Positions 1-64,000 of a DNA stretch of 64,000 nucleotides are shown piece after piece; position 1 is the first letter of the stretch, and each line of letters starts with the position of its first letter. The translations under genes were made by a program, and so were the position numbers. The DNA comes from a virus. The stretch covers positions 52,437 through 116,436 of IMG/VR virus record IMGVR_UViG_3300028043_000001. One strand, given 5' to 3'. The notes beneath the pieces were generated by a model that ran no database searches, was not told the DNA's origin, and saw only the letters and a program-made list of their open reading frames with translations.

Positions 1-494
1 TCTGGCTCGACGGTTTTGGTCCTCGGGGTGTGATGTCGTTTGCTCTTGAACACGTCGTTGCAATTCTAACCAAGAAGTCGGAAGAGTGGTTAAAGAAGTT
101 GTGGGCTGAGGGAGCTGCTGCGACGTTTGGTTTAGCAGGCGATGACTCTTCAAAAATTGAAGCAAAGTTGTTTTTAAATCAACACGAGGTTAACCTCCTC
201 TCCCTAAGTTCTGGAGAAACCCGTAGAGTGTGTCTTGCGATTTGTTTTAGTCTTCGAGAGACTTTACAAGCTTTAACGGGGTGGAGTTCAAATTTGCTGA
301 TATTAGACGAAATTAATGCTGGTTTAGATCCTTCTGGAAGTGAGCAAGTTATAAAACACTTAAAATCGGCGTATGGGACCAACTCTAGCATTTTTGTGAT
401 TTCCCACCTCCCAACTCCCAGCCGCCTTTTTGACGAGCATTTACTCGTGCATTACCGGGGAAATTCTTCAACGCTTGAGTGGCACACAAAGTAA
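1..494 (+). CDS. SbcC/Rad50-like recombination ATPase, C-terminal end (5' truncated)
   Basis: The reading frame is open from the first complete codon (base 3), so the gene begins outside the window. The visible C-terminal part has the ABC signature LSSGETRRV followed by a Walker B segment LLILDEINAGLD and a conserved histidine in VISHLP. This order (signature, Walker B, D-loop, switch His) is the C-terminal half of SMC-type ATPases such as SbcC, Rad50 and T4 gp46. The family works with an SbcD/Mre11 nuclease to process DNA ends during phage recombination. RecN or another SMC-like protein cannot be excluded because the N-terminal Walker A and coiled coil are missing. The recA-like and SSB-like genes downstream fit a recombination role. 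Confidence 0.75.
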   Translation, partial: WLDGFGPRGVMSFALEHVVAILTKKSEEWLKKLWAEGAAATFGLAGDDSSKIEAKLFLNQHEVNLLSLSSGETRRVCLAICFSLRETLQALTGWSSNLLILDEINAGLDPSGSEQVIKHLKSAYGTNSSIFVISHLPTPSRLFDEHLLVHYRGNSSTLEWHTK

Positions 495-523
495 GAGGGA
501 ATTTCAACTTGAGGAGCAGATAT

Positions 524-1855
524 ATGGACAGAAGGAATTTTACTTTGCAGATCTTGATCGGTAGTTTAATTTCTTCCCCGGAATTTCTGGTCCGCAGAGA
601 AGAGAACTACCTTTATGTGGAAGACATTTTACAGCCCCACATAGAGTATCAAATGTGGAAAGTACGCCATTGGAAGCAGTACGGCGAAATTACCAATGAC
701 GCTATGTGGGATGCAGGTATTATTGCCTTCGTTATTCCAGAAGCCGTTGCTGAGTTTATCGATTGTGAACGAATTTCGACAGGACAGACTGGGCATCTAC
801 TTTCCCTCCTCAACGATCTTGGACTAGCAGTTTGGTTTATGGAAACAAGTTCGTGGCAGGATGATCAACTTGAACTTCCCTTACCTATTGACTGGTTTCA
901 GTTTGCTCAATCCGCGGAGCGCCTCTTCAACCCCTTCGATGTTGTGTTACCCTCCAAGCCTGAAATTTATGTTACCTTCGACGACGACAGTGCTATGAAG
1001 TTAAAAGAGGCCATCTTTCCGTTCGTTGTGCCATCTAAAAGAACCAAGTTTGGGAAGTATCTCTTAGAACTGCACGACATCTCAAAGTCAGTTTCGAAAA
1101 CCCAAATGCAAATTCAAAAGGTTGGCATCCGCCAAGTTCCTATACCATTAACTATTCATCTCAGATCTGAGCCCTTCCAAACCATTGCAACCGCGTCGGT
1201 GTATACTAATCTGCAGCCCGAGGTGATGGGCTCCCACCTCAGCCGCCTTGTTGAAGTTTTAAACTCGGTTTCCTCTCAACCTTTAGCCACCGACTTGCAA
1301 ACTATGCAGTCTTTATTGAGCGTCCTTCAAGAGCGCTTAAAAGCAACGAACGCTTACCTCAAACTTAGGTTCCCAATCTTGATTGCACAAGAAGCACCTG
1401 TCTCGAAAATTAAAGGAATGGTGCACTACGACTGCACTCTCTCCGGCGAGATAGTTGATGGGGACTTGAAAGTTTTAAAGACGATACGAGTGCCCTACGT
1501 TTCTTCTTGTATTTGCTCAAAAACGATCAGCTTATTTAACGCTCACAATCAGAGGAGTTTTGCTGATGTAACCCTGATGTTGAGAGAGTGCGACTATGCT
1601 TTTGAGGATATCATCGAGATCGTAGAGGGCTGCTGCTCGGCACCGATTCGGGCGCTCCTGAAAAGAGAGGATGAAAAATTCATCACCGAGGCTTGTTTTG
1701 ATTATGCTGGCTTTGTTGAGTCCATCTGTCGCCAGATTGCAGATAACGTTGCTGCTCTAGATGTGAGGGGCTGGCTGGTTGTTTGTGAACATCTGGAGAG
1801 TATCCACCAACACAACGCGGTTGCGTTGATTCGAGGTGGTGAGTATATCCCCTAA
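524..1855 (+). CDS. folE2: GTP cyclohydrolase FolE2-type with long N-terminal extension
   Basis: FolE2 converts GTP to dihydroneopterin triphosphate, the first step of both folate and queuosine/preQ0 synthesis. About residues 180-443 carry FolE2 landmarks: QKVGIRQVPIPL, GSHLSRLVEVL, the metal/catalytic cysteine region SSCICSK (Cys329, Cys331), AHNQRS, a Glu-rich segment before SAPIRALLKREDEK, and the C-terminal SIHQHNAVALI. The protein (443 aa) is longer than usual FolE2 (roughly 260-300 aa); the first ~175 residues match nothing I recognise. I start at ATG 524 because GAGGAG lies 7 nt upstream; an in-frame GTG at 479 would overlap the previous gene and has no clear ribosome site. queC at 13318 supports a preQ0 role. 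Confidence 0.8.
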   Translation: MDRRNFTLQILIGSLISSPEFLVRREENYLYVEDILQPHIEYQMWKVRHWKQYGEITNDAMWDAGIIAFVIPEAVAEFIDCERISTGQTGHLLSLLNDLGLAVWFMETSSWQDDQLELPLPIDWFQFAQSAERLFNPFDVVLPSKPEIYVTFDDDSAMKLKEAIFPFVVPSKRTKFGKYLLELHDISKSVSKTQMQIQKVGIRQVPIPLTIHLRSEPFQTIATASVYTNLQPEVMGSHLSRLVEVLNSVSSQPLATDLQTMQSLLSVLQERLKATNAYLKLRFPILIAQEAPVSKIKGMVHYDCTLSGEIVDGDLKVLKTIRVPYVSSCICSKTISLFNAHNQRSFADVTLMLRECDYAFEDIIEIVEGCCSAPIRALLKREDEKFITEACFDYAGFVESICRQIADNVAALDVRGWLVVCEHLESIHQHNAVALIRGGEYIP

Positions 1856-1881
1856 AAAAATTAAGGTCATAAATTTTCGCC

Positions 1882-1911
1882 TTGAAAAAAGCCAAATTAA
1901 GCAATTAAAAT
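1882..1911 (+). promoter_or_regulatory. Putative sigma70-like promoter
   Basis: TTGAAA (1882-1887) and TAAAAT (1906-1911) are separated by 18 nt in the A/T-rich gap before the run of small genes starting at 1944. The gap holds no other gene. Matched by eye only; A/T-rich spacers produce chance matches. Confidence 0.4.
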
Positions 1912-1943
1912 TACTTAATAAGTAGAATACTTTAGGAGCGAGA

Positions 1944-2165
1944 ATGGAGTGGTTGTATTTTTTGGGAGTAGTGCTTCTATTTGGAAGTCTGTTCTCAATA
2001 GGTTGGGTTGTAAGAAGGAGGCACTCCAAGAACGCAAGAGAGTTAGTCCACCCCCACAAACTTGGGGACAGTTTTGACATCGAAGGAATGCGCAACCAGT
2101 TAGCGCGGCTAGACAATGAGCTTAAAAGGCTGCATGAAGTGCTTGGGGGAGATGAAAAGAAATGA
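1944..2165 (+). CDS. Small membrane protein, one TM helix plus coiled coil
   Basis: The 73-residue product has a hydrophobic helix at about residues 3-22 (WLYFLGVVLLFGSLFSIGWV), a basic stop-transfer stretch (RRRH), and a charged heptad-like C-terminus (MRNQLARLDNELKRLHEVL). The start ATG is preceded by GGAG. Its stop overlaps the next start (ATGA), indicating translational coupling. The N-terminal anchor with a coiled tail resembles many small phage membrane proteins, including inner-membrane spanins, but there is no diagnostic motif. Confidence 0.6.
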   Translation: MEWLYFLGVVLLFGSLFSIGWVVRRRHSKNARELVHPHKLGDSFDIEGMRNQLARLDNELKRLHEVLGGDEKK

Positions 2166-2341
2166 GAGAGACATGTATTGCATGTGGTGAAAAATTTACG
2201 AAGTTTGGCTACGAAGCATCAACTGACCCACTATGCTTCAAATGCAGGGAGAAGTTGGAAGAGGAACAACAGGATAGCCGCACCCAAAGAAGAGGATGGA
2301 CACATCCTCTTTCATTTTTGTTTGGTGATGACATGTGGTAG
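2162..2341 (+). CDS. Small zinc-ribbon protein, 59 aa
   Basis: This short gene starts at an ATG that overlaps the preceding stop (ATGA). The product begins MRETCIACGEKF and has a second pair in CFKC, giving CxxC-x18-CxxC, a four-cysteine zinc knuckle or ribbon. The rest is charged (KLEEEQQDSRTQRRG) with a hydrophobic end. Similar tiny treble-clef proteins are common in phage early regions; the function is unknown. The overlap and intact cysteine pattern are the main evidence that it is real. Confidence 0.6.
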   Translation: MRETCIACGEKFTKFGYEASTDPLCFKCREKLEEEQQDSRTQRRGWTHPLSFLFGDDMW

Positions 2342-2355
2342 GAGGAAAAAAAGTC

Positions 2356-2568
2356 GTGTCTTTTGAAGATAAAACTTTTTCCATGCAAGAATTTCTAAAG
2401 AACCTTGCGAAGCAACTATTTGGACGCGAGATTGATGGTATACATTGCGTTGTTTGCGGGTCGGCAGTTGAGGGACCCCACAATTTTCGCGACGAGCTTT
2501 CTTGGAAGGAGTGGCAAATTTCCTTTCTGTGCCAAGCATGTCAAGATGAAACTTTCGGAAAGCAATGA
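2356..2568 (+). CDS. Small zinc-binding protein, 70 aa
   Basis: The product has two cysteine pairs, CVVC and CQAC, spaced about 30 residues apart, typical of a structural zinc site. I place the start at GTG 2356 because AGGAGG (2340-2345) lies 10 nt upstream; an in-frame GTG at 2335 would overlap the previous gene and precede that ribosome site. The N-terminal part is an amphipathic helix (MQEFLKNLAKQLFG). Function unknown. Confidence 0.55.
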   Translation: MSFEDKTFSMQEFLKNLAKQLFGREIDGIHCVVCGSAVEGPHNFRDELSWKEWQISFLCQACQDETFGKQ

Positions 2569-2586
2569 GAACAAATTTTCAAAGAG

Positions 2587-2979
2587 ATGCGCAATCAAGA
2601 ACTTAGAGTTACAATGTTCGCGATAGATGACGGCACCTTCCAGGAAATGACATTGGCTGCTCCCAAACTCTGCGCCTTAACACAAGTTGCAGAATTAGCC
2701 GTCCAAAGAGTAGACCAACCGCCCCCCGAAAGTAAATCTTTACGCCCCAACCTCTACATCCAAGTTGAAGTAGCTCTAGGTGATAAATGTGTGCGTTGTT
2801 GGTACTCCTCTCCAAGTGTTGGTAGTGATTTACACCATCCTCAACTTTGTGGTCGTTGTCTCCAAATTGTGGCCCCTCAAGGAGGGTTAATTAGTGATTG
2901 GCAAAAGAGTAAAAATAGCGAACCGATTTGCCTCAAGGATCTGGGAAAAATATCACCGGAATCATTTAATTGGATTTGA
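2587..2979 (+). CDS. Protein resembling the C-terminal zinc finger of isoleucyl-tRNA synthetase
   Basis: The 130-residue product contains DKCVRCWYSSPSVG followed by HPQLCGRC. That is the CxRCW...VG...HPxLCxRC signature of the zinc finger ending bacterial IleRS, a finger family shared with Fpg-type glycosylases. The preceding stretch, including LYIQVEVALG, matches the small beta subdomain leading into that finger. No synthetase catalytic core is present and the protein is complete, so this is a stand-alone finger. Possible roles are tRNA or other nucleic-acid binding. ATG 2587 is the longest sensible start; ATG 2614 is an alternative. Confidence 0.6.
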   Translation: MRNQELRVTMFAIDDGTFQEMTLAAPKLCALTQVAELAVQRVDQPPPESKSLRPNLYIQVEVALGDKCVRCWYSSPSVGSDLHHPQLCGRCLQIVAPQGGLISDWQKSKNSEPICLKDLGKISPESFNWI

Positions 2980-3175
2980 AACTCTTGAAGAGATTGAGGA
3001 AAACTTACCTCCAGTGGGAGCGTATAGAAAAACCAAAGTGTTTTGCTCTTGTCCCTACTGTTGCGGGAACCCTCGTCGTGGCAAAGGAAGCTTAAAGGAT
3101 AGACTAACCAAACAGGAGTTACAAGCTCTCGAGGACGAGGTTATTCAGTTCCAGGAAGGAATAGGAGTCTTTTAA
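2894..3175 (+). CDS. Small basic Cys-rich protein
   Basis: The 93-residue product has a basic N-terminal helix (KRVKIANRFASRIWEKYHR) and a compact cysteine cluster CSCPYCCGNPRRGKG, suggesting a nucleic-acid-binding zinc or metal site. It overlaps the end of the previous gene by 86 nt in another frame. The GTG start is supported by AAGGAGGG (2879-2886), one of the strongest ribosome sites here, 7 nt upstream. I recognise the CGNPRR pattern from small uncharacterised phage proteins but know no function. Confidence 0.6.
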   Translation: MIGKRVKIANRFASRIWEKYHRNHLIGFETLEEIEENLPPVGAYRKTKVFCSCPYCCGNPRRGKGSLKDRLTKQELQALEDEVIQFQEGIGVF

Positions 3176-3182
3176 AGGGTAA

Positions 3183-3440
3183 GTGACATTGAAAGATGAG
3201 TGGTGGAAACTTATTCTTTCGATAGCTGGTGCGGCAATTTTATTCCTACTCCATCAGAATCAACAGTTTCTTGAGAAGGAGTTGGATCGAAATAAAGTCC
3301 AAAACTCAGCTCAATGGCGGACCTCCGCTGAAGTAGAGAGAAGTCTGGTTCGGGAAATTGCAGCTTTAAAGGAAAAAGTTGCCTTTATTGATGGCTACCA
3401 CGCAGGCCTTCGAGAGAGTAAAGTAACAACAAAGAAGTAG
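3183..3440 (+). CDS. Small TM plus coiled-coil protein, spanin-like topology
   Basis: The 85-residue product has an N-terminal TM helix (LILSIAGAAILFLLH, about residues 9-24) and then a charged, heptad-rich region to the C-terminus. That topology (short cytoplasmic start, one membrane helix, long coiled coil outside) is that of an inner-membrane spanin. It is followed at once by a two-TM protein, so a lysis cassette is possible. No lipoprotein partner or endolysin is visible nearby. GTG 3183 or TTG 3189 could be the start. Confidence 0.5.
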   Translation: MTLKDEWWKLILSIAGAAILFLLHQNQQFLEKELDRNKVQNSAQWRTSAEVERSLVREIAALKEKVAFIDGYHAGLRESKVTTKK

Positions 3441-3444
3441 ATTT

Positions 3445-3636
3445 ATGACACCTATAACTGAGCTTCCCTTCAAGCCGCATGGCTGGTGGCGACGAGTTTG
3501 GCAAACGCTGCTAGTCTTTTTCGGATTGGCGAGCCTTGCAACTGGAGGCCTCCTAAAATATCGTAGGCGCCCGTTGCTGATTTTCACTGCAGCTGTCGTC
3601 GCAGGTGCAGTTTTAGTTTGGTGGGTATGGGAATAA
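3445..3636 (+). CDS. Small two-TM membrane protein, holin candidate
   Basis: The 63-residue product has a tryptophan-rich amphipathic start (HGWWRRVW), a TM helix (TLLVFFGLASLATGGLL), a basic loop KYRRRP, and a second helix (LLIFTAAVVAGAVLVWWVW). The size and double-TM layout fit small phage holins, and it lies 4 nt after the spanin-like gene. There is no sequence signature proving a holin. Confidence 0.5.
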   Translation: MTPITELPFKPHGWWRRVWQTLLVFFGLASLATGGLLKYRRRPLLIFTAAVVAGAVLVWWVWE

Positions 3637-4013
3637 TTGAGTATCTTATATTGTTGTGGGAAAGACGTAGACTCAGAAAGATAGTCGAGCAGTTGCATCG
3701 GAGGCGAGATTATGAAAAAAGGGAGGCATCGACGGTGACCACGGTAAAAACCAAAAATGAGAGAGCTGAGGCTATGGCGTTTTTACTATCAGCGCGTGGC
3801 AACTTCATTGTCTCACAAGCGCTGGTGCTAGCAATAAGGACAATCAAGTCCCGACCAAAAACTTTTCAAGAACCCTCAAACGTGGCAGATATGGAATATC
3901 TGCTAGACACCCTATTCCCGATCTATAAAGCTGTTGAAGCTTCACAACATGTGGCTAACAAGCATCACCCCCTTACCGACGAAACGCTCGCTAAAATTTA
4001 CAATGAAGAGTAG
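3627..4013 (+). CDS. Hypothetical helical protein, about 128 aa
   Basis: The product starts with a short hydrophobic helix (MGIIEYLILLWE) followed by strongly basic residues (RRRLRKIVEQLHRRRDYEKR) and a helical C-terminal half. It overlaps the previous gene by 10 nt. I chose ATG 3627; an in-frame TTG at 3618 is possible. The N-terminus could be membrane-associated. No family recognised. Confidence 0.5.
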   Translation: MGIIEYLILLWERRRLRKIVEQLHRRRDYEKREASTVTTVKTKNERAEAMAFLLSARGNFIVSQALVLAIRTIKSRPKTFQEPSNVADMEYLLDTLFPIYKAVEASQHVANKHHPLTDETLAKIYNEE

Positions 4014-4069
4014 GGCCTTTTTTCCAACTCTTCCAAATCGAACAAGGTATTCAACGAAGGGTAGATAAA

Positions 4070-4384
4070 ATGGGTTTTTGGGATTGGCTTTTTGGCTCAT
4101 CGGAAACCCTGGACCGAATCGAGGACAGGGTTACCCATATTCAACAACAAATTCAACTTTTGGAGGAAAGGCAGATGTTGGAGTTCGAAGCACTAAAAGC
4201 GGCAGTGGCGGAGCAGACCACGGTAATCAACAGCGCAATCGTCCTTTTGAACGAGCTCGAGGATCGTCTCGAGGCAATGAAGGACGCCCCAACCCCGCAG
4301 GATGTCCAAAATCTCTTGGATACGGTGATAGCCGACAAAGAGGCTCTTGCGGCAGCTGTCGCAGAGAACACCCCTGGCGCCTAA
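4070..4384 (+). CDS. Coiled-coil protein, 104 aa
   Basis: After a hydrophobic aromatic start (MGFWDWLFGSSETL) nearly the whole protein is a continuous heptad pattern (DRIEDRVTHIQQQIQLLEER and onwards), ending with an Ala-rich tail. The lack of tight turns predicts an elongated oligomeric coil. It is the last gene before a hairpin terminator. Function unknown. Confidence 0.55.
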   Translation: MGFWDWLFGSSETLDRIEDRVTHIQQQIQLLEERQMLEFEALKAAVAEQTTVINSAIVLLNELEDRLEAMKDAPTPQDVQNLLDTVIADKEALAAAVAENTPGA

Positions 4385-4394
4385 TCTTAAATAA

Positions 4395-4416
4395 GGGAGG
4401 ATCTCCGGATCCTCCC
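4395..4416 (+). terminator. Hairpin, probable transcription terminator
   Basis: GGGAGGATC (4395-4403) and GATCCTCCC (4408-4416) form a perfect 9-bp stem with a TCCG tetraloop, 11 nt after a stop codon. The following sequence is TTCATTT rather than a clean T-run, so termination may be partial. It separates the small-gene run from the glycosyltransferase island. Confidence 0.6.
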
Positions 4417-4439
4417 TTCATTTAAAGGGTTAAGCTAAG

Positions 4440-5108
4440 TTGGAAGAATTTGGCATCGTTGTACTCACCTTTAACCGCCTTGAGCGTCTACAGTCGTGTT
4501 TAGACCACATCTTCTCACGCACAAAAGCCTCCTTTAAACTTTACGTAGTCGATAATTACTCAACTGATGGCACACAAGAGTATCTCGAGGGTTTCAGTGC
4601 CAACCAAAAGCTCGTCTATATTAGGATGGATTCGAATGTTGGGGTCTTAGCTCGAAACGTAGCGTTTCGTCAAATTACTGCACCCTTTATTGCCCAGATC
4701 GATGATGACGTTACTGTTGACCCTGATTGGGACTCAAAATGCTTGCAGTTAATGAACAGCGATTCCCAAATCGGTTTGATTTGTCATCAAGGAGCCCGTA
4801 TCAAGGAGTGGCCCCATTTTGAGGTCCAGCATGAAGATTGCTTTGTTGATTGCGCTACCGGGTTTTTTATGTGCTTCAGAAACGTTGGCCTGTTGTTTGA
4901 TGAGAACATTGAAAGATTTTGGTGTGAGGATCTAGACTTATCACTACAATTTAAAGAAAAGGGTTACCGCATTTTTTGCACACCAACGTTGTGTAGCCAT
5001 GCAAGTGCCCGTGATATCCCTATCGACCTGGATCTTTATAATAGGAACCATGATTACGTTTTTAAAAAGTGGGCTTCAAGATTAGCAAGCCTGGGGCTCG
5101 AGGCTTAG
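4440..5108 (+). CDS. Family 2 glycosyltransferase
   Basis: The 222-residue product has the GT-A start FGIVVLTFNRLERL, a nucleotide-binding DNYSTDGT motif, and the metal-binding acidic triad in QIDDDVTVDPDW. A later EDLDLS matches the conserved ED region of GT2 enzymes. The length is that of a single catalytic domain, with no membrane segment. Such enzymes transfer a sugar from a nucleotide sugar to an acceptor, here unknown. The TTG start is preceded by AAAGGG. It opens an island of sugar and methyl transfer genes, consistent with decorating virion, DNA or host surface. Confidence 0.85.
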   Translation: MEEFGIVVLTFNRLERLQSCLDHIFSRTKASFKLYVVDNYSTDGTQEYLEGFSANQKLVYIRMDSNVGVLARNVAFRQITAPFIAQIDDDVTVDPDWDSKCLQLMNSDSQIGLICHQGARIKEWPHFEVQHEDCFVDCATGFFMCFRNVGLLFDENIERFWCEDLDLSLQFKEKGYRIFCTPTLCSHASARDIPIDLDLYNRNHDYVFKKWASRLASLGLEA

Positions 5109-5110
5109 AC

Positions 5111-5386
5111 GTGTTTAACTTTTTTGTGCTTGTAAACCAGCAGTCCGAGGCTCTCAAAACCATCGTAGACTCCCTGCTAACGTTTGGGGTGAGGTGCTCT
5201 GAGCTTCCTCGGGTGTGGGTATGGGACTTATTGCACTCAACTCCCCACACACGAATTCTAACCTTCGGTGCAAGACGCACGAAGCTTCCCGAACGTACTC
5301 CCCTTGAGTTCGTCGATGACGAAGGAAGAAGGTGGAAAGTGGGGCCCGTAATTTCACAAAAAAGACATGGAATACAGCAATCTTAA
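5111..5386 (+). CDS. Hypothetical protein, 91 aa
   Basis: The GTG start lies 2 nt after the stop of the glycosyltransferase; the end overlaps the next gene by 20 nt. The N-terminal part looks like alternating strand and helix (FNFFVLVNQQSEALKTIVDS), followed by several Arg-rich short strands and a final FVDDEGRRWKVGPV. It resembles no family I know; the tight packing is the main support. Confidence 0.45.
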   Translation: MFNFFVLVNQQSEALKTIVDSLLTFGVRCSELPRVWVWDLLHSTPHTRILTFGARRTKLPERTPLEFVDDEGRRWKVGPVISQKRHGIQQS

Positions 5387-5945
5387 GGCGGTTGAAAATA
5401 TTTTTGGTTGGCTTGAACCTTTAGAGGGTGAGTGTCTTTACCGTTTAGCTCAGGAATGTTCAAAGGGAGTGATTGTTGAGGTAGGTTCCTTTAAAGGGAG
5501 GTCAACTGCATGTCTTGGTTTAGGCTCCCTTGCCGGGTTTAAAGTTAAAATTTATGCGGTAGATCATTTCCAGCCCTACTTCGACGTGATCTTGCAAACT
5601 GTTTTTGACTACACTCTTGAAGAATTTTGTACTAACATGCACAGCTTGGGTCTTGGAGAAATTGTTATTCCAATTGTAGCTTCGTCAAAAGAAGCTTTTA
5701 AAACCTTCGAGCACGACATCGGGGTTCTGTTTATAGACGCGTGCCACAACTTTGACGAAGTTACACATGATATAGTCTCCTGGTCGACAAAGTTACTTCC
5801 AGGCGGAATTATTGCTGTACATGACTGCGCGCCTGGAGGGAATTGGGTTGAGCCTCAACGTGCTTTTAATCAACTTGTAAAAGAGTCCCCGCAGTTCCAG
5901 TTTCTTGGATTTGTGGGTTCAATTGGAGTGGCAAGAAAAAAATGA
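5367..5945 (+). CDS. Class I SAM-dependent methyltransferase (Methyltransf_24-like)
   Basis: The 192-residue product has motif I VIVEVGSFKGRST, a second acidic strand IYAVDHF, a substrate-side acidic FIDACHNFDEVTHD, and LLPGGIIAVHD. That is the layout of small Rossmann methyltransferases encoded beside glycosyltransferases. It probably methylates a sugar or acts in making a modified sugar. It overlaps genes on both sides (20 nt upstream, 4 nt ATGA downstream), so it is in an operon. Confidence 0.8.
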   Translation: MEYSNLKAVENIFGWLEPLEGECLYRLAQECSKGVIVEVGSFKGRSTACLGLGSLAGFKVKIYAVDHFQPYFDVILQTVFDYTLEEFCTNMHSLGLGEIVIPIVASSKEAFKTFEHDIGVLFIDACHNFDEVTHDIVSWSTKLLPGGIIAVHDCAPGGNWVEPQRAFNQLVKESPQFQFLGFVGSIGVARKK

Positions 5946-6628
5946 ATCCAGCTTTTAAAGAGGAGTTTGAGTATTGGGAGGAATGGCTCAAAACGCGGGG
6001 AAAATGTCAGGATTTGTTTCCTCACGAGTATGAGGAGCGCCTCGATCCTTACCTTCCCCTCCAATTTGAGATTGAAAAGCTTCTCCCGAGGGAATCACGA
6101 GTTGCACGCATTCTCGACGTAGGATCTGGTCCGCTAACACACGTTGGTAAATTTCATCCAAATATTACTCTTGAGGTGGTTGCACTTGATGCACTTGCAG
6201 ATGAGTACAATCAGCTCCTAGAGACTTGCGGTGTTATTCCTCCGATAATGGTGGTTAAAGGAGATGCCGAAAAACTGCTCTCCTATTTTAACCCCGACTT
6301 TTTCGATGTTGTGTGTTTTCGTAATAGTTTTGATCACTGCCCTCGACCTTTGCCTTCCTTCGTTGCAGCCCTTTCAGTAGCTAAAACGGGGGGCTATGTG
6401 TTCTTACAGCATGAGGAGTTTGAAGGACAAAAAGCTGAGTATACCGGCTTGCACCAGTGGGATTTATACTCACGCGACGGCAGTTTTTTTGTTAGTGATA
6501 AAGTGGGTAACACTTTTAATTTCTCATTACTATTTCAGGGCGTGGCTCAGCTCGAGTGCTCGTATGATGTTTTTGGGTGGTTGGTAGTAACGGCAAAGAA
6601 AATCGTTACGGGAGTTGTTAATGTATAG
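5942..6628 (+). CDS. Class I SAM-dependent methyltransferase
   Basis: The 228-residue product has motif I RILDVGSGPLTHVG, an acidic second strand VVALDALADEY, a motif III region VVKGDAEKL, and FDVVCFRNSFDHC as motif IV. This is a standard SAM-binding Rossmann fold. The substrate is unknown; the neighbours suggest a sugar or small-molecule acceptor. The start overlaps the previous stop (ATGA), and the end overlaps the radical SAM gene by 8 nt. Confidence 0.8.
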   Translation: MNPAFKEEFEYWEEWLKTRGKCQDLFPHEYEERLDPYLPLQFEIEKLLPRESRVARILDVGSGPLTHVGKFHPNITLEVVALDALADEYNQLLETCGVIPPIMVVKGDAEKLLSYFNPDFFDVVCFRNSFDHCPRPLPSFVAALSVAKTGGYVFLQHEEFEGQKAEYTGLHQWDLYSRDGSFFVSDKVGNTFNFSLLFQGVAQLECSYDVFGWLVVTAKKIVTGVVNV

Positions 6629-7820
6629 ACATCCAATTGGTAAACTTAGTAAAGGGGCAGTTCTTGATATAGGTTTGAAGTGTCCCCACAGTTGTGCCTT
6701 CTGTTACTATTCATATTTGAATGGTGAAGATGAGCAGTTTTACGGCATCCGTCACTCATCTTTTCGCACTCCCCAAGAATGCACCGCAATTTTAGACCTC
6801 CTCAAGCAATCAAAGTTTCTTAACTTTGATATCACTGGTGGCGAACCAGTAGTCCATCCAGGTATTGTTGAGATTGTTCAACATTCGACCGAGCTCAGCC
6901 TAGCATCTCGCCTGATTACTCTAGGCCAGTTTTTGTTTGTTGATAATTTAATTGATAGGTTATTAGACGCAGGATTAACAAATTTCCTTTTCTCTGTCCA
7001 CTCTCCCAATAACAAGACTGCTCAAAGTTTGACGGGCGCAAAGCTAACCAAAATTTTAGAGGCTTTTGACTTCCTGGACGCCCTTGATTTTTCTTACTGC
7101 ACAAACACCGTTATTACTGATTTCAATTTTAAAGACTTGCCTGCCCTCGCTTCCTTATTTACCCAGCACAACGTTTACCACTCCAGCTTCATTTACATGA
7201 ATCCCCACTACGGCTGGCAAGATCTGTCAAGAACGGATACCCTCTTTAAGTTGCTCGCGAGACACTCCGATATTCAACCATTTATAGTTGAGGCGGTGCA
7301 GATCTTGGAAGCCAGCAAGATCGCGGTCAACTTAAGATATGCTCCAATGTGTACTGTGAAAGGTGTAGAGAAGAATATGGTCGGCGTTGTAGGAGTACGC
7401 TACGACCCCTACGAGTGGATGAATCAAGGTGGACATCTTGGTGGAGACCCAACCTCTTGCGCAACCCCTAACAGGATCGTAGAAGGTGATGTGGAGCCTA
7501 ATTTCCGCCTGGAGCGGTTTTCTGCCCCTATTCAATTCCTTGACTTTGCAGTTATTGGTAGACGCAGTGATTTAAGGTATTTTCCTTTACAATGTGGTGA
7601 ATGTGGTATGATCGAAGTATGTGATGGCGTCCATGGTCGTTATTTGCAAAAGTTTGGTGCAGCAGAATTTTCCCCCTTTCCCGAGAGGGAATTAGGCTTT
7701 CCCATTCATGCAGCGAGGGCACAATATTTACCTCCCTTCATTGTTAAAACCGAGCAATTTGAGAACATGAAGGCACTTCTGACCGCGGAGTTCGACGAGT
7801 GTACCCTAGAGTCTCCGTAA
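6621..7820 (+). CDS. Radical SAM enzyme with SPASM/twitch-like C-terminus
   Basis: The N-terminus carries the iron-sulfur motif CPHSCAFC (Cys21, Cys25, Cys28), then FDITGGEPVVHP, the GGE motif that binds SAM. The C-terminal CGECGMIEVCDG cysteine cluster resembles SPASM/twitch domains that hold an extra cluster. Total length (about 399 aa) fits that architecture and is too long for QueE. Family members perform radical chemistry on peptides, sugars or nucleobases. I use ATG 6621, 6 nt after GGAG; an in-frame TTG at 6615 is too close. The last 22 nt overlap the next gene. Confidence 0.8.
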   Translation: MYRHPIGKLSKGAVLDIGLKCPHSCAFCYYSYLNGEDEQFYGIRHSSFRTPQECTAILDLLKQSKFLNFDITGGEPVVHPGIVEIVQHSTELSLASRLITLGQFLFVDNLIDRLLDAGLTNFLFSVHSPNNKTAQSLTGAKLTKILEAFDFLDALDFSYCTNTVITDFNFKDLPALASLFTQHNVYHSSFIYMNPHYGWQDLSRTDTLFKLLARHSDIQPFIVEAVQILEASKIAVNLRYAPMCTVKGVEKNMVGVVGVRYDPYEWMNQGGHLGGDPTSCATPNRIVEGDVEPNFRLERFSAPIQFLDFAVIGRRSDLRYFPLQCGECGMIEVCDGVHGRYLQKFGAAEFSPFPERELGFPIHAARAQYLPPFIVKTEQFENMKALLTAEFDECTLESP

Positions 7821-9283
7821 TTATTCCATGCTTTAACTACGGATTGTTTCTCACTAACGCAATTCAGAGTGCCCTGTTGCAAACTTTGCCAAACTTTGAG
7901 GTCATTGTGGTTAACGATGGCAGCACTGACAACTCCTTAGAAGTAGCTCAGGGTTTTGAGTCAGACGCTCGTGTCAAGGTAGTGGACCAACCAAATAGTG
8001 GCACGCCTGCTATTTCCCGAAACAGGGGCGCTCTTCATGCACAAGGTGATTATTTCGTTTTCCTCGATGCGGACGATATCCTTGAACCCGATGCTCTGAG
8101 AGAGTGGTCTACTTTCCTCAATCAACACCCCGAAATTTCTTTGGTCTACTCTGATCGCTTTGACTTGCACAGCGATGGCTCAAAACACTACATCCATTTT
8201 CTGGATTGGAATACTGAGCGACTCAAAATTCCCCTCAACTTGTTTTCATATTGTAACATGATGCGTCGCAGTTTGTGGGAGGCGATCGGGGGTTTCCGTA
8301 CAAACGTTCATGGGGTTGAGGATTGGGATGCCTGGGTAGCAATGGTCTCTCGAGGGCTTGTCGGATATAGAATTCCGAAGCCGTTATTTACTTATCGAGT
8401 AAAAGAGGTAGGGGTTTTTCAGGATGTTGTACGTAATGAAGAGTTAAAAAAAGCACTCGTTATTGTGAATAACGCCGAGTTGTTTTCGGAAGAGGGCATC
8501 AAAGCTGCCAAAAACGTAATACCGAGAAACGTTGTGCAGCCCCTTGTTTCAATAATTATTACGACCTTCAATAGACCTGAGCTAGTAAAAAGAGCAATTT
8601 GTAGTGCTCTCACTCAGACATACCGGAACATCGAAGTTATCGTTGTAAATGATGCGGGGTGTGACATTAGCCCCCTAATTGAGTCTATCAATCGGAGTAA
8701 TTTAAAATATATTACTCACGAGACTAACATTGGAATATTATCGGTTACGCGTAATAGTGGAATTGCCCAGGCCAAAGGTAAGTACATTGGGTTTCTCGAC
8801 GACGATGACTTCCTGTATCCCCACCACGTAGAGTTTTTAGTGGAAGCTTTAGAAGCAGACTCCTCTCTTGGAGCTGCTTATTCGGACGGTATTTTTAGTG
8901 AGGTTGATTTTGTGAACAACATTCCCGTTATTAGAAACCAGTTTCGCACCCAGCATATCGATTGGCGGTCGAATATCTTTTTCGAAAATAATATAAGCCC
9001 CGTGACTGCATTTTTAGTTAGGAGAGAAGTTCTCGACGAAGTGGGCCTTTTTGATCCTCGACTAGGCATCAACGAGGATTGGGAACTTTGGATCCGTATC
9101 GAAAAGAACTTTCCCTTCAAGAGAGTCCCCAGAACTACCTTTGAAGTGGTTATTCCTGTTGAAAGTTGGAATTCCCCTACACGTAAACTTGTCCGCGAAA
9201 AGTTTTTACTGGGGGCAGCTCAAATCTTTAGGGAGGAGCATGGTAAGGATTTGGAGTATGTTTTAAAAATGTATGGTATGTAG
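7799..9283 (+). CDS. Double-domain family 2 glycosyltransferase
   Basis: Two complete GT-A modules are fused. The first has VSVIIPCFNYG near residue 5 and FLDADD near residue 89. The second has VSIIITTFNRPE near residue 249 and FLDDDD near residue 331. Each also has a nucleotide-binding VVNDGSTD or VVNDAG segment and later ED motifs (GVEDWDAW, NEDWELW). Tandem GT2 proteins often build alternating or branched glycans. It starts at GTG inside the radical SAM gene and is followed 11 nt later by a methyltransferase. Confidence 0.85.
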   Translation: MYPRVSVIIPCFNYGLFLTNAIQSALLQTLPNFEVIVVNDGSTDNSLEVAQGFESDARVKVVDQPNSGTPAISRNRGALHAQGDYFVFLDADDILEPDALREWSTFLNQHPEISLVYSDRFDLHSDGSKHYIHFLDWNTERLKIPLNLFSYCNMMRRSLWEAIGGFRTNVHGVEDWDAWVAMVSRGLVGYRIPKPLFTYRVKEVGVFQDVVRNEELKKALVIVNNAELFSEEGIKAAKNVIPRNVVQPLVSIIITTFNRPELVKRAICSALTQTYRNIEVIVVNDAGCDISPLIESINRSNLKYITHETNIGILSVTRNSGIAQAKGKYIGFLDDDDFLYPHHVEFLVEALEADSSLGAAYSDGIFSEVDFVNNIPVIRNQFRTQHIDWRSNIFFENNISPVTAFLVRREVLDEVGLFDPRLGINEDWELWIRIEKNFPFKRVPRTTFEVVIPVESWNSPTRKLVREKFLLGAAQIFREEHGKDLEYVLKMYGM

Positions 9284-9294
9284 GTAGAAGTTTA

Positions 9295-9843
9295 ATGACT
9301 CCTCAAGAGGTATGGCAAGTATACTGTGGTAAGCAGCCCGTGATTGATATTGGGTGTGGATGGCACATAGTATTTAGTTTCGATTATGTCAGATTCGACA
9401 AAGCAAGTCAGATATTGAGTCAAAAAACATGTGTTAATCACTACGGCGATTTTCATGACATGTCCAACTTCGCAGACAACACGTTTGCTTTTGTCAACGC
9501 AACGCATGTTATTGAACACGCCGAATTTCCTGAAAGGGCCTTGAGCGAGTGGCTACGTATCTTACAAGCCGGCGGCGTGATCAATTTGACGTGGCCCGAC
9601 TTAGATGTAGGGGATCGAGGCAAGATTGAGGAGTTAAAGAAAGCAGTGGATAGAGGAGACTTAGAGACATACCGAGCATTGGGAGGCGACTTAGCTTGGG
9701 TTTCTTTAGATAAAGATGGCAAGAAAATGTTAGATGTCCACTACAACAGAATTACTTTAAATGACATGAAAAAATATTTAGGTGAAAAGGTTGTGGTACT
9801 CGCTGAGGGTATTGAATTTCTAATTGCAAGGAAGGTTTATTAA
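9295..9843 (+). CDS. SAM-dependent methyltransferase-like protein
   Basis: The 182-residue product has a short motif I (VIDIGCGWHIVF), an acidic strand (VRFDKAS), DMSNFADNTFAFVNATHVIEH as motif IV, and LQAGGVINLTWPD. This matches Methyltransf_11-type proteins of glycan clusters. The SAM loop is not standard but the order of motifs is kept. It belongs to the sugar island. Confidence 0.75.
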   Translation: MTPQEVWQVYCGKQPVIDIGCGWHIVFSFDYVRFDKASQILSQKTCVNHYGDFHDMSNFADNTFAFVNATHVIEHAEFPERALSEWLRILQAGGVINLTWPDLDVGDRGKIEELKKAVDRGDLETYRALGGDLAWVSLDKDGKKMLDVHYNRITLNDMKKYLGEKVVVLAEGIEFLIARKVY

Positions 9844-9870
9844 CTTTATGTCTTTAGGAGTGAACAAAAT

Positions 9871-10821
9871 ATAAGACCGCTTAAAATTTTTGGTGTTGCA
9901 GCAAACCACCGAAAGTATGGTGGTAAGGGGGGTGTTGAAAAATTCCACCACCACTTAAAAGAGGCTATAAATGCCGAGCCTCTTTTACCGCAAGAAGTTG
10001 TTGGTGCTCTCGAAAGATTTTCGGCCGAGAGTTTGCTTTTCGTAGTTGACGGTGGGCACGGCATTGACATTCCTCACTACATTCCTTTAATTTCTGTTTG
10101 TCATGGAACTTGGGTTGCTTTGTGGGCAAGGGCAGACTGGCAGCCTGAACATCTTGGTTTTGACGAAGAATGTTATGAACCTTCTCAACTACAAATGTAC
10201 GGCAGGCGCGGTCAACCTGGAAGGCCAAACATGCTCCCCGTCGCAGTTTCCGCCGGCGCAAAGAGGGAGCTCGTTATGTATCATAATCGCCACGACGCGG
10301 TTACGATTTGCAATGGCGTTAGCACTCGAGAATTCTGCCCACTTCCTAAGCATACCGACAGGGCCCGGCCGATCATAATTCACGCCGCGGCAGATTGGCG
10401 GAAAGGGATTTATATTATTCCCAAACTCCAGGAGAGGTTGCCTCATTTTGATTTCCAATATTTGAATGCTGAAATTGGAGAAGAACCCGCAAAGTTTGCA
10501 CGAGGTGACATGTTTGTGCACATCTCGTGCTCTGAAGGTAACGCTTATGCATGTCTCGAGGCGATGAGCTGCAATTTGCCAATGGTGGTGACAAATGTCG
10601 GTCTATTTGAAAGTGACGTTGATAGTTCTATTGTTGGTCGTGTTATACCGTATGTATCAACAGTTGAGGAAATCTGTCAAGCAATTGAGGAAGTGTGGGA
10701 AACCAGAGAAAAATTCAATCCCCGAGAATGGATTTTAAGCAATGCCACATTCGAGCATTTTAGAGATAATTGGCATAGTTTAATTGAAAATCTCGAACAA
10801 CTTGGATTAAAAAGGAATTAG
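9871..10821 (+). CDS. Family 4 (GT-B) glycosyltransferase with apparent ATA start
   Basis: The C-terminal domain has the GT4 donor-binding region FVHISCSEGNAYACLEAMSC followed by LPMVVTNVG; the upstream half (IFGVAANHRKYGGKGGVEKF) is the acceptor domain with its Gly-rich loop. Homology-like sequence is in frame from 9871, but the frame has no ATG, GTG or TTG between the previous stop (9841-9843) and ATG 10033. ATA 9871 is 10 nt after TTAGGAG and would read MRPLKIFGV, a natural N-terminus. Starting at 10033 would remove the acceptor-domain beginning. A sequencing error or frameshift from ATG 9848 is the alternative. Confidence 0.75.
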   Translation: MRPLKIFGVAANHRKYGGKGGVEKFHHHLKEAINAEPLLPQEVVGALERFSAESLLFVVDGGHGIDIPHYIPLISVCHGTWVALWARADWQPEHLGFDEECYEPSQLQMYGRRGQPGRPNMLPVAVSAGAKRELVMYHNRHDAVTICNGVSTREFCPLPKHTDRARPIIIHAAADWRKGIYIIPKLQERLPHFDFQYLNAEIGEEPAKFARGDMFVHISCSEGNAYACLEAMSCNLPMVVTNVGLFESDVDSSIVGRVIPYVSTVEEICQAIEEVWETREKFNPREWILSNATFEHFRDNWHSLIENLEQLGLKRN

Positions 10822-10825
10822 GAAA

Positions 10826-11488
10826 ATGGTATTTGTAGCAGATGGATTGGCGGCTAAAAGTATTCGTGCTATTTTTCATGGCTACCGTCCTTTTAAAATT
10901 GTTGAAACTGGTACTTTTCTTGGTCTTGGATCTACCCGAATTATAGCTGAGGCTATAAGAGATTACAGCATCAACGCGCAATTTTACTCAATAGAGTGTA
11001 ATCCCTCTTTCTTTAACGGAGCCACTAACAACTTGAAATCTTTGGGGTTAAGCATTTTTGTTGAACTAATTAATGGGTTATCAGTTCCCCATTCTAGGTT
11101 ACTCCCGCGCGAGGAAATCGTTGAGTGGCTCTCAAAACAACCCGCTGACTTATTTGACGACCTGCAAAGAGAAAGAAAGGCAGTTAACTACGTTGAAGAG
11201 ACTTCATTTAATGTTCCTGACGACCAGCTCCGAGTTGTCCTAGAGAAGTTTAATTTTCGCCCCGACTTCGTTTTACTAGACAGTGCAGGCTATTTAGGAA
11301 ACGTTGAGTTTAACTACCTTCTAAGTTTATTAAAAGGTCCCACCTTTATAGTTTTAGATGATGCTATGCACCACGTAAAACATTTTGAAAATTGGCAGTT
11401 CATGTTGAATAATCCCAAACAGTTTAAACAAATGTTTACCGTTGACGAACGCTATGGTGTCGTTGGCTTCCACTACAATCCTGACTAA
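10826..11488 (+). CDS. Methyltransferase-like Rossmann protein
   Basis: The 220-residue product has FKIVETGTFLGLGSTRII as a SAM-loop-like motif, FYSIECNPSFF as the acidic second strand, PDFVLLDSAG as the motif IV strand and TFIVLDDAMHH near the end. This is the layout of Methyltransf_24-like proteins, with a helical insert around residues 95-135. It is the last gene of the modification island. Confidence 0.6.
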   Translation: MVFVADGLAAKSIRAIFHGYRPFKIVETGTFLGLGSTRIIAEAIRDYSINAQFYSIECNPSFFNGATNNLKSLGLSIFVELINGLSVPHSRLLPREEIVEWLSKQPADLFDDLQRERKAVNYVEETSFNVPDDQLRVVLEKFNFRPDFVLLDSAGYLGNVEFNYLLSLLKGPTFIVLDDAMHHVKHFENWQFMLNNPKQFKQMFTVDERYGVVGFHYNPD

Positions 11489-11502
11489 AAAAATTTTCTT
11501 CC

Positions 11503-11529
11503 CTCAAGGACCTGGAATTGAGATTTTTT
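11503..11529 (+). terminator. Weak hairpin with T-run
   Basis: CTCAA (11503-11507) can pair with TTGAG (11518-11522), followed by ATTTTTT (11523-11529). The stem is only 5 bp, but the T-run and the position between the island and a new promoter fit a terminator. Confidence 0.35.
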
Positions 11530-11549
11530 GGGGTTAACAAAATTTGGAG

Positions 11550-11578
11550 TTGAAAAATTTTTGATTATGTAGTATAAT
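11550..11578 (+). promoter_or_regulatory. Strong sigma70-like promoter for the nucleotide/recombination operon
   Basis: TTGAAA (11550-11555) and a perfect TATAAT (11573-11578) are separated by 17 nt, the ideal spacing. It lies 42 nt upstream of the dUTPase start in an A/T-rich gap of about 130 nt with no gene. It should drive the run of same-strand genes from 11621. Confidence 0.75.
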
Positions 11579-11620
11579 AGGTTCAAAAGAAAAAAGAACA
11601 CCTATTTGTGGAGAGTGTCG

Positions 11621-12046
11621 ATGTCGAAAATCCTGGTTAAATTGCACTACCCAAATGCATGCCCCCCCTCAAAGCCTAGACCCGAAGATGCTGGATGGGA
11701 TTTGTATTCATACAGAGATCTGAGTCTCCAGCCAGGCACAACCGCAAAACTTGATTGTGGCGTGGCTATTTGGGTTCCCAACAATTTTGTTGGTCTTATC
11801 TTCCCACGCAGTTCGTGGCGAGCACGCGGACTGGTTTGTCACAGCGTCTACGATCATGGCTATACTGGGCTGTGCCAACCCTTTGTTACTAACGCTTCGC
11901 GGCTTACCCTTCAAATCACAGAAGGCGAGCGCGTCCTTCAGTTCCTCTTTTTACCTGCACAGCTGGGGGATCAAATTCAGGTTGTTGAGGAGTTACCAAG
12001 CTCAAGCCGTGGAACGCTTGGTGCAGGATCTTCAGGTCGCTTTTAG
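11621..12046 (+). CDS. dut: dUTP diphosphatase (dUTPase)
   Basis: The enzyme hydrolyses dUTP to dUMP and pyrophosphate, keeping uracil out of DNA and feeding thymidylate synthase. All trimeric dUTPase motifs are visible in the 141-residue product: DAGWDLYS, PRSSWRARGL, the catalytic-Asp motif VYDHGYTG, and the C-terminal RGTLGAGSSGR that closes the active site. I use ATG 11621, 7 nt after GGAGA; an in-frame TTG at 11606 would add five residues. A thymidylate-synthase-like gene follows one gene later. Confidence 0.93.
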   Translation: MSKILVKLHYPNACPPSKPRPEDAGWDLYSYRDLSLQPGTTAKLDCGVAIWVPNNFVGLIFPRSSWRARGLVCHSVYDHGYTGLCQPFVTNASRLTLQITEGERVLQFLFLPAQLGDQIQVVEELPSSSRGTLGAGSSGRF

Positions 12047-12081
12047 TGCAACTTTTAAAAGGCATAAGGAGAAACCGTAAA

Positions 12082-12321
12082 ATGGGGGATGTTATAGGCT
12101 TCCCGAAATCATGTCTTGCAGCACGCACAAACCAAATTTGCGCGTTCAATGATGACCACCTTCAAAGCTTCTTAACGGAAATCACAAAAGAGTTTCACGA
12201 TTCCTTCGGTATTCATCTCCGTTTCATCCGAACAATTCCGCATGCAAGCCATGATCCAGACTTTTGTCGGCTCGAAGCTTGGGTGGAGATCAGTATTCCG
12301 AAACTATTAGGGAAGAGTTAA
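12082..12321 (+). CDS. Hypothetical protein, 79 aa
   Basis: ATG 12082 is preceded by ATAAGGAG, so translation likely starts here, not at an upstream in-frame GTG (12046) overlapping dut. The product looks like a small alpha/beta protein (helix LQSFLTEITKEFHDSF, strands IHLRFIRTI and LEAWVEISI). Not recognised. It sits between dut and the thymidylate-synthase-like gene. Confidence 0.5.
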   Translation: MGDVIGFPKSCLAARTNQICAFNDDHLQSFLTEITKEFHDSFGIHLRFIRTIPHASHDPDFCRLEAWVEISIPKLLGKS

Positions 12322-12333
12322 AGAGGTCTACAA

Positions 12334-13077
12334 ATGAGCGTTGACTATCGCGGGACAAGTTTTTCGGCGGTCTACATTGAGGCGACCACCTTAGGGGATG
12401 CGTGGTTTCAGTTGCTATTCAATGCCTACCACAAAGGCCGCCGTTACCTAATCACAAAGGGTTCATATGAGGGAGGTCACCGCGTTGAGTTCGATTTTGC
12501 TGCAGGTTTTATAAAGTATCCCCATGACCGCCCCCTAGCCCCCATCATGCCCGAAGGAATCAACATCAGTTCACCTACTGATGACGAAAAAATCTGGGAG
12601 TATTTTGAGAATTATTTGATGGACCCGACGTTAAGTGATCATGAGGAATATAAATATGCTACATGGATCAATGGGCCTATCCCTGGCTCCGACCTCACCC
12701 AGATCGACTGGGTCATCAAGCACTTCAAGGAATCGGGCTACGGAACAAATCATTGCTTCGTTCAAATTGGAGACCGTGATTCATTTATGGCCTACGAACG
12801 CCCATATACGTCAGAGCTGGAACGAGGTACAAGCCCTTGCCTGCGGGGCATTGATTTTAAGATAGTTGACAAAATTCTTACCACCACCGTTTACTTCCGA
12901 TCGTGGGACCTCATAGGAGGCTTTCCTATAAACCTTGGAGGCATTGTCCACTTGAGCGAGTATGTCGCATATGCTCTGGATGATGTAGAACCGGGGCCTC
13001 TTGCTTTTTGTAGTAAGGGTCTCCATGTCTACGATTTTTATTTAGAGCTGCTCAAGTGCTTATTACGAACCGACTAA
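12334..13077 (+). CDS. Thymidylate synthase-family protein
   Basis: Thymidylate synthase methylates dUMP to dTMP with methylene-tetrahydrofolate. The catalytic cysteine lies in TSPCLRG (Cys169), followed 20 residues later by the phosphate-binding FRSWD (Arg189, Asp192), then GGFPIN with Asn200, and SKGLHVYDFY (His221, Tyr223). Spacing from Cys to Arg, Asp and Asn equals that of E. coli ThyA (146, 166, 169, 177). The RSWD and SKGLHVYD wording resembles the archaeal-type branch. Asn200 favours dUMP over dCMP, though a dUMP hydroxymethylase is possible. At 247 aa it is slightly shorter than bacterial ThyA. Confidence 0.8.
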   Translation: MSVDYRGTSFSAVYIEATTLGDAWFQLLFNAYHKGRRYLITKGSYEGGHRVEFDFAAGFIKYPHDRPLAPIMPEGINISSPTDDEKIWEYFENYLMDPTLSDHEEYKYATWINGPIPGSDLTQIDWVIKHFKESGYGTNHCFVQIGDRDSFMAYERPYTSELERGTSPCLRGIDFKIVDKILTTTVYFRSWDLIGGFPINLGGIVHLSEYVAYALDDVEPGPLAFCSKGLHVYDFYLELLKCLLRTD

Positions 13078-13091
13078 AGAAGGAGAAACTT

Positions 13092-13331
13092 ATGTTAAGG
13101 TGGCCGATTGGGTTTGCGCTTTGCTTCTTGCTCTCAGGTAGTGCGGGAGCCCATCATGATTTCCGCGTCCCCGACCACAAAATTCACGAAACAAAAACTT
13201 TTAAAATTTACGTCTTACCGGATGGCCGCTTCTTGGTTGAACCTTTAAAGGAAAAACCTCGCTATGAGGATTTAAAGAACGAAAATCCCCGCATTGGGGT
13301 AGAATTGGAGGATGACGATGTCGACGAGTAA
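13092..13331 (+). CDS. Small exported His-rich protein
   Basis: The 79-residue product has a textbook signal peptide: short basic start, hydrophobic core (IGFALCFLLSGSAGA), and a likely cleavage site after AGA. The mature part begins HHDFRVPDHKIHE, which could bind a metal, and ends very acidic (LEDDDVDE). Start is ATG 13092 after AGGAGAA. It overlaps queC by 14 nt. An exported protein inside a nucleotide operon is unexpected; function unknown. Confidence 0.6.
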   Translation: MLRWPIGFALCFLLSGSAGAHHDFRVPDHKIHETKTFKIYVLPDGRFLVEPLKEKPRYEDLKNENPRIGVELEDDDVDE

Positions 13332-14031
13332 TGGGTGCGTTGTTTTACTTTCGGGGGGTATGGATTCTACAGTGCTAGCTTCTCTGGCAACTCAGAACTT
13401 CGACCGCGTAGTTGCGTTGTCGGTTAACTACGCCCAACGCCATAAGCGTGAATTGGAAGCAGCATCTAAAGTGGCAAAACACCTGAATATCCCCCACACA
13501 GTCTTGGATATTTCAAACATTAACAATCTACTCCAAGGATCGGCTTTGACCTCAAAAGAGGTCGAAGTACCTCACGGCCACTATGCTGCAGACAACATGA
13601 AAATCACTGTTGTCCCAGGAAGGAACACCATCCTTCTTAGCATCGCTTACGGCTTCTGCGTGAGTCTCGGCTTCACGAGCGTATCGTATGCGGCGCACAG
13701 GGGTGATTTTTACCAGTACCCTGACACACGATTTGAGTATGTACAGGCAGTTCAGAAGGTTTTTGAGTTAGGCCATTTCTGGCCCGTCACGTTGTGGACA
13801 CCTTTTCTGGAAACCGATAAAGCAGGAATTTGCAAAATCGGTCTTGAAATTGGTTCCCCCTTCGAGCTCAGCCACACTTGTTATGAGGGAGAAGAGGTCG
13901 CGTGTGCCAAATGCGGCTCATGCGTGGAGCGTATTGAATCCTTTTATCTTAATGAAGCAATCGATCCTATAAGTTACAAAGGGGGTTGGGATCACGCGTT
14001 GCAAAATATCTTCGCAGTGCTCGCTAAATAA
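13318..14031 (+). CDS. queC: 7-cyano-7-deazaguanine synthase QueC
   Basis: QueC converts 7-carboxy-7-deazaguanine to preQ0 using ATP and ammonia. Visible are the PP-loop LLSGGMDSTVL, VPGRN, the HRGDFYQYPDTR segment, and the zinc-binding C-terminal cysteines in HTCYEGEEVACAKCGSC. The usual YPDCR is YPDTR here. I choose ATG 13318 since GGAGG lies 6 nt upstream, while ATG 13312 abuts it. Together with FolE2 near the window start it indicates phage-encoded deazaguanine synthesis; QueD, QueE and a transglycosylase were not found in the window. Confidence 0.9.
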   Translation: MSTSNGCVVLLSGGMDSTVLASLATQNFDRVVALSVNYAQRHKRELEAASKVAKHLNIPHTVLDISNINNLLQGSALTSKEVEVPHGHYAADNMKITVVPGRNTILLSIAYGFCVSLGFTSVSYAAHRGDFYQYPDTRFEYVQAVQKVFELGHFWPVTLWTPFLETDKAGICKIGLEIGSPFELSHTCYEGEEVACAKCGSCVERIESFYLNEAIDPISYKGGWDHALQNIFAVLAK

Positions 14032-14069
14032 GGCGTTGCTCACATTAGCTTAAAGACACCAAATTAAAG

Positions 14070-14549
14070 TTGAAAGACAAGCATTTTATGATACACGACT
14101 TTCTGTCAAAGCTATTGGAATTGCTTGATAGTGGACCTAAGTTTGACGAATTTGTTAGTGACTTGCAAAAAGATTTAGACCGCTATGCCAAGATTTCTGA
14201 GACCGATGCCGACCTTAATGCTTTACCTGCCGGTATTCAATACTGGATGGCAAAGAAAGCGGATCTTGAGTTTTGCAAACGCTCTCTCGAAAAAGAGATG
14301 CGGCAGACATCGATTCCGCGGTTGATGGAGTTGGTTAAAAAGGGAAATTATATTTCATCTAAACTGTTAGATGCCGCCCTAGAGTCCGTACCCGAATACT
14401 CGCGGCTCGCTGAACGTTGTTCTAAAGTTCAGTATGTAATCGACCTAATCCAGACCGGAGTTACCGGAATGTGGTTCAAGAGGGATGCCTTGATTAACTT
14501 GAGTGCGTCGCGGCGGCGCATGTTAGACTCCGAGAAATTTGATTACTAA
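14070..14549 (+). CDS. Helical protein, possible recombination mediator
   Basis: The up to 159-residue product is almost all helical and charged. Its C-terminal half, including CSKVQYVIDLIQTGVTGMWF, loosely resembles the end of UvsY-type mediators (an aromatic/Cys helix followed by a short linker and terminal helix). The next genes encode an SSB-like protein and RecA, the partners of such a mediator. The similarity is weak and contextual. TTG 14070 and ATG 14088 are both possible starts; neither has a strong ribosome site. Confidence 0.4.
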   Translation: MKDKHFMIHDFLSKLLELLDSGPKFDEFVSDLQKDLDRYAKISETDADLNALPAGIQYWMAKKADLEFCKRSLEKEMRQTSIPRLMELVKKGNYISSKLLDAALESVPEYSRLAERCSKVQYVIDLIQTGVTGMWFKRDALINLSASRRRMLDSEKFDY

Positions 14550-14586
14550 ACCAAATTTAACTTTTTAACTTTGGAGGATTACCCCA

Positions 14587-15438
14587 ATGCAAACTGATGT
14601 TTTGACCATGTTAAAGGAACAGTTGGACCCCGAAGAGTTTCGTAGGCTCACTGAAACTCGGCAAAGCCTCGAGAGGCGCTTCATGAAGTTGCAATCTGAA
14701 ACCAACTACTTGCGCATCTTGCCTGGCGAGCCCGGAAAACTATGGTTTCGAGAAGTGCACAACCATTTTAAAGTTGGAGGTCCTGATAAGCGCGGAGTTT
14801 GTGTGTGCCTCGCCGCAGAGAGGTTAACTCAGTCGAGGTGTTTCATTGAAGATGTGATTTCGTTTTATCAGAAATCATCCCACGCTGCCGACCAGGAATA
14901 CGCGAAGGCCTTAAGAGCCTCACGGATCTATTGGGTAAATGCTTATGATGCCAAGTCGGATGAACCTGTTGTGAGGATTGTACCCTTGAGTTACACCACC
15001 TTCCAACAGCTTTTCTCTATGTATCTTGCAGGTGAGCACTCCTTTCTTGATGTTGAAAAAGGAGTAAACACTATAATCACCAAACAGGCAGGCAACAAAT
15101 ACTTCGTTCGGTTAGGAACTCAAAAAGATCCCATTGCATCCCCAGATTTGCTTGATCAGCGGTTCGACCTCGATGAGATTGTGCAGCAGCAAATTCGGTC
15201 TTACGAAGAGCAAATGTCAATGTTCCCGGTCGAGCTCGTTGCGAAGATGAAATCGTTTGGTCTCGTTAAAGACAGCGTGATGCCTGCTGACTCCCCCCAC
15301 TCCGACTTTTCCTTTACTGCCCCTATCACAGGTATTAGTGAGGAGAGGCAGGGCATGGGGGAAGACGAGATAAATGAGCAAATGGAAGCCTTAATGAAGG
15401 TAGCCAAACGGTCGAAAGCCAACTTAGAGGATATTTGA
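14587..15438 (+). CDS. Probable single-stranded DNA-binding protein (gp32-like)
   Basis: The 283-residue product has YLRILPGEPGKLWF, then HFKV, a Cys/His region around CVCLAAERLTQSRCF, a helical YAKALRASRIYWVNAYD segment, PLSYTTFQQLF, and a GVNTIITKQAGNKYFVRL strand pair. This order (basic LRILP strand, zinc-like loop, OB core) is that of T4 gp32-like proteins of large phages. The C-terminus is acidic and Met-rich, as expected for an SSB interaction tail. GGAGG precedes the ATG. recA follows two genes later. Confidence 0.6.
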   Translation: MQTDVLTMLKEQLDPEEFRRLTETRQSLERRFMKLQSETNYLRILPGEPGKLWFREVHNHFKVGGPDKRGVCVCLAAERLTQSRCFIEDVISFYQKSSHAADQEYAKALRASRIYWVNAYDAKSDEPVVRIVPLSYTTFQQLFSMYLAGEHSFLDVEKGVNTIITKQAGNKYFVRLGTQKDPIASPDLLDQRFDLDEIVQQQIRSYEEQMSMFPVELVAKMKSFGLVKDSVMPADSPHSDFSFTAPITGISEERQGMGEDEINEQMEALMKVAKRSKANLEDI

Positions 15439-15482
15439 ATCCTCCACCCGAACAAGTTAATGAGTGAGGAGAGGATGAAGAG

Positions 15483-15728
15483 GTGAAGACAAAGAAAAAA
15501 GAAGACATAAAAGTTACTTATGTCCCCGAGTTTTGCTGCAAGGATGCCGAGGAGGCAAAAAATGAAGGTTTTGTGACTTTCATTTTGGGCCCTCTTACCA
15601 ACAGTGCGGGTTTTTTCATCGTCAACAAGGCAGGCAAAGTCCGTATGATCAAGTTCTGTCCATTTTGTGGGGCCCGCGTTGAGAACGTAGAGGGTAAGCA
15701 GCAATTTGTCGATGACGTTGAAATATAA
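15483..15728 (+). CDS. Small protein with C-terminal zinc-ribbon half
   Basis: The 81-residue product has an FCC pair near residue 17-19 and a FCPFCGARV motif near residue 58, together able to form a zinc site. The N-terminal part is a charged strand-helix (KKKEDIKVTYVPEFC). GTG start, purine-rich upstream. It lies between the SSB-like gene and recA; unknown role, perhaps nucleic-acid binding. Confidence 0.5.
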   Translation: MKTKKKEDIKVTYVPEFCCKDAEEAKNEGFVTFILGPLTNSAGFFIVNKAGKVRMIKFCPFCGARVENVEGKQQFVDDVEI

Positions 15729-15738
15729 GAGGGTGGAA

Positions 15739-15808
15739 AGCCCGGGCTAGCTTGGGGTGGGAACTTAGGTTACCTGTAAGAAGGACGTTTCTCGCCCCGA
15801 GCTTTTTT
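15739..15808 (+). terminator. Structured leader with T-run ahead of recA
   Basis: The palindrome AGCCCGGGCT (15739-15748) adjoins AGCTTGGGG (15749-15757), which can pair with CCCCGAGCT (15795-15803, one G-T wobble) and runs into TTTTTT. An AGGT/ACCT pair lies in the loop. This could be a terminator or an attenuator limiting recA expression; the loop of 37 nt is large for a simple terminator. Confidence 0.4.
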
Positions 15809-15827
15809 AAACTTAGGGACTTTCTAT

Positions 15828-16853
15828 ATGTCAAAAGACGACAAGAAAACGAAATGGACCATTAAGCCAACTGACCTGGATTCTCCTGAGTGCCACTCAA
15901 ATATTACTTCGTATGTCAGCACTGGGGTACCGACTTTAGACTTAGCGATAGGCAAGCCAGGATGGCCTGTAGGACGCTGCAGTTCTCTTGTTGGTAATCC
16001 AGGTGTTGGTAAGTCCTCATTAATTTACTCCACTTTAACAGGTGTGCAAAAAAGTGGTGGGATTAGTGTGCTCGTGGATTCTGAATTTTCTTTGGAAAAG
16101 ACCCGCGCTCAAGCTGTAGGAGTCGACATTTCAAAGCTAATCCTGTTCCAAGGTATTCAACTTGAAGATTTTGTTCCTTTACTAGAGGAGATGATTGCAA
16201 AACGCAACTCTGTTGATCCTAGCACCTTACTCGTTGTGGCTTACGACACGGTCTCCGCTTTGCCCAGCGAGAGCGATCTTACTGTTAGTCCAGGCTCAAT
16301 GCCGCAACCTGGCTTTCATGCTCGCTACTTCAGTTTTGCGTTTAGGCGACTAATGGAGCGGATTGCTAGTGAGAGGGTGGCCTTAATAATGGTTCATCAG
16401 CCAAGGACAAAAATCGCTACTATGGGATATGGTAGCACCCTGACTTGGCTAGCAAAGACTCCGACGACGTTCTATTCATCACTAATCATTCAGCTTACAA
16501 AGTTCCGCGACCTTAAAAGTTCTCAACAAACAGTGGGTATTGAGGTGATAGCAAAGATAATCAGAAGCAAAATCGCCCCGCCATTGGGCCAAACGCGATT
16601 CAATGTTTTGTTCAAGAGCGGTGTAGACGGTATTACTCCAATCCTTGACATTCTCCTCCAGGAGGGGTTTGTTGAGAAGAAAGGGGGCTGGTATACCGTT
16701 ATTGAAACTGGAGAAAAATTTCAAGCCAAAGACTTCCTGGACTACTATGAAGCACACCAACAAAGGCTTGACGAAATTGTCTCCTCCGCGTACGCTTCAG
16801 CGGAATCTTCCCTGGAAAGAGACCTTGAAGATTTGAGCTTTTCTAATTCCTAA
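15828..16853 (+). CDS. recA: RecA/UvsX-like recombinase
   Basis: The enzyme forms filaments on single-stranded DNA and catalyses strand exchange. The 341-residue product has Walker A VGNPGVGKSS (about residues 55-64), a catalytic-Glu strand VLVDSEFS, Walker B LLVVAYDTVSAL, and the Gln switch VHQPRTK. After that come a DNA-binding loop region and an acidic C-terminus (ERDLEDLSFSNS), as in RecA. It carries a Trp/Lys-rich N-terminal extension and is more diverged than chromosomal RecA. An SSB-like gene upstream supports a phage recombination module. Confidence 0.88.
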   Translation: MSKDDKKTKWTIKPTDLDSPECHSNITSYVSTGVPTLDLAIGKPGWPVGRCSSLVGNPGVGKSSLIYSTLTGVQKSGGISVLVDSEFSLEKTRAQAVGVDISKLILFQGIQLEDFVPLLEEMIAKRNSVDPSTLLVVAYDTVSALPSESDLTVSPGSMPQPGFHARYFSFAFRRLMERIASERVALIMVHQPRTKIATMGYGSTLTWLAKTPTTFYSSLIIQLTKFRDLKSSQQTVGIEVIAKIIRSKIAPPLGQTRFNVLFKSGVDGITPILDILLQEGFVEKKGGWYTVIETGEKFQAKDFLDYYEAHQQRLDEIVSSAYASAESSLERDLEDLSFSNS

Positions 16854-16868
16854 AAGGAGGGCTGAAAT

Positions 16869-17063
16869 ATGCCACTCGAAGTTTTGCGTCCCGGAATTTT
16901 TCGACTTCACCACAACGAAATGCCCTTTTGCCCTGAGTGCGGTTCTAAGGACTTCGAATTTGAGAAGCTAAATTCACCCAAGCTTAAATTGCCCGCAGAG
17001 TCGGTCGTCATGATGTGCGAGGTGTGCGGCTGCGTTTTTAAGCTTTCCAACCTTGAGGGATAG
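16869..17063 (+). CDS. Small zinc-ribbon protein, 64 aa
   Basis: Two CxxC pairs, FCPECGSKDF and MCEVCGCVF, about 29 residues apart, make a classic zinc ribbon resembling TFIIS- or primase-type ribbons. AAAAGGAGGG lies just upstream of ATG. It is immediately followed by the small terminase candidate. Function unknown. Confidence 0.65.
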   Translation: MPLEVLRPGIFRLHHNEMPFCPECGSKDFEFEKLNSPKLKLPAESVVMMCEVCGCVFKLSNLEG

Positions 17064-17066
17064 TAA

Positions 17067-17621
17067 TTGGCAAAAAAGAAAGAAGTCGAGTTACACCGCC
17101 AAGCATTTGAATTGTACGTTCAAGGCTTAACCTTGATCGAAATTGCTTCGGCATTAGGTGTAAGTCCTAACACTTTAAAATACTGGAAGTCCAAGAACTG
17201 TCAATGCGTGTGTGCTTTCCATGACTGGGTTGACTTTAAGAAGAAAGTCCAGGCTCAGGTACCACAAACAGTAATTGATGCTACCAGCTCTGCGCTTATC
17301 CCAAAAATGTCTGCTCAAATGATGATTAAGCAACTCGAGCAGATTTGTGCGGAAGAACTCGGGAAAACCGATGGTTTACGTCCCAAGACTTGGAAAGAAC
17401 TTATTGAAACTTTCAAGCTTTTGGTTGATTTAAGGAAAGTCTATGGAGTGACTGAAGAAGAAGACGTTACTTTGACTCGCACTGAAACGAGAACCGTCGA
17501 AGAGAAAATCCAAATCCACACCGCAGTTGATGACTTTGTTAAGCAGCTTCACGAAAGACAAACTCAACCCAAAGAGAACGTTGTTGACCTTCTCGTCGAT
17601 CAGTCCCGAAGCGCCCTTTAA
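17067..17621 (+). CDS. terS: Terminase small subunit
   Basis: The 184-residue product has an N-terminal helix-turn-helix (LYVQGLTLIEIASALGVSPN, about residues 14-33), a central helical oligomerisation region, and a C-terminal tail. This is the architecture of small terminase subunits, which recognise phage DNA and hand it to the large subunit; TerL follows two genes later. A cysteine-bearing loop (SKNCQCVCAFHDW) after the HTH is unusual. Start is TTG with GAGGGA 6 nt upstream. No database check, so a generic HTH regulator is possible. Confidence 0.65.
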   Translation: MAKKKEVELHRQAFELYVQGLTLIEIASALGVSPNTLKYWKSKNCQCVCAFHDWVDFKKKVQAQVPQTVIDATSSALIPKMSAQMMIKQLEQICAEELGKTDGLRPKTWKELIETFKLLVDLRKVYGVTEEEDVTLTRTETRTVEEKIQIHTAVDDFVKQLHERQTQPKENVVDLLVDQSRSAL

Positions 17622-17663
17622 TTTACAACTTACTAGGTAAAGTCTTGGGGGGGTTCTAGGTTA

Positions 17664-18530
17664 ATGAAAAGCTTAAGTCATAACAACACTACAAAAAGTA
17701 TTTTGTGGATGCATGAAAAGTTTTTGTATCCCGTTGTTAGGGTTTTTGGTCAAAGGGCGGCTGGATCTGGTACTGTGATTCATAGCCGTGAAGGAGTTTC
17801 TCGAGAAGGCGAGTTTGAAACTTTTGTGCTAACTAACCACCATGTAATCGAAGATTGTATAAGCCACAAAAAAGATTGGGATTCTATTCTAAAGCGCAAT
17901 GTTGAGAAGGAGTTTCTCGAGAAGGCGCACGTCGAAACTTTCAGCTATGTAAACATGTCAACTGTTGACTCATCTAATCGATATAAAGCTGATATCGTTG
18001 CCTATGACAAATCCCATGATCTTGCCCTACTGAAAGTTGATAGCCCCCTCGAGTTTAAATACGTTGCTAAAATTATCCCCCGAAAGGAAATCGATGATAT
18101 CAAACTTTTTATGGAGGTTGTTGCTTGTGGCTGTTCTTTAGGGCACGAGCCTTTATGCAACCATGGACATGTCACTTTCCTCAAAGAAATTATCGATAAG
18201 AAAAAGTATATTATTTCTTCGGCTGGGGTGTACTTTGGAAATAGTGGTGGAGCGTTGTACCTCGCAGAGACCGGTGATTTAATTGGCGTCCCAAGTCGCG
18301 TTGCAGCCGTCCAATTAGGGTTTGGAGTTGATGTTATATCGTGGGTAGCATTCTCAGCTCATCCTGAAAGAATTTATGAATTCCTGGATGAGCAGGAGAT
18401 GAAGTTCATTTATGAGCGTGGCGACACGTTTGCAAAGGCTTTGACGCGGCGACAGCAAAAAGAGAAGGACGCAATTCTGGCTTTAAAAGCTGAAATTGCC
18501 CGGCAAAGCGAAGAAGAGTCCGATTTCTAA
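17664..18530 (+). CDS. Trypsin-fold serine protease (HtrA-like catalytic domain)
   Basis: The 288-residue product has the full catalytic triad in HtrA-like motifs: TNHHVIED with His60, KSHDLALLKVD with Asp119, and GNSGGALY with Ser194. An oxyanion-loop-like AAGSGTVI precedes it. No signal peptide and no PDZ domain are visible; instead a charged helical C-terminus (about residues 250-288) follows. It would act in the cytoplasm or the assembling particle. The position between the two terminase genes is unusual; the prohead protease at 33001 is a separate, HK97-type enzyme. Confidence 0.85.
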   Translation: MKSLSHNNTTKSILWMHEKFLYPVVRVFGQRAAGSGTVIHSREGVSREGEFETFVLTNHHVIEDCISHKKDWDSILKRNVEKEFLEKAHVETFSYVNMSTVDSSNRYKADIVAYDKSHDLALLKVDSPLEFKYVAKIIPRKEIDDIKLFMEVVACGCSLGHEPLCNHGHVTFLKEIIDKKKYIISSAGVYFGNSGGALYLAETGDLIGVPSRVAAVQLGFGVDVISWVAFSAHPERIYEFLDEQEMKFIYERGDTFAKALTRRQQKEKDAILALKAEIARQSEEESDF

Positions 18531-18541
18531 GGAGCTCCATA

Positions 18542-19141
18542 ATGAAACCTTCCACAACGTGGAACCGTGGAATAGCTATAATTGGTGCTGAGGGAAGCGG
18601 AAAGACCACCCTAATTAATGCACTGGAGAAGAGGATTGAAGTACCTGTTATGAAGGAGTATGTGCGGGAAGTTATGAGAGAGCTTGGACACTCTTCTCCA
18701 GTGCAGTGTGATGACCTTGGACAAATGAAAGCTTTTCAAGACGCCCTTGCGCGGAAAAGGCGTGGGTTAGAGCTTTCCTTTCAAGGAGCCTTCTTATCAG
18801 ACCGCTCACCTGTCGACAGCTTTCTATATGCCCTAAGTGGCGTGGCAAGAGACCTTGAATCCCAAAGTTGGCTAAAGCAATACCACAGTGAGAGCTTGCG
18901 CCATACTATCGAGTCATATCAATTGCTAATTCTTGTACCGCACGGCAGGATTGGCGGAGAGATTGCATTTGATGGCGTTCGCAGCACTTTGTGGTTTAAT
19001 GCACTTATGATGCACTACCTATTTATTGGTGCCTTGCCAGAGTTTGGAGTTGACCACTACACTGTAAGATACACTGCTCTTGAAGATCGAGTCGAAGAGG
19101 TAATTTACGTTTTATATCAGCGTGGGCTCCTCCAACTGTGA
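18542..19141 (+). CDS. P-loop nucleotide kinase-like protein (AAA_28/NadR-type)
   Basis: The 199-residue product has a Walker A IIGAEGSGKTTL (about residues 13-24), a GTP/ATP lid-side region, FLSDRSPVDSFLY as the DR-containing acceptor motif, and helical ends. It resembles the NadR kinase and deoxynucleoside kinase branch and probably phosphorylates a (deoxy)nucleotide or nicotinamide riboside. It starts 11 nt after the protease gene and overlaps terL by GTGA, so it is co-translated with it. Confidence 0.65.
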   Translation: MKPSTTWNRGIAIIGAEGSGKTTLINALEKRIEVPVMKEYVREVMRELGHSSPVQCDDLGQMKAFQDALARKRRGLELSFQGAFLSDRSPVDSFLYALSGVARDLESQSWLKQYHSESLRHTIESYQLLILVPHGRIGGEIAFDGVRSTLWFNALMMHYLFIGALPEFGVDHYTVRYTALEDRVEEVIYVLYQRGLLQL

Positions 19142-21639
19142 GAGACCTCCTTTCAAAACCATTCAGTAAATTAAAGCGCGATGAGGTCCTTATACTTCGT
19201 CGTACTGCAGAGGAGAGGTTTGATTTTTTCAATGCGTATTTCCTTGACACTGCCTTACAACCTTTTCACCAAAAATGGGTTGAGTTCCAATTAGGCAACT
19301 CCCGAACTTTAATTCTTGGACCTCGCGCTTGTTGGAAGTGTGCTAGCGCAAACTCTTTAATTCCTACCACTGAAGGCTTGGCCTACTTCAAGGATTTTCT
19401 CCCAGTTCCCACGAAACTTCCTTTTGTTGAATCTGTGGACAATGTTGTGGGATCATGTTTAGGTCTCACAAAAGCAACCCGTTTATTCTGCAACGGCATC
19501 AGCGACGTCTTGGAGATTGTAACCGAAGATGGCTTCACTCTCCAAGTTACCCCCGAACATCGCCTTCTTGTATGGGATGGTGGACGTTTGGCCTTTAATA
19601 GTGCAGGAGCTCTTTCAGTTCACGACCAAATTCTTTTCCGTTGTGACTGGCGTTCATTTGCGGCAGCTGATATTAACCCCTTCAACGTACCTTCAGAACT
19701 TTGGTTTTCTGCTCTTGCTTACTTCTATGTGGCCTATCCCAACTGGCAGCAGATTTGGCAACAAAAACATCTCCGTAAGACAATCGCACGACCGCTATGG
19801 AAGCATTTCAAACATGCTCGTAAGGAGGTTTTACCCAAAGCTTTAGAGGACTTTCTTGATTCCTTCGGGTTTGGCTCCCATTTAATTCCCAAACCTTTGC
19901 GGTGGTGCACTGCAGAATCCGCGCGAGTTATAGCAGAAATGTTTTGGTGGCTCAACCAGTTCATCAAGTTTTCCGACGCCCAGGCTTGTGAAGTGCAAAA
20001 TTGGTTTCTTAACTTGGGACTACCTTTACGTCGAGTAGGGCCTACTCTAACTCATATGAATGCTAGCCTACGAAACCACTTCCACCAGTTCCTCAGGGGA
20101 ACTTACGAGTTCAAGTACTCTGAAGAACAGATAATCGAACTTGCCGGGTTAACGTTTTTGGAGGTAACGTGTTCTTCATTTGTTCCCCCCTTACTAAAAT
20201 TTAAAGCTTTGCAAATGGGCAGAAAGGGATTCACCAACAAACCTACTCTGGCAACACAATTTGTTGGAGAGTTTCTGCAGCACGCTCCTAAGTTACGGCG
20301 CTTTGCTTTCATGTTTCGATTCCCCTTCTTTCTGCAAAGGGTTGCACACGTAGGTGAGTTTGAAACACTCACCCTCGATTTTACAACGACTGAGGGCAAC
20401 TACCTAATCAACGGCGCAGTAGGTCATAATTCAACAGTATGCGGCAAGAATTATGGAATTTGGCGTGCTTTAAAAAACCCCAATATTCGAATCGGTATAA
20501 TTTCTAAATCCTCTTTACTGTCGTCAATGTTTGTAAGTCAGATTAAGCATATTCTTGAGACTAACAGTAGAATCAATTACGTATGGAGTGATCTAATTCA
20601 GCCTAAAAAGGCCCAGAAGTGGAATAATAGTGAGGTGACCCTAATACGTCCAATGTCCCTAGCAAACGCGACATTCACTGCTATGGGAGTTGGTACTTCC
20701 TTAGCGGGGCATCATTTTGACATCCTTATCTTTGATGATGTGGTCGACACTGACCATCAGATGTCTCCCTCCTTACGCAAACGGCTATGGGATTGGTTTC
20801 GTTTCGTCGCGATGCAGACTCTGAGCGTGGCCGAAGAAACCCAGGCCCACATTATTGGCACGTTATATCATCCCGATGATCTCTATCACCATATTATTAG
20901 GTTTGAGCGTGAAGGTCGAGGCAGTTGGAGCAGCTTAGTGCAGCCCGCGATAAACGAAGATGGTACCTCGTTTTGGGAGGAGATGTTTCCTTTAAGTGCT
21001 CTACAAGAAATTGAGGCAACATACGGCCACGACGTTTTCCAGCTTCAGTACCAAAACGACCCCGACTTTGGCTCAAGTGGTATTACTTGGGATATGTTTG
21101 AGGCCAATTACTACGAGCCCGAAAACATCAACCCCGACCTTTTGGAGGTTGTCATCGGAGTTGATCTCGCAGCCCCCGAAGCTGAACGGCGCCACAAGCA
21201 AAGTTCTTTTGCAATTGTAGTGGCAGGTTTAGAGAGACAAACCAACAAGATTTTTGTGCTTGATATTTTAAAACGAACGAGTGTTCGGATGGCTGATCAG
21301 CGGGCGTTTATTGAAAATTTCTATTCGCGTTATCGACACACGTCAACCATTCAAATTGAAGCCTATGCCGTGCAAAGTTACTTTCATGAATATTTGGGAG
21401 AATCTGAAATCGTGTTACCCTATGCGAAGGTGCAAACTGGAGGCTCAAAGGAGGCTCGGTTTGATCATGTCCTTAACCTTTTAGCCTCGAATCGCCTCTA
21501 TTTTCGTGCACACCTACACAACGAGCTCCTAGAGGAGATAATCAACTTTCCTAATACAAGCGCCGATTTAATCGACTCTTTATACCTAGCTATCAAGGGT
21601 TTTCATCGAGAACCTAAATTAAGGTTTTTGAATTGGTAG
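19138..21639 (+). CDS. terL: Terminase large subunit, interrupted by an intein
   Basis: TerL is the packaging ATPase and nuclease. Extein parts are residues 1-67 and 432-833 (spliced length 469). The junction rebuilds a terminase Walker A: GPRACWK joined to STVCGKN. Walker B is FDILIFDDVVD (Asp533/534), and the RNase H-like nuclease is marked by VIGVDLAAPE (Asp676), IQIEAYAVQ, and LIDSLYLAI (Asp813). The start is a GTG overlapping the kinase stop. The gene ends 2 nt before the convergent reverse-strand gene. Confidence 0.93.
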   Translation: MRDLLSKPFSKLKRDEVLILRRTAEERFDFFNAYFLDTALQPFHQKWVEFQLGNSRTLILGPRACWKCASANSLIPTTEGLAYFKDFLPVPTKLPFVESVDNVVGSCLGLTKATRLFCNGISDVLEIVTEDGFTLQVTPEHRLLVWDGGRLAFNSAGALSVHDQILFRCDWRSFAAADINPFNVPSELWFSALAYFYVAYPNWQQIWQQKHLRKTIARPLWKHFKHARKEVLPKALEDFLDSFGFGSHLIPKPLRWCTAESARVIAEMFWWLNQFIKFSDAQACEVQNWFLNLGLPLRRVGPTLTHMNASLRNHFHQFLRGTYEFKYSEEQIIELAGLTFLEVTCSSFVPPLLKFKALQMGRKGFTNKPTLATQFVGEFLQHAPKLRRFAFMFRFPFFLQRVAHVGEFETLTLDFTTTEGNYLINGAVGHNSTVCGKNYGIWRALKNPNIRIGIISKSSLLSSMFVSQIKHILETNSRINYVWSDLIQPKKAQKWNNSEVTLIRPMSLANATFTAMGVGTSLAGHHFDILIFDDVVDTDHQMSPSLRKRLWDWFRFVAMQTLSVAEETQAHIIGTLYHPDDLYHHIIRFEREGRGSWSSLVQPAINEDGTSFWEEMFPLSALQEIEATYGHDVFQLQYQNDPDFGSSGITWDMFEANYYEPENINPDLLEVVIGVDLAAPEAERRHKQSSFAIVVAGLERQTNKIFVLDILKRTSVRMADQRAFIENFYSRYRHTSTIQIEAYAVQSYFHEYLGESEIVLPYAKVQTGGSKEARFDHVLNLLASNRLYFRAHLHNELLEEIINFPNTSADLIDSLYLAIKGFHREPKLRFLNW
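19339..20430 (+). other. Intein inside terL, 364 residues, with decayed homing-endonuclease region
   Basis: The insert begins with Cys (CASANSLIPTTEG, block A), has VTPEHRLLV (block B, with the conserved His at intein position 74), ends YLINGAVGHN (blocks F and G), and is followed by Ser as +1 residue. These are the splicing residues of a class 1 intein. The middle (about 230 residues) is long enough for a LAGLIDADG endonuclease, but the best candidates (ALAYFYVAYP and FLRGTYEFKY) lack the catalytic Asp. It sits exactly between Lys and Ser of the P-loop, a common intein site. Confidence 0.9.
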
Positions 21640-21641
21640 GC

Positions 21642-22061
21642 CTACGAAAGGGTTAGTATTTCAGAAGCAGCTTGAAAAATGAAGTCACTAACGTAGCTTG
21701 ATTTCTGGGCATTGAAGTCAAAGTAGTTAACCAACCACGCCTGGGTTGGATCGGAGCTAACTTTGTAAATCACCGCGCCTGACGCTGTAATGGTGCTATT
21801 AATCCAAGTCGCCTCGTTGGACCATAACCTCGCCTCATTGTTTACCAGATCTATCATCACTGTCACCCCAGTTAGTAATTGCCCGCCCGCTGAATAGCCT
21901 AAACCGGTCACTTCATTACTTATATTAACATAAGAGTGGTGGCTATCTTTGTCTGGAGTGTACAGACTTGACACCAACATTACCTTGAACGAGTCCGTAG
22001 CAAAATTTATTGCCCCGGTCATCACCTTTTCTTTGAAGATGTTATAGATTGTGTGAGCCAT
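21642..22061 (-). CDS. Phage structural-type protein on the reverse strand
   Basis: The 139-residue product begins MAHTIYNIFKEKVMTGAI and contains NEVTGLGY, SAGGQLLTGVTV, and ATWINSTITASGAVIY. This is the pattern of a widespread phage protein family (start MAxTIYNxFK, then GYxAGGxxL and TWxxSTITA) found among virion genes, probably a small particle or fibre component. It is the only reverse-strand gene I support here. It is convergent with terL (2-nt gap) and divergent from the portal gene. Upstream on its strand I see only a weak AGATAGAG ribosome site. Confidence 0.75.
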   Translation of the reverse strand: MAHTIYNIFKEKVMTGAINFATDSFKVMLVSSLYTPDKDSHHSYVNISNEVTGLGYSAGGQLLTGVTVMIDLVNNEARLWSNEATWINSTITASGAVIYKVSSDPTQAWLVNYFDFNAQKSSYVSDFIFQAASEILTLS

Positions 22062-22145
22062 CTCTATCTTATTTTGACCTCTAAGTTACTGGTTATCTCT
22101 CGAATCGTTTTAAACAAATTTGTTACAGGGGTCTGTTGGAAGGCA

Positions 22146-23459
22146 ATGGGGAAACTCCTCACTCTAGTTAAACACTTACAACCAGCTCAAAAGAAGATCG
22201 AAGTTCCGCTTTCTGTGGATACTACTCCCAAGGATTCAGAAAGCCGTTCGATGTATTGGCAGTTTTATCAACCACCTAGGAACTTCCAAACCATGCTTCA
22301 AGCCTACATGGTAAACCCTTGGGTTTATTCTGCAATCTACTTGATCGCCAATACTGCTTCAACCGTCCCCTTCAACATTTACACGAAACAAACGCAGCGA
22401 CTCGCTGACAAGGATCACTACCTTTGGAAGATTTTTGAGCAGCCCAATCCTCACATGACCTTCACAGATCTGCTCGAAGCTACCTTTATTTACATGGAGC
22501 TCATAGGCAATGCTTTTTGGGAGATTGTCATGAATGCGGATGGGTTTGTAAAAAATCTTTACCTTCTCGATCCCTGCAAAATGAGGATCGTTCCTCACCC
22601 CGACTACTATGTTATGGCTTATGAGTATCTCGTGGGGGACAAAAAGATTGTCTACAAGCCGTGGGAGATCGTTCACTTCAAATATTTCAATCCCTCCAAT
22701 GAATATTGGGGAACTGGGAGCTTGCAACCAGTTTGGGATCAAATAATCTTGGACGGTAAATCCACTGACTATAATGCTCGATTTTTCGAGAACGATGCAA
22801 CGCCTGGAGGCGTAATAACATCACCTAGACCAATTTCCGATTCAGTGTGGAATCAACTCGTTGGACGCTGGACAGGACGACATGAAGGCGTGAGAAAATC
22901 TCATAAAGTTGCGGTACTCGACGACGGCATGAAATTTGAAACCATTTCATCCACCCCCAAAGAGGCCTCATTTCCTGAGCTTAAGAAAATCGTTCGAGAC
23001 ACCATTTTTGTCGGCCTTGGCGTGCCTCCGACTTTAGCTGGAGTACCAGACGTAGCAAATTACTCAACGGCGCGAGTTGCCCAGAGTATTTTTTATGATA
23101 GTACAATTGCACCCAAGTTGCGCAAGGTCGCTGACTTAATCGACCAAAAAGTCATTGAGCCCCAGGATCCTACGTTGATGGGGGCCTTTGACACATCAAT
23201 TGCCCCCATCAACATTGTCAAGCTGTCGGCGAACTCTCGTATTATTTCTCGTCTGGTGCAAGCAAAACTTATCACCTCTGATGAAGCAAGAGCCCTTTTG
23301 GGTTTGCCTCCTTTAAAAGAGGAGGAGAAACCTCCCAAAGAGAAGCCCAGATTTTCACCTAACACTCCAGATGCGATGGGTGAATCTGAATCTACGGGTG
23401 AAGGAGAGGAAGAAGGTGATAAGGGGGATAAAGGACTTTTCACTAGGTCTGGGAGATGA
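22146..23459 (+). CDS. HK97-type portal protein
   Basis: The portal dodecamer sits at the head vertex and passes DNA. The product has the HK97 portal hallmarks: NPWVYSAIYLIANTAS, VPFNIY, ATFIYMELIGNAFWEIV, LLDPCKMRIV, EIVHFKYF, YWGTGSL, GVGVPPTLAGVP and NYSTARVAQ. The C-terminus is acidic, Pro/Glu/Lys-rich and likely disordered. I use ATG 22146 (437 aa); an in-frame GTG 22053 would add a hydrophobic extension that does not fit the family. It follows terL apart from the reverse-strand gene and overlaps the next gene by 4 nt (ATGA). Confidence 0.9.
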   Translation: MGKLLTLVKHLQPAQKKIEVPLSVDTTPKDSESRSMYWQFYQPPRNFQTMLQAYMVNPWVYSAIYLIANTASTVPFNIYTKQTQRLADKDHYLWKIFEQPNPHMTFTDLLEATFIYMELIGNAFWEIVMNADGFVKNLYLLDPCKMRIVPHPDYYVMAYEYLVGDKKIVYKPWEIVHFKYFNPSNEYWGTGSLQPVWDQIILDGKSTDYNARFFENDATPGGVITSPRPISDSVWNQLVGRWTGRHEGVRKSHKVAVLDDGMKFETISSTPKEASFPELKKIVRDTIFVGLGVPPTLAGVPDVANYSTARVAQSIFYDSTIAPKLRKVADLIDQKVIEPQDPTLMGAFDTSIAPINIVKLSANSRIISRLVQAKLITSDEARALLGLPPLKEEEKPPKEKPRFSPNTPDAMGESESTGEGEEEGDKGDKGLFTRSGR

Positions 23460-24586
23460 ACTTACAGCAACTAAACCCTAAAACCGTTAGAACTATTAAT
23501 GACCACGAACTGCAAAATTTACACTTCCGGTTACATCAACTGGCTTCACCTTATCTTCGCGAAAACGCTTTTCAGAATCCCAAATTCCAGTCCATCGTTC
23601 TTAGGCACCGCCTCATCGCCTTTGAGATTATCCGCAGGGGTTTGCGGTTTAAAGTACATGATGAGCTTGATCGTAAAGCCCTGCCAGAAATTGAGTCGTT
23701 TGTAGAACGCTTCTCTAAACTCATCCCCGGAAAGTTATCTGATCTGTCCAAACTGGAGCTCATACGTCTGCACAATCAACTACACAGCGTATGGAGTGTC
23801 GTGCACGCTCAGCAAGTAACCACCACTCAGCAAGAGCAATTGTTCAACTGGCACCGGATGTTGCAAAGAGAAATTGAGCGTCGCGACATCGAACATCCGA
23901 CTAATTGGGATTCCCTAGACCGCCCACTAGGTCAAGCGATTAGCAGCCTCTCTAGGACTCAAGCTTCAGGGCAGGAGATGGGCGAGTGGCTTTTCATAGA
24001 AGACCTCCTGCCCCTCATTCCCGAGGTTTTGCCAATTAAAAAAGGCATCGTTCTCATTGACGAAGAAAAAGGAAAGGTTTATTTATCCAATATAGGGGGC
24101 AGGCAACTTATAAAAGTTATGTATTTCCGGATTCTGCGCCAATTCCCTCGTTCGGAGTGGTCGCGCTTTAAACCAGTGAGCTTAGATGAATTGGGTGCGG
24201 TCGATATTTCGTACGATTTAATTATGAAGAAGCTCGACCCTTTATGGACTGTGCAGCTAAGTTTTAATTTTGAGGACTTGTGTCTTGTTAAGCCCTTTCT
24301 CTTTATTGTGGGAGGCATTGCGACCCAAGGAAGTTCGAAAAACGACATCGACATCCTTCTTCGCCAGGGCTTGGAAGAGTCCTTCGAGCAGCAAATTTAC
24401 CTAACGTTTATCAATGCCTTCCCCGAAAAATATCGTCCCCGCTTCACCAGAGTTGAAGATTCGGGGCTTTCACCTTTTACGAGCTACATTGGCGTCTATT
24501 CTTTAGAACTCGTAAAAGGAGATCCCAGTCAAATTGAAGATGATAAAGAGGAGCTAGTAGAGGATAATGAAGAGCAGACAGTCTAA
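23456..24586 (+). CDS. Nucleotidyltransferase-domain protein
   Basis: The 376-residue product contains FIVGGIATQGSSKNDIDI near residues 283-300 (Gly286-Gly287, Asp297, Asp299). This is the GG-x9-DxD signature of pol-beta-type nucleotidyltransferases, in which the two Asp bind catalytic metals. The N-terminal half holds helical stretches that look repeated (LQNLHFRLHQL, LIRLHNQLHSV), and the C-terminus is acidic. A third acidic residue was not located, so activity is unproven. Its end overlaps the ligase/phosphoesterase gene by 20 nt, suggesting the two act together. Confidence 0.6.
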   Translation: MNLQQLNPKTVRTINDHELQNLHFRLHQLASPYLRENAFQNPKFQSIVLRHRLIAFEIIRRGLRFKVHDELDRKALPEIESFVERFSKLIPGKLSDLSKLELIRLHNQLHSVWSVVHAQQVTTTQQEQLFNWHRMLQREIERRDIEHPTNWDSLDRPLGQAISSLSRTQASGQEMGEWLFIEDLLPLIPEVLPIKKGIVLIDEEKGKVYLSNIGGRQLIKVMYFRILRQFPRSEWSRFKPVSLDELGAVDISYDLIMKKLDPLWTVQLSFNFEDLCLVKPFLFIVGGIATQGSSKNDIDILLRQGLEESFEQQIYLTFINAFPEKYRPRFTRVEDSGLSPFTSYIGVYSLELVKGDPSQIEDDKEELVEDNEEQTV

Positions 24587-27215
24587 CGTTACCGACGCTC
24601 AAAGGCAGGCACGGGCCGACAAGCTGCTTGGGCCCGGCTTTTTCTTTTTTCCTCCGAAAACCTCCCTTTCTATAGTTTCCTACCGTAAAGCTGAAACATT
24701 TTCAGTAGAGCAGACCCTTGAATATCTGCAGCGGTGGTCTACGGCGCAGCCTGATTTAAAGATCAGCGTGCAGCTAAAATATGATGGCATTTCATGTTAC
24801 TTACATCGTACAGCCGACGAGGATTTTTTTGTCTTCACTGATGATGGTACTGATGTGACCGACAGAGTGCCTCATTTAATAGAGAAAGCAAAGGAGCAGC
24901 TACCCAAAACGGACTACATCGTATTGGGCGAGATTGAAAAGTGGATCACCCAAGGTAATAAAAGAGTTCACCAAGGTCGCGAGTATGTTGCCGGGGAAAT
25001 CCATGCCGCGGGACCCCCGAAGGATCGAGCCTATGTTTGGAATGTGTACGATTTACTTTGGTTTAATGGTAAAGATTTACACAACCTTGAATACCAACAA
25101 CGGTTCGAAACCCTACAGAAGGAATTTCATTTCGATCAGTCCCTTCTCACCAGCATGCAGCCTGGATTTAATTTAGCTCCTAATTCAATTTGTGAGACTG
25201 ACGAGGAGATACGCAAGGCCCTGAAAGCCATGGTCGCTTTTGAGTTCTCTGAGGGAGCCATGGTTAAGAAGTGGAATGGCTTTAAATTTGAGCTTGACGG
25301 TCGCACCAATGACGTCCTAAAATTTAAAAAATACGCTGAAGCTCATCTGTGGGTGGTCGACAAACGCACTATCAGTGGTGCCGAGAAAACTTTTCAATAT
25401 AAGGTAGCCATCGAGGTCCTACCCTCGGAGATGGAAGATGTTGATGAATCTGCAGTTATCAGTTTTCGGCGTCGTAAGGCGATGATCGTAGCAAAAACTT
25501 TCAACACTAATGTGGTTGCTAATGTTGGTGATATTTTGACCGTGCAATTCCACAACGTTTTTGCTACACGAACTGAAAGCGGCAAAATAAAACTAACTTT
25601 GTATGAGCCGAAAGTTTATGAAAATCGGACGCTCCGTGGTGTCTCTGAAGACCCTGACACTGTGACTACCTTAATTAAGATTGGCCGCGATGCTCAACTA
25701 TTCCGCTATAAACACCACGACGATGAGTTTCTGCCCTTCGAGTTGGTAAAACAGGTTGGCATCTTCCAACAATACCCAGCTGAAGGTAGAATGTATCCTT
25801 TCATTATTCATAACCACTGGCGTGGCAAGTCGGTGCATGCTGATTTGCGGCTTTCTCATGTTAACCGCCAGTACTTAATTGGCTACACTCTGGACGTTCA
25901 AGTACCCGATATCGTCCGCGACCCCGTACTTAATATGGACAGAGCTCGCGAGATGACCAAAAAGGACGAGCTGTGGAAATTCAATGCCTTTGATGGAACT
26001 TTCAAATCCCGACAAACTCGTGTGGGCATGAAAAAAGCTACCTCCGTTTTGGTGCAACTAAAAGCTCCGGAGCCTAATGAGTGGCTCAGTTTTGAGGGCG
26101 TGTCCGAAAGGGGCTCTGTTGGTTCAACAAGGGACTACCCCGGAGTCTTTTTGATTGTTGCTAAAGGTAACGTCGAGTATGGCTTCAGGTCAGGATATTT
26201 TCACGAATATTGGTTTCATTGTGAGCAGTGGCCGAACGGTGGGATGCGCCTTTTGTTCAGGGAACTTGCCTCAGATATTACTGCAAGCATCCCAGTTAGC
26301 AAGTTTTTGCAGTGGGCCTTTGATGTCGACAACCCTATTACTGATTTCCAATACGGTGATCACTCCATTGTTTGTGATTTAGGCGAGGTGCTGTTGCCTG
26401 AACAGCTGCAGCTCGACTTTGGGGATTCTTTGTCACTCGCCCTAGCACCAGCTGAAAAACCCGAGTTGCGCACTCCGACTATGTGGATGCTTATTAAACC
26501 TAACACCGACGAACCTTACGTCTTATCGCAGCGCGCTGCCACCAAAGGAAGGATGCCCCCATTTGGCATTTCTGCTCTTCCCAAAACTATTAAAGATCAA
26601 ATCCCCGCTGAGTTTGCCTATTGGACAATAAAAGAATCAAAAAAGGCCCTTGAAGTGAGAAACTCATTAATTGCAGCCATTAAGAAGAAGAAGGTGAAAC
26701 TTGATTTTACCGTGTTTAAAAGCTTTAAATCGACAGGGGAAGAGCAAGCAATTGAAACCTCAGTTGAAGTTGAGCGTGAATTTATTTTAAATCGTCGCAC
26801 TTGGCGAGGACCAATTGTAGTCAGACTAGGCTATAGTGGTGAATTATACGACTTGTGGATTGCAACAGGCGAGGGAGCTACGCTGTTCACTTTTAGTGAC
26901 GATCCTCGTGAGGCTACTGAGATAACTGGTACTGCCGAGAAGTTTAGTGATAAGATTTTAATGGCAGCCGTTGGTGAGCTGCTTCCTGGGTCACGACTCA
27001 ACCCCAACAAAAGGATTCCAGTTAAAGTAGTGAGATTAGAAAAAGGAAAACTTTTGCTGTTTGTTGATGACCCCAACCTCAAAAAGTTTCAGGTTAAATC
27101 AAAAAACTGGCAAGGTGTTTACTTACTCGAGCAAGATGAAGACTCGAAAATCTGGACTCTAAGGGTTGCAGAAGCTGCTATACAACCCGTCGATTCTCAA
27201 GGAGTGGGTAGATAG
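24567..27215 (+). CDS. ATP-dependent DNA ligase fused to LigD-type 3'-phosphoesterase domain
   Basis: The 882-residue product carries ligase motif I KYDGIS (Lys71, the AMP-accepting residue), III YIVLGEIE, IIIa VWNVYDLLWF, IV SEGAMVKK (about 228-235) and V DVLKFKK (about 249-255), then an OB-like region. From about residue 410 it has FIIHNHWRGKSVHADLRLSH, matching the phosphoesterase H-x6-H-x-D-x-R pattern of LigD (His417, His424, Asp426, Arg428). Residues 620-882 match nothing recognised. Ligase plus phosphoesterase in one chain recalls bacterial end-joining LigD. The gene lies between portal and head-fibre genes, not with replication genes. Confidence 0.75.
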   Translation: MKSRQSNVTDAQRQARADKLLGPGFFFFPPKTSLSIVSYRKAETFSVEQTLEYLQRWSTAQPDLKISVQLKYDGISCYLHRTADEDFFVFTDDGTDVTDRVPHLIEKAKEQLPKTDYIVLGEIEKWITQGNKRVHQGREYVAGEIHAAGPPKDRAYVWNVYDLLWFNGKDLHNLEYQQRFETLQKEFHFDQSLLTSMQPGFNLAPNSICETDEEIRKALKAMVAFEFSEGAMVKKWNGFKFELDGRTNDVLKFKKYAEAHLWVVDKRTISGAEKTFQYKVAIEVLPSEMEDVDESAVISFRRRKAMIVAKTFNTNVVANVGDILTVQFHNVFATRTESGKIKLTLYEPKVYENRTLRGVSEDPDTVTTLIKIGRDAQLFRYKHHDDEFLPFELVKQVGIFQQYPAEGRMYPFIIHNHWRGKSVHADLRLSHVNRQYLIGYTLDVQVPDIVRDPVLNMDRAREMTKKDELWKFNAFDGTFKSRQTRVGMKKATSVLVQLKAPEPNEWLSFEGVSERGSVGSTRDYPGVFLIVAKGNVEYGFRSGYFHEYWFHCEQWPNGGMRLLFRELASDITASIPVSKFLQWAFDVDNPITDFQYGDHSIVCDLGEVLLPEQLQLDFGDSLSLALAPAEKPELRTPTMWMLIKPNTDEPYVLSQRAATKGRMPPFGISALPKTIKDQIPAEFAYWTIKESKKALEVRNSLIAAIKKKKVKLDFTVFKSFKSTGEEQAIETSVEVEREFILNRRTWRGPIVVRLGYSGELYDLWIATGEGATLFTFSDDPREATEITGTAEKFSDKILMAAVGELLPGSRLNPNKRIPVKVVRLEKGKLLLFVDDPNLKKFQVKSKNWQGVYLLEQDEDSKIWTLRVAEAAIQPVDSQGVGR

Positions 27216-27218
27216 TAA

Positions 27219-27533
27219 TTGAGTGAAGGCCGCGTCCCCGTTTCGTTTGAGAAACTCACAATCTCTACATCAGCAGTGATGCTCACTTCCAGTTTGCTTC
27301 ATCCCACCCCTGGGCAAAGCGGCGCAGGTAATGCAGCTTGCTTAGCGTTCATGACCGTTGAGGGTGGTAGCATTCGATTTCGCGTTGATGGAGGTTCCCC
27401 AACTACCGCAGATGGACATTTAGTGCTCGACGGCGGCAGCGTTGAAATCGAGACAATTCAGGCACTAGAGAAGTTTAAAGCAATTAGGGCGGCGAACAAA
27501 AATGCCACCCTTTTTGTGACGTACTTCTTTTAA
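27219..27533 (+). CDS. Hypothetical virion protein, 104 aa
   Basis: The product is beta-rich (LTISTSAVMLTSSL, AACLAFMTVEGGSIRFRVDG) with Gly turns, typical of small decoration, fibre or joining proteins of phage particles. TTG start, 3 nt after the ligase stop, with AAGGAG upstream. The location in a chain of structural genes is the main evidence. Confidence 0.5.
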   Translation: MSEGRVPVSFEKLTISTSAVMLTSSLLHPTPGQSGAGNAACLAFMTVEGGSIRFRVDGGSPTTADGHLVLDGGSVEIETIQALEKFKAIRAANKNATLFVTYFF

Positions 27534-27541
27534 GAGGGTTT

Positions 27542-27922
27542 ATGGCAATTCGAATCTACAATCCCCCATCGTACGAAGTGGAATTTACACACACTATGTA
27601 CGTACCTCCTGGCACGACGGTGAGCGAAAGCATTCCAGGTCACGTTAATCGGGGCATTGCTTCAGCACTTGATGTTGAAGAAGTTGGAGGTGAAGTTTCG
27701 GGCAATTATGATTTTGACCTTTACCACGCAAACACTTTTGTAGAAGATGATTTAGCCTATAGAGCTTTGAATATCGATCCTGCGGCAGCCTATGTTGATC
27801 GGCTGCCTTTTCAAGTTAAGGACAAAGACGAAGCCTCTGAAGCTCATATTCGTATTCGGAACCTAGATGCAACAAAAGGAGCTACATTCAACATCACAAT
27901 GAGAACGGAGAAGTTTAGATAA
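27542..27922 (+). CDS. Hypothetical virion protein, 126 aa
   Basis: The product is predominantly beta (YEVEFTHTMYVPPGTTV; SGNYDFDLYH; AHIRIRNLDAT) and soluble, without signal or TM. It starts after AGAGGG and ends in an overlap with the next gene (1 nt). Likely a small capsid or fibre component by context; no family recognised. Confidence 0.5.
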   Translation: MAIRIYNPPSYEVEFTHTMYVPPGTTVSESIPGHVNRGIASALDVEEVGGEVSGNYDFDLYHANTFVEDDLAYRALNIDPAAAYVDRLPFQVKDKDEASEAHIRIRNLDATKGATFNITMRTEKFR

Positions 27923-28971
27923 TGGCAATATTGCGGGCTCATTCATTTGGTGCTAGCTTCGGATTTGGATACAACCCTCCTGAGCCGGGGATCGACTATT
28001 ATGGTGGTGGCAGCAATTGGCTATCTACAGTAGGCGGTAGGTTGGAGTTTGGGGTGAAAGTCGCAGCGGGAAACTCGCCTTGGGAGAAGTACTGGATACA
28101 ATCCTCTTTCGCCGCAAAAAGTGAAATTTATGTGCAGATATGTGAGAAAACTGGCGTAGGAGTCAGTAATGATTATAGGTGGATTACTTTTCGTGCAGGC
28201 ACTACTGAGTTGGTTGTTGCTAAATTAAAAACCGATGAGTCAATAGATTTTTACCGTGGGGATCCCGATGTGGGAGGTGTCTTGCTAGGTAGTACTAGCA
28301 TTGATACTCTCCGGATTGATGGAGTATTTGCCTATTATGAGTTTCGTGTTAAAATTGATGGCTCTGCTGGAGTTGTTAAAATGAGAAAGGACGGCTTCGA
28401 AGTTTTTAGTTTCACTGGCAACACAAAACCTGGGGCAGAAACAACTATCGACAATATTAGAACGTACAACACCCCCCCAGGTATGATATATAGCGATTTC
28501 ATCATTAACGACACTTTGGGGTCCTACAACAATTCTTGGCCAGGTGGTGCACATGTAGAATTTATAAAGCCGGATGCTGCAGGTGCCGTTACGGAATGGC
28601 TGCCTTCATCAGGCTCTAATTATCAATGCGTTGATGAATTTCTTCCCTCCGCATCCGATTATGTTACCACAGATATTCCTAATGTTGTTGACGTTTATAA
28701 TCTTGCGTCTATTGATGGCAGCGCCATTGTAGTGAGTGCAATCATCCCTATGTACCACATCCACTATGATGGTGATCCTCAAACCAAGTATTATCAGAGA
28801 GTTTTACGTGCAGGTACGACAAACTATACTAGTGCCTCGAGGCTAGCACCTGCCTCGACAATGACATTGGATAGCTGGGAGGTATTAGAAACTAATCCTG
28901 CAACTGGTGCACCTTTCACAGTAAGTGAAATTAACAATTTACAGTTGGGGCTTAAGGCAGTGACGTCTTAA
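27922..28971 (+). CDS. Lectin-fold-like virion protein, copy 1 of 3
   Basis: The 349-residue product is beta-rich with strand pairs like KYWIQSSFAAKSEIYVQICEK, YYEFRVKIDGSAGVVKMRKDG, and a C-terminal module containing TLGSYNNSWPGG, GSNYQCVDE and PFTVSEINNLQLGLK. Concanavalin A-like jelly rolls with such modules occur in many phage head and tail fibre proteins. The SYNNSWPGG region and the final VSEINxLxxG repeat in the two genes downstream, so the three form a paralogous set. Host-surface binding is inferred, not shown. Confidence 0.6.
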   Translation: MAILRAHSFGASFGFGYNPPEPGIDYYGGGSNWLSTVGGRLEFGVKVAAGNSPWEKYWIQSSFAAKSEIYVQICEKTGVGVSNDYRWITFRAGTTELVVAKLKTDESIDFYRGDPDVGGVLLGSTSIDTLRIDGVFAYYEFRVKIDGSAGVVKMRKDGFEVFSFTGNTKPGAETTIDNIRTYNTPPGMIYSDFIINDTLGSYNNSWPGGAHVEFIKPDAAGAVTEWLPSSGSNYQCVDEFLPSASDYVTTDIPNVVDVYNLASIDGSAIVVSAIIPMYHIHYDGDPQTKYYQRVLRAGTTNYTSASRLAPASTMTLDSWEVLETNPATGAPFTVSEINNLQLGLKAVTS

Positions 28972-28985
28972 AGGGAGAGTAACAA

Positions 28986-30002
28986 ATGGCATTATTAGTA
29001 TGCGCTGGAGCAGAAAGTTCTGTATATGAGGTGAGTTGGGGTGGTGTCTGCGTACAAAGCTCTACGCGGGCTCGATCTGGGACATACTCATTTCGTTTAA
29101 ACGGCGGATATGCTTCAGGATCTGGTATGAATCCCAACTGGATTGGCTTAAATTTTGTTGCAGGCTCTACTATTTATTTTCAAGTCGCGATTTATGTCAC
29201 GGAAGTTTTTGGAGGTACAACGAATAATAGAGTTTTTATATTTCGGTCAGGTAGCGTTTTTCAAATTGTAATGTCGGTGACCGGCAATTCTACATTTAAA
29301 CTTTGGCGAGGTGACTGTTGGTCTCCTGGTGTGGAAATTGCCTCGGTATCAGCAGGGTTCGCTCTTAATTCTTGGAACCTTTTTGAAGGATACCTCTATG
29401 TTGCGGACAGCAATGGAATTATTCAAATCAAGAAAGATGGGGTAATGCTTTTCGATTTTGTTGGCGATACACAATACGATACCAATACGATTGATTCTTT
29501 TGTTGTAGGGGTGACGTCGTCTGGGGGGACCGATTACTCATGGTACGATGACTTAATCATAAACAACAACCAAGGTAGCTACTTTAACAGTTGGCCAGGA
29601 GGAGTTCGGATTCACGCCTTAAGGCCTTCTGGTGTAGGTAACTACTCTCAATGGACACCCGCGGGCACCTCTCCTAACTGGGATTGTGTCGATGAAACTC
29701 CAGTTAGTAGCGCAGAGTACGTCCATACTGGGGTAGCTGGACAAAAAGATAGTTATCAAATGTCCAATTGTCCAACTGGGTTACATAGAGTCAGAGCAGT
29801 GGTACCTCAATTCTGGGGTGAAGGGGGCCAAGCCATTAAAAGATTATTACGCATAAGTAGCACTGACTACTTGGGGGCCACTGTTAACTTAACATCAAGC
29901 TTTGGTAAGGTTGAAGAAATCCACTATGTTTCACCCGCAACCAGCAGTGCTTGGACGCTTTCTGAGGTTGATGGACTTGAGAGTGGCATGGAGAACGTGT
30001 AG
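28986..30002 (+). CDS. Lectin-fold-like virion protein, copy 2 of 3
   Basis: The 338-residue product begins MALLVCAGAESSVYEV and repeats the domain order of its neighbours: jelly-roll-like N-terminal part, GSYFNSWPGG, NYSQWTPAG, CVDETPVSS, and a C-terminal TLSEVDGLESGME. It is closest to copy 3, with near-identical starts (MALLVCAGAES against MALLAFAGAED), pointing to gene duplication within this phage. Good ribosome site (GGGAGAG). Confidence 0.65.
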   Translation: MALLVCAGAESSVYEVSWGGVCVQSSTRARSGTYSFRLNGGYASGSGMNPNWIGLNFVAGSTIYFQVAIYVTEVFGGTTNNRVFIFRSGSVFQIVMSVTGNSTFKLWRGDCWSPGVEIASVSAGFALNSWNLFEGYLYVADSNGIIQIKKDGVMLFDFVGDTQYDTNTIDSFVVGVTSSGGTDYSWYDDLIINNNQGSYFNSWPGGVRIHALRPSGVGNYSQWTPAGTSPNWDCVDETPVSSAEYVHTGVAGQKDSYQMSNCPTGLHRVRAVVPQFWGEGGQAIKRLLRISSTDYLGATVNLTSSFGKVEEIHYVSPATSSAWTLSEVDGLESGMENV

Positions 30003-30019
30003 TAGGGGAGGATTAGAGG

Positions 30020-31033
30020 ATGGCATTATTAGCATTCGCTGGAGCAGAGGATGGTCTTTTAGAAGTCTTGATCTCAGGAGATGTGACCCAAAACTCAGGC
30101 CAGGCAAGAACTGGAACATACTGCTTTAGGGTAAAGGGGATGTCTCCTACCGAATCTATCTTATCGAATTCCTTCACCCTTAACTTTCCTGAGCGGAGTG
30201 AGTTTTTTTGGCAGGCTGCAACAAGGGTAAGTAGCACAGCCACATATGGAGGATACAATCCATATCACATAGGGTGGTGTAAAGGCAATACGTTTTTGGG
30301 GTGCCTAATTACTGCAGGAACGTTAGCCTCTATGTTTGTTTGCCGCGGTGACAACTCCGGCACACTACTAGGAAGCATTAATGTTGGTATGCCTACTAAC
30401 AGCTGGTTGCTACTTGAGGGGCATGTAGTAATTCATAACACTACGGGTTTAGTTAAGGTTTGGGCTAATGGCATTCTTGTTTTCAACTATAGTGGCGATA
30501 CTCAACCTGGGTCTGACACAGGAGTAGATAATCTTCTTTTCTCGGGCACACCCACCACCTCAGGTTGGCAGTACTGGGATGATATGATAGTTGGAGATGT
30601 CCAGGGCAGTTACTTTAATAGTCAACTTGGGGGCCTAAAAATTCACCGCCTAGCTCCTACTGGCATAGGTAACTACTCCCAATGGACACCTGCTGGTTCA
30701 ACTCTTAACTGGGCTTGTGTCGATGAAACTCCAGTTAGTAGTGATGACTATGTGAAAGGCGCTGCGTCAGGTAACAAGGATTCCTATGCAATGGCTGATT
30801 GTCCATCGAATGTTTATGACGTGCAAGCAGTAGTCGCGCGCTATTGGGCCCAGGGAGGAGGTGGAATAAAAAGACTGCTGCGGATTGGGAGCACCGACTA
30901 CTTGGGAACTACTATCAATGTTTCTACTTCCCTCACGTACAATGACGATATTATGTATGTTAGCCCCGCCACCTCCAATCCTTTTACCGTAAGTGAGATA
31001 AATAGCCTTGAGAGCGGCATGGAAAGGCAGTAA
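30020..31033 (+). CDS. Lectin-fold-like virion protein, copy 3 of 3
   Basis: The 337-residue product begins MALLAFAGAEDGLLEV and carries the same modules as copy 2: GSYFNSQLGG, NYSQWTPAG, CVDETPVSS, KDSYAMADCPS and TVSEINSLESGMER. Differences are concentrated in the N-terminal half, as expected of a receptor-binding region under change. It ends directly at the next gene's ATG. Confidence 0.65.
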   Translation: MALLAFAGAEDGLLEVLISGDVTQNSGQARTGTYCFRVKGMSPTESILSNSFTLNFPERSEFFWQAATRVSSTATYGGYNPYHIGWCKGNTFLGCLITAGTLASMFVCRGDNSGTLLGSINVGMPTNSWLLLEGHVVIHNTTGLVKVWANGILVFNYSGDTQPGSDTGVDNLLFSGTPTTSGWQYWDDMIVGDVQGSYFNSQLGGLKIHRLAPTGIGNYSQWTPAGSTLNWACVDETPVSSDDYVKGAASGNKDSYAMADCPSNVYDVQAVVARYWAQGGGGIKRLLRIGSTDYLGTTINVSTSLTYNDDIMYVSPATSNPFTVSEINSLESGMERQ

Positions 31034-32905
31034 ATGGCCACCACTTCTTGGCAAAACCCAACGACGGCCGCTACTATTGATCGTGATGGCAAGGCGTCGT
31101 GGGCTTCAGTCGAACGCGCACTAGTTTCTGATAATCAGCGAACATACTGCGATGTAGCAACTAGCACCTATGGCGATTGGCTCAGACTTACCGGTTTCAA
31201 CCTTCTCAACTTAGTTCCCCACGAAGCCACCATCGATGGCATCGAAGTTGAGATTGAGGGCTACGCAGGGATAGCCAACAAGCTTAAAGACTCGGCTCTC
31301 TACCTACGCACAACTGCGGGCCAAACGAGTAACAACGGTGCCCTTCCAGATTATTATGACACCAGTGAAACTACCTACTTCCGGGGGGGTGCTTCCGATA
31401 CTTGGGGTACTACTTGGGCGAAAGAACATTTTAACAGCGATTTTGGCATCGATATTTCCATTCAAAACGATGATACATTAACACGGCGTTTTAACATTGA
31501 CTGTGTAAGAATAAGAGTTCACTTCACCGCTACAGGTGATACATATGTTGATGGCCACAGTTTACAACTGTTTAATCGCAACGATGGTATTTCAGGTCAC
31601 AGTTTACAACTGTTTAATCGCAACGATGGTATTTCAGGTCACAGTTTAAACCTCTTCTATAAGCCAAGAAGTTCTGGCTTCGAGTTTGACCCCCGAATAA
31701 TTGAGTACTGGCGGTTTGAAAACAACCTCAATGCAGAGAAGAGCGGTAATACTTTAACTGCATCTGCGGGCGGCGTTGGCTATAGCTCTAGCGCTCCCCT
31801 TGAGGGTGCCTTTACCCTCGATTTGGAATTTGATAATGACCAGTTCGCCTACCGAACCGATACTGACCTTAGCACCGGCTTTCCTTTTAAAAGCGGTGAT
31901 ACCAACAAGAAAGCCACTTTTTGTTGTTGGGTAACTCCCGAAAGTAGCGGCGCTTGGCGGTGCATCTGGTCAAAAACTAATTACTTTTGGGGTGGTGGTA
32001 ACAACTGTACTCATGCTAGTGTCGACTACGGTACCTTAAAAATTGGTTGGGGTTCTGCTACTAGTAATACTGACTATAATACGGGCATCACTTTAAATGC
32101 GGGAGTCTCCTACCATGTTGCTGTTGTAATTAATGGAGTTTATCCAGGGTCAATCTATGTAAGAGTTTACCGCGGCGATAATGGTACTATAAGCGAGCAT
32201 AGCGTAGGACTTTTGGACGCCCTTAATATTTGCAGCAGACCATTTAGAGTTGGGGCCTTTGCTGATCGTGATGCTGATAACACCTGGGATGGCAGGATTG
32301 ATGAGTTAGTAGTAGCCAATGCTTTACTTTCTCCCTATGAAATTGACCAGATTCGAGCTGGCACTTACGAGTATCAGCCTGGTGTTCATGGACATGCACT
32401 TCAAACTTTACTTGATGCTCCAGGTGTTCATGGTCATGCACTTCAAGCTCTACTCGATGCTCCTGGTGTCCATGGACATGCACTTCAAATTTTATATGAT
32501 AACTATGGCATTAAACTGGATAGAATCGGGACATCAGTTGTTTATAAGGTCGACAAAGTTTTTCTCTCGCGTATTGGCACTACAGTTGTTTGGTCAGACT
32601 CTATTAATGTAACGGTTGAACTAGCTGAAGCCGTGCAGCTACTAGCCTCACCCAGTTCTCCTAACTTGTTAACTGGGTCTTCAGTTAGTGTTGACGAAGC
32701 TTTACAGTTACTATCTACCCTCAACACGCCCTCACTTTCACTAGGCTCGACAACCGAGGTGGCCGAATTGCAATTGTTATCAGCATTATATAATCCTTCC
32801 TTCGTAGGTACTCCTACTGGAGAACTCCGAGTTTTCCCAGTACCCCTACCCGAAACGGTTTGGCAAAGCCAAGCAGGGAAAAGAATTTTTCCAATGAAAC
32901 CCTAG
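31034..32905 (+). CDS. Large LamG-like virion fibre protein with short tandem repeats
   Basis: The 623-residue product has an N-terminal beta domain (about 1-170), three units of GHSLQLFNRNDGIS type (about 174-209), a LamG-like jelly roll with YWRFENNLNAEKSG, FCCWVTPESS, IWSKTN, VAVVING and DGRIDELVVANALLS (about 220-445), then three PGVHGHALQ repeats (about 449-490), and a C-terminal region with repeated ELAEAVQLLxxPSxPNL-like units. LamG domains bind carbohydrates and usually mark fibres or head decorations. Confidence 0.65.
   Translation: MATTSWQNPTTAATIDRDGKASWASVERALVSDNQRTYCDVATSTYGDWLRLTGFNLLNLVPHEATIDGIEVEIEGYAGIANKLKDSALYLRTTAGQTSNNGALPDYYDTSETTYFRGGASDTWGTTWAKEHFNSDFGIDISIQNDDTLTRRFNIDCVRIRVHFTATGDTYVDGHSLQLFNRNDGISGHSLQLFNRNDGISGHSLNLFYKPRSSGFEFDPRIIEYWRFENNLNAEKSGNTLTASAGGVGYSSSAPLEGAFTLDLEFDNDQFAYRTDTDLSTGFPFKSGDTNKKATFCCWVTPESSGAWRCIWSKTNYFWGGGNNCTHASVDYGTLKIGWGSATSNTDYNTGITLNAGVSYHVAVVINGVYPGSIYVRVYRGDNGTISEHSVGLLDALNICSRPFRVGAFADRDADNTWDGRIDELVVANALLSPYEIDQIRAGTYEYQPGVHGHALQTLLDAPGVHGHALQALLDAPGVHGHALQILYDNYGIKLDRIGTSVVYKVDKVFLSRIGTTVVWSDSINVTVELAEAVQLLASPSSPNLLTGSSVSVDEALQLLSTLNTPSLSLGSTTEVAELQLLSALYNPSFVGTPTGELRVFPVPLPETVWQSQAGKRIFPMKP
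31553..31660 (+). repeat. 42-nt tandem repeats encoding GHSLQ units
   Basis: Two units (31553-31594 and 31595-31636) differ at one base by eye; a third partial unit (GHSLNLFY) follows. Each encodes 14 residues, GHSLQLFNRNDGIS. The near-identity suggests recent duplication. Confidence 0.85.
32378..32503 (+). repeat. 42-nt tandem repeats encoding PGVHGHALQ units
   Basis: Three 42-nt units (32378-32419, 32420-32461, 32462-32503) encode PGVHGHALQTLLDA and two variants. They share the GHxLQ core and the 14-residue period with the array 800 bp upstream, so the two arrays likely share an origin or a fold. Confidence 0.85.
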
Positions 32906-33000
32906 AACAGTTTGCTACCGTACCCCGAATTCGTTCCGTTTTGTAACTCCACGAACAATTTACTTTTTGATGAGATTCCGCGTGGGAGGAGGTCTTTACC

Positions 33001-34140
33001 ATGCCAGAGTTAGCAGTGAAAATACAAGAAGACGGCTTTAGATTCGAGCAGGCCCTTTTTGACATCGAGAAGAAAGCGGAAAAGATCGAGCAAGAGTCTG
33101 GCGAGCTGAAACGAATCGTCACCGGTTTTGCGGCTGTTGCGGATGTCATTGATTCACAGTTTGAGGTAATTACACGCGAGGCTTTAGAAGGAGCGTCAAA
33201 AGACCTTCTTCAATATACCACAGTACTGTATAATCATGACCCCAACCGTCCGATTGGTAAGGTTCTGGAAGCTCAACCTAAGGGTGACGGACTGTTCGTC
33301 AAAGTTCTGATTTCTGCCTCAGAGGATGAAATTTGGAACAAGATCACAGAGGGCATTATTTCCAAATTTAGCTTCCGGGGTTCCGTCACTGACTTCGAAG
33401 AGAAGTATGACAAAGGGCTACAAAAATATATCACTGTCATTAAAGGGTTCCGAATTTTCGAAGTTTCTTTGGTATCAGTACCTGCTAACCCACATGCTAA
33501 GACTCTACACTATTATCTCTCAAAAGCGTTGGAATCTGTTGAGAAACCAACAACCGAAAAGGAAGTTGAGCTTCCTCAACCAAAAGAAACAAAAGGAGGG
33601 CTTTTAAAAGCTATGGATAAGGAAAAGGCCAAAATGATCGCTGACTTAGTCGACAAGCTTATGGCGGCCCTCCAAGACATGCCACACAAAGTGGACGAGC
33701 GCCTTCTCGTGATTTGCCGGAAAATTAAATCCGAAATTTTGAGGGCAGCTGCTGGCGAGGATCAGCCGGCGTATCCCGAACCCTCTGCTGAGGAAAAGAT
33801 AATCGAAGGCTATGATCCTATCGCTGAGGGTTTCAAAAACCGCCTTGCCTCGTTTGAGGAGAAGGTGGCTAGCCTTGAGAAGCGGTTGGACGAGATTAAG
33901 CCGGCAATCGAAGAGATGTTGGTTGAAGGCATCAAAAGTGTAGCCGAGACTTTGGTCACTGACAAAATCGGGGACATTGAAAAAGAACTTGGCTCCCAAG
34001 CCGAAGTGCTGTCTAGCTTCATTGAGTTGCTAGATGCGCTTCGTCCACAACTTGGACTTCCTGTTCAGGAACAGGAGACTAATTTGCCATCAGCAAAGTC
34101 TGAAAAGTCTGAGGAGATTAAAGACGGAGGTGAATCCTAA
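33001..34140 (+). CDS. HK97-type prohead protease with C-terminal scaffold-like region
   Basis: The enzyme cleaves the capsid delta domain during maturation. The N-terminal half has VLYNHDPNRPIGKV (catalytic His), ISKFSFRGS (catalytic Ser), and FEVSLVSVPANPHAKT, all typical of peptidase family S78. From about residue 205 to 379 the protein is helical and charged, likely a scaffold (delta-like) domain. GGAGGAGG precedes ATG 33001. An internal in-frame start at 33613 may give the scaffold alone. It overlaps the major capsid gene by 1 nt. Confidence 0.85.
   Translation: MPELAVKIQEDGFRFEQALFDIEKKAEKIEQESGELKRIVTGFAAVADVIDSQFEVITREALEGASKDLLQYTTVLYNHDPNRPIGKVLEAQPKGDGLFVKVLISASEDEIWNKITEGIISKFSFRGSVTDFEEKYDKGLQKYITVIKGFRIFEVSLVSVPANPHAKTLHYYLSKALESVEKPTTEKEVELPQPKETKGGLLKAMDKEKAKMIADLVDKLMAALQDMPHKVDERLLVICRKIKSEILRAAAGEDQPAYPEPSAEEKIIEGYDPIAEGFKNRLASFEEKVASLEKRLDEIKPAIEEMLVEGIKSVAETLVTDKIGDIEKELGSQAEVLSSFIELLDALRPQLGLPVQEQETNLPSAKSEKSEEIKDGGES
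33613..34140 (+). CDS. Possible nested scaffolding protein from an internal start
   Basis: ATG 33613 is in frame with the protease gene and is preceded by AAAAGGAGGG (33591-33600), one of the strongest Shine-Dalgarno matches in the region. The spacing of about 13 nt is long. The product (about 175 aa) would be the charged helical C-terminal region without the protease, as in lambda C/Nu3 or HK97-like nested arrangements. A coincidental purine run is the alternative. Confidence 0.4.
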   Translation: MDKEKAKMIADLVDKLMAALQDMPHKVDERLLVICRKIKSEILRAAAGEDQPAYPEPSAEEKIIEGYDPIAEGFKNRLASFEEKVASLEKRLDEIKPAIEEMLVEGIKSVAETLVTDKIGDIEKELGSQAEVLSSFIELLDALRPQLGLPVQEQETNLPSAKSEKSEEIKDGGES

Positions 34141-35516
34141 TGCCTAACGAGCATATTGAAAAGGCCAAAGAACTTTTGGCTAAAATGAATGCTGACATTA
34201 ACAGGCAGCAGGAAGATAAGGATGTCAAAAAGCTCCTCGGCGATGTCCTAGACGAACTCAAAAAGGCAGGCGATGGCGAGCGTAAAGGCCGTTTTGACAC
34301 ACAAGATGCCCTCGAGGTTATTAAAACCACCCCCAATCCGGGGGCGGGGCTTCAAAAAATGGTGGAGGTTTCAACCTCTGATGGTCTTATCAAAGACTTT
34401 CAGCGGCTTAACGACGACATCTTTCTGTTGTCCCAGATGCTGAAAAAGGATCCCCGTGAGCTCAAAGTTTACCGGCAGCTCATGGAGCACCCCCTTGTTC
34501 AGAAAACCCAAGACTCTTTTGGTGGAGCTGGGCCTACCCTTTCAGGTCCGAGCACTCATTATGGTGCTGACTGGATTCCGATTGGGTTTTCAGCAGATTT
34601 GATCGACATCGTACGCATGCAGCTCAAAGTTGCTGCTTTGCATCGCCGTATTAACATGCCCAATCCGACTTACAAGCTACCTATTGGCGGCACTGATGTG
34701 ACTGCTTACCTAGTAGGTGAAACCATTACGTCGGGCTCTCCCGAAGGGAGACCGACTGCCTCGCTGCCAACCTCTGGTACTGGGGTAACTTTGGACGCCA
34801 AAAAGATCGGTGCGCTGGTATATTTCTCTGAAGAAATTACCGAAGATAGCATCATCCCCGTCCTTCCCTACCTACGGGATAACATGTCGCGCGCTATGGC
34901 TAATGCCCAAGAACATGCGGTAATCAATGGACAGAAAACTGGCACAATTGATACGGGGTACTCTATTGCCTCAACCGACGTTCGGAAAGCTTGGGATGGC
35001 TATAGGTACAATTGTCAGTCAGCGGCCAAAGCCGATTTTGGCACATGGTCCACAACTACTGCCACTGGCCTTCTGCGCGGCTTGCGAGCGAAAATGGGTA
35101 AATACGGCGTTGATCCCAAAAACCTAGTTTGGGTTACCAGTATTGCAGGCTATCATCAGATGCTTGGTAACGCCGATCTTTTAACCCTCGATAAATACGG
35201 CCCCAATGCGACCTTGCTTAGTGGTGAGCTTGGGAAGTTTGACAACATCCCAATTATCGTCAGCGAGTATGTCGCCGAGAATTTGAATGCCCTCGGCGTC
35301 TATGATGGTGTTACCACGACCAAAACCTTGGTTGCGTTGGTTTACACTCCTGCGTGGCTGTTTGGAGATCGTCGGTCTATCACTGTTAAGACTAAGGACA
35401 ATCCTGAGGATGACAACCATCTTCTGGTCTGTCACCAGCGGCTCGATTTCAAACCCCTGTATAATGTGTCAACAGAGTACATTATCGCACTGGGGTACAA
35501 TCTTGCCAAACTCTAA
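34140..35516 (+). CDS. HK97-fold major capsid protein
   Basis: The 458-residue product has a helical N-terminal delta region (about 1-125) and then HK97 landmarks: STHYGADWIPIGFSADLIDIVR, KLPIGGTDVTAYLVGE, LDAKKIGALVYFSEEITEDS, NAQEHAVINGQ, and a C-terminal FGDRRSITVKTKDNPEDDN. These are N-arm, E-loop and P/A domain features. It directly follows the prohead protease and precedes a strong terminator, as expected for a heavily expressed gene. Confidence 0.92.
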   Translation: MPNEHIEKAKELLAKMNADINRQQEDKDVKKLLGDVLDELKKAGDGERKGRFDTQDALEVIKTTPNPGAGLQKMVEVSTSDGLIKDFQRLNDDIFLLSQMLKKDPRELKVYRQLMEHPLVQKTQDSFGGAGPTLSGPSTHYGADWIPIGFSADLIDIVRMQLKVAALHRRINMPNPTYKLPIGGTDVTAYLVGETITSGSPEGRPTASLPTSGTGVTLDAKKIGALVYFSEEITEDSIIPVLPYLRDNMSRAMANAQEHAVINGQKTGTIDTGYSIASTDVRKAWDGYRYNCQSAAKADFGTWSTTTATGLLRGLRAKMGKYGVDPKNLVWVTSIAGYHQMLGNADLLTLDKYGPNATLLSGELGKFDNIPIIVSEYVAENLNALGVYDGVTTTKTLVALVYTPAWLFGDRRSITVKTKDNPEDDNHLLVCHQRLDFKPLYNVSTEYIIALGYNLAKL

Positions 35517-35542
35517 TCAGATCTTTTGATCTGGTTGGTTAT

Positions 35543-35574
35543 CTAGGGGAGCAAAGCTCCCCTAGAGTTTTTTT
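35543..35574 (+). terminator. Strong rho-independent terminator after the capsid gene
   Basis: CTAGGGGAGC (35543-35552), AAA loop, GCTCCCCTAG (35556-35565), then T7 (35568-35574). A perfect 10-bp stem with a T-run, 27 nt after the stop. A smaller hairpin CAGATC-TTTT-GATCTG (35518-35533) immediately precedes it. Confidence 0.92.
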
Positions 35575-35621
35575 GACCCGTGCTTTTGCAACACGAATAT
35601 TTCAACTTATTGATTGAGGCC

Positions 35622-35717
35622 GGCGCAATACATGCGCCCTTATGATTAACCTTCAACCTCTGGTGTTTTTTAATAGCCAAAATTCAAACACCAGAGAATA
35701 AACCCTTTTTTGGTTTA
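35622..35717. repeat. Cluster of stem-loops in the intergenic region
   Basis: Three inverted repeats: GGCGCA/TGCGCC (35622-35638), CTCTGGTGTTT/AAACACCAGAG (35658-35668 with 35686-35696, 11 bp, 17-nt loop), and TAAACC/GGTTTA (35699-35717). The gap of about 270 nt between the terminator and the small ORF at 35787 holds these and the palindrome below, but no gene I can support. Confidence 0.7.
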
Positions 35718-35727
35718 GTTCCTCCAC

Positions 35728-35761
35728 CTCCAGGATTTCCGAAATTTCGGAAATCCTGGAG
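35728..35761. repeat. Perfect 34-nt palindrome
   Basis: CTCCAGGATTTCCGAAA (35728-35744) is followed directly by its exact reverse complement (35745-35761), so both strands read the same. It could be a cruciform, a protein-binding site or an RNA hairpin with no loop. A small CCCT-TTT-AGGG hairpin follows at 35762-35772. Confidence 0.9.
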
Positions 35762-35786
35762 CCCTTTTAGGGACAAATTAGAAAGC

Positions 35787-35963
35787 ATGATATCGACCCA
35801 ATATCACTTAGAAGTTTACTTACTACCCAATGTTTGTTCCCTCAACGTTTCTTTGGGCAAAGTAGAAGTAGCCCTAAAACCTGCTCCCACGATTGAGATT
35901 AACACATCCCTTACCATTTCAACCAACGTTTTCCTCCGCAGCGAAGTGATCAGTGGGGGGTAG
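35787..35963 (+). CDS. Small ORF, 58 aa, unknown
   Basis: The product is MISTQYHLEVYLLPNV followed by alternating hydrophobic/polar residues (SLNVSLGKVEVALK; IEINTSLTISTNVFL), consistent with a small all-beta virion protein, and ends GG. Weak ribosome site (AGAAAG). It lies in an otherwise empty gap between major capsid and the next structural gene; the beta-like periodicity is the main argument for it being real. Confidence 0.4.
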   Translation: MISTQYHLEVYLLPNVCSLNVSLGKVEVALKPAPTIEINTSLTISTNVFLRSEVISGG

Positions 35964-36022
35964 CTGCAGGCTTTTTTGTCAAATTTTAAAGAGGAATACT
36001 TTTACTTTGGGGGATTTGGAAA

Positions 36023-37909
36023 ATGGCAATTGGCGACGATTTCAGTGTTGCGGTAAATGGTGATATTCGCCACGTATCCGGAACTGACCGATATACAGTT
36101 CTTGCTTTTCATCGTTGGCTACAAAATTTGGCTGACAATCCATCATCGTCAAACGATGACCTGCTCGACATCACGAGCAGCACTCCGTCTGCACGGGCGA
36201 CTGATAACATCATCACGCTGAATAGCCCTTATAACATTGATGATACCGCGGCTAAGTATCTGTATAATGGCTCAATTGAGCAGGCGGCTGGAGGTACCTT
36301 ATACTCGGGGCTGGTTGTTGTGGGATCAGTGTATGCTGGTACAACCCTACAGGTTGTTCAAAACAACGCTCTATATGACGGTGATACGCCGTTTTGGGGT
36401 CAAGGCATTAACACAGACGCTGCAGCCAATATTTTGAGCCGCATGCTTATCAAAACCCGATCAGGGGGTTCAGATATTGATGGCAAACGAATACGTGTAT
36501 ATGCCCGCGAATGGGGTCAATCGTATGCTGAGTTTGAAGTTACTATGGGCTTAGGCAACTCGGTTGCAGCTATTTTTACCTCCCAAGATTTGAACAACCA
36601 GACAGCTTTTGCTACCGTCGCTGGAATGACAACCATCACGAACGTGGAGGGCTACCAACTTATTGATTTAAACAACGGCAACAGTGATCGACCCTACTAC
36701 GCACAATGGAATCGTACCGCCAACTACACCATTAATCAGCTTTACGAAAGGGCTAAATACCTGTCTGTTAGAGGAACCTCTGAAACTCTTTATGGGTTAG
36801 ACGGTGAGCTTTTTCGGGGAATTACCCACCAGATTTTGTGCGACAACCCTAGCGGCACGCCGTTCAACGCGGTCGAGAATATCACTTGGTCTGGAGGGAC
36901 TGGGAGACTCCTTGCCCGCGTGAAATGTGACAGCGGCAGCACAACAATTGACGTTGTTGCCTCTGCAGGCACCTACACCCGATCGTCCGGCAGCTTCCTA
37001 ACCGATGGCTTCCTCCCAGGGATGCTCGTGCAGTTTACAGGATACTCCAACAGCGGAAATAATGCTCTCAAAACCATCTCTACAGTAACCGCCACAGTAA
37101 TCACCGTAACCAGCACTTCGGGTCTAGTTGATGAGTCCGGCACTGGAGACGAGAGGGCATTAACTGTGTTGCTCTGGATGCAACTTCTAACTGGCGTGCA
37201 ACCCACCGACAACCAACAAATCACTGGCAGCGCTTCAGGAGCGACCGCCGACGTTAACGTTTCGGTTACAGCGCGATCACTCACCGGCGTCTTCCTCGGA
37301 CAGTCTACTGGTTCTGCAATTATTGGTGGCTATGGTGTGGGGTTTAATCCTCTTTATCTAACGAAAGATGATAAGATTTTCGACCTGACTAACACCCAGC
37401 AAACTCCTCCCAATAACGTTGTTTTCTATGTTTATGGCTTAGCATCTGGTGAGGATAGAGTTTTGGTGACCAATGCACAGGGACTAGGTATTGACTTCGA
37501 TCAAATGTCATTAACAACCACCCTCAACGGCGGCTCTGAAACAGCGGTGGTGGTGAACTCAATTCCTGCGGACACTCCTCAAACCGGAAACTTGCGCATT
37601 CAGCTTGATACTGGCATCTATCGCCTCGTACCGTACACAGCCCACAACGGGTCAACTACGTTTACAATCGCATCAACAGATTTTACAGATCCCAATGACG
37701 CGACCAGCGGCAACAACGTTTTTCTGGGCTACATCGACAAGGAGGCTACTGCGGCCACCGAGTCAGTTACTTTAAAGTATAGCGCTGACCGTACCTTATT
37801 CGTGCGAGTTAGAGATGGAGGTGCCTCCCCCATTAAAACTTTTGAAACCACCGCTGCACTGGGTACCGGAGGAGGTTCAGCTACCGCAAACAGGATTACG
37901 GATGCTTAA
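36023..37909 (+). CDS. Large virion structural protein
   Basis: The 628-residue product is beta-rich, with DLLDITSSTPSARATDNIITL, NSPYNIDDTAAKYLYNGSI, and a region RIRVYAREWGQSYAEFEVTMG; a small beta module with FTGYSNSGNNALKTISTV is inside. I recognise the DIT-x-P-x-R-x-TDNII start from virion proteins of large-genome phages. A neck, head-fibre or baseplate component is likely, but the exact position in the particle is unknown. It begins a new unit after the hairpin region. Confidence 0.6.
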   Translation: MAIGDDFSVAVNGDIRHVSGTDRYTVLAFHRWLQNLADNPSSSNDDLLDITSSTPSARATDNIITLNSPYNIDDTAAKYLYNGSIEQAAGGTLYSGLVVVGSVYAGTTLQVVQNNALYDGDTPFWGQGINTDAAANILSRMLIKTRSGGSDIDGKRIRVYAREWGQSYAEFEVTMGLGNSVAAIFTSQDLNNQTAFATVAGMTTITNVEGYQLIDLNNGNSDRPYYAQWNRTANYTINQLYERAKYLSVRGTSETLYGLDGELFRGITHQILCDNPSGTPFNAVENITWSGGTGRLLARVKCDSGSTTIDVVASAGTYTRSSGSFLTDGFLPGMLVQFTGYSNSGNNALKTISTVTATVITVTSTSGLVDESGTGDERALTVLLWMQLLTGVQPTDNQQITGSASGATADVNVSVTARSLTGVFLGQSTGSAIIGGYGVGFNPLYLTKDDKIFDLTNTQQTPPNNVVFYVYGLASGEDRVLVTNAQGLGIDFDQMSLTTTLNGGSETAVVVNSIPADTPQTGNLRIQLDTGIYRLVPYTAHNGSTTFTIASTDFTDPNDATSGNNVFLGYIDKEATAATESVTLKYSADRTLFVRVRDGGASPIKTFETTAALGTGGGSATANRITDA

Positions 37910-37923
37910 GTGGGAGGTTACGA

Positions 37924-38370
37924 GTGCGTGTGTGTGGCGAATGTACCTTATGTTGCAAACTTCCAGCCGTCCCAGAGTTTAATAAACCTACAGGCGAGTG
38001 GTGTAGATACTGCAATCCCAAAAAGGGGTGCCAAATCTACACCACTCGCCCTGAATCTTGCAAGAATTTTCAATGCCTTTGGCTGCTAAACTCCCTACCT
38101 GATTATCTTAGGCCAGATAAGTCTGGTGTTATTTTCGAGAGCCTACCCTCAGGGAAAACTTTTATTGCCCTTCTCAATCCGGGTCGTGAAAACACTTGGA
38201 AGACGTCCAAAGTTAAAGATGTCATTGAATCATTTTTGCAATCAGGCAAAGCTGTTGTAGTAAGTTCTAAGCCCCCCCAATTTTTTGTGCCTTTTGGTCG
38301 CTCGATCGAAGAAGTAAAAGAGGAACTGCTACAAACTGCAGAACAATATGGTTATAGGGTAACCAAGTGA
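37924..38370 (+). CDS. YkgJ-type CxxCxxCC metal-binding protein
   Basis: The 148-residue product starts with CGECTLCCKLPAV, followed by GEWCRYC, KGCQIYTTRPESCKNFQC. This cysteine pattern is that of the YkgJ/UPF0153 zinc- or iron-chelating family. The C-terminal half is a small alpha/beta region. GTG start. The family is cellular and poorly understood; its place here between two virion genes suggests metal handling during particle modification, which is inference. Confidence 0.7.
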   Translation: MRVCGECTLCCKLPAVPEFNKPTGEWCRYCNPKKGCQIYTTRPESCKNFQCLWLLNSLPDYLRPDKSGVIFESLPSGKTFIALLNPGRENTWKTSKVKDVIESFLQSGKAVVVSSKPPQFFVPFGRSIEEVKEELLQTAEQYGYRVTK

Positions 38371-38371
38371 A

Positions 38372-40426
38372 ATGGCAGCACCAGCATACACAACGGATCT
38401 AGTTACCATAAACACCGCTGAGTCCATAACAGGCTGGGCTGAACCCACTGCAACTGGATGGACTGGCGGCGGTAACCCTACTCAAGATGTTGACTACCCG
38501 TACATCCAAGGCTCGTATGCGGTTCTTCAAGCTACTACTAAAACAGGTATAGCAGCTTTGATGGTGGACGCCGGAGTTGGAGGTGTGACACTTCCCACCG
38601 ACGGAGCATTTCTAGTTTGGCAAAACATGTATTCTCCTGGTCCTGTAGTCTTAGACACCTATGCTAATGGCGGCTTACGAGTGATGGTTGGTAGTGGCCT
38701 CGCTGACTTTGATTCCTGGGACGTCGGTGGCAACGACACTGGACGGAATCCATATGGTGGCTGGCAATGCTGGGCAGTTAACCCAACTTTGAGCTACGAT
38801 GATCGGCTAGGAAGCCCTACCGGAACTTATCGCTATATTGGTGCAGCAGTTAATTTATTGGCAGGTATTGGGAAGGGTTACCCCCATAACGTTGATGCGG
38901 TTAGATATGGCCGAGGCGAGGCTAGGTTTAGTGGCGGAGAATCAGCTAACTACGCTACTATAGCCGGGTTTGCTACACAGAATGATAGCACTTCCAATAG
39001 ATGGGGCCTGATCCAGGCTATTCCTGGTGGCTATCTCTGGAAAGGGCTGATTAGTTTAGGGGAGAGTAACCAAGCCACCGCTACCAGAGCTAGGAGCTCT
39101 AATGTTGCCACCATCACCTTTTCCTCAGCCCACAAATTTAAGGTGAATGATGTAATTACTGTAGCTGGTCTCGGAGGGTCCGGCTACAATGGCACTTGGA
39201 CTGTTGCTTCAGTTCCGTCAACAACTTCATTAACTTATTCGAACACTGGCTCCAATGAAGGTCAAACATCAGATATTAACGGCACAGTAGGTTGTATTGT
39301 TGATTTTCGGGACACAAACAGACTCGTCTTTGTCGACGATACCCGCAAAATCACAGCCGCTTTCAATAAAATTGAGATAAAGCATGGCTCAAGTAGAGTT
39401 GATTGGACTGGGTATTCTTTTATCTGTACCTCTCCTTCGACTACGGCTAGCAAGGGCCGTATTGAGGTTGTGAATGACTGTGACGTTAACATCGACGCTT
39501 GCTTGTTCCAGGATCTGGACACTACAATTTGGCAAACGACCAGCAGCATCGCGGGAAGCATTTTTCGTCGGTGTGCACAAATCACCCAAAACGGCGCAGT
39601 TTTTAGTGGCTGCACCCTTGATAACGCGACCTCAGCGGCAACGATCTTATCCAGTAATCCCGGGAATATTTCCAGCAGCATTTTCAAGTCTGATGGAAGT
39701 AACCACGCGATTCAGCTAACATCTGCATGTGCTGGGAACTCTTACGATCTTAACAACTTACAGTTTCAGGGGTATGCAGTCGTGGATGGCTCGACTGGAA
39801 ATGAAGTTATTTATAACAATGCAGGAGGCACCGTTACTCTATATATCTATGGGGGCAGCGGTGTTGTGTCAGTGCGAAACGGTACTAACTCGTATACCAC
39901 GGTTGTTTCAGGTAGCGTCAATTTTTCTGTCACTGTGAAAGATACCAGCGTGCCTCCCTCAGCAATTCAAGATGCGCGTGTGCTGATGCTTGCAGGTAGT
40001 GGTGGCCCTTTACCTTACGACGTTACAGTAACAATTTCGCGTACGGACTCAACCGCAACAGTCTCCCACACAGCACACGCGATGATTACTGGGGACAAGG
40101 TGCAAATTTTGGGTGCCAATCAAATGGAATATAATGGGGTTTTTACTATCACCAAAATAAACGACAACAGCTATAGCTACACTGTCAGCGGCACCCCCGA
40201 CACCCCTGCAACAGGTACAATAAAAGCTACCTATGTTGCTCTATCGGGCTTAACTAGCTCAGGTGGTGTTGTTTCAGATAGTCGGGTTTTTTCAGACAAT
40301 CAACCGATCACTGGCAGGGTGCGAAAAAGCTCTACTGCCCCTTATTACAAGACTACCGACTTTACTGGTTCGATTAGCAAAACAACGGGCTTTTCAACCA
40401 CAGTGCAGCTACTCCCAGATCAATGA
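38372..40426 (+). CDS. Large virion structural protein, fibre-like
   Basis: The 684-residue product has an N-terminal region with GWAEPTATGWTGGGNP typical of phage structural proteins, two small beta modules of the ATITFSSAHKF...GSGYNGTWTV type (the second near residues 555-610 as TVSHTAHAMITGDKV...YNGVFTITKI), a beta-helix-like stretch with short repeated strands, and a Ser/Thr-rich C-terminus. Probably an elongated fibre. No catalytic motif is visible. Confidence 0.6.
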   Translation: MAAPAYTTDLVTINTAESITGWAEPTATGWTGGGNPTQDVDYPYIQGSYAVLQATTKTGIAALMVDAGVGGVTLPTDGAFLVWQNMYSPGPVVLDTYANGGLRVMVGSGLADFDSWDVGGNDTGRNPYGGWQCWAVNPTLSYDDRLGSPTGTYRYIGAAVNLLAGIGKGYPHNVDAVRYGRGEARFSGGESANYATIAGFATQNDSTSNRWGLIQAIPGGYLWKGLISLGESNQATATRARSSNVATITFSSAHKFKVNDVITVAGLGGSGYNGTWTVASVPSTTSLTYSNTGSNEGQTSDINGTVGCIVDFRDTNRLVFVDDTRKITAAFNKIEIKHGSSRVDWTGYSFICTSPSTTASKGRIEVVNDCDVNIDACLFQDLDTTIWQTTSSIAGSIFRRCAQITQNGAVFSGCTLDNATSAATILSSNPGNISSSIFKSDGSNHAIQLTSACAGNSYDLNNLQFQGYAVVDGSTGNEVIYNNAGGTVTLYIYGGSGVVSVRNGTNSYTTVVSGSVNFSVTVKDTSVPPSAIQDARVLMLAGSGGPLPYDVTVTISRTDSTATVSHTAHAMITGDKVQILGANQMEYNGVFTITKINDNSYSYTVSGTPDTPATGTIKATYVALSGLTSSGGVVSDSRVFSDNQPITGRVRKSSTAPYYKTTDFTGSISKTTGFSTTVQLLPDQ

Positions 40427-40436
40427 GGAAAGTATA

Positions 40437-40688
40437 ATGACGGAGAGAAAATTTGAACAACTGTACCAATCAATGATAAGTGTTGTCGAGGGCTTGGAAG
40501 CTGAATTAGCTGAATTGAAACGAATTAACGCGATCCTCGAAGCGGAAAAAATGCAATGGGTTGCAGAAAAGATGGCGCAGCAAGCCATCATACAGCAAGC
40601 CCTCAGTGACGCCAATGCAACTAGCAATCAGTATCTAGAAGAGAATCGTGAATTGAAGGAAGAGATTAAGAGGCTCAAGGAGCTTTAG
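40437..40688 (+). CDS. Coiled-coil protein, 83 aa
   Basis: The product is a nearly uninterrupted heptad pattern (EQLYQSMISVVEGLEAELAE; YLEENRELKEEIKRLKEL). ATG 40437 is preceded by GAGGAAAG. It lies between two virion genes and may be an oligomerisation or chaperone-like subunit. Unknown family. Confidence 0.55.
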   Translation: MTERKFEQLYQSMISVVEGLEAELAELKRINAILEAEKMQWVAEKMAQQAIIQQALSDANATSNQYLEENRELKEEIKRLKEL

Positions 40689-40690
40689 GT

Positions 40691-41944
40691 GTGGCAGTAT
40701 CAATCAACTGGGGAACGAAAGTAATTTATGTACCTAGAAACGATCTGACCCTTATTCAAAGCAGTCCAGAAATAAGGGAATTGGATGTAAATTGGTTTCG
40801 CCTGTGCCTCAAGGATCTTGAAGATAATGAAGATGGTATTATCTTTCCGAGAACCCATAATCACAACACCGAAGTCACTCTATCAGGTTTAAACTACGCC
40901 CGAATTGTTGAGATTATCAATGGTTATACTGTTGAATTTGAAAATGCCCAATATACTGTGGCTTGCACAGGAGCTAACCACAACATAGCCGATGTTAAGG
41001 TCCCCAACCAGGTCTCTCTGATTGTTAACAATGCTGCCGGCCTCATCACGAACCCTGCTATTGAGTATGCGTCATATAACAATGGTGTAACCGTCGACTT
41101 AACCTCGAGCTGGTCAGGAACTCTTTTTCCTATTGGTACCCTTCAACGTCCCGTCAATAACCTTACCGACGCCTTGTTGATTGCTCAATATCGCGGCTTT
41201 GCCACGCTTTATATTCTTGGTGATGCGGCTATCGATACGAGCGGGGATTTCTCTGGTATGAATATAATCGGGGAATCCACCACCAAGAGTGAGATAACCG
41301 TGGATTCCGGGGCTAACGTTTTTAGAGCCGAGTTTTATTCCTGTACTTTGGCGGGGGACCTTGATGGTCAAGCATATCTGCGGGATTCGAGAATAAGTGA
41401 CCTCAACTATATTAATGGAGTGGTGGAGAGATGTTTACTAGACGACGGAGTAATAACCCTCGGGGGCAGTCAGGAAGCGATATTCCTGGATTGCTGGTGC
41501 GGCAGCCCAGACGCAGTTCCGGTAATCGACATGGGAGGAAGCGGACAAAGCTTGAGTATGAGAAACTACTCAGGGGACGTAAAGATAAGAAACAAGAGCG
41601 GCCCGGAGCCGATCAGCATCACCCTCCTCGCGGGCCAAGTGACATTAGAGAGCACCGTAACTAATGGTCCTATCTATATTTGTGGGAATGGGGTGGTAAT
41701 TGACAACTCAACTGGTACAGCTGAGGTTAACACCAACGACTTATTAAGCCCAGACATCATCAGTTCCAAGATTAGAAGTGAACTCACTCCTGAATTGCTA
41801 CAGGTTAGCGAAATTTTTGCTATCCACGGTCTTAACCCCGCATACCCCCTATTTGTAGGTTCAGTAGAAAGGACTGCGGGAGGTACTTATATCGTGCAGC
41901 TCGTTGAGACTACTCCGGCAGGTACAACGGTGACAAGAGTATGA
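40691..41944 (+). CDS. Conserved phage virion protein
   Basis: The 417-residue product starts with TKVIYVPRNDLTLIQ, then ELDVNWFRLCLKDLEDNEDG, THNHNTEVTLSGLNYARIVEI and NHNIADVKVPNQVSLIVNNAAGLI. I recognise this N-terminal signature from structural proteins of large tailed phages, where it often carries variable C-terminal domains. The C-terminal half here is a beta-helix-like series of short strands ending at the next start. Its exact particle role is unknown. Confidence 0.6.
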   Translation: MAVSINWGTKVIYVPRNDLTLIQSSPEIRELDVNWFRLCLKDLEDNEDGIIFPRTHNHNTEVTLSGLNYARIVEIINGYTVEFENAQYTVACTGANHNIADVKVPNQVSLIVNNAAGLITNPAIEYASYNNGVTVDLTSSWSGTLFPIGTLQRPVNNLTDALLIAQYRGFATLYILGDAAIDTSGDFSGMNIIGESTTKSEITVDSGANVFRAEFYSCTLAGDLDGQAYLRDSRISDLNYINGVVERCLLDDGVITLGGSQEAIFLDCWCGSPDAVPVIDMGGSGQSLSMRNYSGDVKIRNKSGPEPISITLLAGQVTLESTVTNGPIYICGNGVVIDNSTGTAEVNTNDLLSPDIISSKIRSELTPELLQVSEIFAIHGLNPAYPLFVGSVERTAGGTYIVQLVETTPAGTTVTRV

Positions 41945-42246
41945 TTTTAAGCCACCGCGCGATTGCAGTTCAAGGCGTCGGCTACTCGCCTCCTGTAATG
42001 GCTCTACAGGGGTTCTGGACTATTGGTGAGGCTGTTCAAGTAGCCCTAGAAGTGTTGGCCGTAACCGCCTCCCTTTTAAATCCCAACTTTGTGATCTACA
42101 GCCAGATCCTCGCGGACGTACTTGCTCTTCATGCAGAATTGCATGAACCTTTTGCTGGATTAGTACAAATTATTCAGAGAGGAATGCGGTTGAACGTTGA
42201 TACGTTGAAAAGACTAAGCGTTGCCCTCAGATTAAAAGATGAGTGA
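41941..42246 (+). CDS. Small hydrophobic helical virion protein
   Basis: The 101-residue product overlaps both neighbours (ATGA at each end). It has a non-polar N-terminal half (FWTIGEAVQVALEVLAVTAS) followed by an amphipathic helical end. The segment EAVQVALEVLAVTASLLNPNFV resembles the repeat in the fibre gene at 31034, so an evolutionary link is possible. A TM segment is not certain. Confidence 0.5.
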   Translation: MILSHRAIAVQGVGYSPPVMALQGFWTIGEAVQVALEVLAVTASLLNPNFVIYSQILADVLALHAELHEPFAGLVQIIQRGMRLNVDTLKRLSVALRLKDE

Positions 42247-42571
42247 TCTGAACAATCTGAAGCAAGGTGAACAGAAATATTTGGTACTCACTGTGAGGGA
42301 TGCCAGTGGTCAACTCGTTGACTTGTCAAGTGTTGATGATTTGTATTTAGGAGTTAAAAAGAAGAAGTCTGATACCACTCTTCACTTCTATAAGGAGTTT
42401 GCTTCCTTTACTACCACCAATGCAGCCCGCGGTGAAATTTCGGTATTGTTGACTACAAGCGATACGGCCGAGGCGGGTAAATTTTTAGGAGAACTTAAAA
42501 TTACCTTTTCTGATGATACAGTTGAGAAAACTGCTGATTTTCACTTGTATATTGAGCAGTCAATTACATAA
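42239..42571 (+). CDS. Small beta-sandwich virion protein
   Basis: The 110-residue product has GEQKYLVLTVRDASGQLVD near the start and FLGELKITFSDDTVEKTADF near the end, an Ig-like pattern typical of BppU-like or head-tail accessory modules. It sits between the small hydrophobic gene and the connector, so a neck or baseplate part is likely. Confidence 0.55.
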   Translation: MSDLNNLKQGEQKYLVLTVRDASGQLVDLSSVDDLYLGVKKKKSDTTLHFYKEFASFTTTNAARGEISVLLTTSDTAEAGKFLGELKITFSDDTVEKTADFHLYIEQSIT

Positions 42572-42583
42572 GGGGTAAGTGAA

Positions 42584-43189
42584 GTGTTTGCATCGTTAGA
42601 GGAATTAAAAGATTTTTTGGGTCTTGGTAGCGTTGAAAGTGCCGAAAATCAATTGCTGTTGTGCCTGAATGCCGCCGACAGTTTCATCAAGACTTTTACG
42701 AATCGTTTCCTAATTTCAACTCGCTTTAACCATAACATAACTCCACAAAACTCCTACGAAATTTGGGTTCCTGAGTTTCCTTTAACCGCACTTCATGGAA
42801 TGACCGCCTTCCAATTTATGTCTGATACCGCTGGAAGTGCCATCGACCTCAATTATACCAGATTTCTTAGGAGTGGGTTGGTCTATAGTAGCGAAGGGTT
42901 TTTTATTACCTCAGTTCCAGGGAGCGTTCTTGTTGACTATACTGCGGGGTATTCTTCAACCGACCCCGAGTTTGAAACCTTAAAATGGATCACACTCGAA
43001 ACTGCAGGGCAGTTTTTCCGAGGTCGAGGCTTGATGAACATTGTATCGTATCAGGCAGGTGGTGCCCAGGTCCAAAAGTATGACGTCAAGATCACAGATG
43101 TTGGTGCAGCTATTGGTATTCTAGGCCCCGAAATAGCTGCTGCCCTAGGAACCTTTGCAGTACGTGGACCCCGTAGTATTGATAGGTAA
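42584..43189 (+). CDS. Head-tail connector protein (gp6-like)
   Basis: The 201-residue product has the gp6-like hallmark start (LEELKDFLGLGSVESAENQL; AADSFIKTFTNRF) with helices that pack into a ring, followed by a beta insertion and a C-terminal ETAGQFFRGRG segment. Connectors of this type join the portal to the neck. GTG start, GGGGTAAG upstream. The order portal, capsid, connector, tail fits. Confidence 0.7.
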   Translation: MFASLEELKDFLGLGSVESAENQLLLCLNAADSFIKTFTNRFLISTRFNHNITPQNSYEIWVPEFPLTALHGMTAFQFMSDTAGSAIDLNYTRFLRSGLVYSSEGFFITSVPGSVLVDYTAGYSSTDPEFETLKWITLETAGQFFRGRGLMNIVSYQAGGAQVQKYDVKITDVGAAIGILGPEIAAALGTFAVRGPRSIDR

Positions 43190-43197
43190 TTGAGTCC

Positions 43198-43776
43198 ATG
43201 TTTTGCTTTAACGACCTTATAACCTTTACACGATACTCAAACAGCGTGGTTTCTAACTGGCAAAGCGGTTTTGCTGAAATAACGACCCCTTATTCGCCCG
43301 CTTTTTTACAGGTTGCGGTAAGTGGTATTACTACAGCAGGTACTCTGTATATTCACGGATCTAATGAAAACAACAACAACATTTTTGAGGTTTTATCTTT
43401 TTCGGCCAGTGCAACGTTACTCACTTCTAACAAGTTTAAAGTAGTTGCGGGATTAACTCCTAGTTGGGGCTCATTTTTAATAAATGTTACTGCAGCTAAT
43501 GAACAAGGTGAGCCAATTCGACATTCTACGTCCTATGGCCCTTATCCTTGTAGTATTACCGAACAAAACACCTTTCAACAAGAGGGTAGAACCGCAAGGC
43601 CTGGCTACGTGCGGGGCTCTTATTGGAGGGTAGAGGTAGTTGATTTTGAACCACAGTCGGGAGATTTTATTACCACAGACAAAGGAGTTAATGGGTTTGT
43701 TGGTGATATTTATCCCGCTTTAATACCCAACTTTCCAACAGGTTGGGTGTTCTTGGTTACCGAAAATCCTGGTTAA
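43198..43776 (+). CDS. Neck/head-closure-like protein, unknown
   Basis: The 192-residue product is beta-rich (VSGITTAGTLYIHGSNENNN; SYWRVEVVDFEPQSGDFITT). Its position after the connector and before the tail-completion genes matches a head-closure or stopper protein, but no sequence signature was recognised. Confidence 0.45.
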   Translation: MFCFNDLITFTRYSNSVVSNWQSGFAEITTPYSPAFLQVAVSGITTAGTLYIHGSNENNNNIFEVLSFSASATLLTSNKFKVVAGLTPSWGSFLINVTAANEQGEPIRHSTSYGPYPCSITEQNTFQQEGRTARPGYVRGSYWRVEVVDFEPQSGDFITTDKGVNGFVGDIYPALIPNFPTGWVFLVTENPG

Positions 43777-43797
43777 AAAAAATCTGAAGGAGATTTT

Positions 43798-46215
43798 ATG
43801 AAAACGGCAGCGAAGCCCCTTGTTTCGATCTTGTGCCCTGTTTTTAACAACGTAAAATACACCCTAGATTGCATCGGGTCGGTGAGAGCTTTCACAAAAG
43901 TTCCTTATGAAATAGTCGTTTGCGGCACTGGAACCGACGGCACGATAGGGTCGATGATGGAGATGGAGCGCACGAGCCCCAACTTCAAGTTTATTCATAA
44001 TGACACCGAGAATACCCACTTTGCTGCTAATGTGAATTTAGGGGCTAAACACTGCACCGGTGACTTCATCTGTCTGCTAAATAATGATACTATTGTAACC
44101 CCCCGCTGGATAGAAAAGATGCTCAATGTTTACAATAAATTGGCGATGATGCACGAACGTAATCGCCCTTGTCCTCCCCCTGCGGTAATTGCCCCCGTTA
44201 GTAATTACGTCATGCAGCACCAAATGGTGCGACTGCCTCCCGACTTTAAGCTCGATCAAATTCCCGAGGTGGGTGAAACTGTCGAAAAGGAAAGCCGCGG
44301 CAGGTGGTATTATTCTGCGGTTGTCTCCGGCTTTTGCATGTTGATCAAGCGAGATGTTTTTGAGCAGCTGGAAGGCTTTGATGAAAGTTTTTACAACGGC
44401 AATGAGGATGTTGACTTCTGCTGCCGCGTCAACGACGCCGGCTATTCCTGCATTGTTGATCGTAGTACTTTTATTTTCCATTACGGTTCACAAACCCTCC
44501 AAGCCTTTCCTGATCGTGACACAGACGGAGGAGTTGCAAACCGCGTACAAATGGCTCTTAAGTACGCTGGTGAGACGTCCAAAGAGAGAAAAATTTCTGG
44601 TAATGTGCGCTTGAAGTGTTCTCAAGGCGATCTTGAAAAGTGGTTGCAAAGACATTACGACCTCTTCGACGTGGTTAACATTGTCGACGATAACAGTGGT
44701 TGGGATATGGAGTCATATTTAAAGGAAAACTGGTCGAAGTGCACCTACCTTCTCATGAAGGGAGTGTTAGAGGTTGAGCAGCGCAGGATGCTTTACATGT
44801 TGTCATACGAACAGGAAATGGATTGGATGGTGGTACTCGACCACGATGAGTTTCTTGAAGAGAAAGTTAACCGCGAGTACCTCCAGAGACTAGTAAATAT
44901 GCCTATTCCTGGAACTCAAGCTTTCGTAGCTCGATGGATTCATCTCTGGAATTCTCCTGACACCTACCACATGAAGTATCCTCCCCATTCCGGAGTTTTT
45001 ATGCGGCGAGTGCAACCAAATCTTGCTTATGTTGGCGGCACCCCGGGCTCCTCTCTTCACTGTAGCCGCATTCCCGAAACTCCAATTGTGGGGTCGGCTC
45101 TAGCGAATATACACATTTTACATTACGGATACGTCGATGCCGCACAGAGAAAAAGGAAACGAGCCTACTACGAGGAGAAAGATCCTAACCCGATTCCTCA
45201 GCTGGTGGGCAGCGATAGCTATAGACACCTTACTGACCAGACATCTATCCTTATTTCGGAGTGGCATGGCTCGCGAGCTTATACCTTATCACTATGTGCA
45301 ATGGCCGAACACGAACCTTCGTATCGGGTGCAAATGCTTTTGGAGTCTGTGGGCTCCCTTGTCGATGAAATTGTTTTTCGGGTACCTCCGGGAAGTCCAC
45401 ACATTCCTTTGCTACAACGCTGGGGTGCAACGATTGTCGAGAAGGAGTGGAATGACCACTATTCTCAAATGAGGAATTCGGCTTTGGACAAAGCCACGCA
45501 AAACTACATTCTTATGTTGGACATTGATGAGTCTCTCACAGATCCTCCGGAGATCATTTTCTTGCTTGAGCAACAGCCAACGGCTATTCTGTTCACCATT
45601 AACAACATTCAGCCGGGGAAGAAACCCCCTGCGGTAACGGAAATCATGAGGTTGTTTTTGAATCACCCTCAAATAAAGTTTCGCGGCCGCCTCCATGAGA
45701 CTATCGAAGATGACATCCAGAAGGTCCGCGGTTCTATTATCTTGAGGGCGAACGGGAAAATCAATCACTTTGGTTTCCTCTCCTCCAAACTTCCTGATAA
45801 ATTGAAGAAGTACATTAAACTTAACAAACGTGCCATCCATGAGGATCCTAAAGACCCCAAACCCTATTTTAACCTTGCGCTGCATTTTATTGAAGATGGT
45901 GAGATTGAACAGGCCGAAGAATATTTAAAGAAGGCAATCGAATTACACCCCAAGTTCACTTTAGCAAAGATTGAGCTTGCTAAAATGTATTTGAGGTTTT
46001 CAAATTCCCTCATTGCCAGTTCGTTGTCAGATGCTCCTCCTAAGCATCCGATTCGTGAGCCTTTAGAGCAGATGGATCGTATGATCAAGATGTTGGTACC
46101 TCCAGGAGAGGCTCTCATTTTCCCAGTTCTAGCCAAAATAGAGAAAAAAGAGGAAGGCCAGTTTACACCCGTGCAAACTAGGACGACAACGGAGGAAGGA
46201 TGGGTGGCTTCTTAG
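43798..46215 (+). CDS. Large multi-domain glycosyltransferase with TPR-like tail
   Basis: The 805-residue product has three GT-A-like domains: (1) about 8-230 with VSILCPVFNNVKYT, CLLNNDTIVTPRW and the acidic GNEDVDFCCRV; (2) about 260-470 with VVNIVDDNSGWD and MVVLDHDEFLEE; (3) about 495-660 with LLESVGSLVDEIVF and ILMLDIDESLTD. Then a TPR-like helical pair (PYFNLALHFIEDGEIEQAEE; about 690-735) and a Lys/Glu-rich tail. GGAGATTTT precedes ATG. Its place within neck/tail genes suggests glycosylation of virion proteins, an inference. It overlaps the next gene by 16 nt. Confidence 0.8.
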   Translation: MKTAAKPLVSILCPVFNNVKYTLDCIGSVRAFTKVPYEIVVCGTGTDGTIGSMMEMERTSPNFKFIHNDTENTHFAANVNLGAKHCTGDFICLLNNDTIVTPRWIEKMLNVYNKLAMMHERNRPCPPPAVIAPVSNYVMQHQMVRLPPDFKLDQIPEVGETVEKESRGRWYYSAVVSGFCMLIKRDVFEQLEGFDESFYNGNEDVDFCCRVNDAGYSCIVDRSTFIFHYGSQTLQAFPDRDTDGGVANRVQMALKYAGETSKERKISGNVRLKCSQGDLEKWLQRHYDLFDVVNIVDDNSGWDMESYLKENWSKCTYLLMKGVLEVEQRRMLYMLSYEQEMDWMVVLDHDEFLEEKVNREYLQRLVNMPIPGTQAFVARWIHLWNSPDTYHMKYPPHSGVFMRRVQPNLAYVGGTPGSSLHCSRIPETPIVGSALANIHILHYGYVDAAQRKRKRAYYEEKDPNPIPQLVGSDSYRHLTDQTSILISEWHGSRAYTLSLCAMAEHEPSYRVQMLLESVGSLVDEIVFRVPPGSPHIPLLQRWGATIVEKEWNDHYSQMRNSALDKATQNYILMLDIDESLTDPPEIIFLLEQQPTAILFTINNIQPGKKPPAVTEIMRLFLNHPQIKFRGRLHETIEDDIQKVRGSIILRANGKINHFGFLSSKLPDKLKKYIKLNKRAIHEDPKDPKPYFNLALHFIEDGEIEQAEEYLKKAIELHPKFTLAKIELAKMYLRFSNSLIASSLSDAPPKHPIREPLEQMDRMIKMLVPPGEALIFPVLAKIEKKEEGQFTPVQTRTTTEEGWVAS

Positions 46216-46550
46216 ACAAGATAAGAGATGATCTAAATGATATTGGGTCTTCACTATACAGCGACATGGAAGCATTTGGTTTTAGCCTCTATTATGAGGC
46301 ACGAAAACTCGCAAGTTCACGTGTAACCAACGAGCTCGAAAGGAGAGTGGGATCACGAGTAGGAACAGTAAGAGATGCTCTAGGCTTGACGTTTCGAAAG
46401 GTTCCTGGGGGAATCGAAGTGGGAGTCAACCTAGATCCTTCTAGGTTGGGCGGCGCAAGGCGTATTATTTTTGGAGGTAGAAATTGGCGACCTAATGACA
46501 TTTTGGGGGCCGCTTTAAGAAGGGCGGGGTTGCCATTTGAAGAGCAGTAA
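46200..46550 (+). CDS. Possible neck or tail-completion protein, 116 aa
   Basis: The product is helical at the N-terminus (FLDKIRDDLNDIGSSLYSDM) with a beta hairpin at LTFRKVPGGIEVGVNL and a basic helix at the end. Size and order (before the tail terminator-like gene) resemble HK97 gp10-type tail-joining proteins. It overlaps both neighbours. Assignment is by context. Confidence 0.5.
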   Translation: MGGFLDKIRDDLNDIGSSLYSDMEAFGFSLYYEARKLASSRVTNELERRVGSRVGTVRDALGLTFRKVPGGIEVGVNLDPSRLGGARRIIFGGRNWRPNDILGAALRRAGLPFEEQ

Positions 46551-46957
46551 TGTACCTTAATGCAATTGATGAGACTTTTAGGCGCATTCTTGTTGCTAAT
46601 AGCAATTTGAATCCTATTGTAGCCACCCGGGTTTACCCTACGTATCTTGCAAGCCTTCCTAACCCGCAGTTCCCCCTTATATGCTTCAGTCGTCAATCTT
46701 CCCGCCGTGATTATCGTTATAACAAGCGGGTTACTGTTGACTACGATGTTTTTATTTATTCTACCACGGGTTTTAATCAAACCGACACTATTTTCGAGCA
46801 CATGAAGGATGCCCTCGATAATGAGTGGTTTAGTATGATATCTACGGCAGGACGCGCCGGGTTTCGAATAACAGAGTACGGCACTCAAGATCATGATGTA
46901 GAGGAAAAACTTTATTTTAGCACTTTCAGGGTGCTGGCTATTGCCTTCTTTGGATGA
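46550..46957 (+). CDS. Tail-terminator-like protein
   Basis: The 135-residue product has an initial helix (AIDETFRRILVANSNLNP), then RVYPTYLASLPNPQFPLICFSR and KRVTVDYDVFIYST, the layout of tail terminator proteins (gpU/DUF3168-like) that stop tube growth and attach the tail to the head. Order before the tail tube gene fits. It overlaps the next gene by 4 nt (ATGA). Confidence 0.6.
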   Translation: MYLNAIDETFRRILVANSNLNPIVATRVYPTYLASLPNPQFPLICFSRQSSRRDYRYNKRVTVDYDVFIYSTTGFNQTDTIFEHMKDALDNEWFSMISTAGRAGFRITEYGTQDHDVEEKLYFSTFRVLAIAFFG

Positions 46958-47094
46958 CTACGGATAGGCGCAACCCTCGAGACTCATCTTGGCTTATCTC
47001 TAGCAAGGAAAGTCGCAAAGCAGGAAAGAAGCGAGGCAAGAAAAAGAAAACCTCAAAGAAGAAGACTGTTAAAAGCAGAGGCAAATCTAAATAA
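46954..47094 (+). CDS. Lysine-rich basic mini-protein, 46 aa
   Basis: This short gene overlaps the previous stop (ATGA). The product is MTTDRRNPRDSSWLIS followed by a strongly basic stretch (KRGKKKKTSKKKTVKSRGK). Such tails bind nucleic acid or acidic surfaces. It may be a small assembly or DNA-associated protein. The coupling overlap and conserved position between tail terminator and tube support a gene, but low complexity leaves doubt. Confidence 0.5.
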   Translation: MTTDRRNPRDSSWLISSKESRKAGKKRGKKKKTSKKKTVKSRGKSK

Positions 47095-47110
47095 CGGTTA
47101 GGAATGGATC

Positions 47111-47323
47111 ATGACTCAACTCGAAAAAACTGAAGTTCGCGACGTGGCTTGGCGATGTGCTGCATGTGATAGTACTCTAGGATACACTGGATCCGACCGT
47201 AAAGTGCTTCGCATGAAGTACAAAGATTTTTATGTCTTTATCCAAGAAGCTCAAACTGTTATGACCTTCTGTCGAAGGTGTGGCAGGGAGTGTATTTTGA
47301 GTAACCTCGATGTCCAAGGGTGA
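47111..47323 (+). CDS. Small zinc-ribbon protein, 70 aa
   Basis: Two cysteine pairs, RCAACDSTLG and FCRRCGREC, flank a basic strand region (RKVLRMKYKDFYVFIQ), giving a zinc ribbon reminiscent of Mu Com-like phage proteins. It precedes the tail tube gene. Function unknown. Confidence 0.6.
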   Translation: MTQLEKTEVRDVAWRCAACDSTLGYTGSDRKVLRMKYKDFYVFIQEAQTVMTFCRRCGRECILSNLDVQG

Positions 47324-47410
47324 ATCCTCCCAAACAGTGAACCTTTTAAAAATAGTGTGACAAATTACTTTTTGAAGCCTCGCAAACTTCACTAAGGGGG
47401 TGAAAACTGT

Positions 47411-47980
47411 ATGCCTTACAATCTTCCGTCTTACGACGTTAATAGGTTGTCGATCGGTCCCTGTATCATCTATCTTGGTGCTGCGGGCACTACGCCCACC
47501 GTTGATGTAGGTGCAGTGGAGTCCGGCGCGACCCTTACGACTACAAGGACGAAAGAGGAAGTCTTTCAGGGTTTCCCGAAGACCTTGATTGCGCAGTTTG
47601 CCACCCAGGAAACCGCTGTTCTTAAAATCAGCGGCATTGAATGGAACGTTAACAACTTGATGTATGCTTTAGGAGCAGGCGTGACCGCTGTCTCTTCCAC
47701 ACAGGAAGTTCTTGACTTTGGCGGACAAATCTCCTTCACCGACTGTGCCCTCAAGTTGGTGCATCAAACGCCTTATGGTTGGACTGTTAACGTCCTGATT
47801 TGGCAGGCTCAAGGTGATGGATCCGTGGAGTTCAATTTCGGTGATACTCATCACAAGATGCCTTATGGCTTCAACGCGATTGTACCGTGGAATAACACCA
47901 CCAGGAACTGCAAAGACTGGGCAGGCAACGTCCTTGCAGAAGGTAAGCAACTGTTTAAGGTGATCGTTGAAAAAGATTAA
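47411..47980 (+). CDS. Major tail tube protein
   Basis: The 189-residue product starts LSIGPCIIYLGAAGTTPTVD and has VGAVESGATLTTTRTKEEVF, QGFPKTLIAQF and KISGIEWNVNNL, a pattern I associate with tail tube proteins of siphovirus-type phages. Its order before tail chaperones and the tape measure gives strong support. AAGGGGGTG precedes ATG. Tube subunits stack as hexamers to form the tail channel. Confidence 0.8.
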   Translation: MPYNLPSYDVNRLSIGPCIIYLGAAGTTPTVDVGAVESGATLTTTRTKEEVFQGFPKTLIAQFATQETAVLKISGIEWNVNNLMYALGAGVTAVSSTQEVLDFGGQISFTDCALKLVHQTPYGWTVNVLIWQAQGDGSVEFNFGDTHHKMPYGFNAIVPWNNTTRNCKDWAGNVLAEGKQLFKVIVEKD

Positions 47981-48019
47981 CCTTTAAAAATTAAGAACGG
48001 AGGCCTTGGAGGTCCACTT

Positions 48020-48463
48020 ATGTCTGAACAAGAAACCCTTACTATCCGCAATATTGACGGTGACACTCGCCAAGTTAAGACTCGTCTCCCTTGGGGCAAA
48101 GAGCGGCGTATTCTCAAGATTATTGGCGAGGTTGTTTCCCAAATTCCTGAACGTTTGTCCACATTTGATGAATCCCCCGGCATCGCTCTTCTACAGTACT
48201 TAACCACCGAAGCGCCCGAGAAGGTGACGGAAGTGCTAAGTATTATCTTGAATGTACCGCCGGAGCAAGTGGACGAGAATTTTGATGGGGACGCTGTGGT
48301 TGAGTTTGCCGTTCCTTTTCTTACTCACTATGTAGGGAAGTGGAGTAAGCGCCTAGAAAGTGCCCCCGTCGTCGATCTCCTCGGCTCTACTACATCTCTT
48401 ACAGGAATTTCACCTCCTCCTCCCCAACTAGAAGGTGAGCCTAGTACAGAGCTAGATGGATGA
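48020..48463 (+). CDS. Tail assembly chaperone 1
   Basis: The 147-residue product (TLTIRNIDGDTRQVKTRLPW then a helical region with LQYLTTEAPEKV) fits the first of two chaperones found between tail tube and tape measure in long-tailed phages. The C-terminus is Pro-rich. It overlaps the next gene by 8 nt, and the two are in different frames, so coupling by overlap rather than a fused frameshift product is likely. Confidence 0.65.
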   Translation: MSEQETLTIRNIDGDTRQVKTRLPWGKERRILKIIGEVVSQIPERLSTFDESPGIALLQYLTTEAPEKVTEVLSIILNVPPEQVDENFDGDAVVEFAVPFLTHYVGKWSKRLESAPVVDLLGSTTSLTGISPPPPQLEGEPSTELDG

Positions 48464-49067
48464 TTGGCGTGATTTCGTTGTTCAGGTCAGGCGGGTACAA
48501 GATTTAAAAGGCCGAGAACACTCGTTCACAGTTCCTCCGTCGTGGAAAACCGAACTGCAGTTCTGGGAGCTTTTCGAGTCTTTTTCGGCCAGCACTTCTA
48601 CTCTGCAGGATCACCTCTCCAATTTTGACCTTGTCGCGGCTGCCGTTGCTCTGGTTCTAGGCATTTCCCTGGAACGTGTCGACGACTTTTCGAGTGAGCA
48701 AATTGAAGGGGTTTTCAACGAGGTCTTTACTCATATTATCCCTAACCCTACCGACGTCGAAGTGGCTGTTACCCAACAAAAAGGGAAAAAAAAGGGTCAA
48801 GAATTTTCTCTTTCCGACGCTTTGGCGATGTTTGGATCTGAGTGTGGTTGGCTACCCGCTGACATTTTGGAGATGCCGCGCAAGCAAGTGTTCTTGCTTG
48901 CGGAGGCAGTTACTCAGTATGTTGCACAGAAAATGAAGTTTCAAGCAGCTATTCATGGTGCCGACATTGAGGGAGGGGGAGCAGGAACTCCTGGAAAGGC
49001 CCAAATTGATAGTGAAGAGTATTGGATGAACTTACAAAGTCAAGGGTTGCCCGTAGAGGTGAGATAA
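48456..49067 (+). CDS. Tail assembly chaperone 2 (candidate)
   Basis: The 203-residue product is helical (LQFWELFESFSASTSTLQDH; SLSDALAMFGSECGWLPADIL) with a Lys-rich linker QKGKKKGQEF. Its location directly before the tape measure and the ATG overlap identify it as the second chaperone-like ORF. Inside it, A AAA AAG (48788-48794) is a classical -1 slippery site; a shift there would end at 48841. The shift is not demonstrated. Confidence 0.6.
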   Translation: MDDWRDFVVQVRRVQDLKGREHSFTVPPSWKTELQFWELFESFSASTSTLQDHLSNFDLVAAAVALVLGISLERVDDFSSEQIEGVFNEVFTHIIPNPTDVEVAVTQQKGKKKGQEFSLSDALAMFGSECGWLPADILEMPRKQVFLLAEAVTQYVAQKMKFQAAIHGADIEGGGAGTPGKAQIDSEEYWMNLQSQGLPVEVR

Positions 49068-52000
49068 ATGTCAAGGCTTGAGTATTTCTTAAAGATAGAC
49101 ACTAAAGACCTTGATACTGCTTTAAACAAGCTCACACAAGCTGGCAAAGCGTTTGACTCTCTCTCGAGTAAGGGGCGATCGTTTAGTTTGGGTAGCAGTG
49201 TAGAGGCTACTGTAAAGGGCCTTTCCAATATGCAGTATGCCCTAGAAAGACTCGGACCGGTAGTAGACGCACTTAATTCAAAGTATGAAAAATGGGGAGC
49301 CGCAAAATTTCGTCAAGACCCTAGTATTGATCCTCTACGTTTAACTTTCCTCTCTTTAGTGCACCAAATCGAAACAGCTACCACAAAGTATGAGAGATTT
49401 ATTTCGGTTCTAGCACAAACCCCTGCTGCCACTTCTCGTTTTGGGCTAAAGCTTGGAAAACTATTCACAACCGACCCCGAAATTGAAATCAACAAGCTGA
49501 ACAGGGCTTTAACTAGCCTGGAGCAGCGAAAGAAAGTCGGGAAGATCTTGGAAGGTGACTATGAGAAAGAACTTACCAAGCTCACTACCGCCTTAACCAA
49601 GGCGGAAAAAGATTTAGCTTCAGTTGACCTTTCAGTATCAGTACGTGAGCGCCTCAAGGAGGTTGCGGCACATGTCTCAGGTTTAGAAAAATATACCAGG
49701 CTAGTTGAAAAGACAGAAAAGGAGCTCGCGCGCCTAGAGCACTTGCGAGGTACTAAGAAGGGAGCAAAAATCCCTGCTGACGAATTTAAGCAACGCCACG
49801 AGCTGCTTGAAACTCGGCTACGAGACGCTTACGCGGGGGAGGTTTTAGCAAAGCAACGTTACGATTTACTTTCCAAAATTATCGACGTGGGCCCAGAGGC
49901 GGTCAAAATCTTGAAACAGATTGGCGATGGCTACGGAGAAATTGCTACTAAAGTAGGTCAACGCGCCGCAGGGACTTTACCTTCCACCCTCGAATTAGCC
50001 CCTTTGAAATCTCGTGCTGAGCGTTTAGAAAGAGAGTTGACCTCCATAAAAAGGAGAGAAGCGGCGGAACTGAGCCAACCTGCTCCCCCACGAGTGGACC
50101 TCAAGAAGGTAGCAGACCTTGAAAGGCAACGCAGCAAGATGTTAGAATCGCTTGAGCAATCCCAATCATTTCTTACTTTTCCTCCTCTAAATGTAGGAGA
50201 CCGCCCATTCCGCGAAATTTATAAGGAGGAGGTTAGCGAGTATGTAAAGCTTTTAAAGCAGCTCCGTGCAGCCCGCCAGCACGGAGCTGTTACAAGAGAA
50301 GATGTTCTACCTATAATTAGGGGTGAAGAGTTTAACTTCTCTTCTCTTGCCTACCTTCAATCACACCCCAAGAAGATGGGACTACACGAGACACAGCCTG
50401 CTTATCCCGCCATCCTGCGGGAGTGGAAAGAAAGAATTCCTGACATCATCGAAAACCTCAACAGCTTTGTTGGATTCTTGAAAGAAAAACTTCCTGGCCG
50501 TGAATTTATTGAAGTCGCTGCAGGCTCAGGACGCCTCGCGCGAATTTTGAAAGACAAAGGAATCCAAATTCTTGACGCCTCAGATAAATTCGAAGAAGAT
50601 TATTTCGCCGAGGGAGGTGTTGAGCGAGCCAAACAGTTGGGGGTAAAGCAGCGTGACGCAATACAAGCTATTAAGAAGTTTCCCGAGGCTGGATCTGTGC
50701 TTTTGTCGTGGCCCGAGTTTCGGTCTGACCTTGCCGAACGTGTCGCTAAGGCCTTAAAGCCGGGACAGTATCTCACTTATGTTGGCGAAGGTTTGGGAGG
50801 TGCTACTGGAACCGACGAGTTTTTCGCGGCATTAAAGGAGCAATTTGAACTTATCGCAGAACTGCCGTTAAAGACCATTACTGGCATGCGCGACGAAGTC
50901 CAGATTTGGCGGAAAAAAGGTGATGTGAAGGCTCGCGTTCAACAGCTTGAACGCGAGCTCGCTTCGACTCACAAAGAGATTGCACAACTCCAACCTGCTA
51001 TCAAGCCCACAACAACAACTGGAGCTCCACTCTTACCCAGCCCCGAAGGTCAATCTGCATACTATGCCGAAGAGGGTCGAAGATGGGTAGCGGTCGCTTC
51101 GCGTGCTGCATCAAGCCTCTCAGGAGGTTTGATGGGGGGCCTTGATCGCCTACTTGAAAACGTGGATTATAACGCTATTTTTGAGCGCGCACTTGCTGAG
51201 GTGGGTGATCCCCTGCAAGCCGTACGGCTAGCTTCCACCAGGTCAGGGCGATCGAAAGGAGCTGAAGAGAAACTGCAACAAATCCATGACAAACTTCAAG
51301 ACTGGCTTTTGAGTCCCGAACTACTAGATTTATTCAACAAGATTGCATCTGGGTATGGACCGCTCCTTCCTCAGAGTGTGAAAGACGCCTTTAAAGTAAT
51401 GAGAGATCCCCAAACTGGCAAAGTTATTGTGGGTAAGTACGCGAAGTTTTTGCTGGACTTGGAGAAACAAGCTACCGAAATTGTTGACCAGATTGCAGGT
51501 GAGAGTGGGTTGGGAGTAACAGCGAAACCTAAACCTGGGTATGGTTCAACGTTCACCCTCAACACAGAGAAGGAAGCGAGCCAGATCTTTGACGAGATGA
51601 CGAAATTAACTGCTAGGCAAGTTTTCCTCGAATCAATTTTGAAGCATGGACGTAAGGAAAGTGCAGCTGAACTTGAAAGCATCCTGAAAAAACAAGAGGA
51701 GGTATTGACTTTAAAAGAGCAAGACGTTGAAAGGGCCAAAGAAGCTCATGCAGTGGGCACTAAAGCCCATGCCGAAGAGATGCGAAGCCTATCAGCAAAA
51801 CGTGCAGAACTCGGTCGTATATATGCAGCCAAACCCCAAGATCCCCGCGCCCTTGCGGCTTATCGAATGGAAATGGATACAGTCAACGAAAAAATGCAGG
51901 AGTCTAGAAGCAGACATGCCGCCCTAACTTCAGATTTGCAACGAGCTGAAACTGAGTTCCAGAAAACTGAAAAGATTGTTAAGAACTTGGGATTCGCTTA

Positions 52001-55000
52001 TGAGTCAGCCCAAGCTGCCGAAAAACTTGCAGCAAAAGGCCAAGCAGCCGTTCCTCCTGCTTGGATAACCTTTTCTCAGAGGGAACTCAAGGAGGTTAAG
52101 ACGCGATTACAAGAACTCGGCGTTTTGTGGGATACCCTTCGTACTCGCGAGCATCTTGAAATCCTGCCCCCCGCTGAAAGGGTTGGCAGAGATATTATGA
52201 GATCAAAACGGACCACCGTTGCTATACCCTACGACGCAAGCTGGGAACAATTAGCTGAAGATTACCCCGAAGAGTATTTCCAAGAGCTAGGTAAACGTAT
52301 TAGTGATGACGTGAAGATGTCACGTCCTGACCTTTATGAAAGCTTGGGTTTAAAGGAGGACTTTGAGCAACTGGAAGCTAGTGAGGCTCAATCTCAAGCA
52401 ATTGTTAGACGCAGAATGCAAGATTCGGGCCTTACGCCACTAAATGCCTTCCTTACAGGGATCAAAAACGTTCGTGAGCTGTTCACCAGCATGTTTCGTG
52501 AGCCTGGTCATGACCTTGCCTCTCTAAACCAGCTATTAGGGCAATTTGACCGAACTGTGCGGCGTAGCCCCGAAGCTATTTCAGAATTCGATCAAAGGAC
52601 CCAACAAGTATTGTCACATTTAGAGCCCGCAATCGGCGAAGTCACTGGTTACGTTAAGCGTGACTGGTCTGATGCAACCTTAACTATGAGTGCCAAGTTT
52701 CTGGATTTCCTCGATGTTATGAAAGATGTTGATCCCAAATTTCTTGCGCGCGAAAGAAAACAACTAGACGAGTTTTATGGGGCTCTACAGAGGGTTCCGT
52801 TAGCCAGCATTCTTAGCTCGATGAGTAAGGTCAAAGATCTTGCTCTAGAAGGCTTTTATCGTCCAGGGGCCTTAGATGAGGCCCAAGCAGAGCTTTTCAA
52901 GGTTTCCGAAACTTTGAGCTTGACCGGAAAAGATTTTGAAAAGGTGAAAATAAAGGCTTCGGGCCTCGCACAGTCACTAAACACGCAGGTGCTAGATCAA
53001 GCTTTGACTGTTCTCGAAGACGTGTGGCGTTCGCCTGCAAGAGGTGCCCACGCTTTACAAGAAGCAGAAGCGGCGTTTAAGGCCTTCACACATGAGACCG
53101 TGAAGACGACAGAAGGCGCGAAAACTGTATTTAGAGAAGTACCAATTACGCAAATTGAGCCTATTTATCAAGCATGGCGAAAAGTGTATGACGTAGTTGA
53201 GCGTTACCAAAAAAGGGTTCAAGAGGGGGGTGACCAAAAAGAAGGTAAACAATTTTTGCAACGATTATCTGCATTCCCCTTTCTAACCGAAGAAAAGACT
53301 TCCACCCTGGCGAACGTTTTAAAGCTTGCTCCAGATGAAAGTGCGCGGCGGGTACTACTCGAATACGCTAGATGGCTAGGTGGCGACTACGTTGAAGAAA
53401 TTGAAAAGGCTGCCATAAACTTAGATTTGCGCAAAGTTTTTAAGAAAATTGCTGGATCGGCTCCAAAGGGGATCATCGCAGATTTTGAGCCGCAGTTTGC
53501 TGCAGCCTTTCAAGGATTACAGCATGCGTTTGTACAAGCTAAAGAACCTATTGAGGCTATTAACCTTGTACGCAAGTTGGCCCTTGAGATGGGTTTTCTT
53601 GCTAGCAACATCAAAGAAGTAGGGGTTAATGCTGCTGGCATCACAGGGAGTTTAGGTCACCTCGCAAAACTGACTGGCGAAGCCCGTTTTGGGACTTTAA
53701 CCTCTGAGTCAGTTCCTGAGTGGAATAAAATGATCAAGGGACTTAAGGAGTCCACCCTTATTCTTGGTCACGAACACTTACCCGCACTCAAAGCAATTGA
53801 ACAGGCGTGGAATAATACTGGTGACTCCGAAAGAAAGTATTTTGCCTCCATGTTAAAACATAAACGCCTGGGGCGCGAACTTGCCGACCATATGATTGAA
53901 TTTTTTGGTGCGCGTACCTCAAAAGAGCCGCTTGCCTTTGAGGGGTTTCACTTTGAGGAAGTTGCGGGGCTAAAAAAACCTGGTGAGGCTTTTGAGTGGC
54001 TGTTGCAGCAAACTGACGATGTCGTTGGGTTTGTTGAACAGATGAGAGTAATTGGTAAGCAATGGAAGCCCCTTTCGCAGGACGTCATCTTCCCTGGAAG
54101 CCTGGACGTCATCCGTTCTTCCATCTCAAGCATGGGGAGGATTACTGAAAATTGGCTGCCCTGGATAATTGAAACTCTCGCAAAGGAGGGTCCAGGAGCT
54201 ATCCCGATAGCTGCGTACAAGCCGTCCCTTGTAGAACATCTACCCAAACTTAGGGAGAGGATAGCTAAATCTCGTGAATCCGTGGTAGGAGAGGGTACCC
54301 CAATTGAGTCTACTATGCTCACCTCCTTAGACGTCCAAGCCATTAAAATGCAATTGGTTATAAGTTTGTTTGAGAAGTTAAGAAGTGCAATTAGAACTGG
54401 TAAAGTAGAGACAATTGATTGGGGTAAGGAGACGGCGAATGCCTCACAAAAAGCCTCCTCAGCCATCGAAGGAAGTTACCAACATCTCGTTGGAGGATTG
54501 CAAAAGTTTTTACGTGGTGGAGAGCATGTAACTGGAGCTCTCACTGAAATGATGCGCATGCCGTTGGGGCAGGAAGGTGGATTCGGTCTTAAAGCAGTTT
54601 TGAGTAGGCAGTTTGTGGAGTCACTTTCACCAGTACAGATTAGTAAAATTAGTGTAGGGCTAGGAGAGGTAGCAACTCAGGCACCAGAAATTGCTAATGA
54701 AGCTGTCAGAAACTTGTTTTTAACGCGGCTTAGGGAGGCCTCAAAAATCATCGGAACTTATGTTAGGAGCCACGCTTTTGAGATAGACCCTGAAGAACAT
54801 GCAGAAGCCCTCCTAGAGGCAAAAAGTGCCCTGAAAGTTGCTTCGAGCAATTTCATGAAGTATATTCCGAAGACTGTGAGAGAATTGGCAAAGACACCGA
54901 GTCAACTCGAAGAACTCTTCATGCAGCAGATAATCCAGGCCGAAACTGGTATTGTTCCACCAATGACAGTTACAACGCGGGCAACCCACCAGGCTGGCAC

Positions 55001-58000
55001 AAGTGCTAAAAAAGTTGCTACTAGTGCTGAACAGATGTCGGTTGCTTTGAAAGACGTGGCTGAATTCTTTGGAAAGGGAGTTGCCTTTGCAACCTACTGC
55101 GCAGCGGAGAACCGAAAAGGGTTGGTAAAAAATTTGAGCGAGGCCCCCCTAGCCGAGATGTACGAAGGCCCACGTTCACGGAGTTTCGCTGCTCTAGCTC
55201 GTAGCGGCGTCATTCCCCCCGAACAGTTCTTTATGTTTTCAGGGAAGCATGGCTTCGATTCTATCTGGTCTGTGAAAAAGGCGTACGACAAGTATTTGCA
55301 GCCTCAGGAAGTCCCTGAAATGGTTGAAGTTGTTAAAGAGCAGATCCAGAACATTAACCGCGAACGGGCTGAAGCAATCTCGCGTGCCAAAAAGGCAGGG
55401 GAAGAATGGCAACACCTTCCCCAACCTATCGAAGAGATAGTCTATTATGCCCAGGAGTATGCTTTACAGAAGCGGGGTGGACTAGGAACTACTTACCTGC
55501 AGGCAATTAGAGAAGCTGCTGACCAGCTCGGGATTCGTTTACATGAAGTTGCACCTGTGACCTACGATTTAAGGCGAGCCTCAACGAGATTTGAAGGTAG
55601 CTTGACTGACATGGCCGTCAAAGCTGTAGCTGCAAATCGCGCCATGGAGAGAGGAACTGCGGCTACCGAAGAAGTGAACAGAGAGTTTCAACAATATGGT
55701 CTACGTTTTCAACCCTCCGAACGTTTAGGACGTCGTGCCCTCTCACCTTCAGGTTTCCAGGCGATTTCAAAAGAATATCCGACTTCAGATGTTACTTGGT
55801 TTGCGGGAGACGCAAAGTCTTACCTTATGGCTCCTATTGGCACCGCCATTCACGAGGTTGTTCTAAAGAACGTGCTCGGGGCCCTCGTTAAAAGTGTTTT
55901 GAAAGGCAGCAAAGTTGCGGGGGAGCAGCTGCTTAGCCTCCTAAAAGGAACGAGTGCAGAGCCGCCGATTAGTGAGGGGGAGTTAAAGAGACAACTCGAC
56001 ACACAGTTCCGTGAAGCTGTCTCCCAAAAAGGCATGAACGCAGAGGCCCTGATTAAGTCAGCCGGAACCACCATGGATAAAACTCAAGATACCATGCTTG
56101 CAGCAGCACAGAATATACTGGGAAATATGTTTCGCGCTATCGGTCACATAATTGAGGTTGAAGGGGGTGAAAAGTTTTTAGAGTCGTCTGAGGCTTTAGT
56201 GGCAGCAATGAAGTCCAAAGAAATCCGAATTTCGCCAGAGTTTGCTCCCTTAGGTCCTCAGGGAGCGCCCTTGAAGGTGTTGCAAAAAAAGTTTCCACAG
56301 GCGGCATTCCTTATTGAAGAAATTAATCAGGCGTTGGGCCCTGATATGGCAGCTGCCTTTCTCAAGTCCTTTTCAGGCACAATGGACTTATTGGTTCAGG
56401 TAGGAGATCAGGCGAGAATCTTAGACCTAAAAACGACGACATGGGAAGCGAAGCAAAAACACGCAGTGCAGTTGGTTGGGTACCAACGGTTACTTGGTCT
56501 ATTAAGTGATGCAGTTAAAGTTTCAGGTCTAGGCATCATGCCAGGTTTAGATGTAGCAACTTCACCCGAAAAGTGGATAAAATGGATAGACCGCGCGAAA
56601 TTGGAGCCCGCAGTGCGCGACTTTTTTGACTTTCTTATGCAGCCCTTTGTCGACATTCCGCAAGTTAGGGAATATGTTCAAGCTCACCCCAACCTAGCTC
56701 GCTCGATCAAGAATCTCGTCATGAATTATCAGACAAATATTCAGACAGGATTTAAAGATGCCATCAAAGTAGCTCCCCGAATTTCAGTGGATGCCGTCGC
56801 GGAAACTTTACTTCCTGAGGCCCAAGCTAAACCAGTAGAACAGAAGGTATTACAGGATATAAACTTGATAGAGAGGCTCGGGGCGATGCAAGTCGGAGCT
56901 CTTCGACAACTCCGCAAACAAATGGCCCGTGACCAGGAAAAAATTGCAGACGAGTTGAGGGATCTTGGAGGAGGTGCTGGACAAGAATTCACTCCTACAA
57001 CTTCAGGGCTTTTAAAATCTTGGCAAGCCTACGGCGCATTTATAAAAGCTATTGATGCTGAACTAGCTAAGCCTGATGTCCGAAAAACGGCGAAGCGGCC
57101 CATTGCCGAACTTTCAGAGACCACAAAAGCAGATGTGGCTACTTATCTACAAGACCTTGCTGGACTTGAAAAACAAATTCCTGCTTCGATTCAAGAGCTT
57201 ACCCTCTTAAAACTCATGGCTTTAACCAACCAAAAGGATACAATGTCGAAAGCCCTCAGCGAAACTGCAGACACTGTAAAAGAAGGTGAAGGTAAAATTA
57301 CCAATATAGTAGGCGAACTTTTTAAAGAGGTGGGCAAAACTAAAGAAGAGAAACCCGTCCTGCTGAACATTTTCGACGCCATAAACGCAAAGAAATTTCC
57401 CCTCGCTGAGGTAGGGCATGCTTGGGGCGAATATGGCCATGCGATTAGCAGGCAAGGAAAACCAATCGAATCCTTCACTGCGGCCTTAAGTGCTCTACAA
57501 CAAACCGCCCGCCAGTTTATCGGCGGCTTTGCCCAGTACGGTGGGACGGTACCTTTCCTCGATGATCTTATAAAACGGTACAATGAGACTGCCACTGCTG
57601 AAAAGAGGCTAGTACCATTTGGTGAGAAGTGGCAGCAGGGCCGCGCGATTGCGCAAGAGATTGGTGAAACCCAAGCAAATTTAGCAAAGTTAGATCGAAT
57701 GCTGCTCAAGGATCTGCCTGCCGCTGAAGCGCTCGGTGTGGCAGCTGAAAGAGTAGCCTTAGAATCCAAACTTATTGCGTTGGCTAAAGAGCAGTTAGCA
57801 ATTATTGAATATATGTCGGAAGCCTTAAAGAAGGTAGTAACTCAAGAGGATCTACTCAAGGAGGCTCGTGCTCGTAGCGTCGAGGAAGTCAAGAGTCTTG
57901 CTGTAGCGCTTAAGGTAGGCAAAATCCAAGAAGCAACTGCCCTAAGTGGATCCGAAGCGCGGCTTGCAGGTATGGAACCATTAATAGCTGCCCAAGAGCG

Positions 58001-61000
58001 GTTACGAATTTTACTAACTCAAGCCGCCTTCCAAAACCTAGGTGCTACCGGAGTCGTGCCAGGGTTAGGTGAAACTGCATTCGGCTATGGGATTCCAATA
58101 GCCACTTCGGCCGACATCTTAACAAAATTTTTGGGAGCAAACGAAAAAGACTTGCAAATGAGGCTCGAACGTTTTAGGGCCGCCTTTGGCGGAAATTTAA
58201 GCCAATTGATGAAAGATGTTAATGTGTTCAGCGAACTCTCCGGCGTACCTGTATTTGATACTACAATTCTAGAAAAATTAGAGGCGAAACTTGCGAAGGT
58301 TCAAGTTTTGAGGGCTGGTGCAACTGATGATAGGTTCGTTAAACGTGAGGAAGAACTCACGCGTTTACTGGGGACTGAACAGGTTCGAGCGTTAGAGCAC
58401 GTTACTCTTGTTTGGGAAAAACTTGAAAAAGAAAGGGCAAGATACAAAGAAACGGCTCGAGGGATTGAAAAGGAGAAGGCAATTGAGGTTGGCAGAGAGA
58501 ATCTCTCTAAGTTTAGGGCAGATCTTGCAGATTATAATAAAGAAATCGACAACATGTTGAGGATGGGTCGGACGTCCGAAACTCGGTTTGCCAGGCAACA
58601 TGAGGTTGGGAGAATTGTGCAAGAAATTCACAAAGGGATGGCTGAACTAACCCCTCTTTACGGCGAAACCCATTTTGAGCCCCTAGCTAAGGAATTTAAA
58701 GAAGTTTCTGAAGAAGCGCGAAAGACACAAATATATGCCCGCGGTGGCTTGACTCTTTGGGAAAGGTTGACAAACACTGTTAAATCAGCGAGAAATGAAT
58801 TTGCTGACTTATTCTTATATCAAGTACGTTGGTATACCTCGATGCTCATCTTTTGGGGCATTTTTAACAAAATTACCGAAGGGTTCGGGGCTCTTGTAAA
58901 CGCCCAACGAGACATTGAACGCGCAACTATTAACCTCCGTGAGCAATCGGGTGAAGTAGTTGCAAACTACCACCGCCTCGAGTTAATTTCCCGCACTGCT
59001 ATTTTTGGTGCAATGGTACGCTTGGGACTGGATTCTCGGCAGGCAAGTGAAGCTCTTTATCAACTTGGTTCCGCAGGCCTTACTGCAAGAGAAGCACTAG
59101 CCGCAATGGGTCCGGTCACAGATCTTGTTGTAGGCACCCAAGCGGACATGCGCGAAACTGTCAAGACCGTAGCTGGACTGTACAACGTGCTTTCAGGGTC
59201 TGTATCTCAAACTTCCACCGTTTTAGAGGCTGCGGGTTTGCAAATGCAGTCACATTCGCGATTTACTGAAAGTGCCATTGCACAAGCGACCCGCTTCAGG
59301 CAGATTACTGATGTCCTCGCCATGATTTTCCGTGATCACCAAGTTGAAATGTATGAACTGAACTTGGGCTACCAATACTCAATTGCTTCAGCAGATATGG
59401 CTGGTCTTTCTTTCACGGAATTATCGGCAATCTTAGCAGTTCTAAACGATAATATGTTAAAAGGCTCTAAAGCTGGTCGCGCCGTTAATGATATTTTGGT
59501 GGGGCTGGCAAAGCAACCCTACGACGTTCTTGCGAGTTTTCGCGAAATGGCCTTAATGTTAGCCGAAGGAATGCCAAGCAAGGCCCAGCGCATTCGGGCA
59601 GTTGTAGAAGACTGGAACAAGGCGAAGTTTGAAAATAAGACCATTTTTCAGACCCTGGGTGAATTAGCAAAACTTGTCGAAGCTACGGGCATGGAAGTTG
59701 GTGTTTTAGGTCGCACTTTTGAGAACTTTGGGATAGTCGGTGGCCGCGCATTTGCACCTATTATGAAGTATTGGAAAGAAATCGAAATAGAGCAGTTACG
59801 CTTACACCACAGTGCGGCTGGTGTTAGTGAGGTTATGGCAGAACGAATGTCTAACACCATGGAAAGGAATGCCCAGAAGGTCTCCGCATTTATCCAGAAA
59901 TCATTCTATGAATTATTTCTCATGATTCACAACGTTTCTGCCTTTGGCCTTTCAACACTTGCCAAACTTGGCACCTCCGTTTCAGGCTTTTCGGAAAATG
60001 TGCGTAGGGGGTTTGAGACCGATACAGGGGTTTCTTTTTGGGGAAGAATGTTTGAAACCGCCTTGAACTTTTTACCCTTAATACTGTTAGTTGGAGGTAG
60101 TATTGCCTCCTTTGGGGGGCTCGCAACCAACGTCTTTACAAGAGTTGGGGCACGAGCTATTGGAGTGGTTACTTCACTTACCGCTTTAAGAGCCTCTGGA
60201 ATGGGCTTAGTCGGAGTTTTTACAGGAGTTGCGGGAGTCATTGGGAATTTCATTGCCCTACTTTTCACTGCCCCATTTTGGAAGTTTATTGCGGGAGCCG
60301 TGTTAGTCTCATTAGCAATTGGAGGTTTAACCGCACTATTTAGAAAACTCACTATGACTGTTGACGATTTTGCGGCAGAAGCGGAGAAGTCATTTGCTGA
60401 CTTCTCCGAGGACGTTTCGAAGCGCAACCAAAAGATTCAGGAGTCCATTAGCAAGGTATCCACCACCCTAAAGTTGCGGCGCGAAGCTGAAGAAGCCATG
60501 CAAGAGGTTGCAAACAAGGGAGCTAAAGAACCAGTCACTGACGAGCAAGTCGCAAGAGTGCAACGTTATGGCGTAATGGTCGGAGCGTCAAGGGAAGAGC
60601 TTAGCAAAAAAGTTGAAACTGTGGGCGACTTAACAGCATTGTATAACAAGCTCGATCCTTTATATCAAAAGGTTCTCAACGACATGAAGACTGAGGAGTT
60701 TCAACTCGATTTGACTTCTAAAGGGTGGATCAAATACCGCAAGGCTATTGAGGACGCAATGCGTGCTAAACGTGAAGCTGAGGCTGCCGAAAAAAGGTTG
60801 CGGGAGAAACCGCTACCTATTCCACTTGCACCAGGATTCTTTGGAGGAGGGTATATTGAGCCCACAGACGCAGAGTTGAAATCACGCGAAGCGGAGGCCG
60901 CGATGCGGCGCAGAGATGCTGAGAAACAGGAAAAATCTGCGGCAGACGCGGCGCTACAACAGTTTCTTAGCACTATTGTAGGTGCTATGCAGCACGTAGA

Positions 61001-64000
61001 CATTGAAAAACAGGTCCAAGAGGCGGTCAAATTATCCCAGGGGGGAGAGTCACAAAAAGCCAAGGAGAAATTGAAAAACATTTATGCCGATATGATTAAC
61101 CGCATCACAAAGGACCAAGCAGAATTTGACATCCTCGCAGAAAACCTTTTCAAAAAAACTGGAAAAACTCCCGCAGAAGAAACCCAAGAGGTGTATCGCG
61201 ACAAACTAAAGAAGCTTTTAGAAGGCCCCAAGGCCATGGAAGAATTTTTGCTTTACCTTGAAAGAACTCGGGGAGCTGAATTGGGAGTAGAGGCGTCTCG
61301 GAAATCCGCTGAATCTGTACACCAAGATCGATTAAAAACGTTAGATGAAGAAAAGCGGAAGCTGGACATAGAGATTCAACAAATACTGGCAAACCTTGAC
61401 AAAGTTTCGAAGGAGAGGATATTCAAAGAGAAAGAGGTTGAAGCAGCACTAAAAAGGGTGCATGACTTAGAACGCCAAGCTGCCGATATTGAAGAACAAC
61501 GGTACCAAGAAGAGACACGATTTCAGCGTCAACACCGTTTCAAGGGTACTATAGTTTATGAAGAAGCGGAGAAGAGAATAAAAGCTGAAGGGGCGCGGAG
61601 ACGGGAGGAGCGTCACCTCAAAGAAATTCAAGACGATAAGAGGTTGCTTGATGAAAGGTTCAAAGCATTCGAGTCAATGATCGAACACTGGCTGTATGGA
61701 TTGTACCGCTCGTCTGCTGTGCGCATAGATCTTGAAAAGGCTTTGAGTGTAGAAAAATCCAAACAGGTAACTATTGATTTAAGCAAGTATGTAAAAGTGG
61801 TTGGCGGAGCAGACATTTCCAAGCTGTCTCCAGAGTTTGCGGCCGCCCTTGCGCAGCTTGCCAAAGATTTTTATACAATGTTCGGGAAGCCATTGGTAGT
61901 CACTAGCGGGTTTCGCACCGAGGAGTATCAAAGACAACTTCGCGCAGAATTTGAGGCTGGTACAAGAAAGGGGCCGGTTGCTACTGCTGAGTTAAGCAGA
62001 CACCCTAAAGGGGAGGCTGTAGATGTCGACAAAGAAACCATGGTGTTGTTGAGACAAATGGACTTGGCTAGGTACGGCTTGGAAAATTTAGCTCGCATCA
62101 ACGACGAGATCCATATTCAGCGGCAAAAAATGACTAAGGGCGTTGTCATAACTTCGAAGGAGGTAGCTGAGGGAGCGAAGCAAGGTCTGGAAGAGATAGT
62201 CATTTTTCTAGAAGTTTGGGCACCCAAGCAACCACAGCGAGTTAAACAGCGAATTGAACAGCTGTTGGCTGGCTTTAGAAACGTACCTGGGGAGTTTATA
62301 ACGCGCCGCTTAGAAGTTATGGATCGTCTAATGAAAGTTGCAAAAGTTGTTGGAGTTGACCCCGATCAGATTTTCAACCTTTTTTGGGGTCCTGTTGGCA
62401 ATCTTCTCCAGTCCGGTGCTTTTATTCCTGAAGGCATGATCAGAAGATATTTCGAGGCTTTTGGTGAGCGCGTTGACAAAACTCGCTCTGCCTTTATTTC
62501 CGGCCACCAAAAGCGTGAAGAGGCCCAGAAAATCATTCGTTCCTTCTTTGAGATAGAAGAGTATTGGAAGCCCGAAATGCTTCCAAGAATGTTTCGCACT
62601 GTTTCGGTGGTTGCAGAAGCGGCTGGGCTTAGTGGCCGCCGTGTGTATGATATGATGATACAATTTTTCAACCCGGATGCCCTTCGTAAAATTCTCGAGG
62701 GTAATTTAGAAATATCTGCAGAATTTTTCCTGATGTTTCAAGAACAAGCGAAACAGTGGCTGAGTGGCAATATTCCAGTCCGAATGTATAAGACGTTCGA
62801 GTCAGCTCTCAGAGACATGATGCAGTCAGGGGAGATATTTACTACGCGCGCTTTAGACACGTATGCCAAAGCCCTAAAGTCCTTTCCTACAGTAGATTTG
62901 ACGGCGGCCGCTCAGGATTTTGTTAAATACTACCACATGTTGGCGCAGAGGAAGCCCGACTTTGGAGTGAAAGATTTACAAGCAATGATTTCCTATATGT
63001 CACAGTTTGGCGCTACTTCCGAAGAAAAGTGGAAGGCTATCGGTGATATTGCCGAGTCGCGCATCCAAAAAATTCGTAGTGAGTGGAAGAAAGCGGGGAG
63101 TGACCTCCTTGAAGACACTTCCGATATTAAGCAAGGCTTTGAAGCGATGTGGTGGGCAGCTATTAAAGGCCTATCTGATTTTGCTCAAAAGATGCGCAGC
63201 CCCCTCAAGATGCTTTCCGACACAGTCTCGGGTACTTTGGAGTCTATGAGGAGTTCTTTTGAGGAGTATCTCTACGATTCAATATTGCGCCAAAGGAAAC
63301 CATTCCAGGAGTATGTAAATAAGTTTGCACAAGATTTGGCTCGCATGTCATCTAAAAATATTTCCGAAATGGTTTTCGGTGGCCTCTCGCGTTTTTTACT
63401 CAGCGGCTTGGAAAGCTTGTTTGGGATTGTGCAACCAAAAGGGCCTCAACCTGGAATGACGGCTGCTGAGACTCAAAAGGCTGTTACAGATGTACAGAAA
63501 TGGGCTGAAGGTAGAGGGGAAAAAGTCGCGACCCAGGTCTACCAAAAAACCTCAGTGCAGTTAGACGTGCAAAGAAATTCACTCTTAGAACGAATTCTTA
63601 TGGCCATTTCCACCCTGGGTAGAAAACTAGGCGCAAGTACTCCTGAAACGCCAGAAGAACCTTCCATTCCAGAATCCTCCTCTGAGTATCCCGAAGGCTT
63701 TAACCCCACTGAAGCGGGGTATGGAGGCTGGCCTCTTGAGGGTGCAGCTCCCGAGATAACTTCCATGGGAGCCGCTGGGGCAGAAACTACTGGTCTCTTT
63801 GGTGGCATATTAGGCCAAATCGCGTCGTTTGGTTCTTGGATTTGGAGTCTAATTTCACAACTTTTCACCAGCATCGGCGGCATTTTCATGAAGATTCTCA
63901 GCAGCCTTGGAAGTTTATTCGGGTTTGGGATGCATGAAGGTGGACTTGTGTTCAGGCGCTTCCAACTTGGTGGTTGGGGTGCCGGGGCCGGAGGAGGAGG
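49068..64000 (+). CDS. Giant tape-measure protein, at least 4,977 codons, with embedded enzyme-like domains
   Basis: The frame stays open to the window edge, so the 3' end is missing. It starts ATG after GAGGTGA, directly behind the chaperones. The TP901-type core is near residues 3445-3485 (LSFTELSAILAVLNDN, MLKGSKAG), and hydrophobic helices lie near 3250-3265, 3665-3685 and 3715-3760. Long heptad-rich stretches fill the rest. Separate enzymatic-looking domains are given as own entries (methyltransferase-like, PD-(D/E)XK, M15 peptidase). Near the window end it has the Gly-rich HEGGLV-type C-terminus typical of tape measures. Tape length sets tail length; the fully helical length would be about 0.15 nm per residue, roughly 750 nm, an upper-type estimate since inserted globular domains do not count. 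Confidence 0.9.
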   Translation, partial: MSRLEYFLKIDTKDLDTALNKLTQAGKAFDSLSSKGRSFSLGSSVEATVKGLSNMQYALERLGPVVDALNSKYEKWGAAKFRQDPSIDPLRLTFLSLVHQIETATTKYERFISVLAQTPAATSRFGLKLGKLFTTDPEIEINKLNRALTSLEQRKKVGKILEGDYEKELTKLTTALTKAEKDLASVDLSVSVRERLKEVAAHVSGLEKYTRLVEKTEKELARLEHLRGTKKGAKIPADEFKQRHELLETRLRDAYAGEVLAKQRYDLLSKIIDVGPEAVKILKQIGDGYGEIATKVGQRAAGTLPSTLELAPLKSRAERLERELTSIKRREAAELSQPAPPRVDLKKVADLERQRSKMLESLEQSQSFLTFPPLNVGDRPFREIYKEEVSEYVKLLKQLRAARQHGAVTREDVLPIIRGEEFNFSSLAYLQSHPKKMGLHETQPAYPAILREWKERIPDIIENLNSFVGFLKEKLPGREFIEVAAGSGRLARILKDKGIQILDASDKFEEDYFAEGGVERAKQLGVKQRDAIQAIKKFPEAGSVLLSWPEFRSDLAERVAKALKPGQYLTYVGEGLGGATGTDEFFAALKEQFELIAELPLKTITGMRDEVQIWRKKGDVKARVQQLERELASTHKEIAQLQPAIKPTTTTGAPLLPSPEGQSAYYAEEGRRWVAVASRAASSLSGGLMGGLDRLLENVDYNAIFERALAEVGDPLQAVRLASTRSGRSKGAEEKLQQIHDKLQDWLLSPELLDLFNKIASGYGPLLPQSVKDAFKVMRDPQTGKVIVGKYAKFLLDLEKQATEIVDQIAGESGLGVTAKPKPGYGSTFTLNTEKEASQIFDEMTKLTARQVFLESILKHGRKESAAELESILKKQEEVLTLKEQDVERAKEAHAVGTKAHAEEMRSLSAKRAELGRIYAAKPQDPRALAAYRMEMDTVNEKMQESRSRHAALTSDLQRAETEFQKTEKIVKNLGFAYESAQAAEKLAAKGQAAVPPAWITFSQRELKEVKTRLQELGVLWDTLRTREHLEILPPAERVGRDIMRSKRTTVAIPYDASWEQLAEDYPEEYFQELGKRISDDVKMSRPDLYESLGLKEDFEQLEASEAQSQAIVRRRMQDSGLTPLNAFLTGIKNVRELFTSMFREPGHDLASLNQLLGQFDRTVRRSPEAISEFDQRTQQVLSHLEPAIGEVTGYVKRDWSDATLTMSAKFLDFLDVMKDVDPKFLARERKQLDEFYGALQRVPLASILSSMSKVKDLALEGFYRPGALDEAQAELFKVSETLSLTGKDFEKVKIKASGLAQSLNTQVLDQALTVLEDVWRSPARGAHALQEAEAAFKAFTHETVKTTEGAKTVFREVPITQIEPIYQAWRKVYDVVERYQKRVQEGGDQKEGKQFLQRLSAFPFLTEEKTSTLANVLKLAPDESARRVLLEYARWLGGDYVEEIEKAAINLDLRKVFKKIAGSAPKGIIADFEPQFAAAFQGLQHAFVQAKEPIEAINLVRKLALEMGFLASNIKEVGVNAAGITGSLGHLAKLTGEARFGTLTSESVPEWNKMIKGLKESTLILGHEHLPALKAIEQAWNNTGDSERKYFASMLKHKRLGRELADHMIEFFGARTSKEPLAFEGFHFEEVAGLKKPGEAFEWLLQQTDDVVGFVEQMRVIGKQWKPLSQDVIFPGSLDVIRSSISSMGRITENWLPWIIETLAKEGPGAIPIAAYKPSLVEHLPKLRERIAKSRESVVGEGTPIESTMLTSLDVQAIKMQLVISLFEKLRSAIRTGKVETIDWGKETANASQKASSAIEGSYQHLVGGLQKFLRGGEHVTGALTEMMRMPLGQEGGFGLKAVLSRQFVESLSPVQISKISVGLGEVATQAPEIANEAVRNLFLTRLREASKIIGTYVRSHAFEIDPEEHAEALLEAKSALKVASSNFMKYIPKTVRELAKTPSQLEELFMQQIIQAETGIVPPMTVTTRATHQAGTSAKKVATSAEQMSVALKDVAEFFGKGVAFATYCAAENRKGLVKNLSEAPLAEMYEGPRSRSFAALARSGVIPPEQFFMFSGKHGFDSIWSVKKAYDKYLQPQEVPEMVEVVKEQIQNINRERAEAISRAKKAGEEWQHLPQPIEEIVYYAQEYALQKRGGLGTTYLQAIREAADQLGIRLHEVAPVTYDLRRASTRFEGSLTDMAVKAVAANRAMERGTAATEEVNREFQQYGLRFQPSERLGRRALSPSGFQAISKEYPTSDVTWFAGDAKSYLMAPIGTAIHEVVLKNVLGALVKSVLKGSKVAGEQLLSLLKGTSAEPPISEGELKRQLDTQFREAVSQKGMNAEALIKSAGTTMDKTQDTMLAAAQNILGNMFRAIGHIIEVEGGEKFLESSEALVAAMKSKEIRISPEFAPLGPQGAPLKVLQKKFPQAAFLIEEINQALGPDMAAAFLKSFSGTMDLLVQVGDQARILDLKTTTWEAKQKHAVQLVGYQRLLGLLSDAVKVSGLGIMPGLDVATSPEKWIKWIDRAKLEPAVRDFFDFLMQPFVDIPQVREYVQAHPNLARSIKNLVMNYQTNIQTGFKDAIKVAPRISVDAVAETLLPEAQAKPVEQKVLQDINLIERLGAMQVGALRQLRKQMARDQEKIADELRDLGGGAGQEFTPTTSGLLKSWQAYGAFIKAIDAELAKPDVRKTAKRPIAELSETTKADVATYLQDLAGLEKQIPASIQELTLLKLMALTNQKDTMSKALSETADTVKEGEGKITNIVGELFKEVGKTKEEKPVLLNIFDAINAKKFPLAEVGHAWGEYGHAISRQGKPIESFTAALSALQQTARQFIGGFAQYGGTVPFLDDLIKRYNETATAEKRLVPFGEKWQQGRAIAQEIGETQANLAKLDRMLLKDLPAAEALGVAAERVALESKLIALAKEQLAIIEYMSEALKKVVTQEDLLKEARARSVEEVKSLAVALKVGKIQEATALSGSEARLAGMEPLIAAQERLRILLTQAAFQNLGATGVVPGLGETAFGYGIPIATSADILTKFLGANEKDLQMRLERFRAAFGGNLSQLMKDVNVFSELSGVPVFDTTILEKLEAKLAKVQVLRAGATDDRFVKREEELTRLLGTEQVRALEHVTLVWEKLEKERARYKETARGIEKEKAIEVGRENLSKFRADLADYNKEIDNMLRMGRTSETRFARQHEVGRIVQEIHKGMAELTPLYGETHFEPLAKEFKEVSEEARKTQIYARGGLTLWERLTNTVKSARNEFADLFLYQVRWYTSMLIFWGIFNKITEGFGALVNAQRDIERATINLREQSGEVVANYHRLELISRTAIFGAMVRLGLDSRQASEALYQLGSAGLTAREALAAMGPVTDLVVGTQADMRETVKTVAGLYNVLSGSVSQTSTVLEAAGLQMQSHSRFTESAIAQATRFRQITDVLAMIFRDHQVEMYELNLGYQYSIASADMAGLSFTELSAILAVLNDNMLKGSKAGRAVNDILVGLAKQPYDVLASFREMALMLAEGMPSKAQRIRAVVEDWNKAKFENKTIFQTLGELAKLVEATGMEVGVLGRTFENFGIVGGRAFAPIMKYWKEIEIEQLRLHHSAAGVSEVMAERMSNTMERNAQKVSAFIQKSFYELFLMIHNVSAFGLSTLAKLGTSVSGFSENVRRGFETDTGVSFWGRMFETALNFLPLILLVGGSIASFGGLATNVFTRVGARAIGVVTSLTALRASGMGLVGVFTGVAGVIGNFIALLFTAPFWKFIAGAVLVSLAIGGLTALFRKLTMTVDDFAAEAEKSFADFSEDVSKRNQKIQESISKVSTTLKLRREAEEAMQEVANKGAKEPVTDEQVARVQRYGVMVGASREELSKKVETVGDLTALYNKLDPLYQKVLNDMKTEEFQLDLTSKGWIKYRKAIEDAMRAKREAEAAEKRLREKPLPIPLAPGFFGGGYIEPTDAELKSREAEAAMRRRDAEKQEKSAADAALQQFLSTIVGAMQHVDIEKQVQEAVKLSQGGESQKAKEKLKNIYADMINRITKDQAEFDILAENLFKKTGKTPAEETQEVYRDKLKKLLEGPKAMEEFLLYLERTRGAELGVEASRKSAESVHQDRLKTLDEEKRKLDIEIQQILANLDKVSKERIFKEKEVEAALKRVHDLERQAADIEEQRYQEETRFQRQHRFKGTIVYEEAEKRIKAEGARRREERHLKEIQDDKRLLDERFKAFESMIEHWLYGLYRSSAVRIDLEKALSVEKSKQVTIDLSKYVKVVGGADISKLSPEFAAALAQLAKDFYTMFGKPLVVTSGFRTEEYQRQLRAEFEAGTRKGPVATAELSRHPKGEAVDVDKETMVLLRQMDLARYGLENLARINDEIHIQRQKMTKGVVITSKEVAEGAKQGLEEIVIFLEVWAPKQPQRVKQRIEQLLAGFRNVPGEFITRRLEVMDRLMKVAKVVGVDPDQIFNLFWGPVGNLLQSGAFIPEGMIRRYFEAFGERVDKTRSAFISGHQKREEAQKIIRSFFEIEEYWKPEMLPRMFRTVSVVAEAAGLSGRRVYDMMIQFFNPDALRKILEGNLEISAEFFLMFQEQAKQWLSGNIPVRMYKTFESALRDMMQSGEIFTTRALDTYAKALKSFPTVDLTAAAQDFVKYYHMLAQRKPDFGVKDLQAMISYMSQFGATSEEKWKAIGDIAESRIQKIRSEWKKAGSDLLEDTSDIKQGFEAMWWAAIKGLSDFAQKMRSPLKMLSDTVSGTLESMRSSFEEYLYDSILRQRKPFQEYVNKFAQDLARMSSKNISEMVFGGLSRFLLSGLESLFGIVQPKGPQPGMTAAETQKAVTDVQKWAEGRGEKVATQVYQKTSVQLDVQRNSLLERILMAISTLGRKLGASTPETPEEPSIPESSSEYPEGFNPTEAGYGGWPLEGAAPEITSMGAAGAETTGLFGGILGQIASFGSWIWSLISQLFTSIGGIFMKILSSLGSLFGFGMHEGGLVFRRFQLGGWGAGAGGG
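50430..50945 (+). other. Methyltransferase-like domain within the tape measure
   Basis: About residues 455-626. EFIEVAAGSGRLARILKDKG (motif I, Glu482) is a SAM-binding loop; then ILDASDKF (acidic second strand), SVLLSWPEF (motif IV-like), LKPGQYLTYVGEGLGG and a C-terminal strand pair. The loop EVAAGSGRL fits the class I fold better than chance. Catalytic activity and substrate are unknown. Confidence 0.65.
55800..56650 (+). other. PD-(D/E)XK nuclease-like domain within the tape measure
   Basis: About residues 2245-2530. The signature order of RecB/Cas4/AddB-type nucleases is present: PIGTAIHEVV (His2262), SGTMDLLVQVG (Asp2440), RILDLKTTTW (Asp2453, Lys2455), and AVQLVGYQRLLG (Gln2468, Tyr2472). 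All motifs are in frame with the tape measure and in the expected order, with a helical insert of about 175 residues between the first and second. The match is by eye; a fold search would settle it. Confidence 0.7.
61800..62125 (+). other. M15-type peptidase domain within the tape measure
   Basis: About residues 4245-4353. LVVTSGFRTEEYQRQL is the start of the VanY/D-Ala-D-Ala carboxypeptidase M15 fold, SRHPKGEAVDVD provides two zinc ligands (His4312, Asp4319), and DEIHIQ the third (His4349). Such domains cut peptidoglycan cross-links during entry and are known in tape measures. Intact ligands suggest activity. Confidence 0.8.

Follow-up and report, generated by a model that had tools for sequence, protein, structure and literature searches.

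A putative RecB-like PD-(D/E)XK nuclease core within a giant, multi-domain phage tape-measure protein

Can the protein that sets the length of a phage tail also bring a nuclease into the host cell? This question is raised by the 3' terminal 64 kb (positions 52437-116436, hereafter the window) of a 116,436-bp IMG/VR virus contig, in which the original prediction placed a RecB/Cas4-type nuclease inside a tape-measure protein (TMP). TMPs act as tail-length rulers and are normally threaded into the host before the DNA. The open reading frame (ORF) in question is the largest gene in the window, lies downstream of the head and tail genes (Table 1) and, by ORF listing and translation, encodes at least 4,977 amino acids, with its 3' end beyond the contig edge. 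Its proposed identity as a tape measure is confirmed by three sets of models, namely PF10145 (aa 3320-3494, E 7.8e-12, 45.9 bits against a cut-off of 33.2), the NCBIfam model TIGR01760 (E 2.2e-9, 36.8 bits against a cut-off of 28.8) and the PHROG TMP families (best 1.7e-15).

Table 1. Positions in the window of the tape-measure ORF, its domains and motifs, and the upstream virion genes.
Feature	Nucleotides	Strand	Residues and basis
Terminase large subunit (TerL)	19138-21639		
Portal	22053-23459		
Head maturation protease	33001-34140		
Major capsid protein	34140-35516		
Head-tail adaptor	42584-43189		
Giant TMP ORF	49068..63998	+	stop-free frame to contig end
Class I SAM-methyltransferase-like domain	50502..50912	+	aa 479-615; phrog_19090 E 1.2e-11
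GTAIHE, proposed RecB His motif, assignment unsupported	55839..55856	+	aa 2258-2263
Segment modelled together with relatives	56220..56702	+	aa 2385-2545; weakly predicted strand-strand-helix-strand
PD-(D/E)XK nuclease core	56367..56501	+	aa 2434-2478; RecB-like HMM, hhalign, PDDEXK_1
TP901/PhageMin_Tail core	58872..59915	+	aa 3269-3616; TIGR01760, PF10145
Hydrophobic membrane-helix-like stretch, after TMP core	60048..60341	+	aa 3661-3758; Kyte-Doolittle scan
VanY / M15-type peptidase-like domain	61821..62045	+	aa 4252-4326; Pfam, PHROG

The approximately 3,200 residues ahead of the TMP core contain both a methyltransferase-like domain and the nuclease core. The methyltransferase-like domain resembles stand-alone methyltransferases of large phages (tblastn, best 7e-12), and its profile support is stronger than that of the nuclease core. 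The peptidase-like domain near the other end of the frame matches PF02557 (E 2e-4) and PF08291 (E 3.4e-4), both under the Pfam cut-offs, as well as PHROG endolysins (best 5.4e-5). A motif search of the TMP ORF found no RNA-polymerase motif, including DxDxD. Both GC and GC3 are uniform over the whole ORF in a composition scan, which counts against a chimeric frame or a recently inserted segment.

TerL is 833 aa long, with about 430 aa, perhaps an extension or an intein, preceding the part matched by terminase families. An 882-aa protein encoded between the portal and the capsid protease (24567-27215) has an ATP-dependent DNA ligase domain (KYDG; PF01068, 9.5e-18) and an HxDLRL stretch that on visual inspection resembles the LigD phosphoesterase; this is an odd location for a repair enzyme, and the protein is a candidate virion protein. 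In the contig upstream of the window, one gene (L038, 1224-3653) encodes a DNA polymerase A with a fused N-terminal uracil-DNA glycosylase domain. A FolE2-type GTP cyclohydrolase (479-1855) and a radical-SAM protein (6615-7820) are a possible sign of 7-deazaguanine chemistry, and a cluster of glycosyltransferases and small methyltransferases (4440-11488) is accompanied by an 805-aa glycosyltransferase/TPR protein amid the tail genes (43798-46215).

The nuclease core lies in a single uninterrupted frame, in which GTMDLL (aa 2437, nt 56376), LDLKTT (aa 2452, nt 56421) and QLVGYQ (aa 2468, nt 56469) form the string GTMDLL-x9-LDLKTT-x10-QLVGYQ (aa 2437-2473), with core residues D2440, D2453, K2455, Q2468 and Y2472 at canonical internal spacing. 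The first three of these residues, in GTMDLL and ILDLKTT, make up the catalytic D...(D/E)xK pattern with its hydrophobic strands, and QLVGYQ corresponds to the RecB-type Q-x-x-x-Y helix motif, aligning with the invariant Q, L and Y columns. The Pfam model PDDEXK_1 (PF12705) matches aa 2403-2479 when a 333-aa segment is searched (E 1.1e-4; 22.6 bits, with the cut-off at 22), and on other cuts of the nuclease region it scores 21.2-21.9 bits, slightly below the cut-off; phrog_298 (exonuclease) and phrog_1706 also match the core, with E-values of about 4e-4 to 3e-3. In addition, a family HMM was built from 93 RecB-like nucleases retrieved with a strict DNA core pattern from viral contigs and GTDB genomes. 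Among 280 window ORFs it matches the TMP ORF only (aa 2434-2478), with an E-value of 6.6e-8 (Z = 38,880) that is partly circular, because the motif searches that supplied the seeds of the HMM were themselves derived from the window sequence, and we therefore rely on Pfam and PHROG for independent support. An hhalign comparison of the core with the family profile (A6) gave 8.5e-7, and the nearest solved structure is MGME1.

Judged by these sequence comparisons, the GTMDLL-LDLKTT-QLVGYQ stretch is a genuine PD-(D/E)XK signature in a giant multi-domain TMP, and the profiles support a RecB/MGME1/Cas4-like core with D2440/D2453/K2455 and QLxxY intact. The core of the predicted nuclease stands, but a full domain with a motif-I Glu and a RecB His is putative, and the evidence for a full, active enzyme is incomplete.

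Of the motifs originally read as ordered and in frame, GTAIHE is the insecure one. All four strings do share one frame, but support for a single domain covers only the other three: GTAIHE lies 179 residues ahead of GTMDLL, whereas the distance from G-x-x-x-H to G-x-x-D in the 93 relatives has a median of 57 and a range of 50-140, and the PSSM score of its flanks is inside the shuffle range. The pattern GTxxH is present four times in the TMP (aa 897, 1527, 1802 and 2258). One alignment places GGEKFLE (aa 2366), which has no His, near the normal spacing of the His motif, and the candidates for the motif-I Glu, E2385 or E2417/E2418, do not score above chance. Repeated attempts at a joint alignment of GTAIHE and the Glu strand as AlphaFold input failed, and the assignment of GTAIHE as the RecB His motif of this nuclease is doubtful.

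Structure prediction, which had been proposed as a check, yielded low-confidence AlphaFold models (mean pLDDT of 50.6 for aa 2215-2560 and 57.4 for aa 2385-2545) that are nevertheless not contrary to a restriction-endonuclease fold. The model of the shorter segment has a short strand and a helical insert, followed by two strands, a helix, one more strand and another helix, an order that fits the expected PD-(D/E)XK core but lends it weak support, because the AlphaFold input alignment itself consisted of nucleases. A Foldseek search of the PDB with this model returned nothing significant, the best entries being bunyavirus PD-(D/E)XK endonucleases (E 0.27), and Cas4-like and MGME1-like proteins were among the weak viral matches in BFVD. 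Taken together, the models do no more than suggest a restriction-endonuclease fold for this segment. A likeness of aa 2322-2435 to SubA (PDB match, E 0.002) was judged to be chance.

To what extent such an arrangement occurs elsewhere was assessed in several collections. Direct searches of IMG/VR, GTDB genomes and INPHARED returned no useful close relatives of the nuclease region, nor did searches with the TMP core or TerL; the TMP core matches distant phage TMPs only, mostly of Enterococcus and Vibrio phages, and no homologous TMP carrying the nuclease domain was found in the collections searched. Among the matches listed, motif-anchored scans recovered RecB-like nucleases solely as stand-alone genes, although these scans require a narrow motif core, so that rarer TMP fusions could escape them. 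Similarly, the RecB-like nucleases recovered by pattern are, among the matches listed, nearly all stand-alone proteins of about 200-370 aa. The ORFs of at least 600 aa in the 214 loci examined gave no significant match to the family HMM. Pattern matches in ORFs longer than 400 aa were treated as chance, none having the Q-L-x-x-Y context, and in a 300-genome sample of one phylum the sole long-frame match was, by eye, an AddA-like helicase-nuclease. In these small, motif-biased samples a RecB-like core fused to a TMP is thus uncommon, which does not imply that it is unique.

We tentatively favor, at somewhat short of an even chance, an active RecB/MGME1-type PD-(D/E)XK nuclease that is delivered into the host by the multi-domain TMP. 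The sequence comparisons establish the order of the domains, the protein's identity as a TMP, the methyltransferase-like domain and the nuclease core; nuclease activity, ejection, cytoplasmic delivery and a DNA target are what we infer here, and we do so because of the TMP domains and their gene context, the matches to both independent and family profiles, the presence of the D/D/K/Q/Y residues, and stand-alone relatives that are phage exonucleases (phrog_298). There are two precedents: gp96 of phage P23-45 for an enzyme delivered as a TMP fusion (PMC10770324), and the effector Tme for a nuclease in an ejected protein related to TMPs (PMC11126660). The TMP would be packed inside the tail tube, and at infection its peptidase and membrane segments would assist in breaching the envelope. 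If the P23-45 case is a guide, the N-terminal part would reach the cytoplasm along with the incoming DNA, where the nuclease domain would fold and might act on host, resident or competing DNA, or on DNA ends. Against this reading, it is hard on steric grounds to fit a folded nuclease into the middle of a tail tube, and the phage has to survive synthesis of the nuclease late in infection. The insecure His and Glu motifs, the low AlphaFold confidence, the non-significant Foldseek results and the lack of a homologous TMP in our searches also count against a delivered nuclease.

An active, injected nuclease would be, after RNA polymerase, only the second enzyme type that we could find acting in the host by way of a phage TMP, and would link phage tails to the nuclease effectors of contractile injection systems. 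TMPs could then be general cargo carriers, and very long ones may hide further enzymes. A broader version, which we consider rather unlikely, is that this TMP is a multi-enzyme vehicle, which brings in the methyltransferase, the RecB-type nuclease and perhaps other, unrecognized domains of the N-terminal ~3,200 aa on a single injected chain; the tape measure would then double as a first-strike kit against the DNA of the host or competing DNA.

Several alternatives have to be weighed against a delivered, active nuclease. The RecB-type fold may have been exapted as a non-catalytic, DNA-binding domain that keeps or steers the front end of the genome within the tail or at the membrane pore. In its favor, the motif-I Glu and RecB His are unrecognizable at normal spacing, and an active DNase would be a risk within a structural protein. 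We regard this as unlikely; D2440, D2453, K2455, Q2468 and Y2472 are all kept, with canonical spacing in the core, which is unexpected after a long loss of catalysis. Slightly less likely still, in our judgment, is a nuclease that serves the phage's own genome, trimming its ends or aiding early recombination or replication in the manner of RecB or lambda exonuclease, whether delivered early or acting during assembly out of the TMP pool. The nearest stand-alone relatives are indeed phage exonucleases, the phage encodes RecA-, SbcD- and SbcC-like proteins, and the TMP match is the sole PDDEXK_1 match of the contig; yet a missing stand-alone exonuclease could sit past the contig ends, and such a role offers no evident reason for fusion to a TMP.

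That the string is a chance likeness in a very long protein, and not a nuclease domain, is improbable. The match spans just about 45 aa, where the profiles stop, the Pfam score falls on either side of its cut-off and the AlphaFold confidence is low, but the core pattern arose in 0 of 4,000 shuffles of the TMP protein, independent Pfam and PHROG models converge on identical residues, and the P23-45 TMP, which is equal in size, has no match to the same family HMM. An assembly artefact that fused a nuclease or methyltransferase gene to the TMP gene is the least probable explanation, for although the join is seen on one metagenomic contig without support from a second genome, the frame is open over 4,977 codons with even GC and GC3.

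The closest parallel among known systems is gp96 of Thermus phage P23-45, a 5,002-aa TMP with an N-terminal RNA polymerase. According to PMC10770324, virions contain this polymerase within the full-length TMP, and the authors suggest that it works at the TMP pore while DNA enters. The two proteins share giant size, an N-terminal enzyme, membrane segments and a peptidase domain (a metallopeptidase in gp96), and as in P23-45 the enzymatic regions described here, the methyltransferase-like domain and the nuclease core, precede the TMP core at aa 3269. They differ in that the gp96 enzyme is a two-barrel RNA polymerase, whereas the present TMP is without DxDxD, and in that the gp96 peptidase resembles M23/MepM types whereas that of the present TMP is M15-like; a BLASTP comparison of the two gave no significant match. 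A peptidoglycan-hydrolase motif also occurs in the TMP of mycobacteriophage TM4, according to a passage of PMC1796659, and is comparable to the M15-like domain, but its target is the cell wall and not DNA.

A second group of comparisons concerns the nuclease and its carrier. Stand-alone phage RecB-/Cas4-like exonucleases (phrog_298, PF12705) have G-[TS]-x-D, D-x-K-[TS] and Q-L-x-x-Y with the same internal spacing as here, although they are mostly single-domain proteins of 200-370 aa, whereas the present core forms part of a TMP, with His and Glu motifs that are unclear. Phages and conjugative elements also encode polyvalent proteins, which are very large, have many domains and have been proposed to enter the cell together with injected DNA (Iyer et al., 2017, PMC5512222); they mix methyltransferase, peptidase and other enzyme domains, and a text search of that paper finds no mention of tape measures, whereas here the carrier is the TMP itself. 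With regard to nucleases, the original statement that none was known in tape measures agrees with the titles, abstracts and selected passages of the open-access literature, where we found no report of one in a phage TMP, but it does not extend to Tme of Streptomyces davawensis, which passages of PMC11126660 describe as a TMP-related effector of a contractile injection system with an active EndA-type endonuclease. Both Tme and the present protein combine a nuclease with a TMP-related protein, and Tme is an ejected protein with demonstrated nuclease activity; the Tme nuclease is EndA-type (DRGH/H-N-N motifs), C-terminal and part of a bacterial contractile injection system, whereas the core described here is RecB-type and belongs to a phage TMP. 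Seen alongside these systems, a nuclease core in a TMP is a new variation on the recently described theme of TMP-enzyme fusion.
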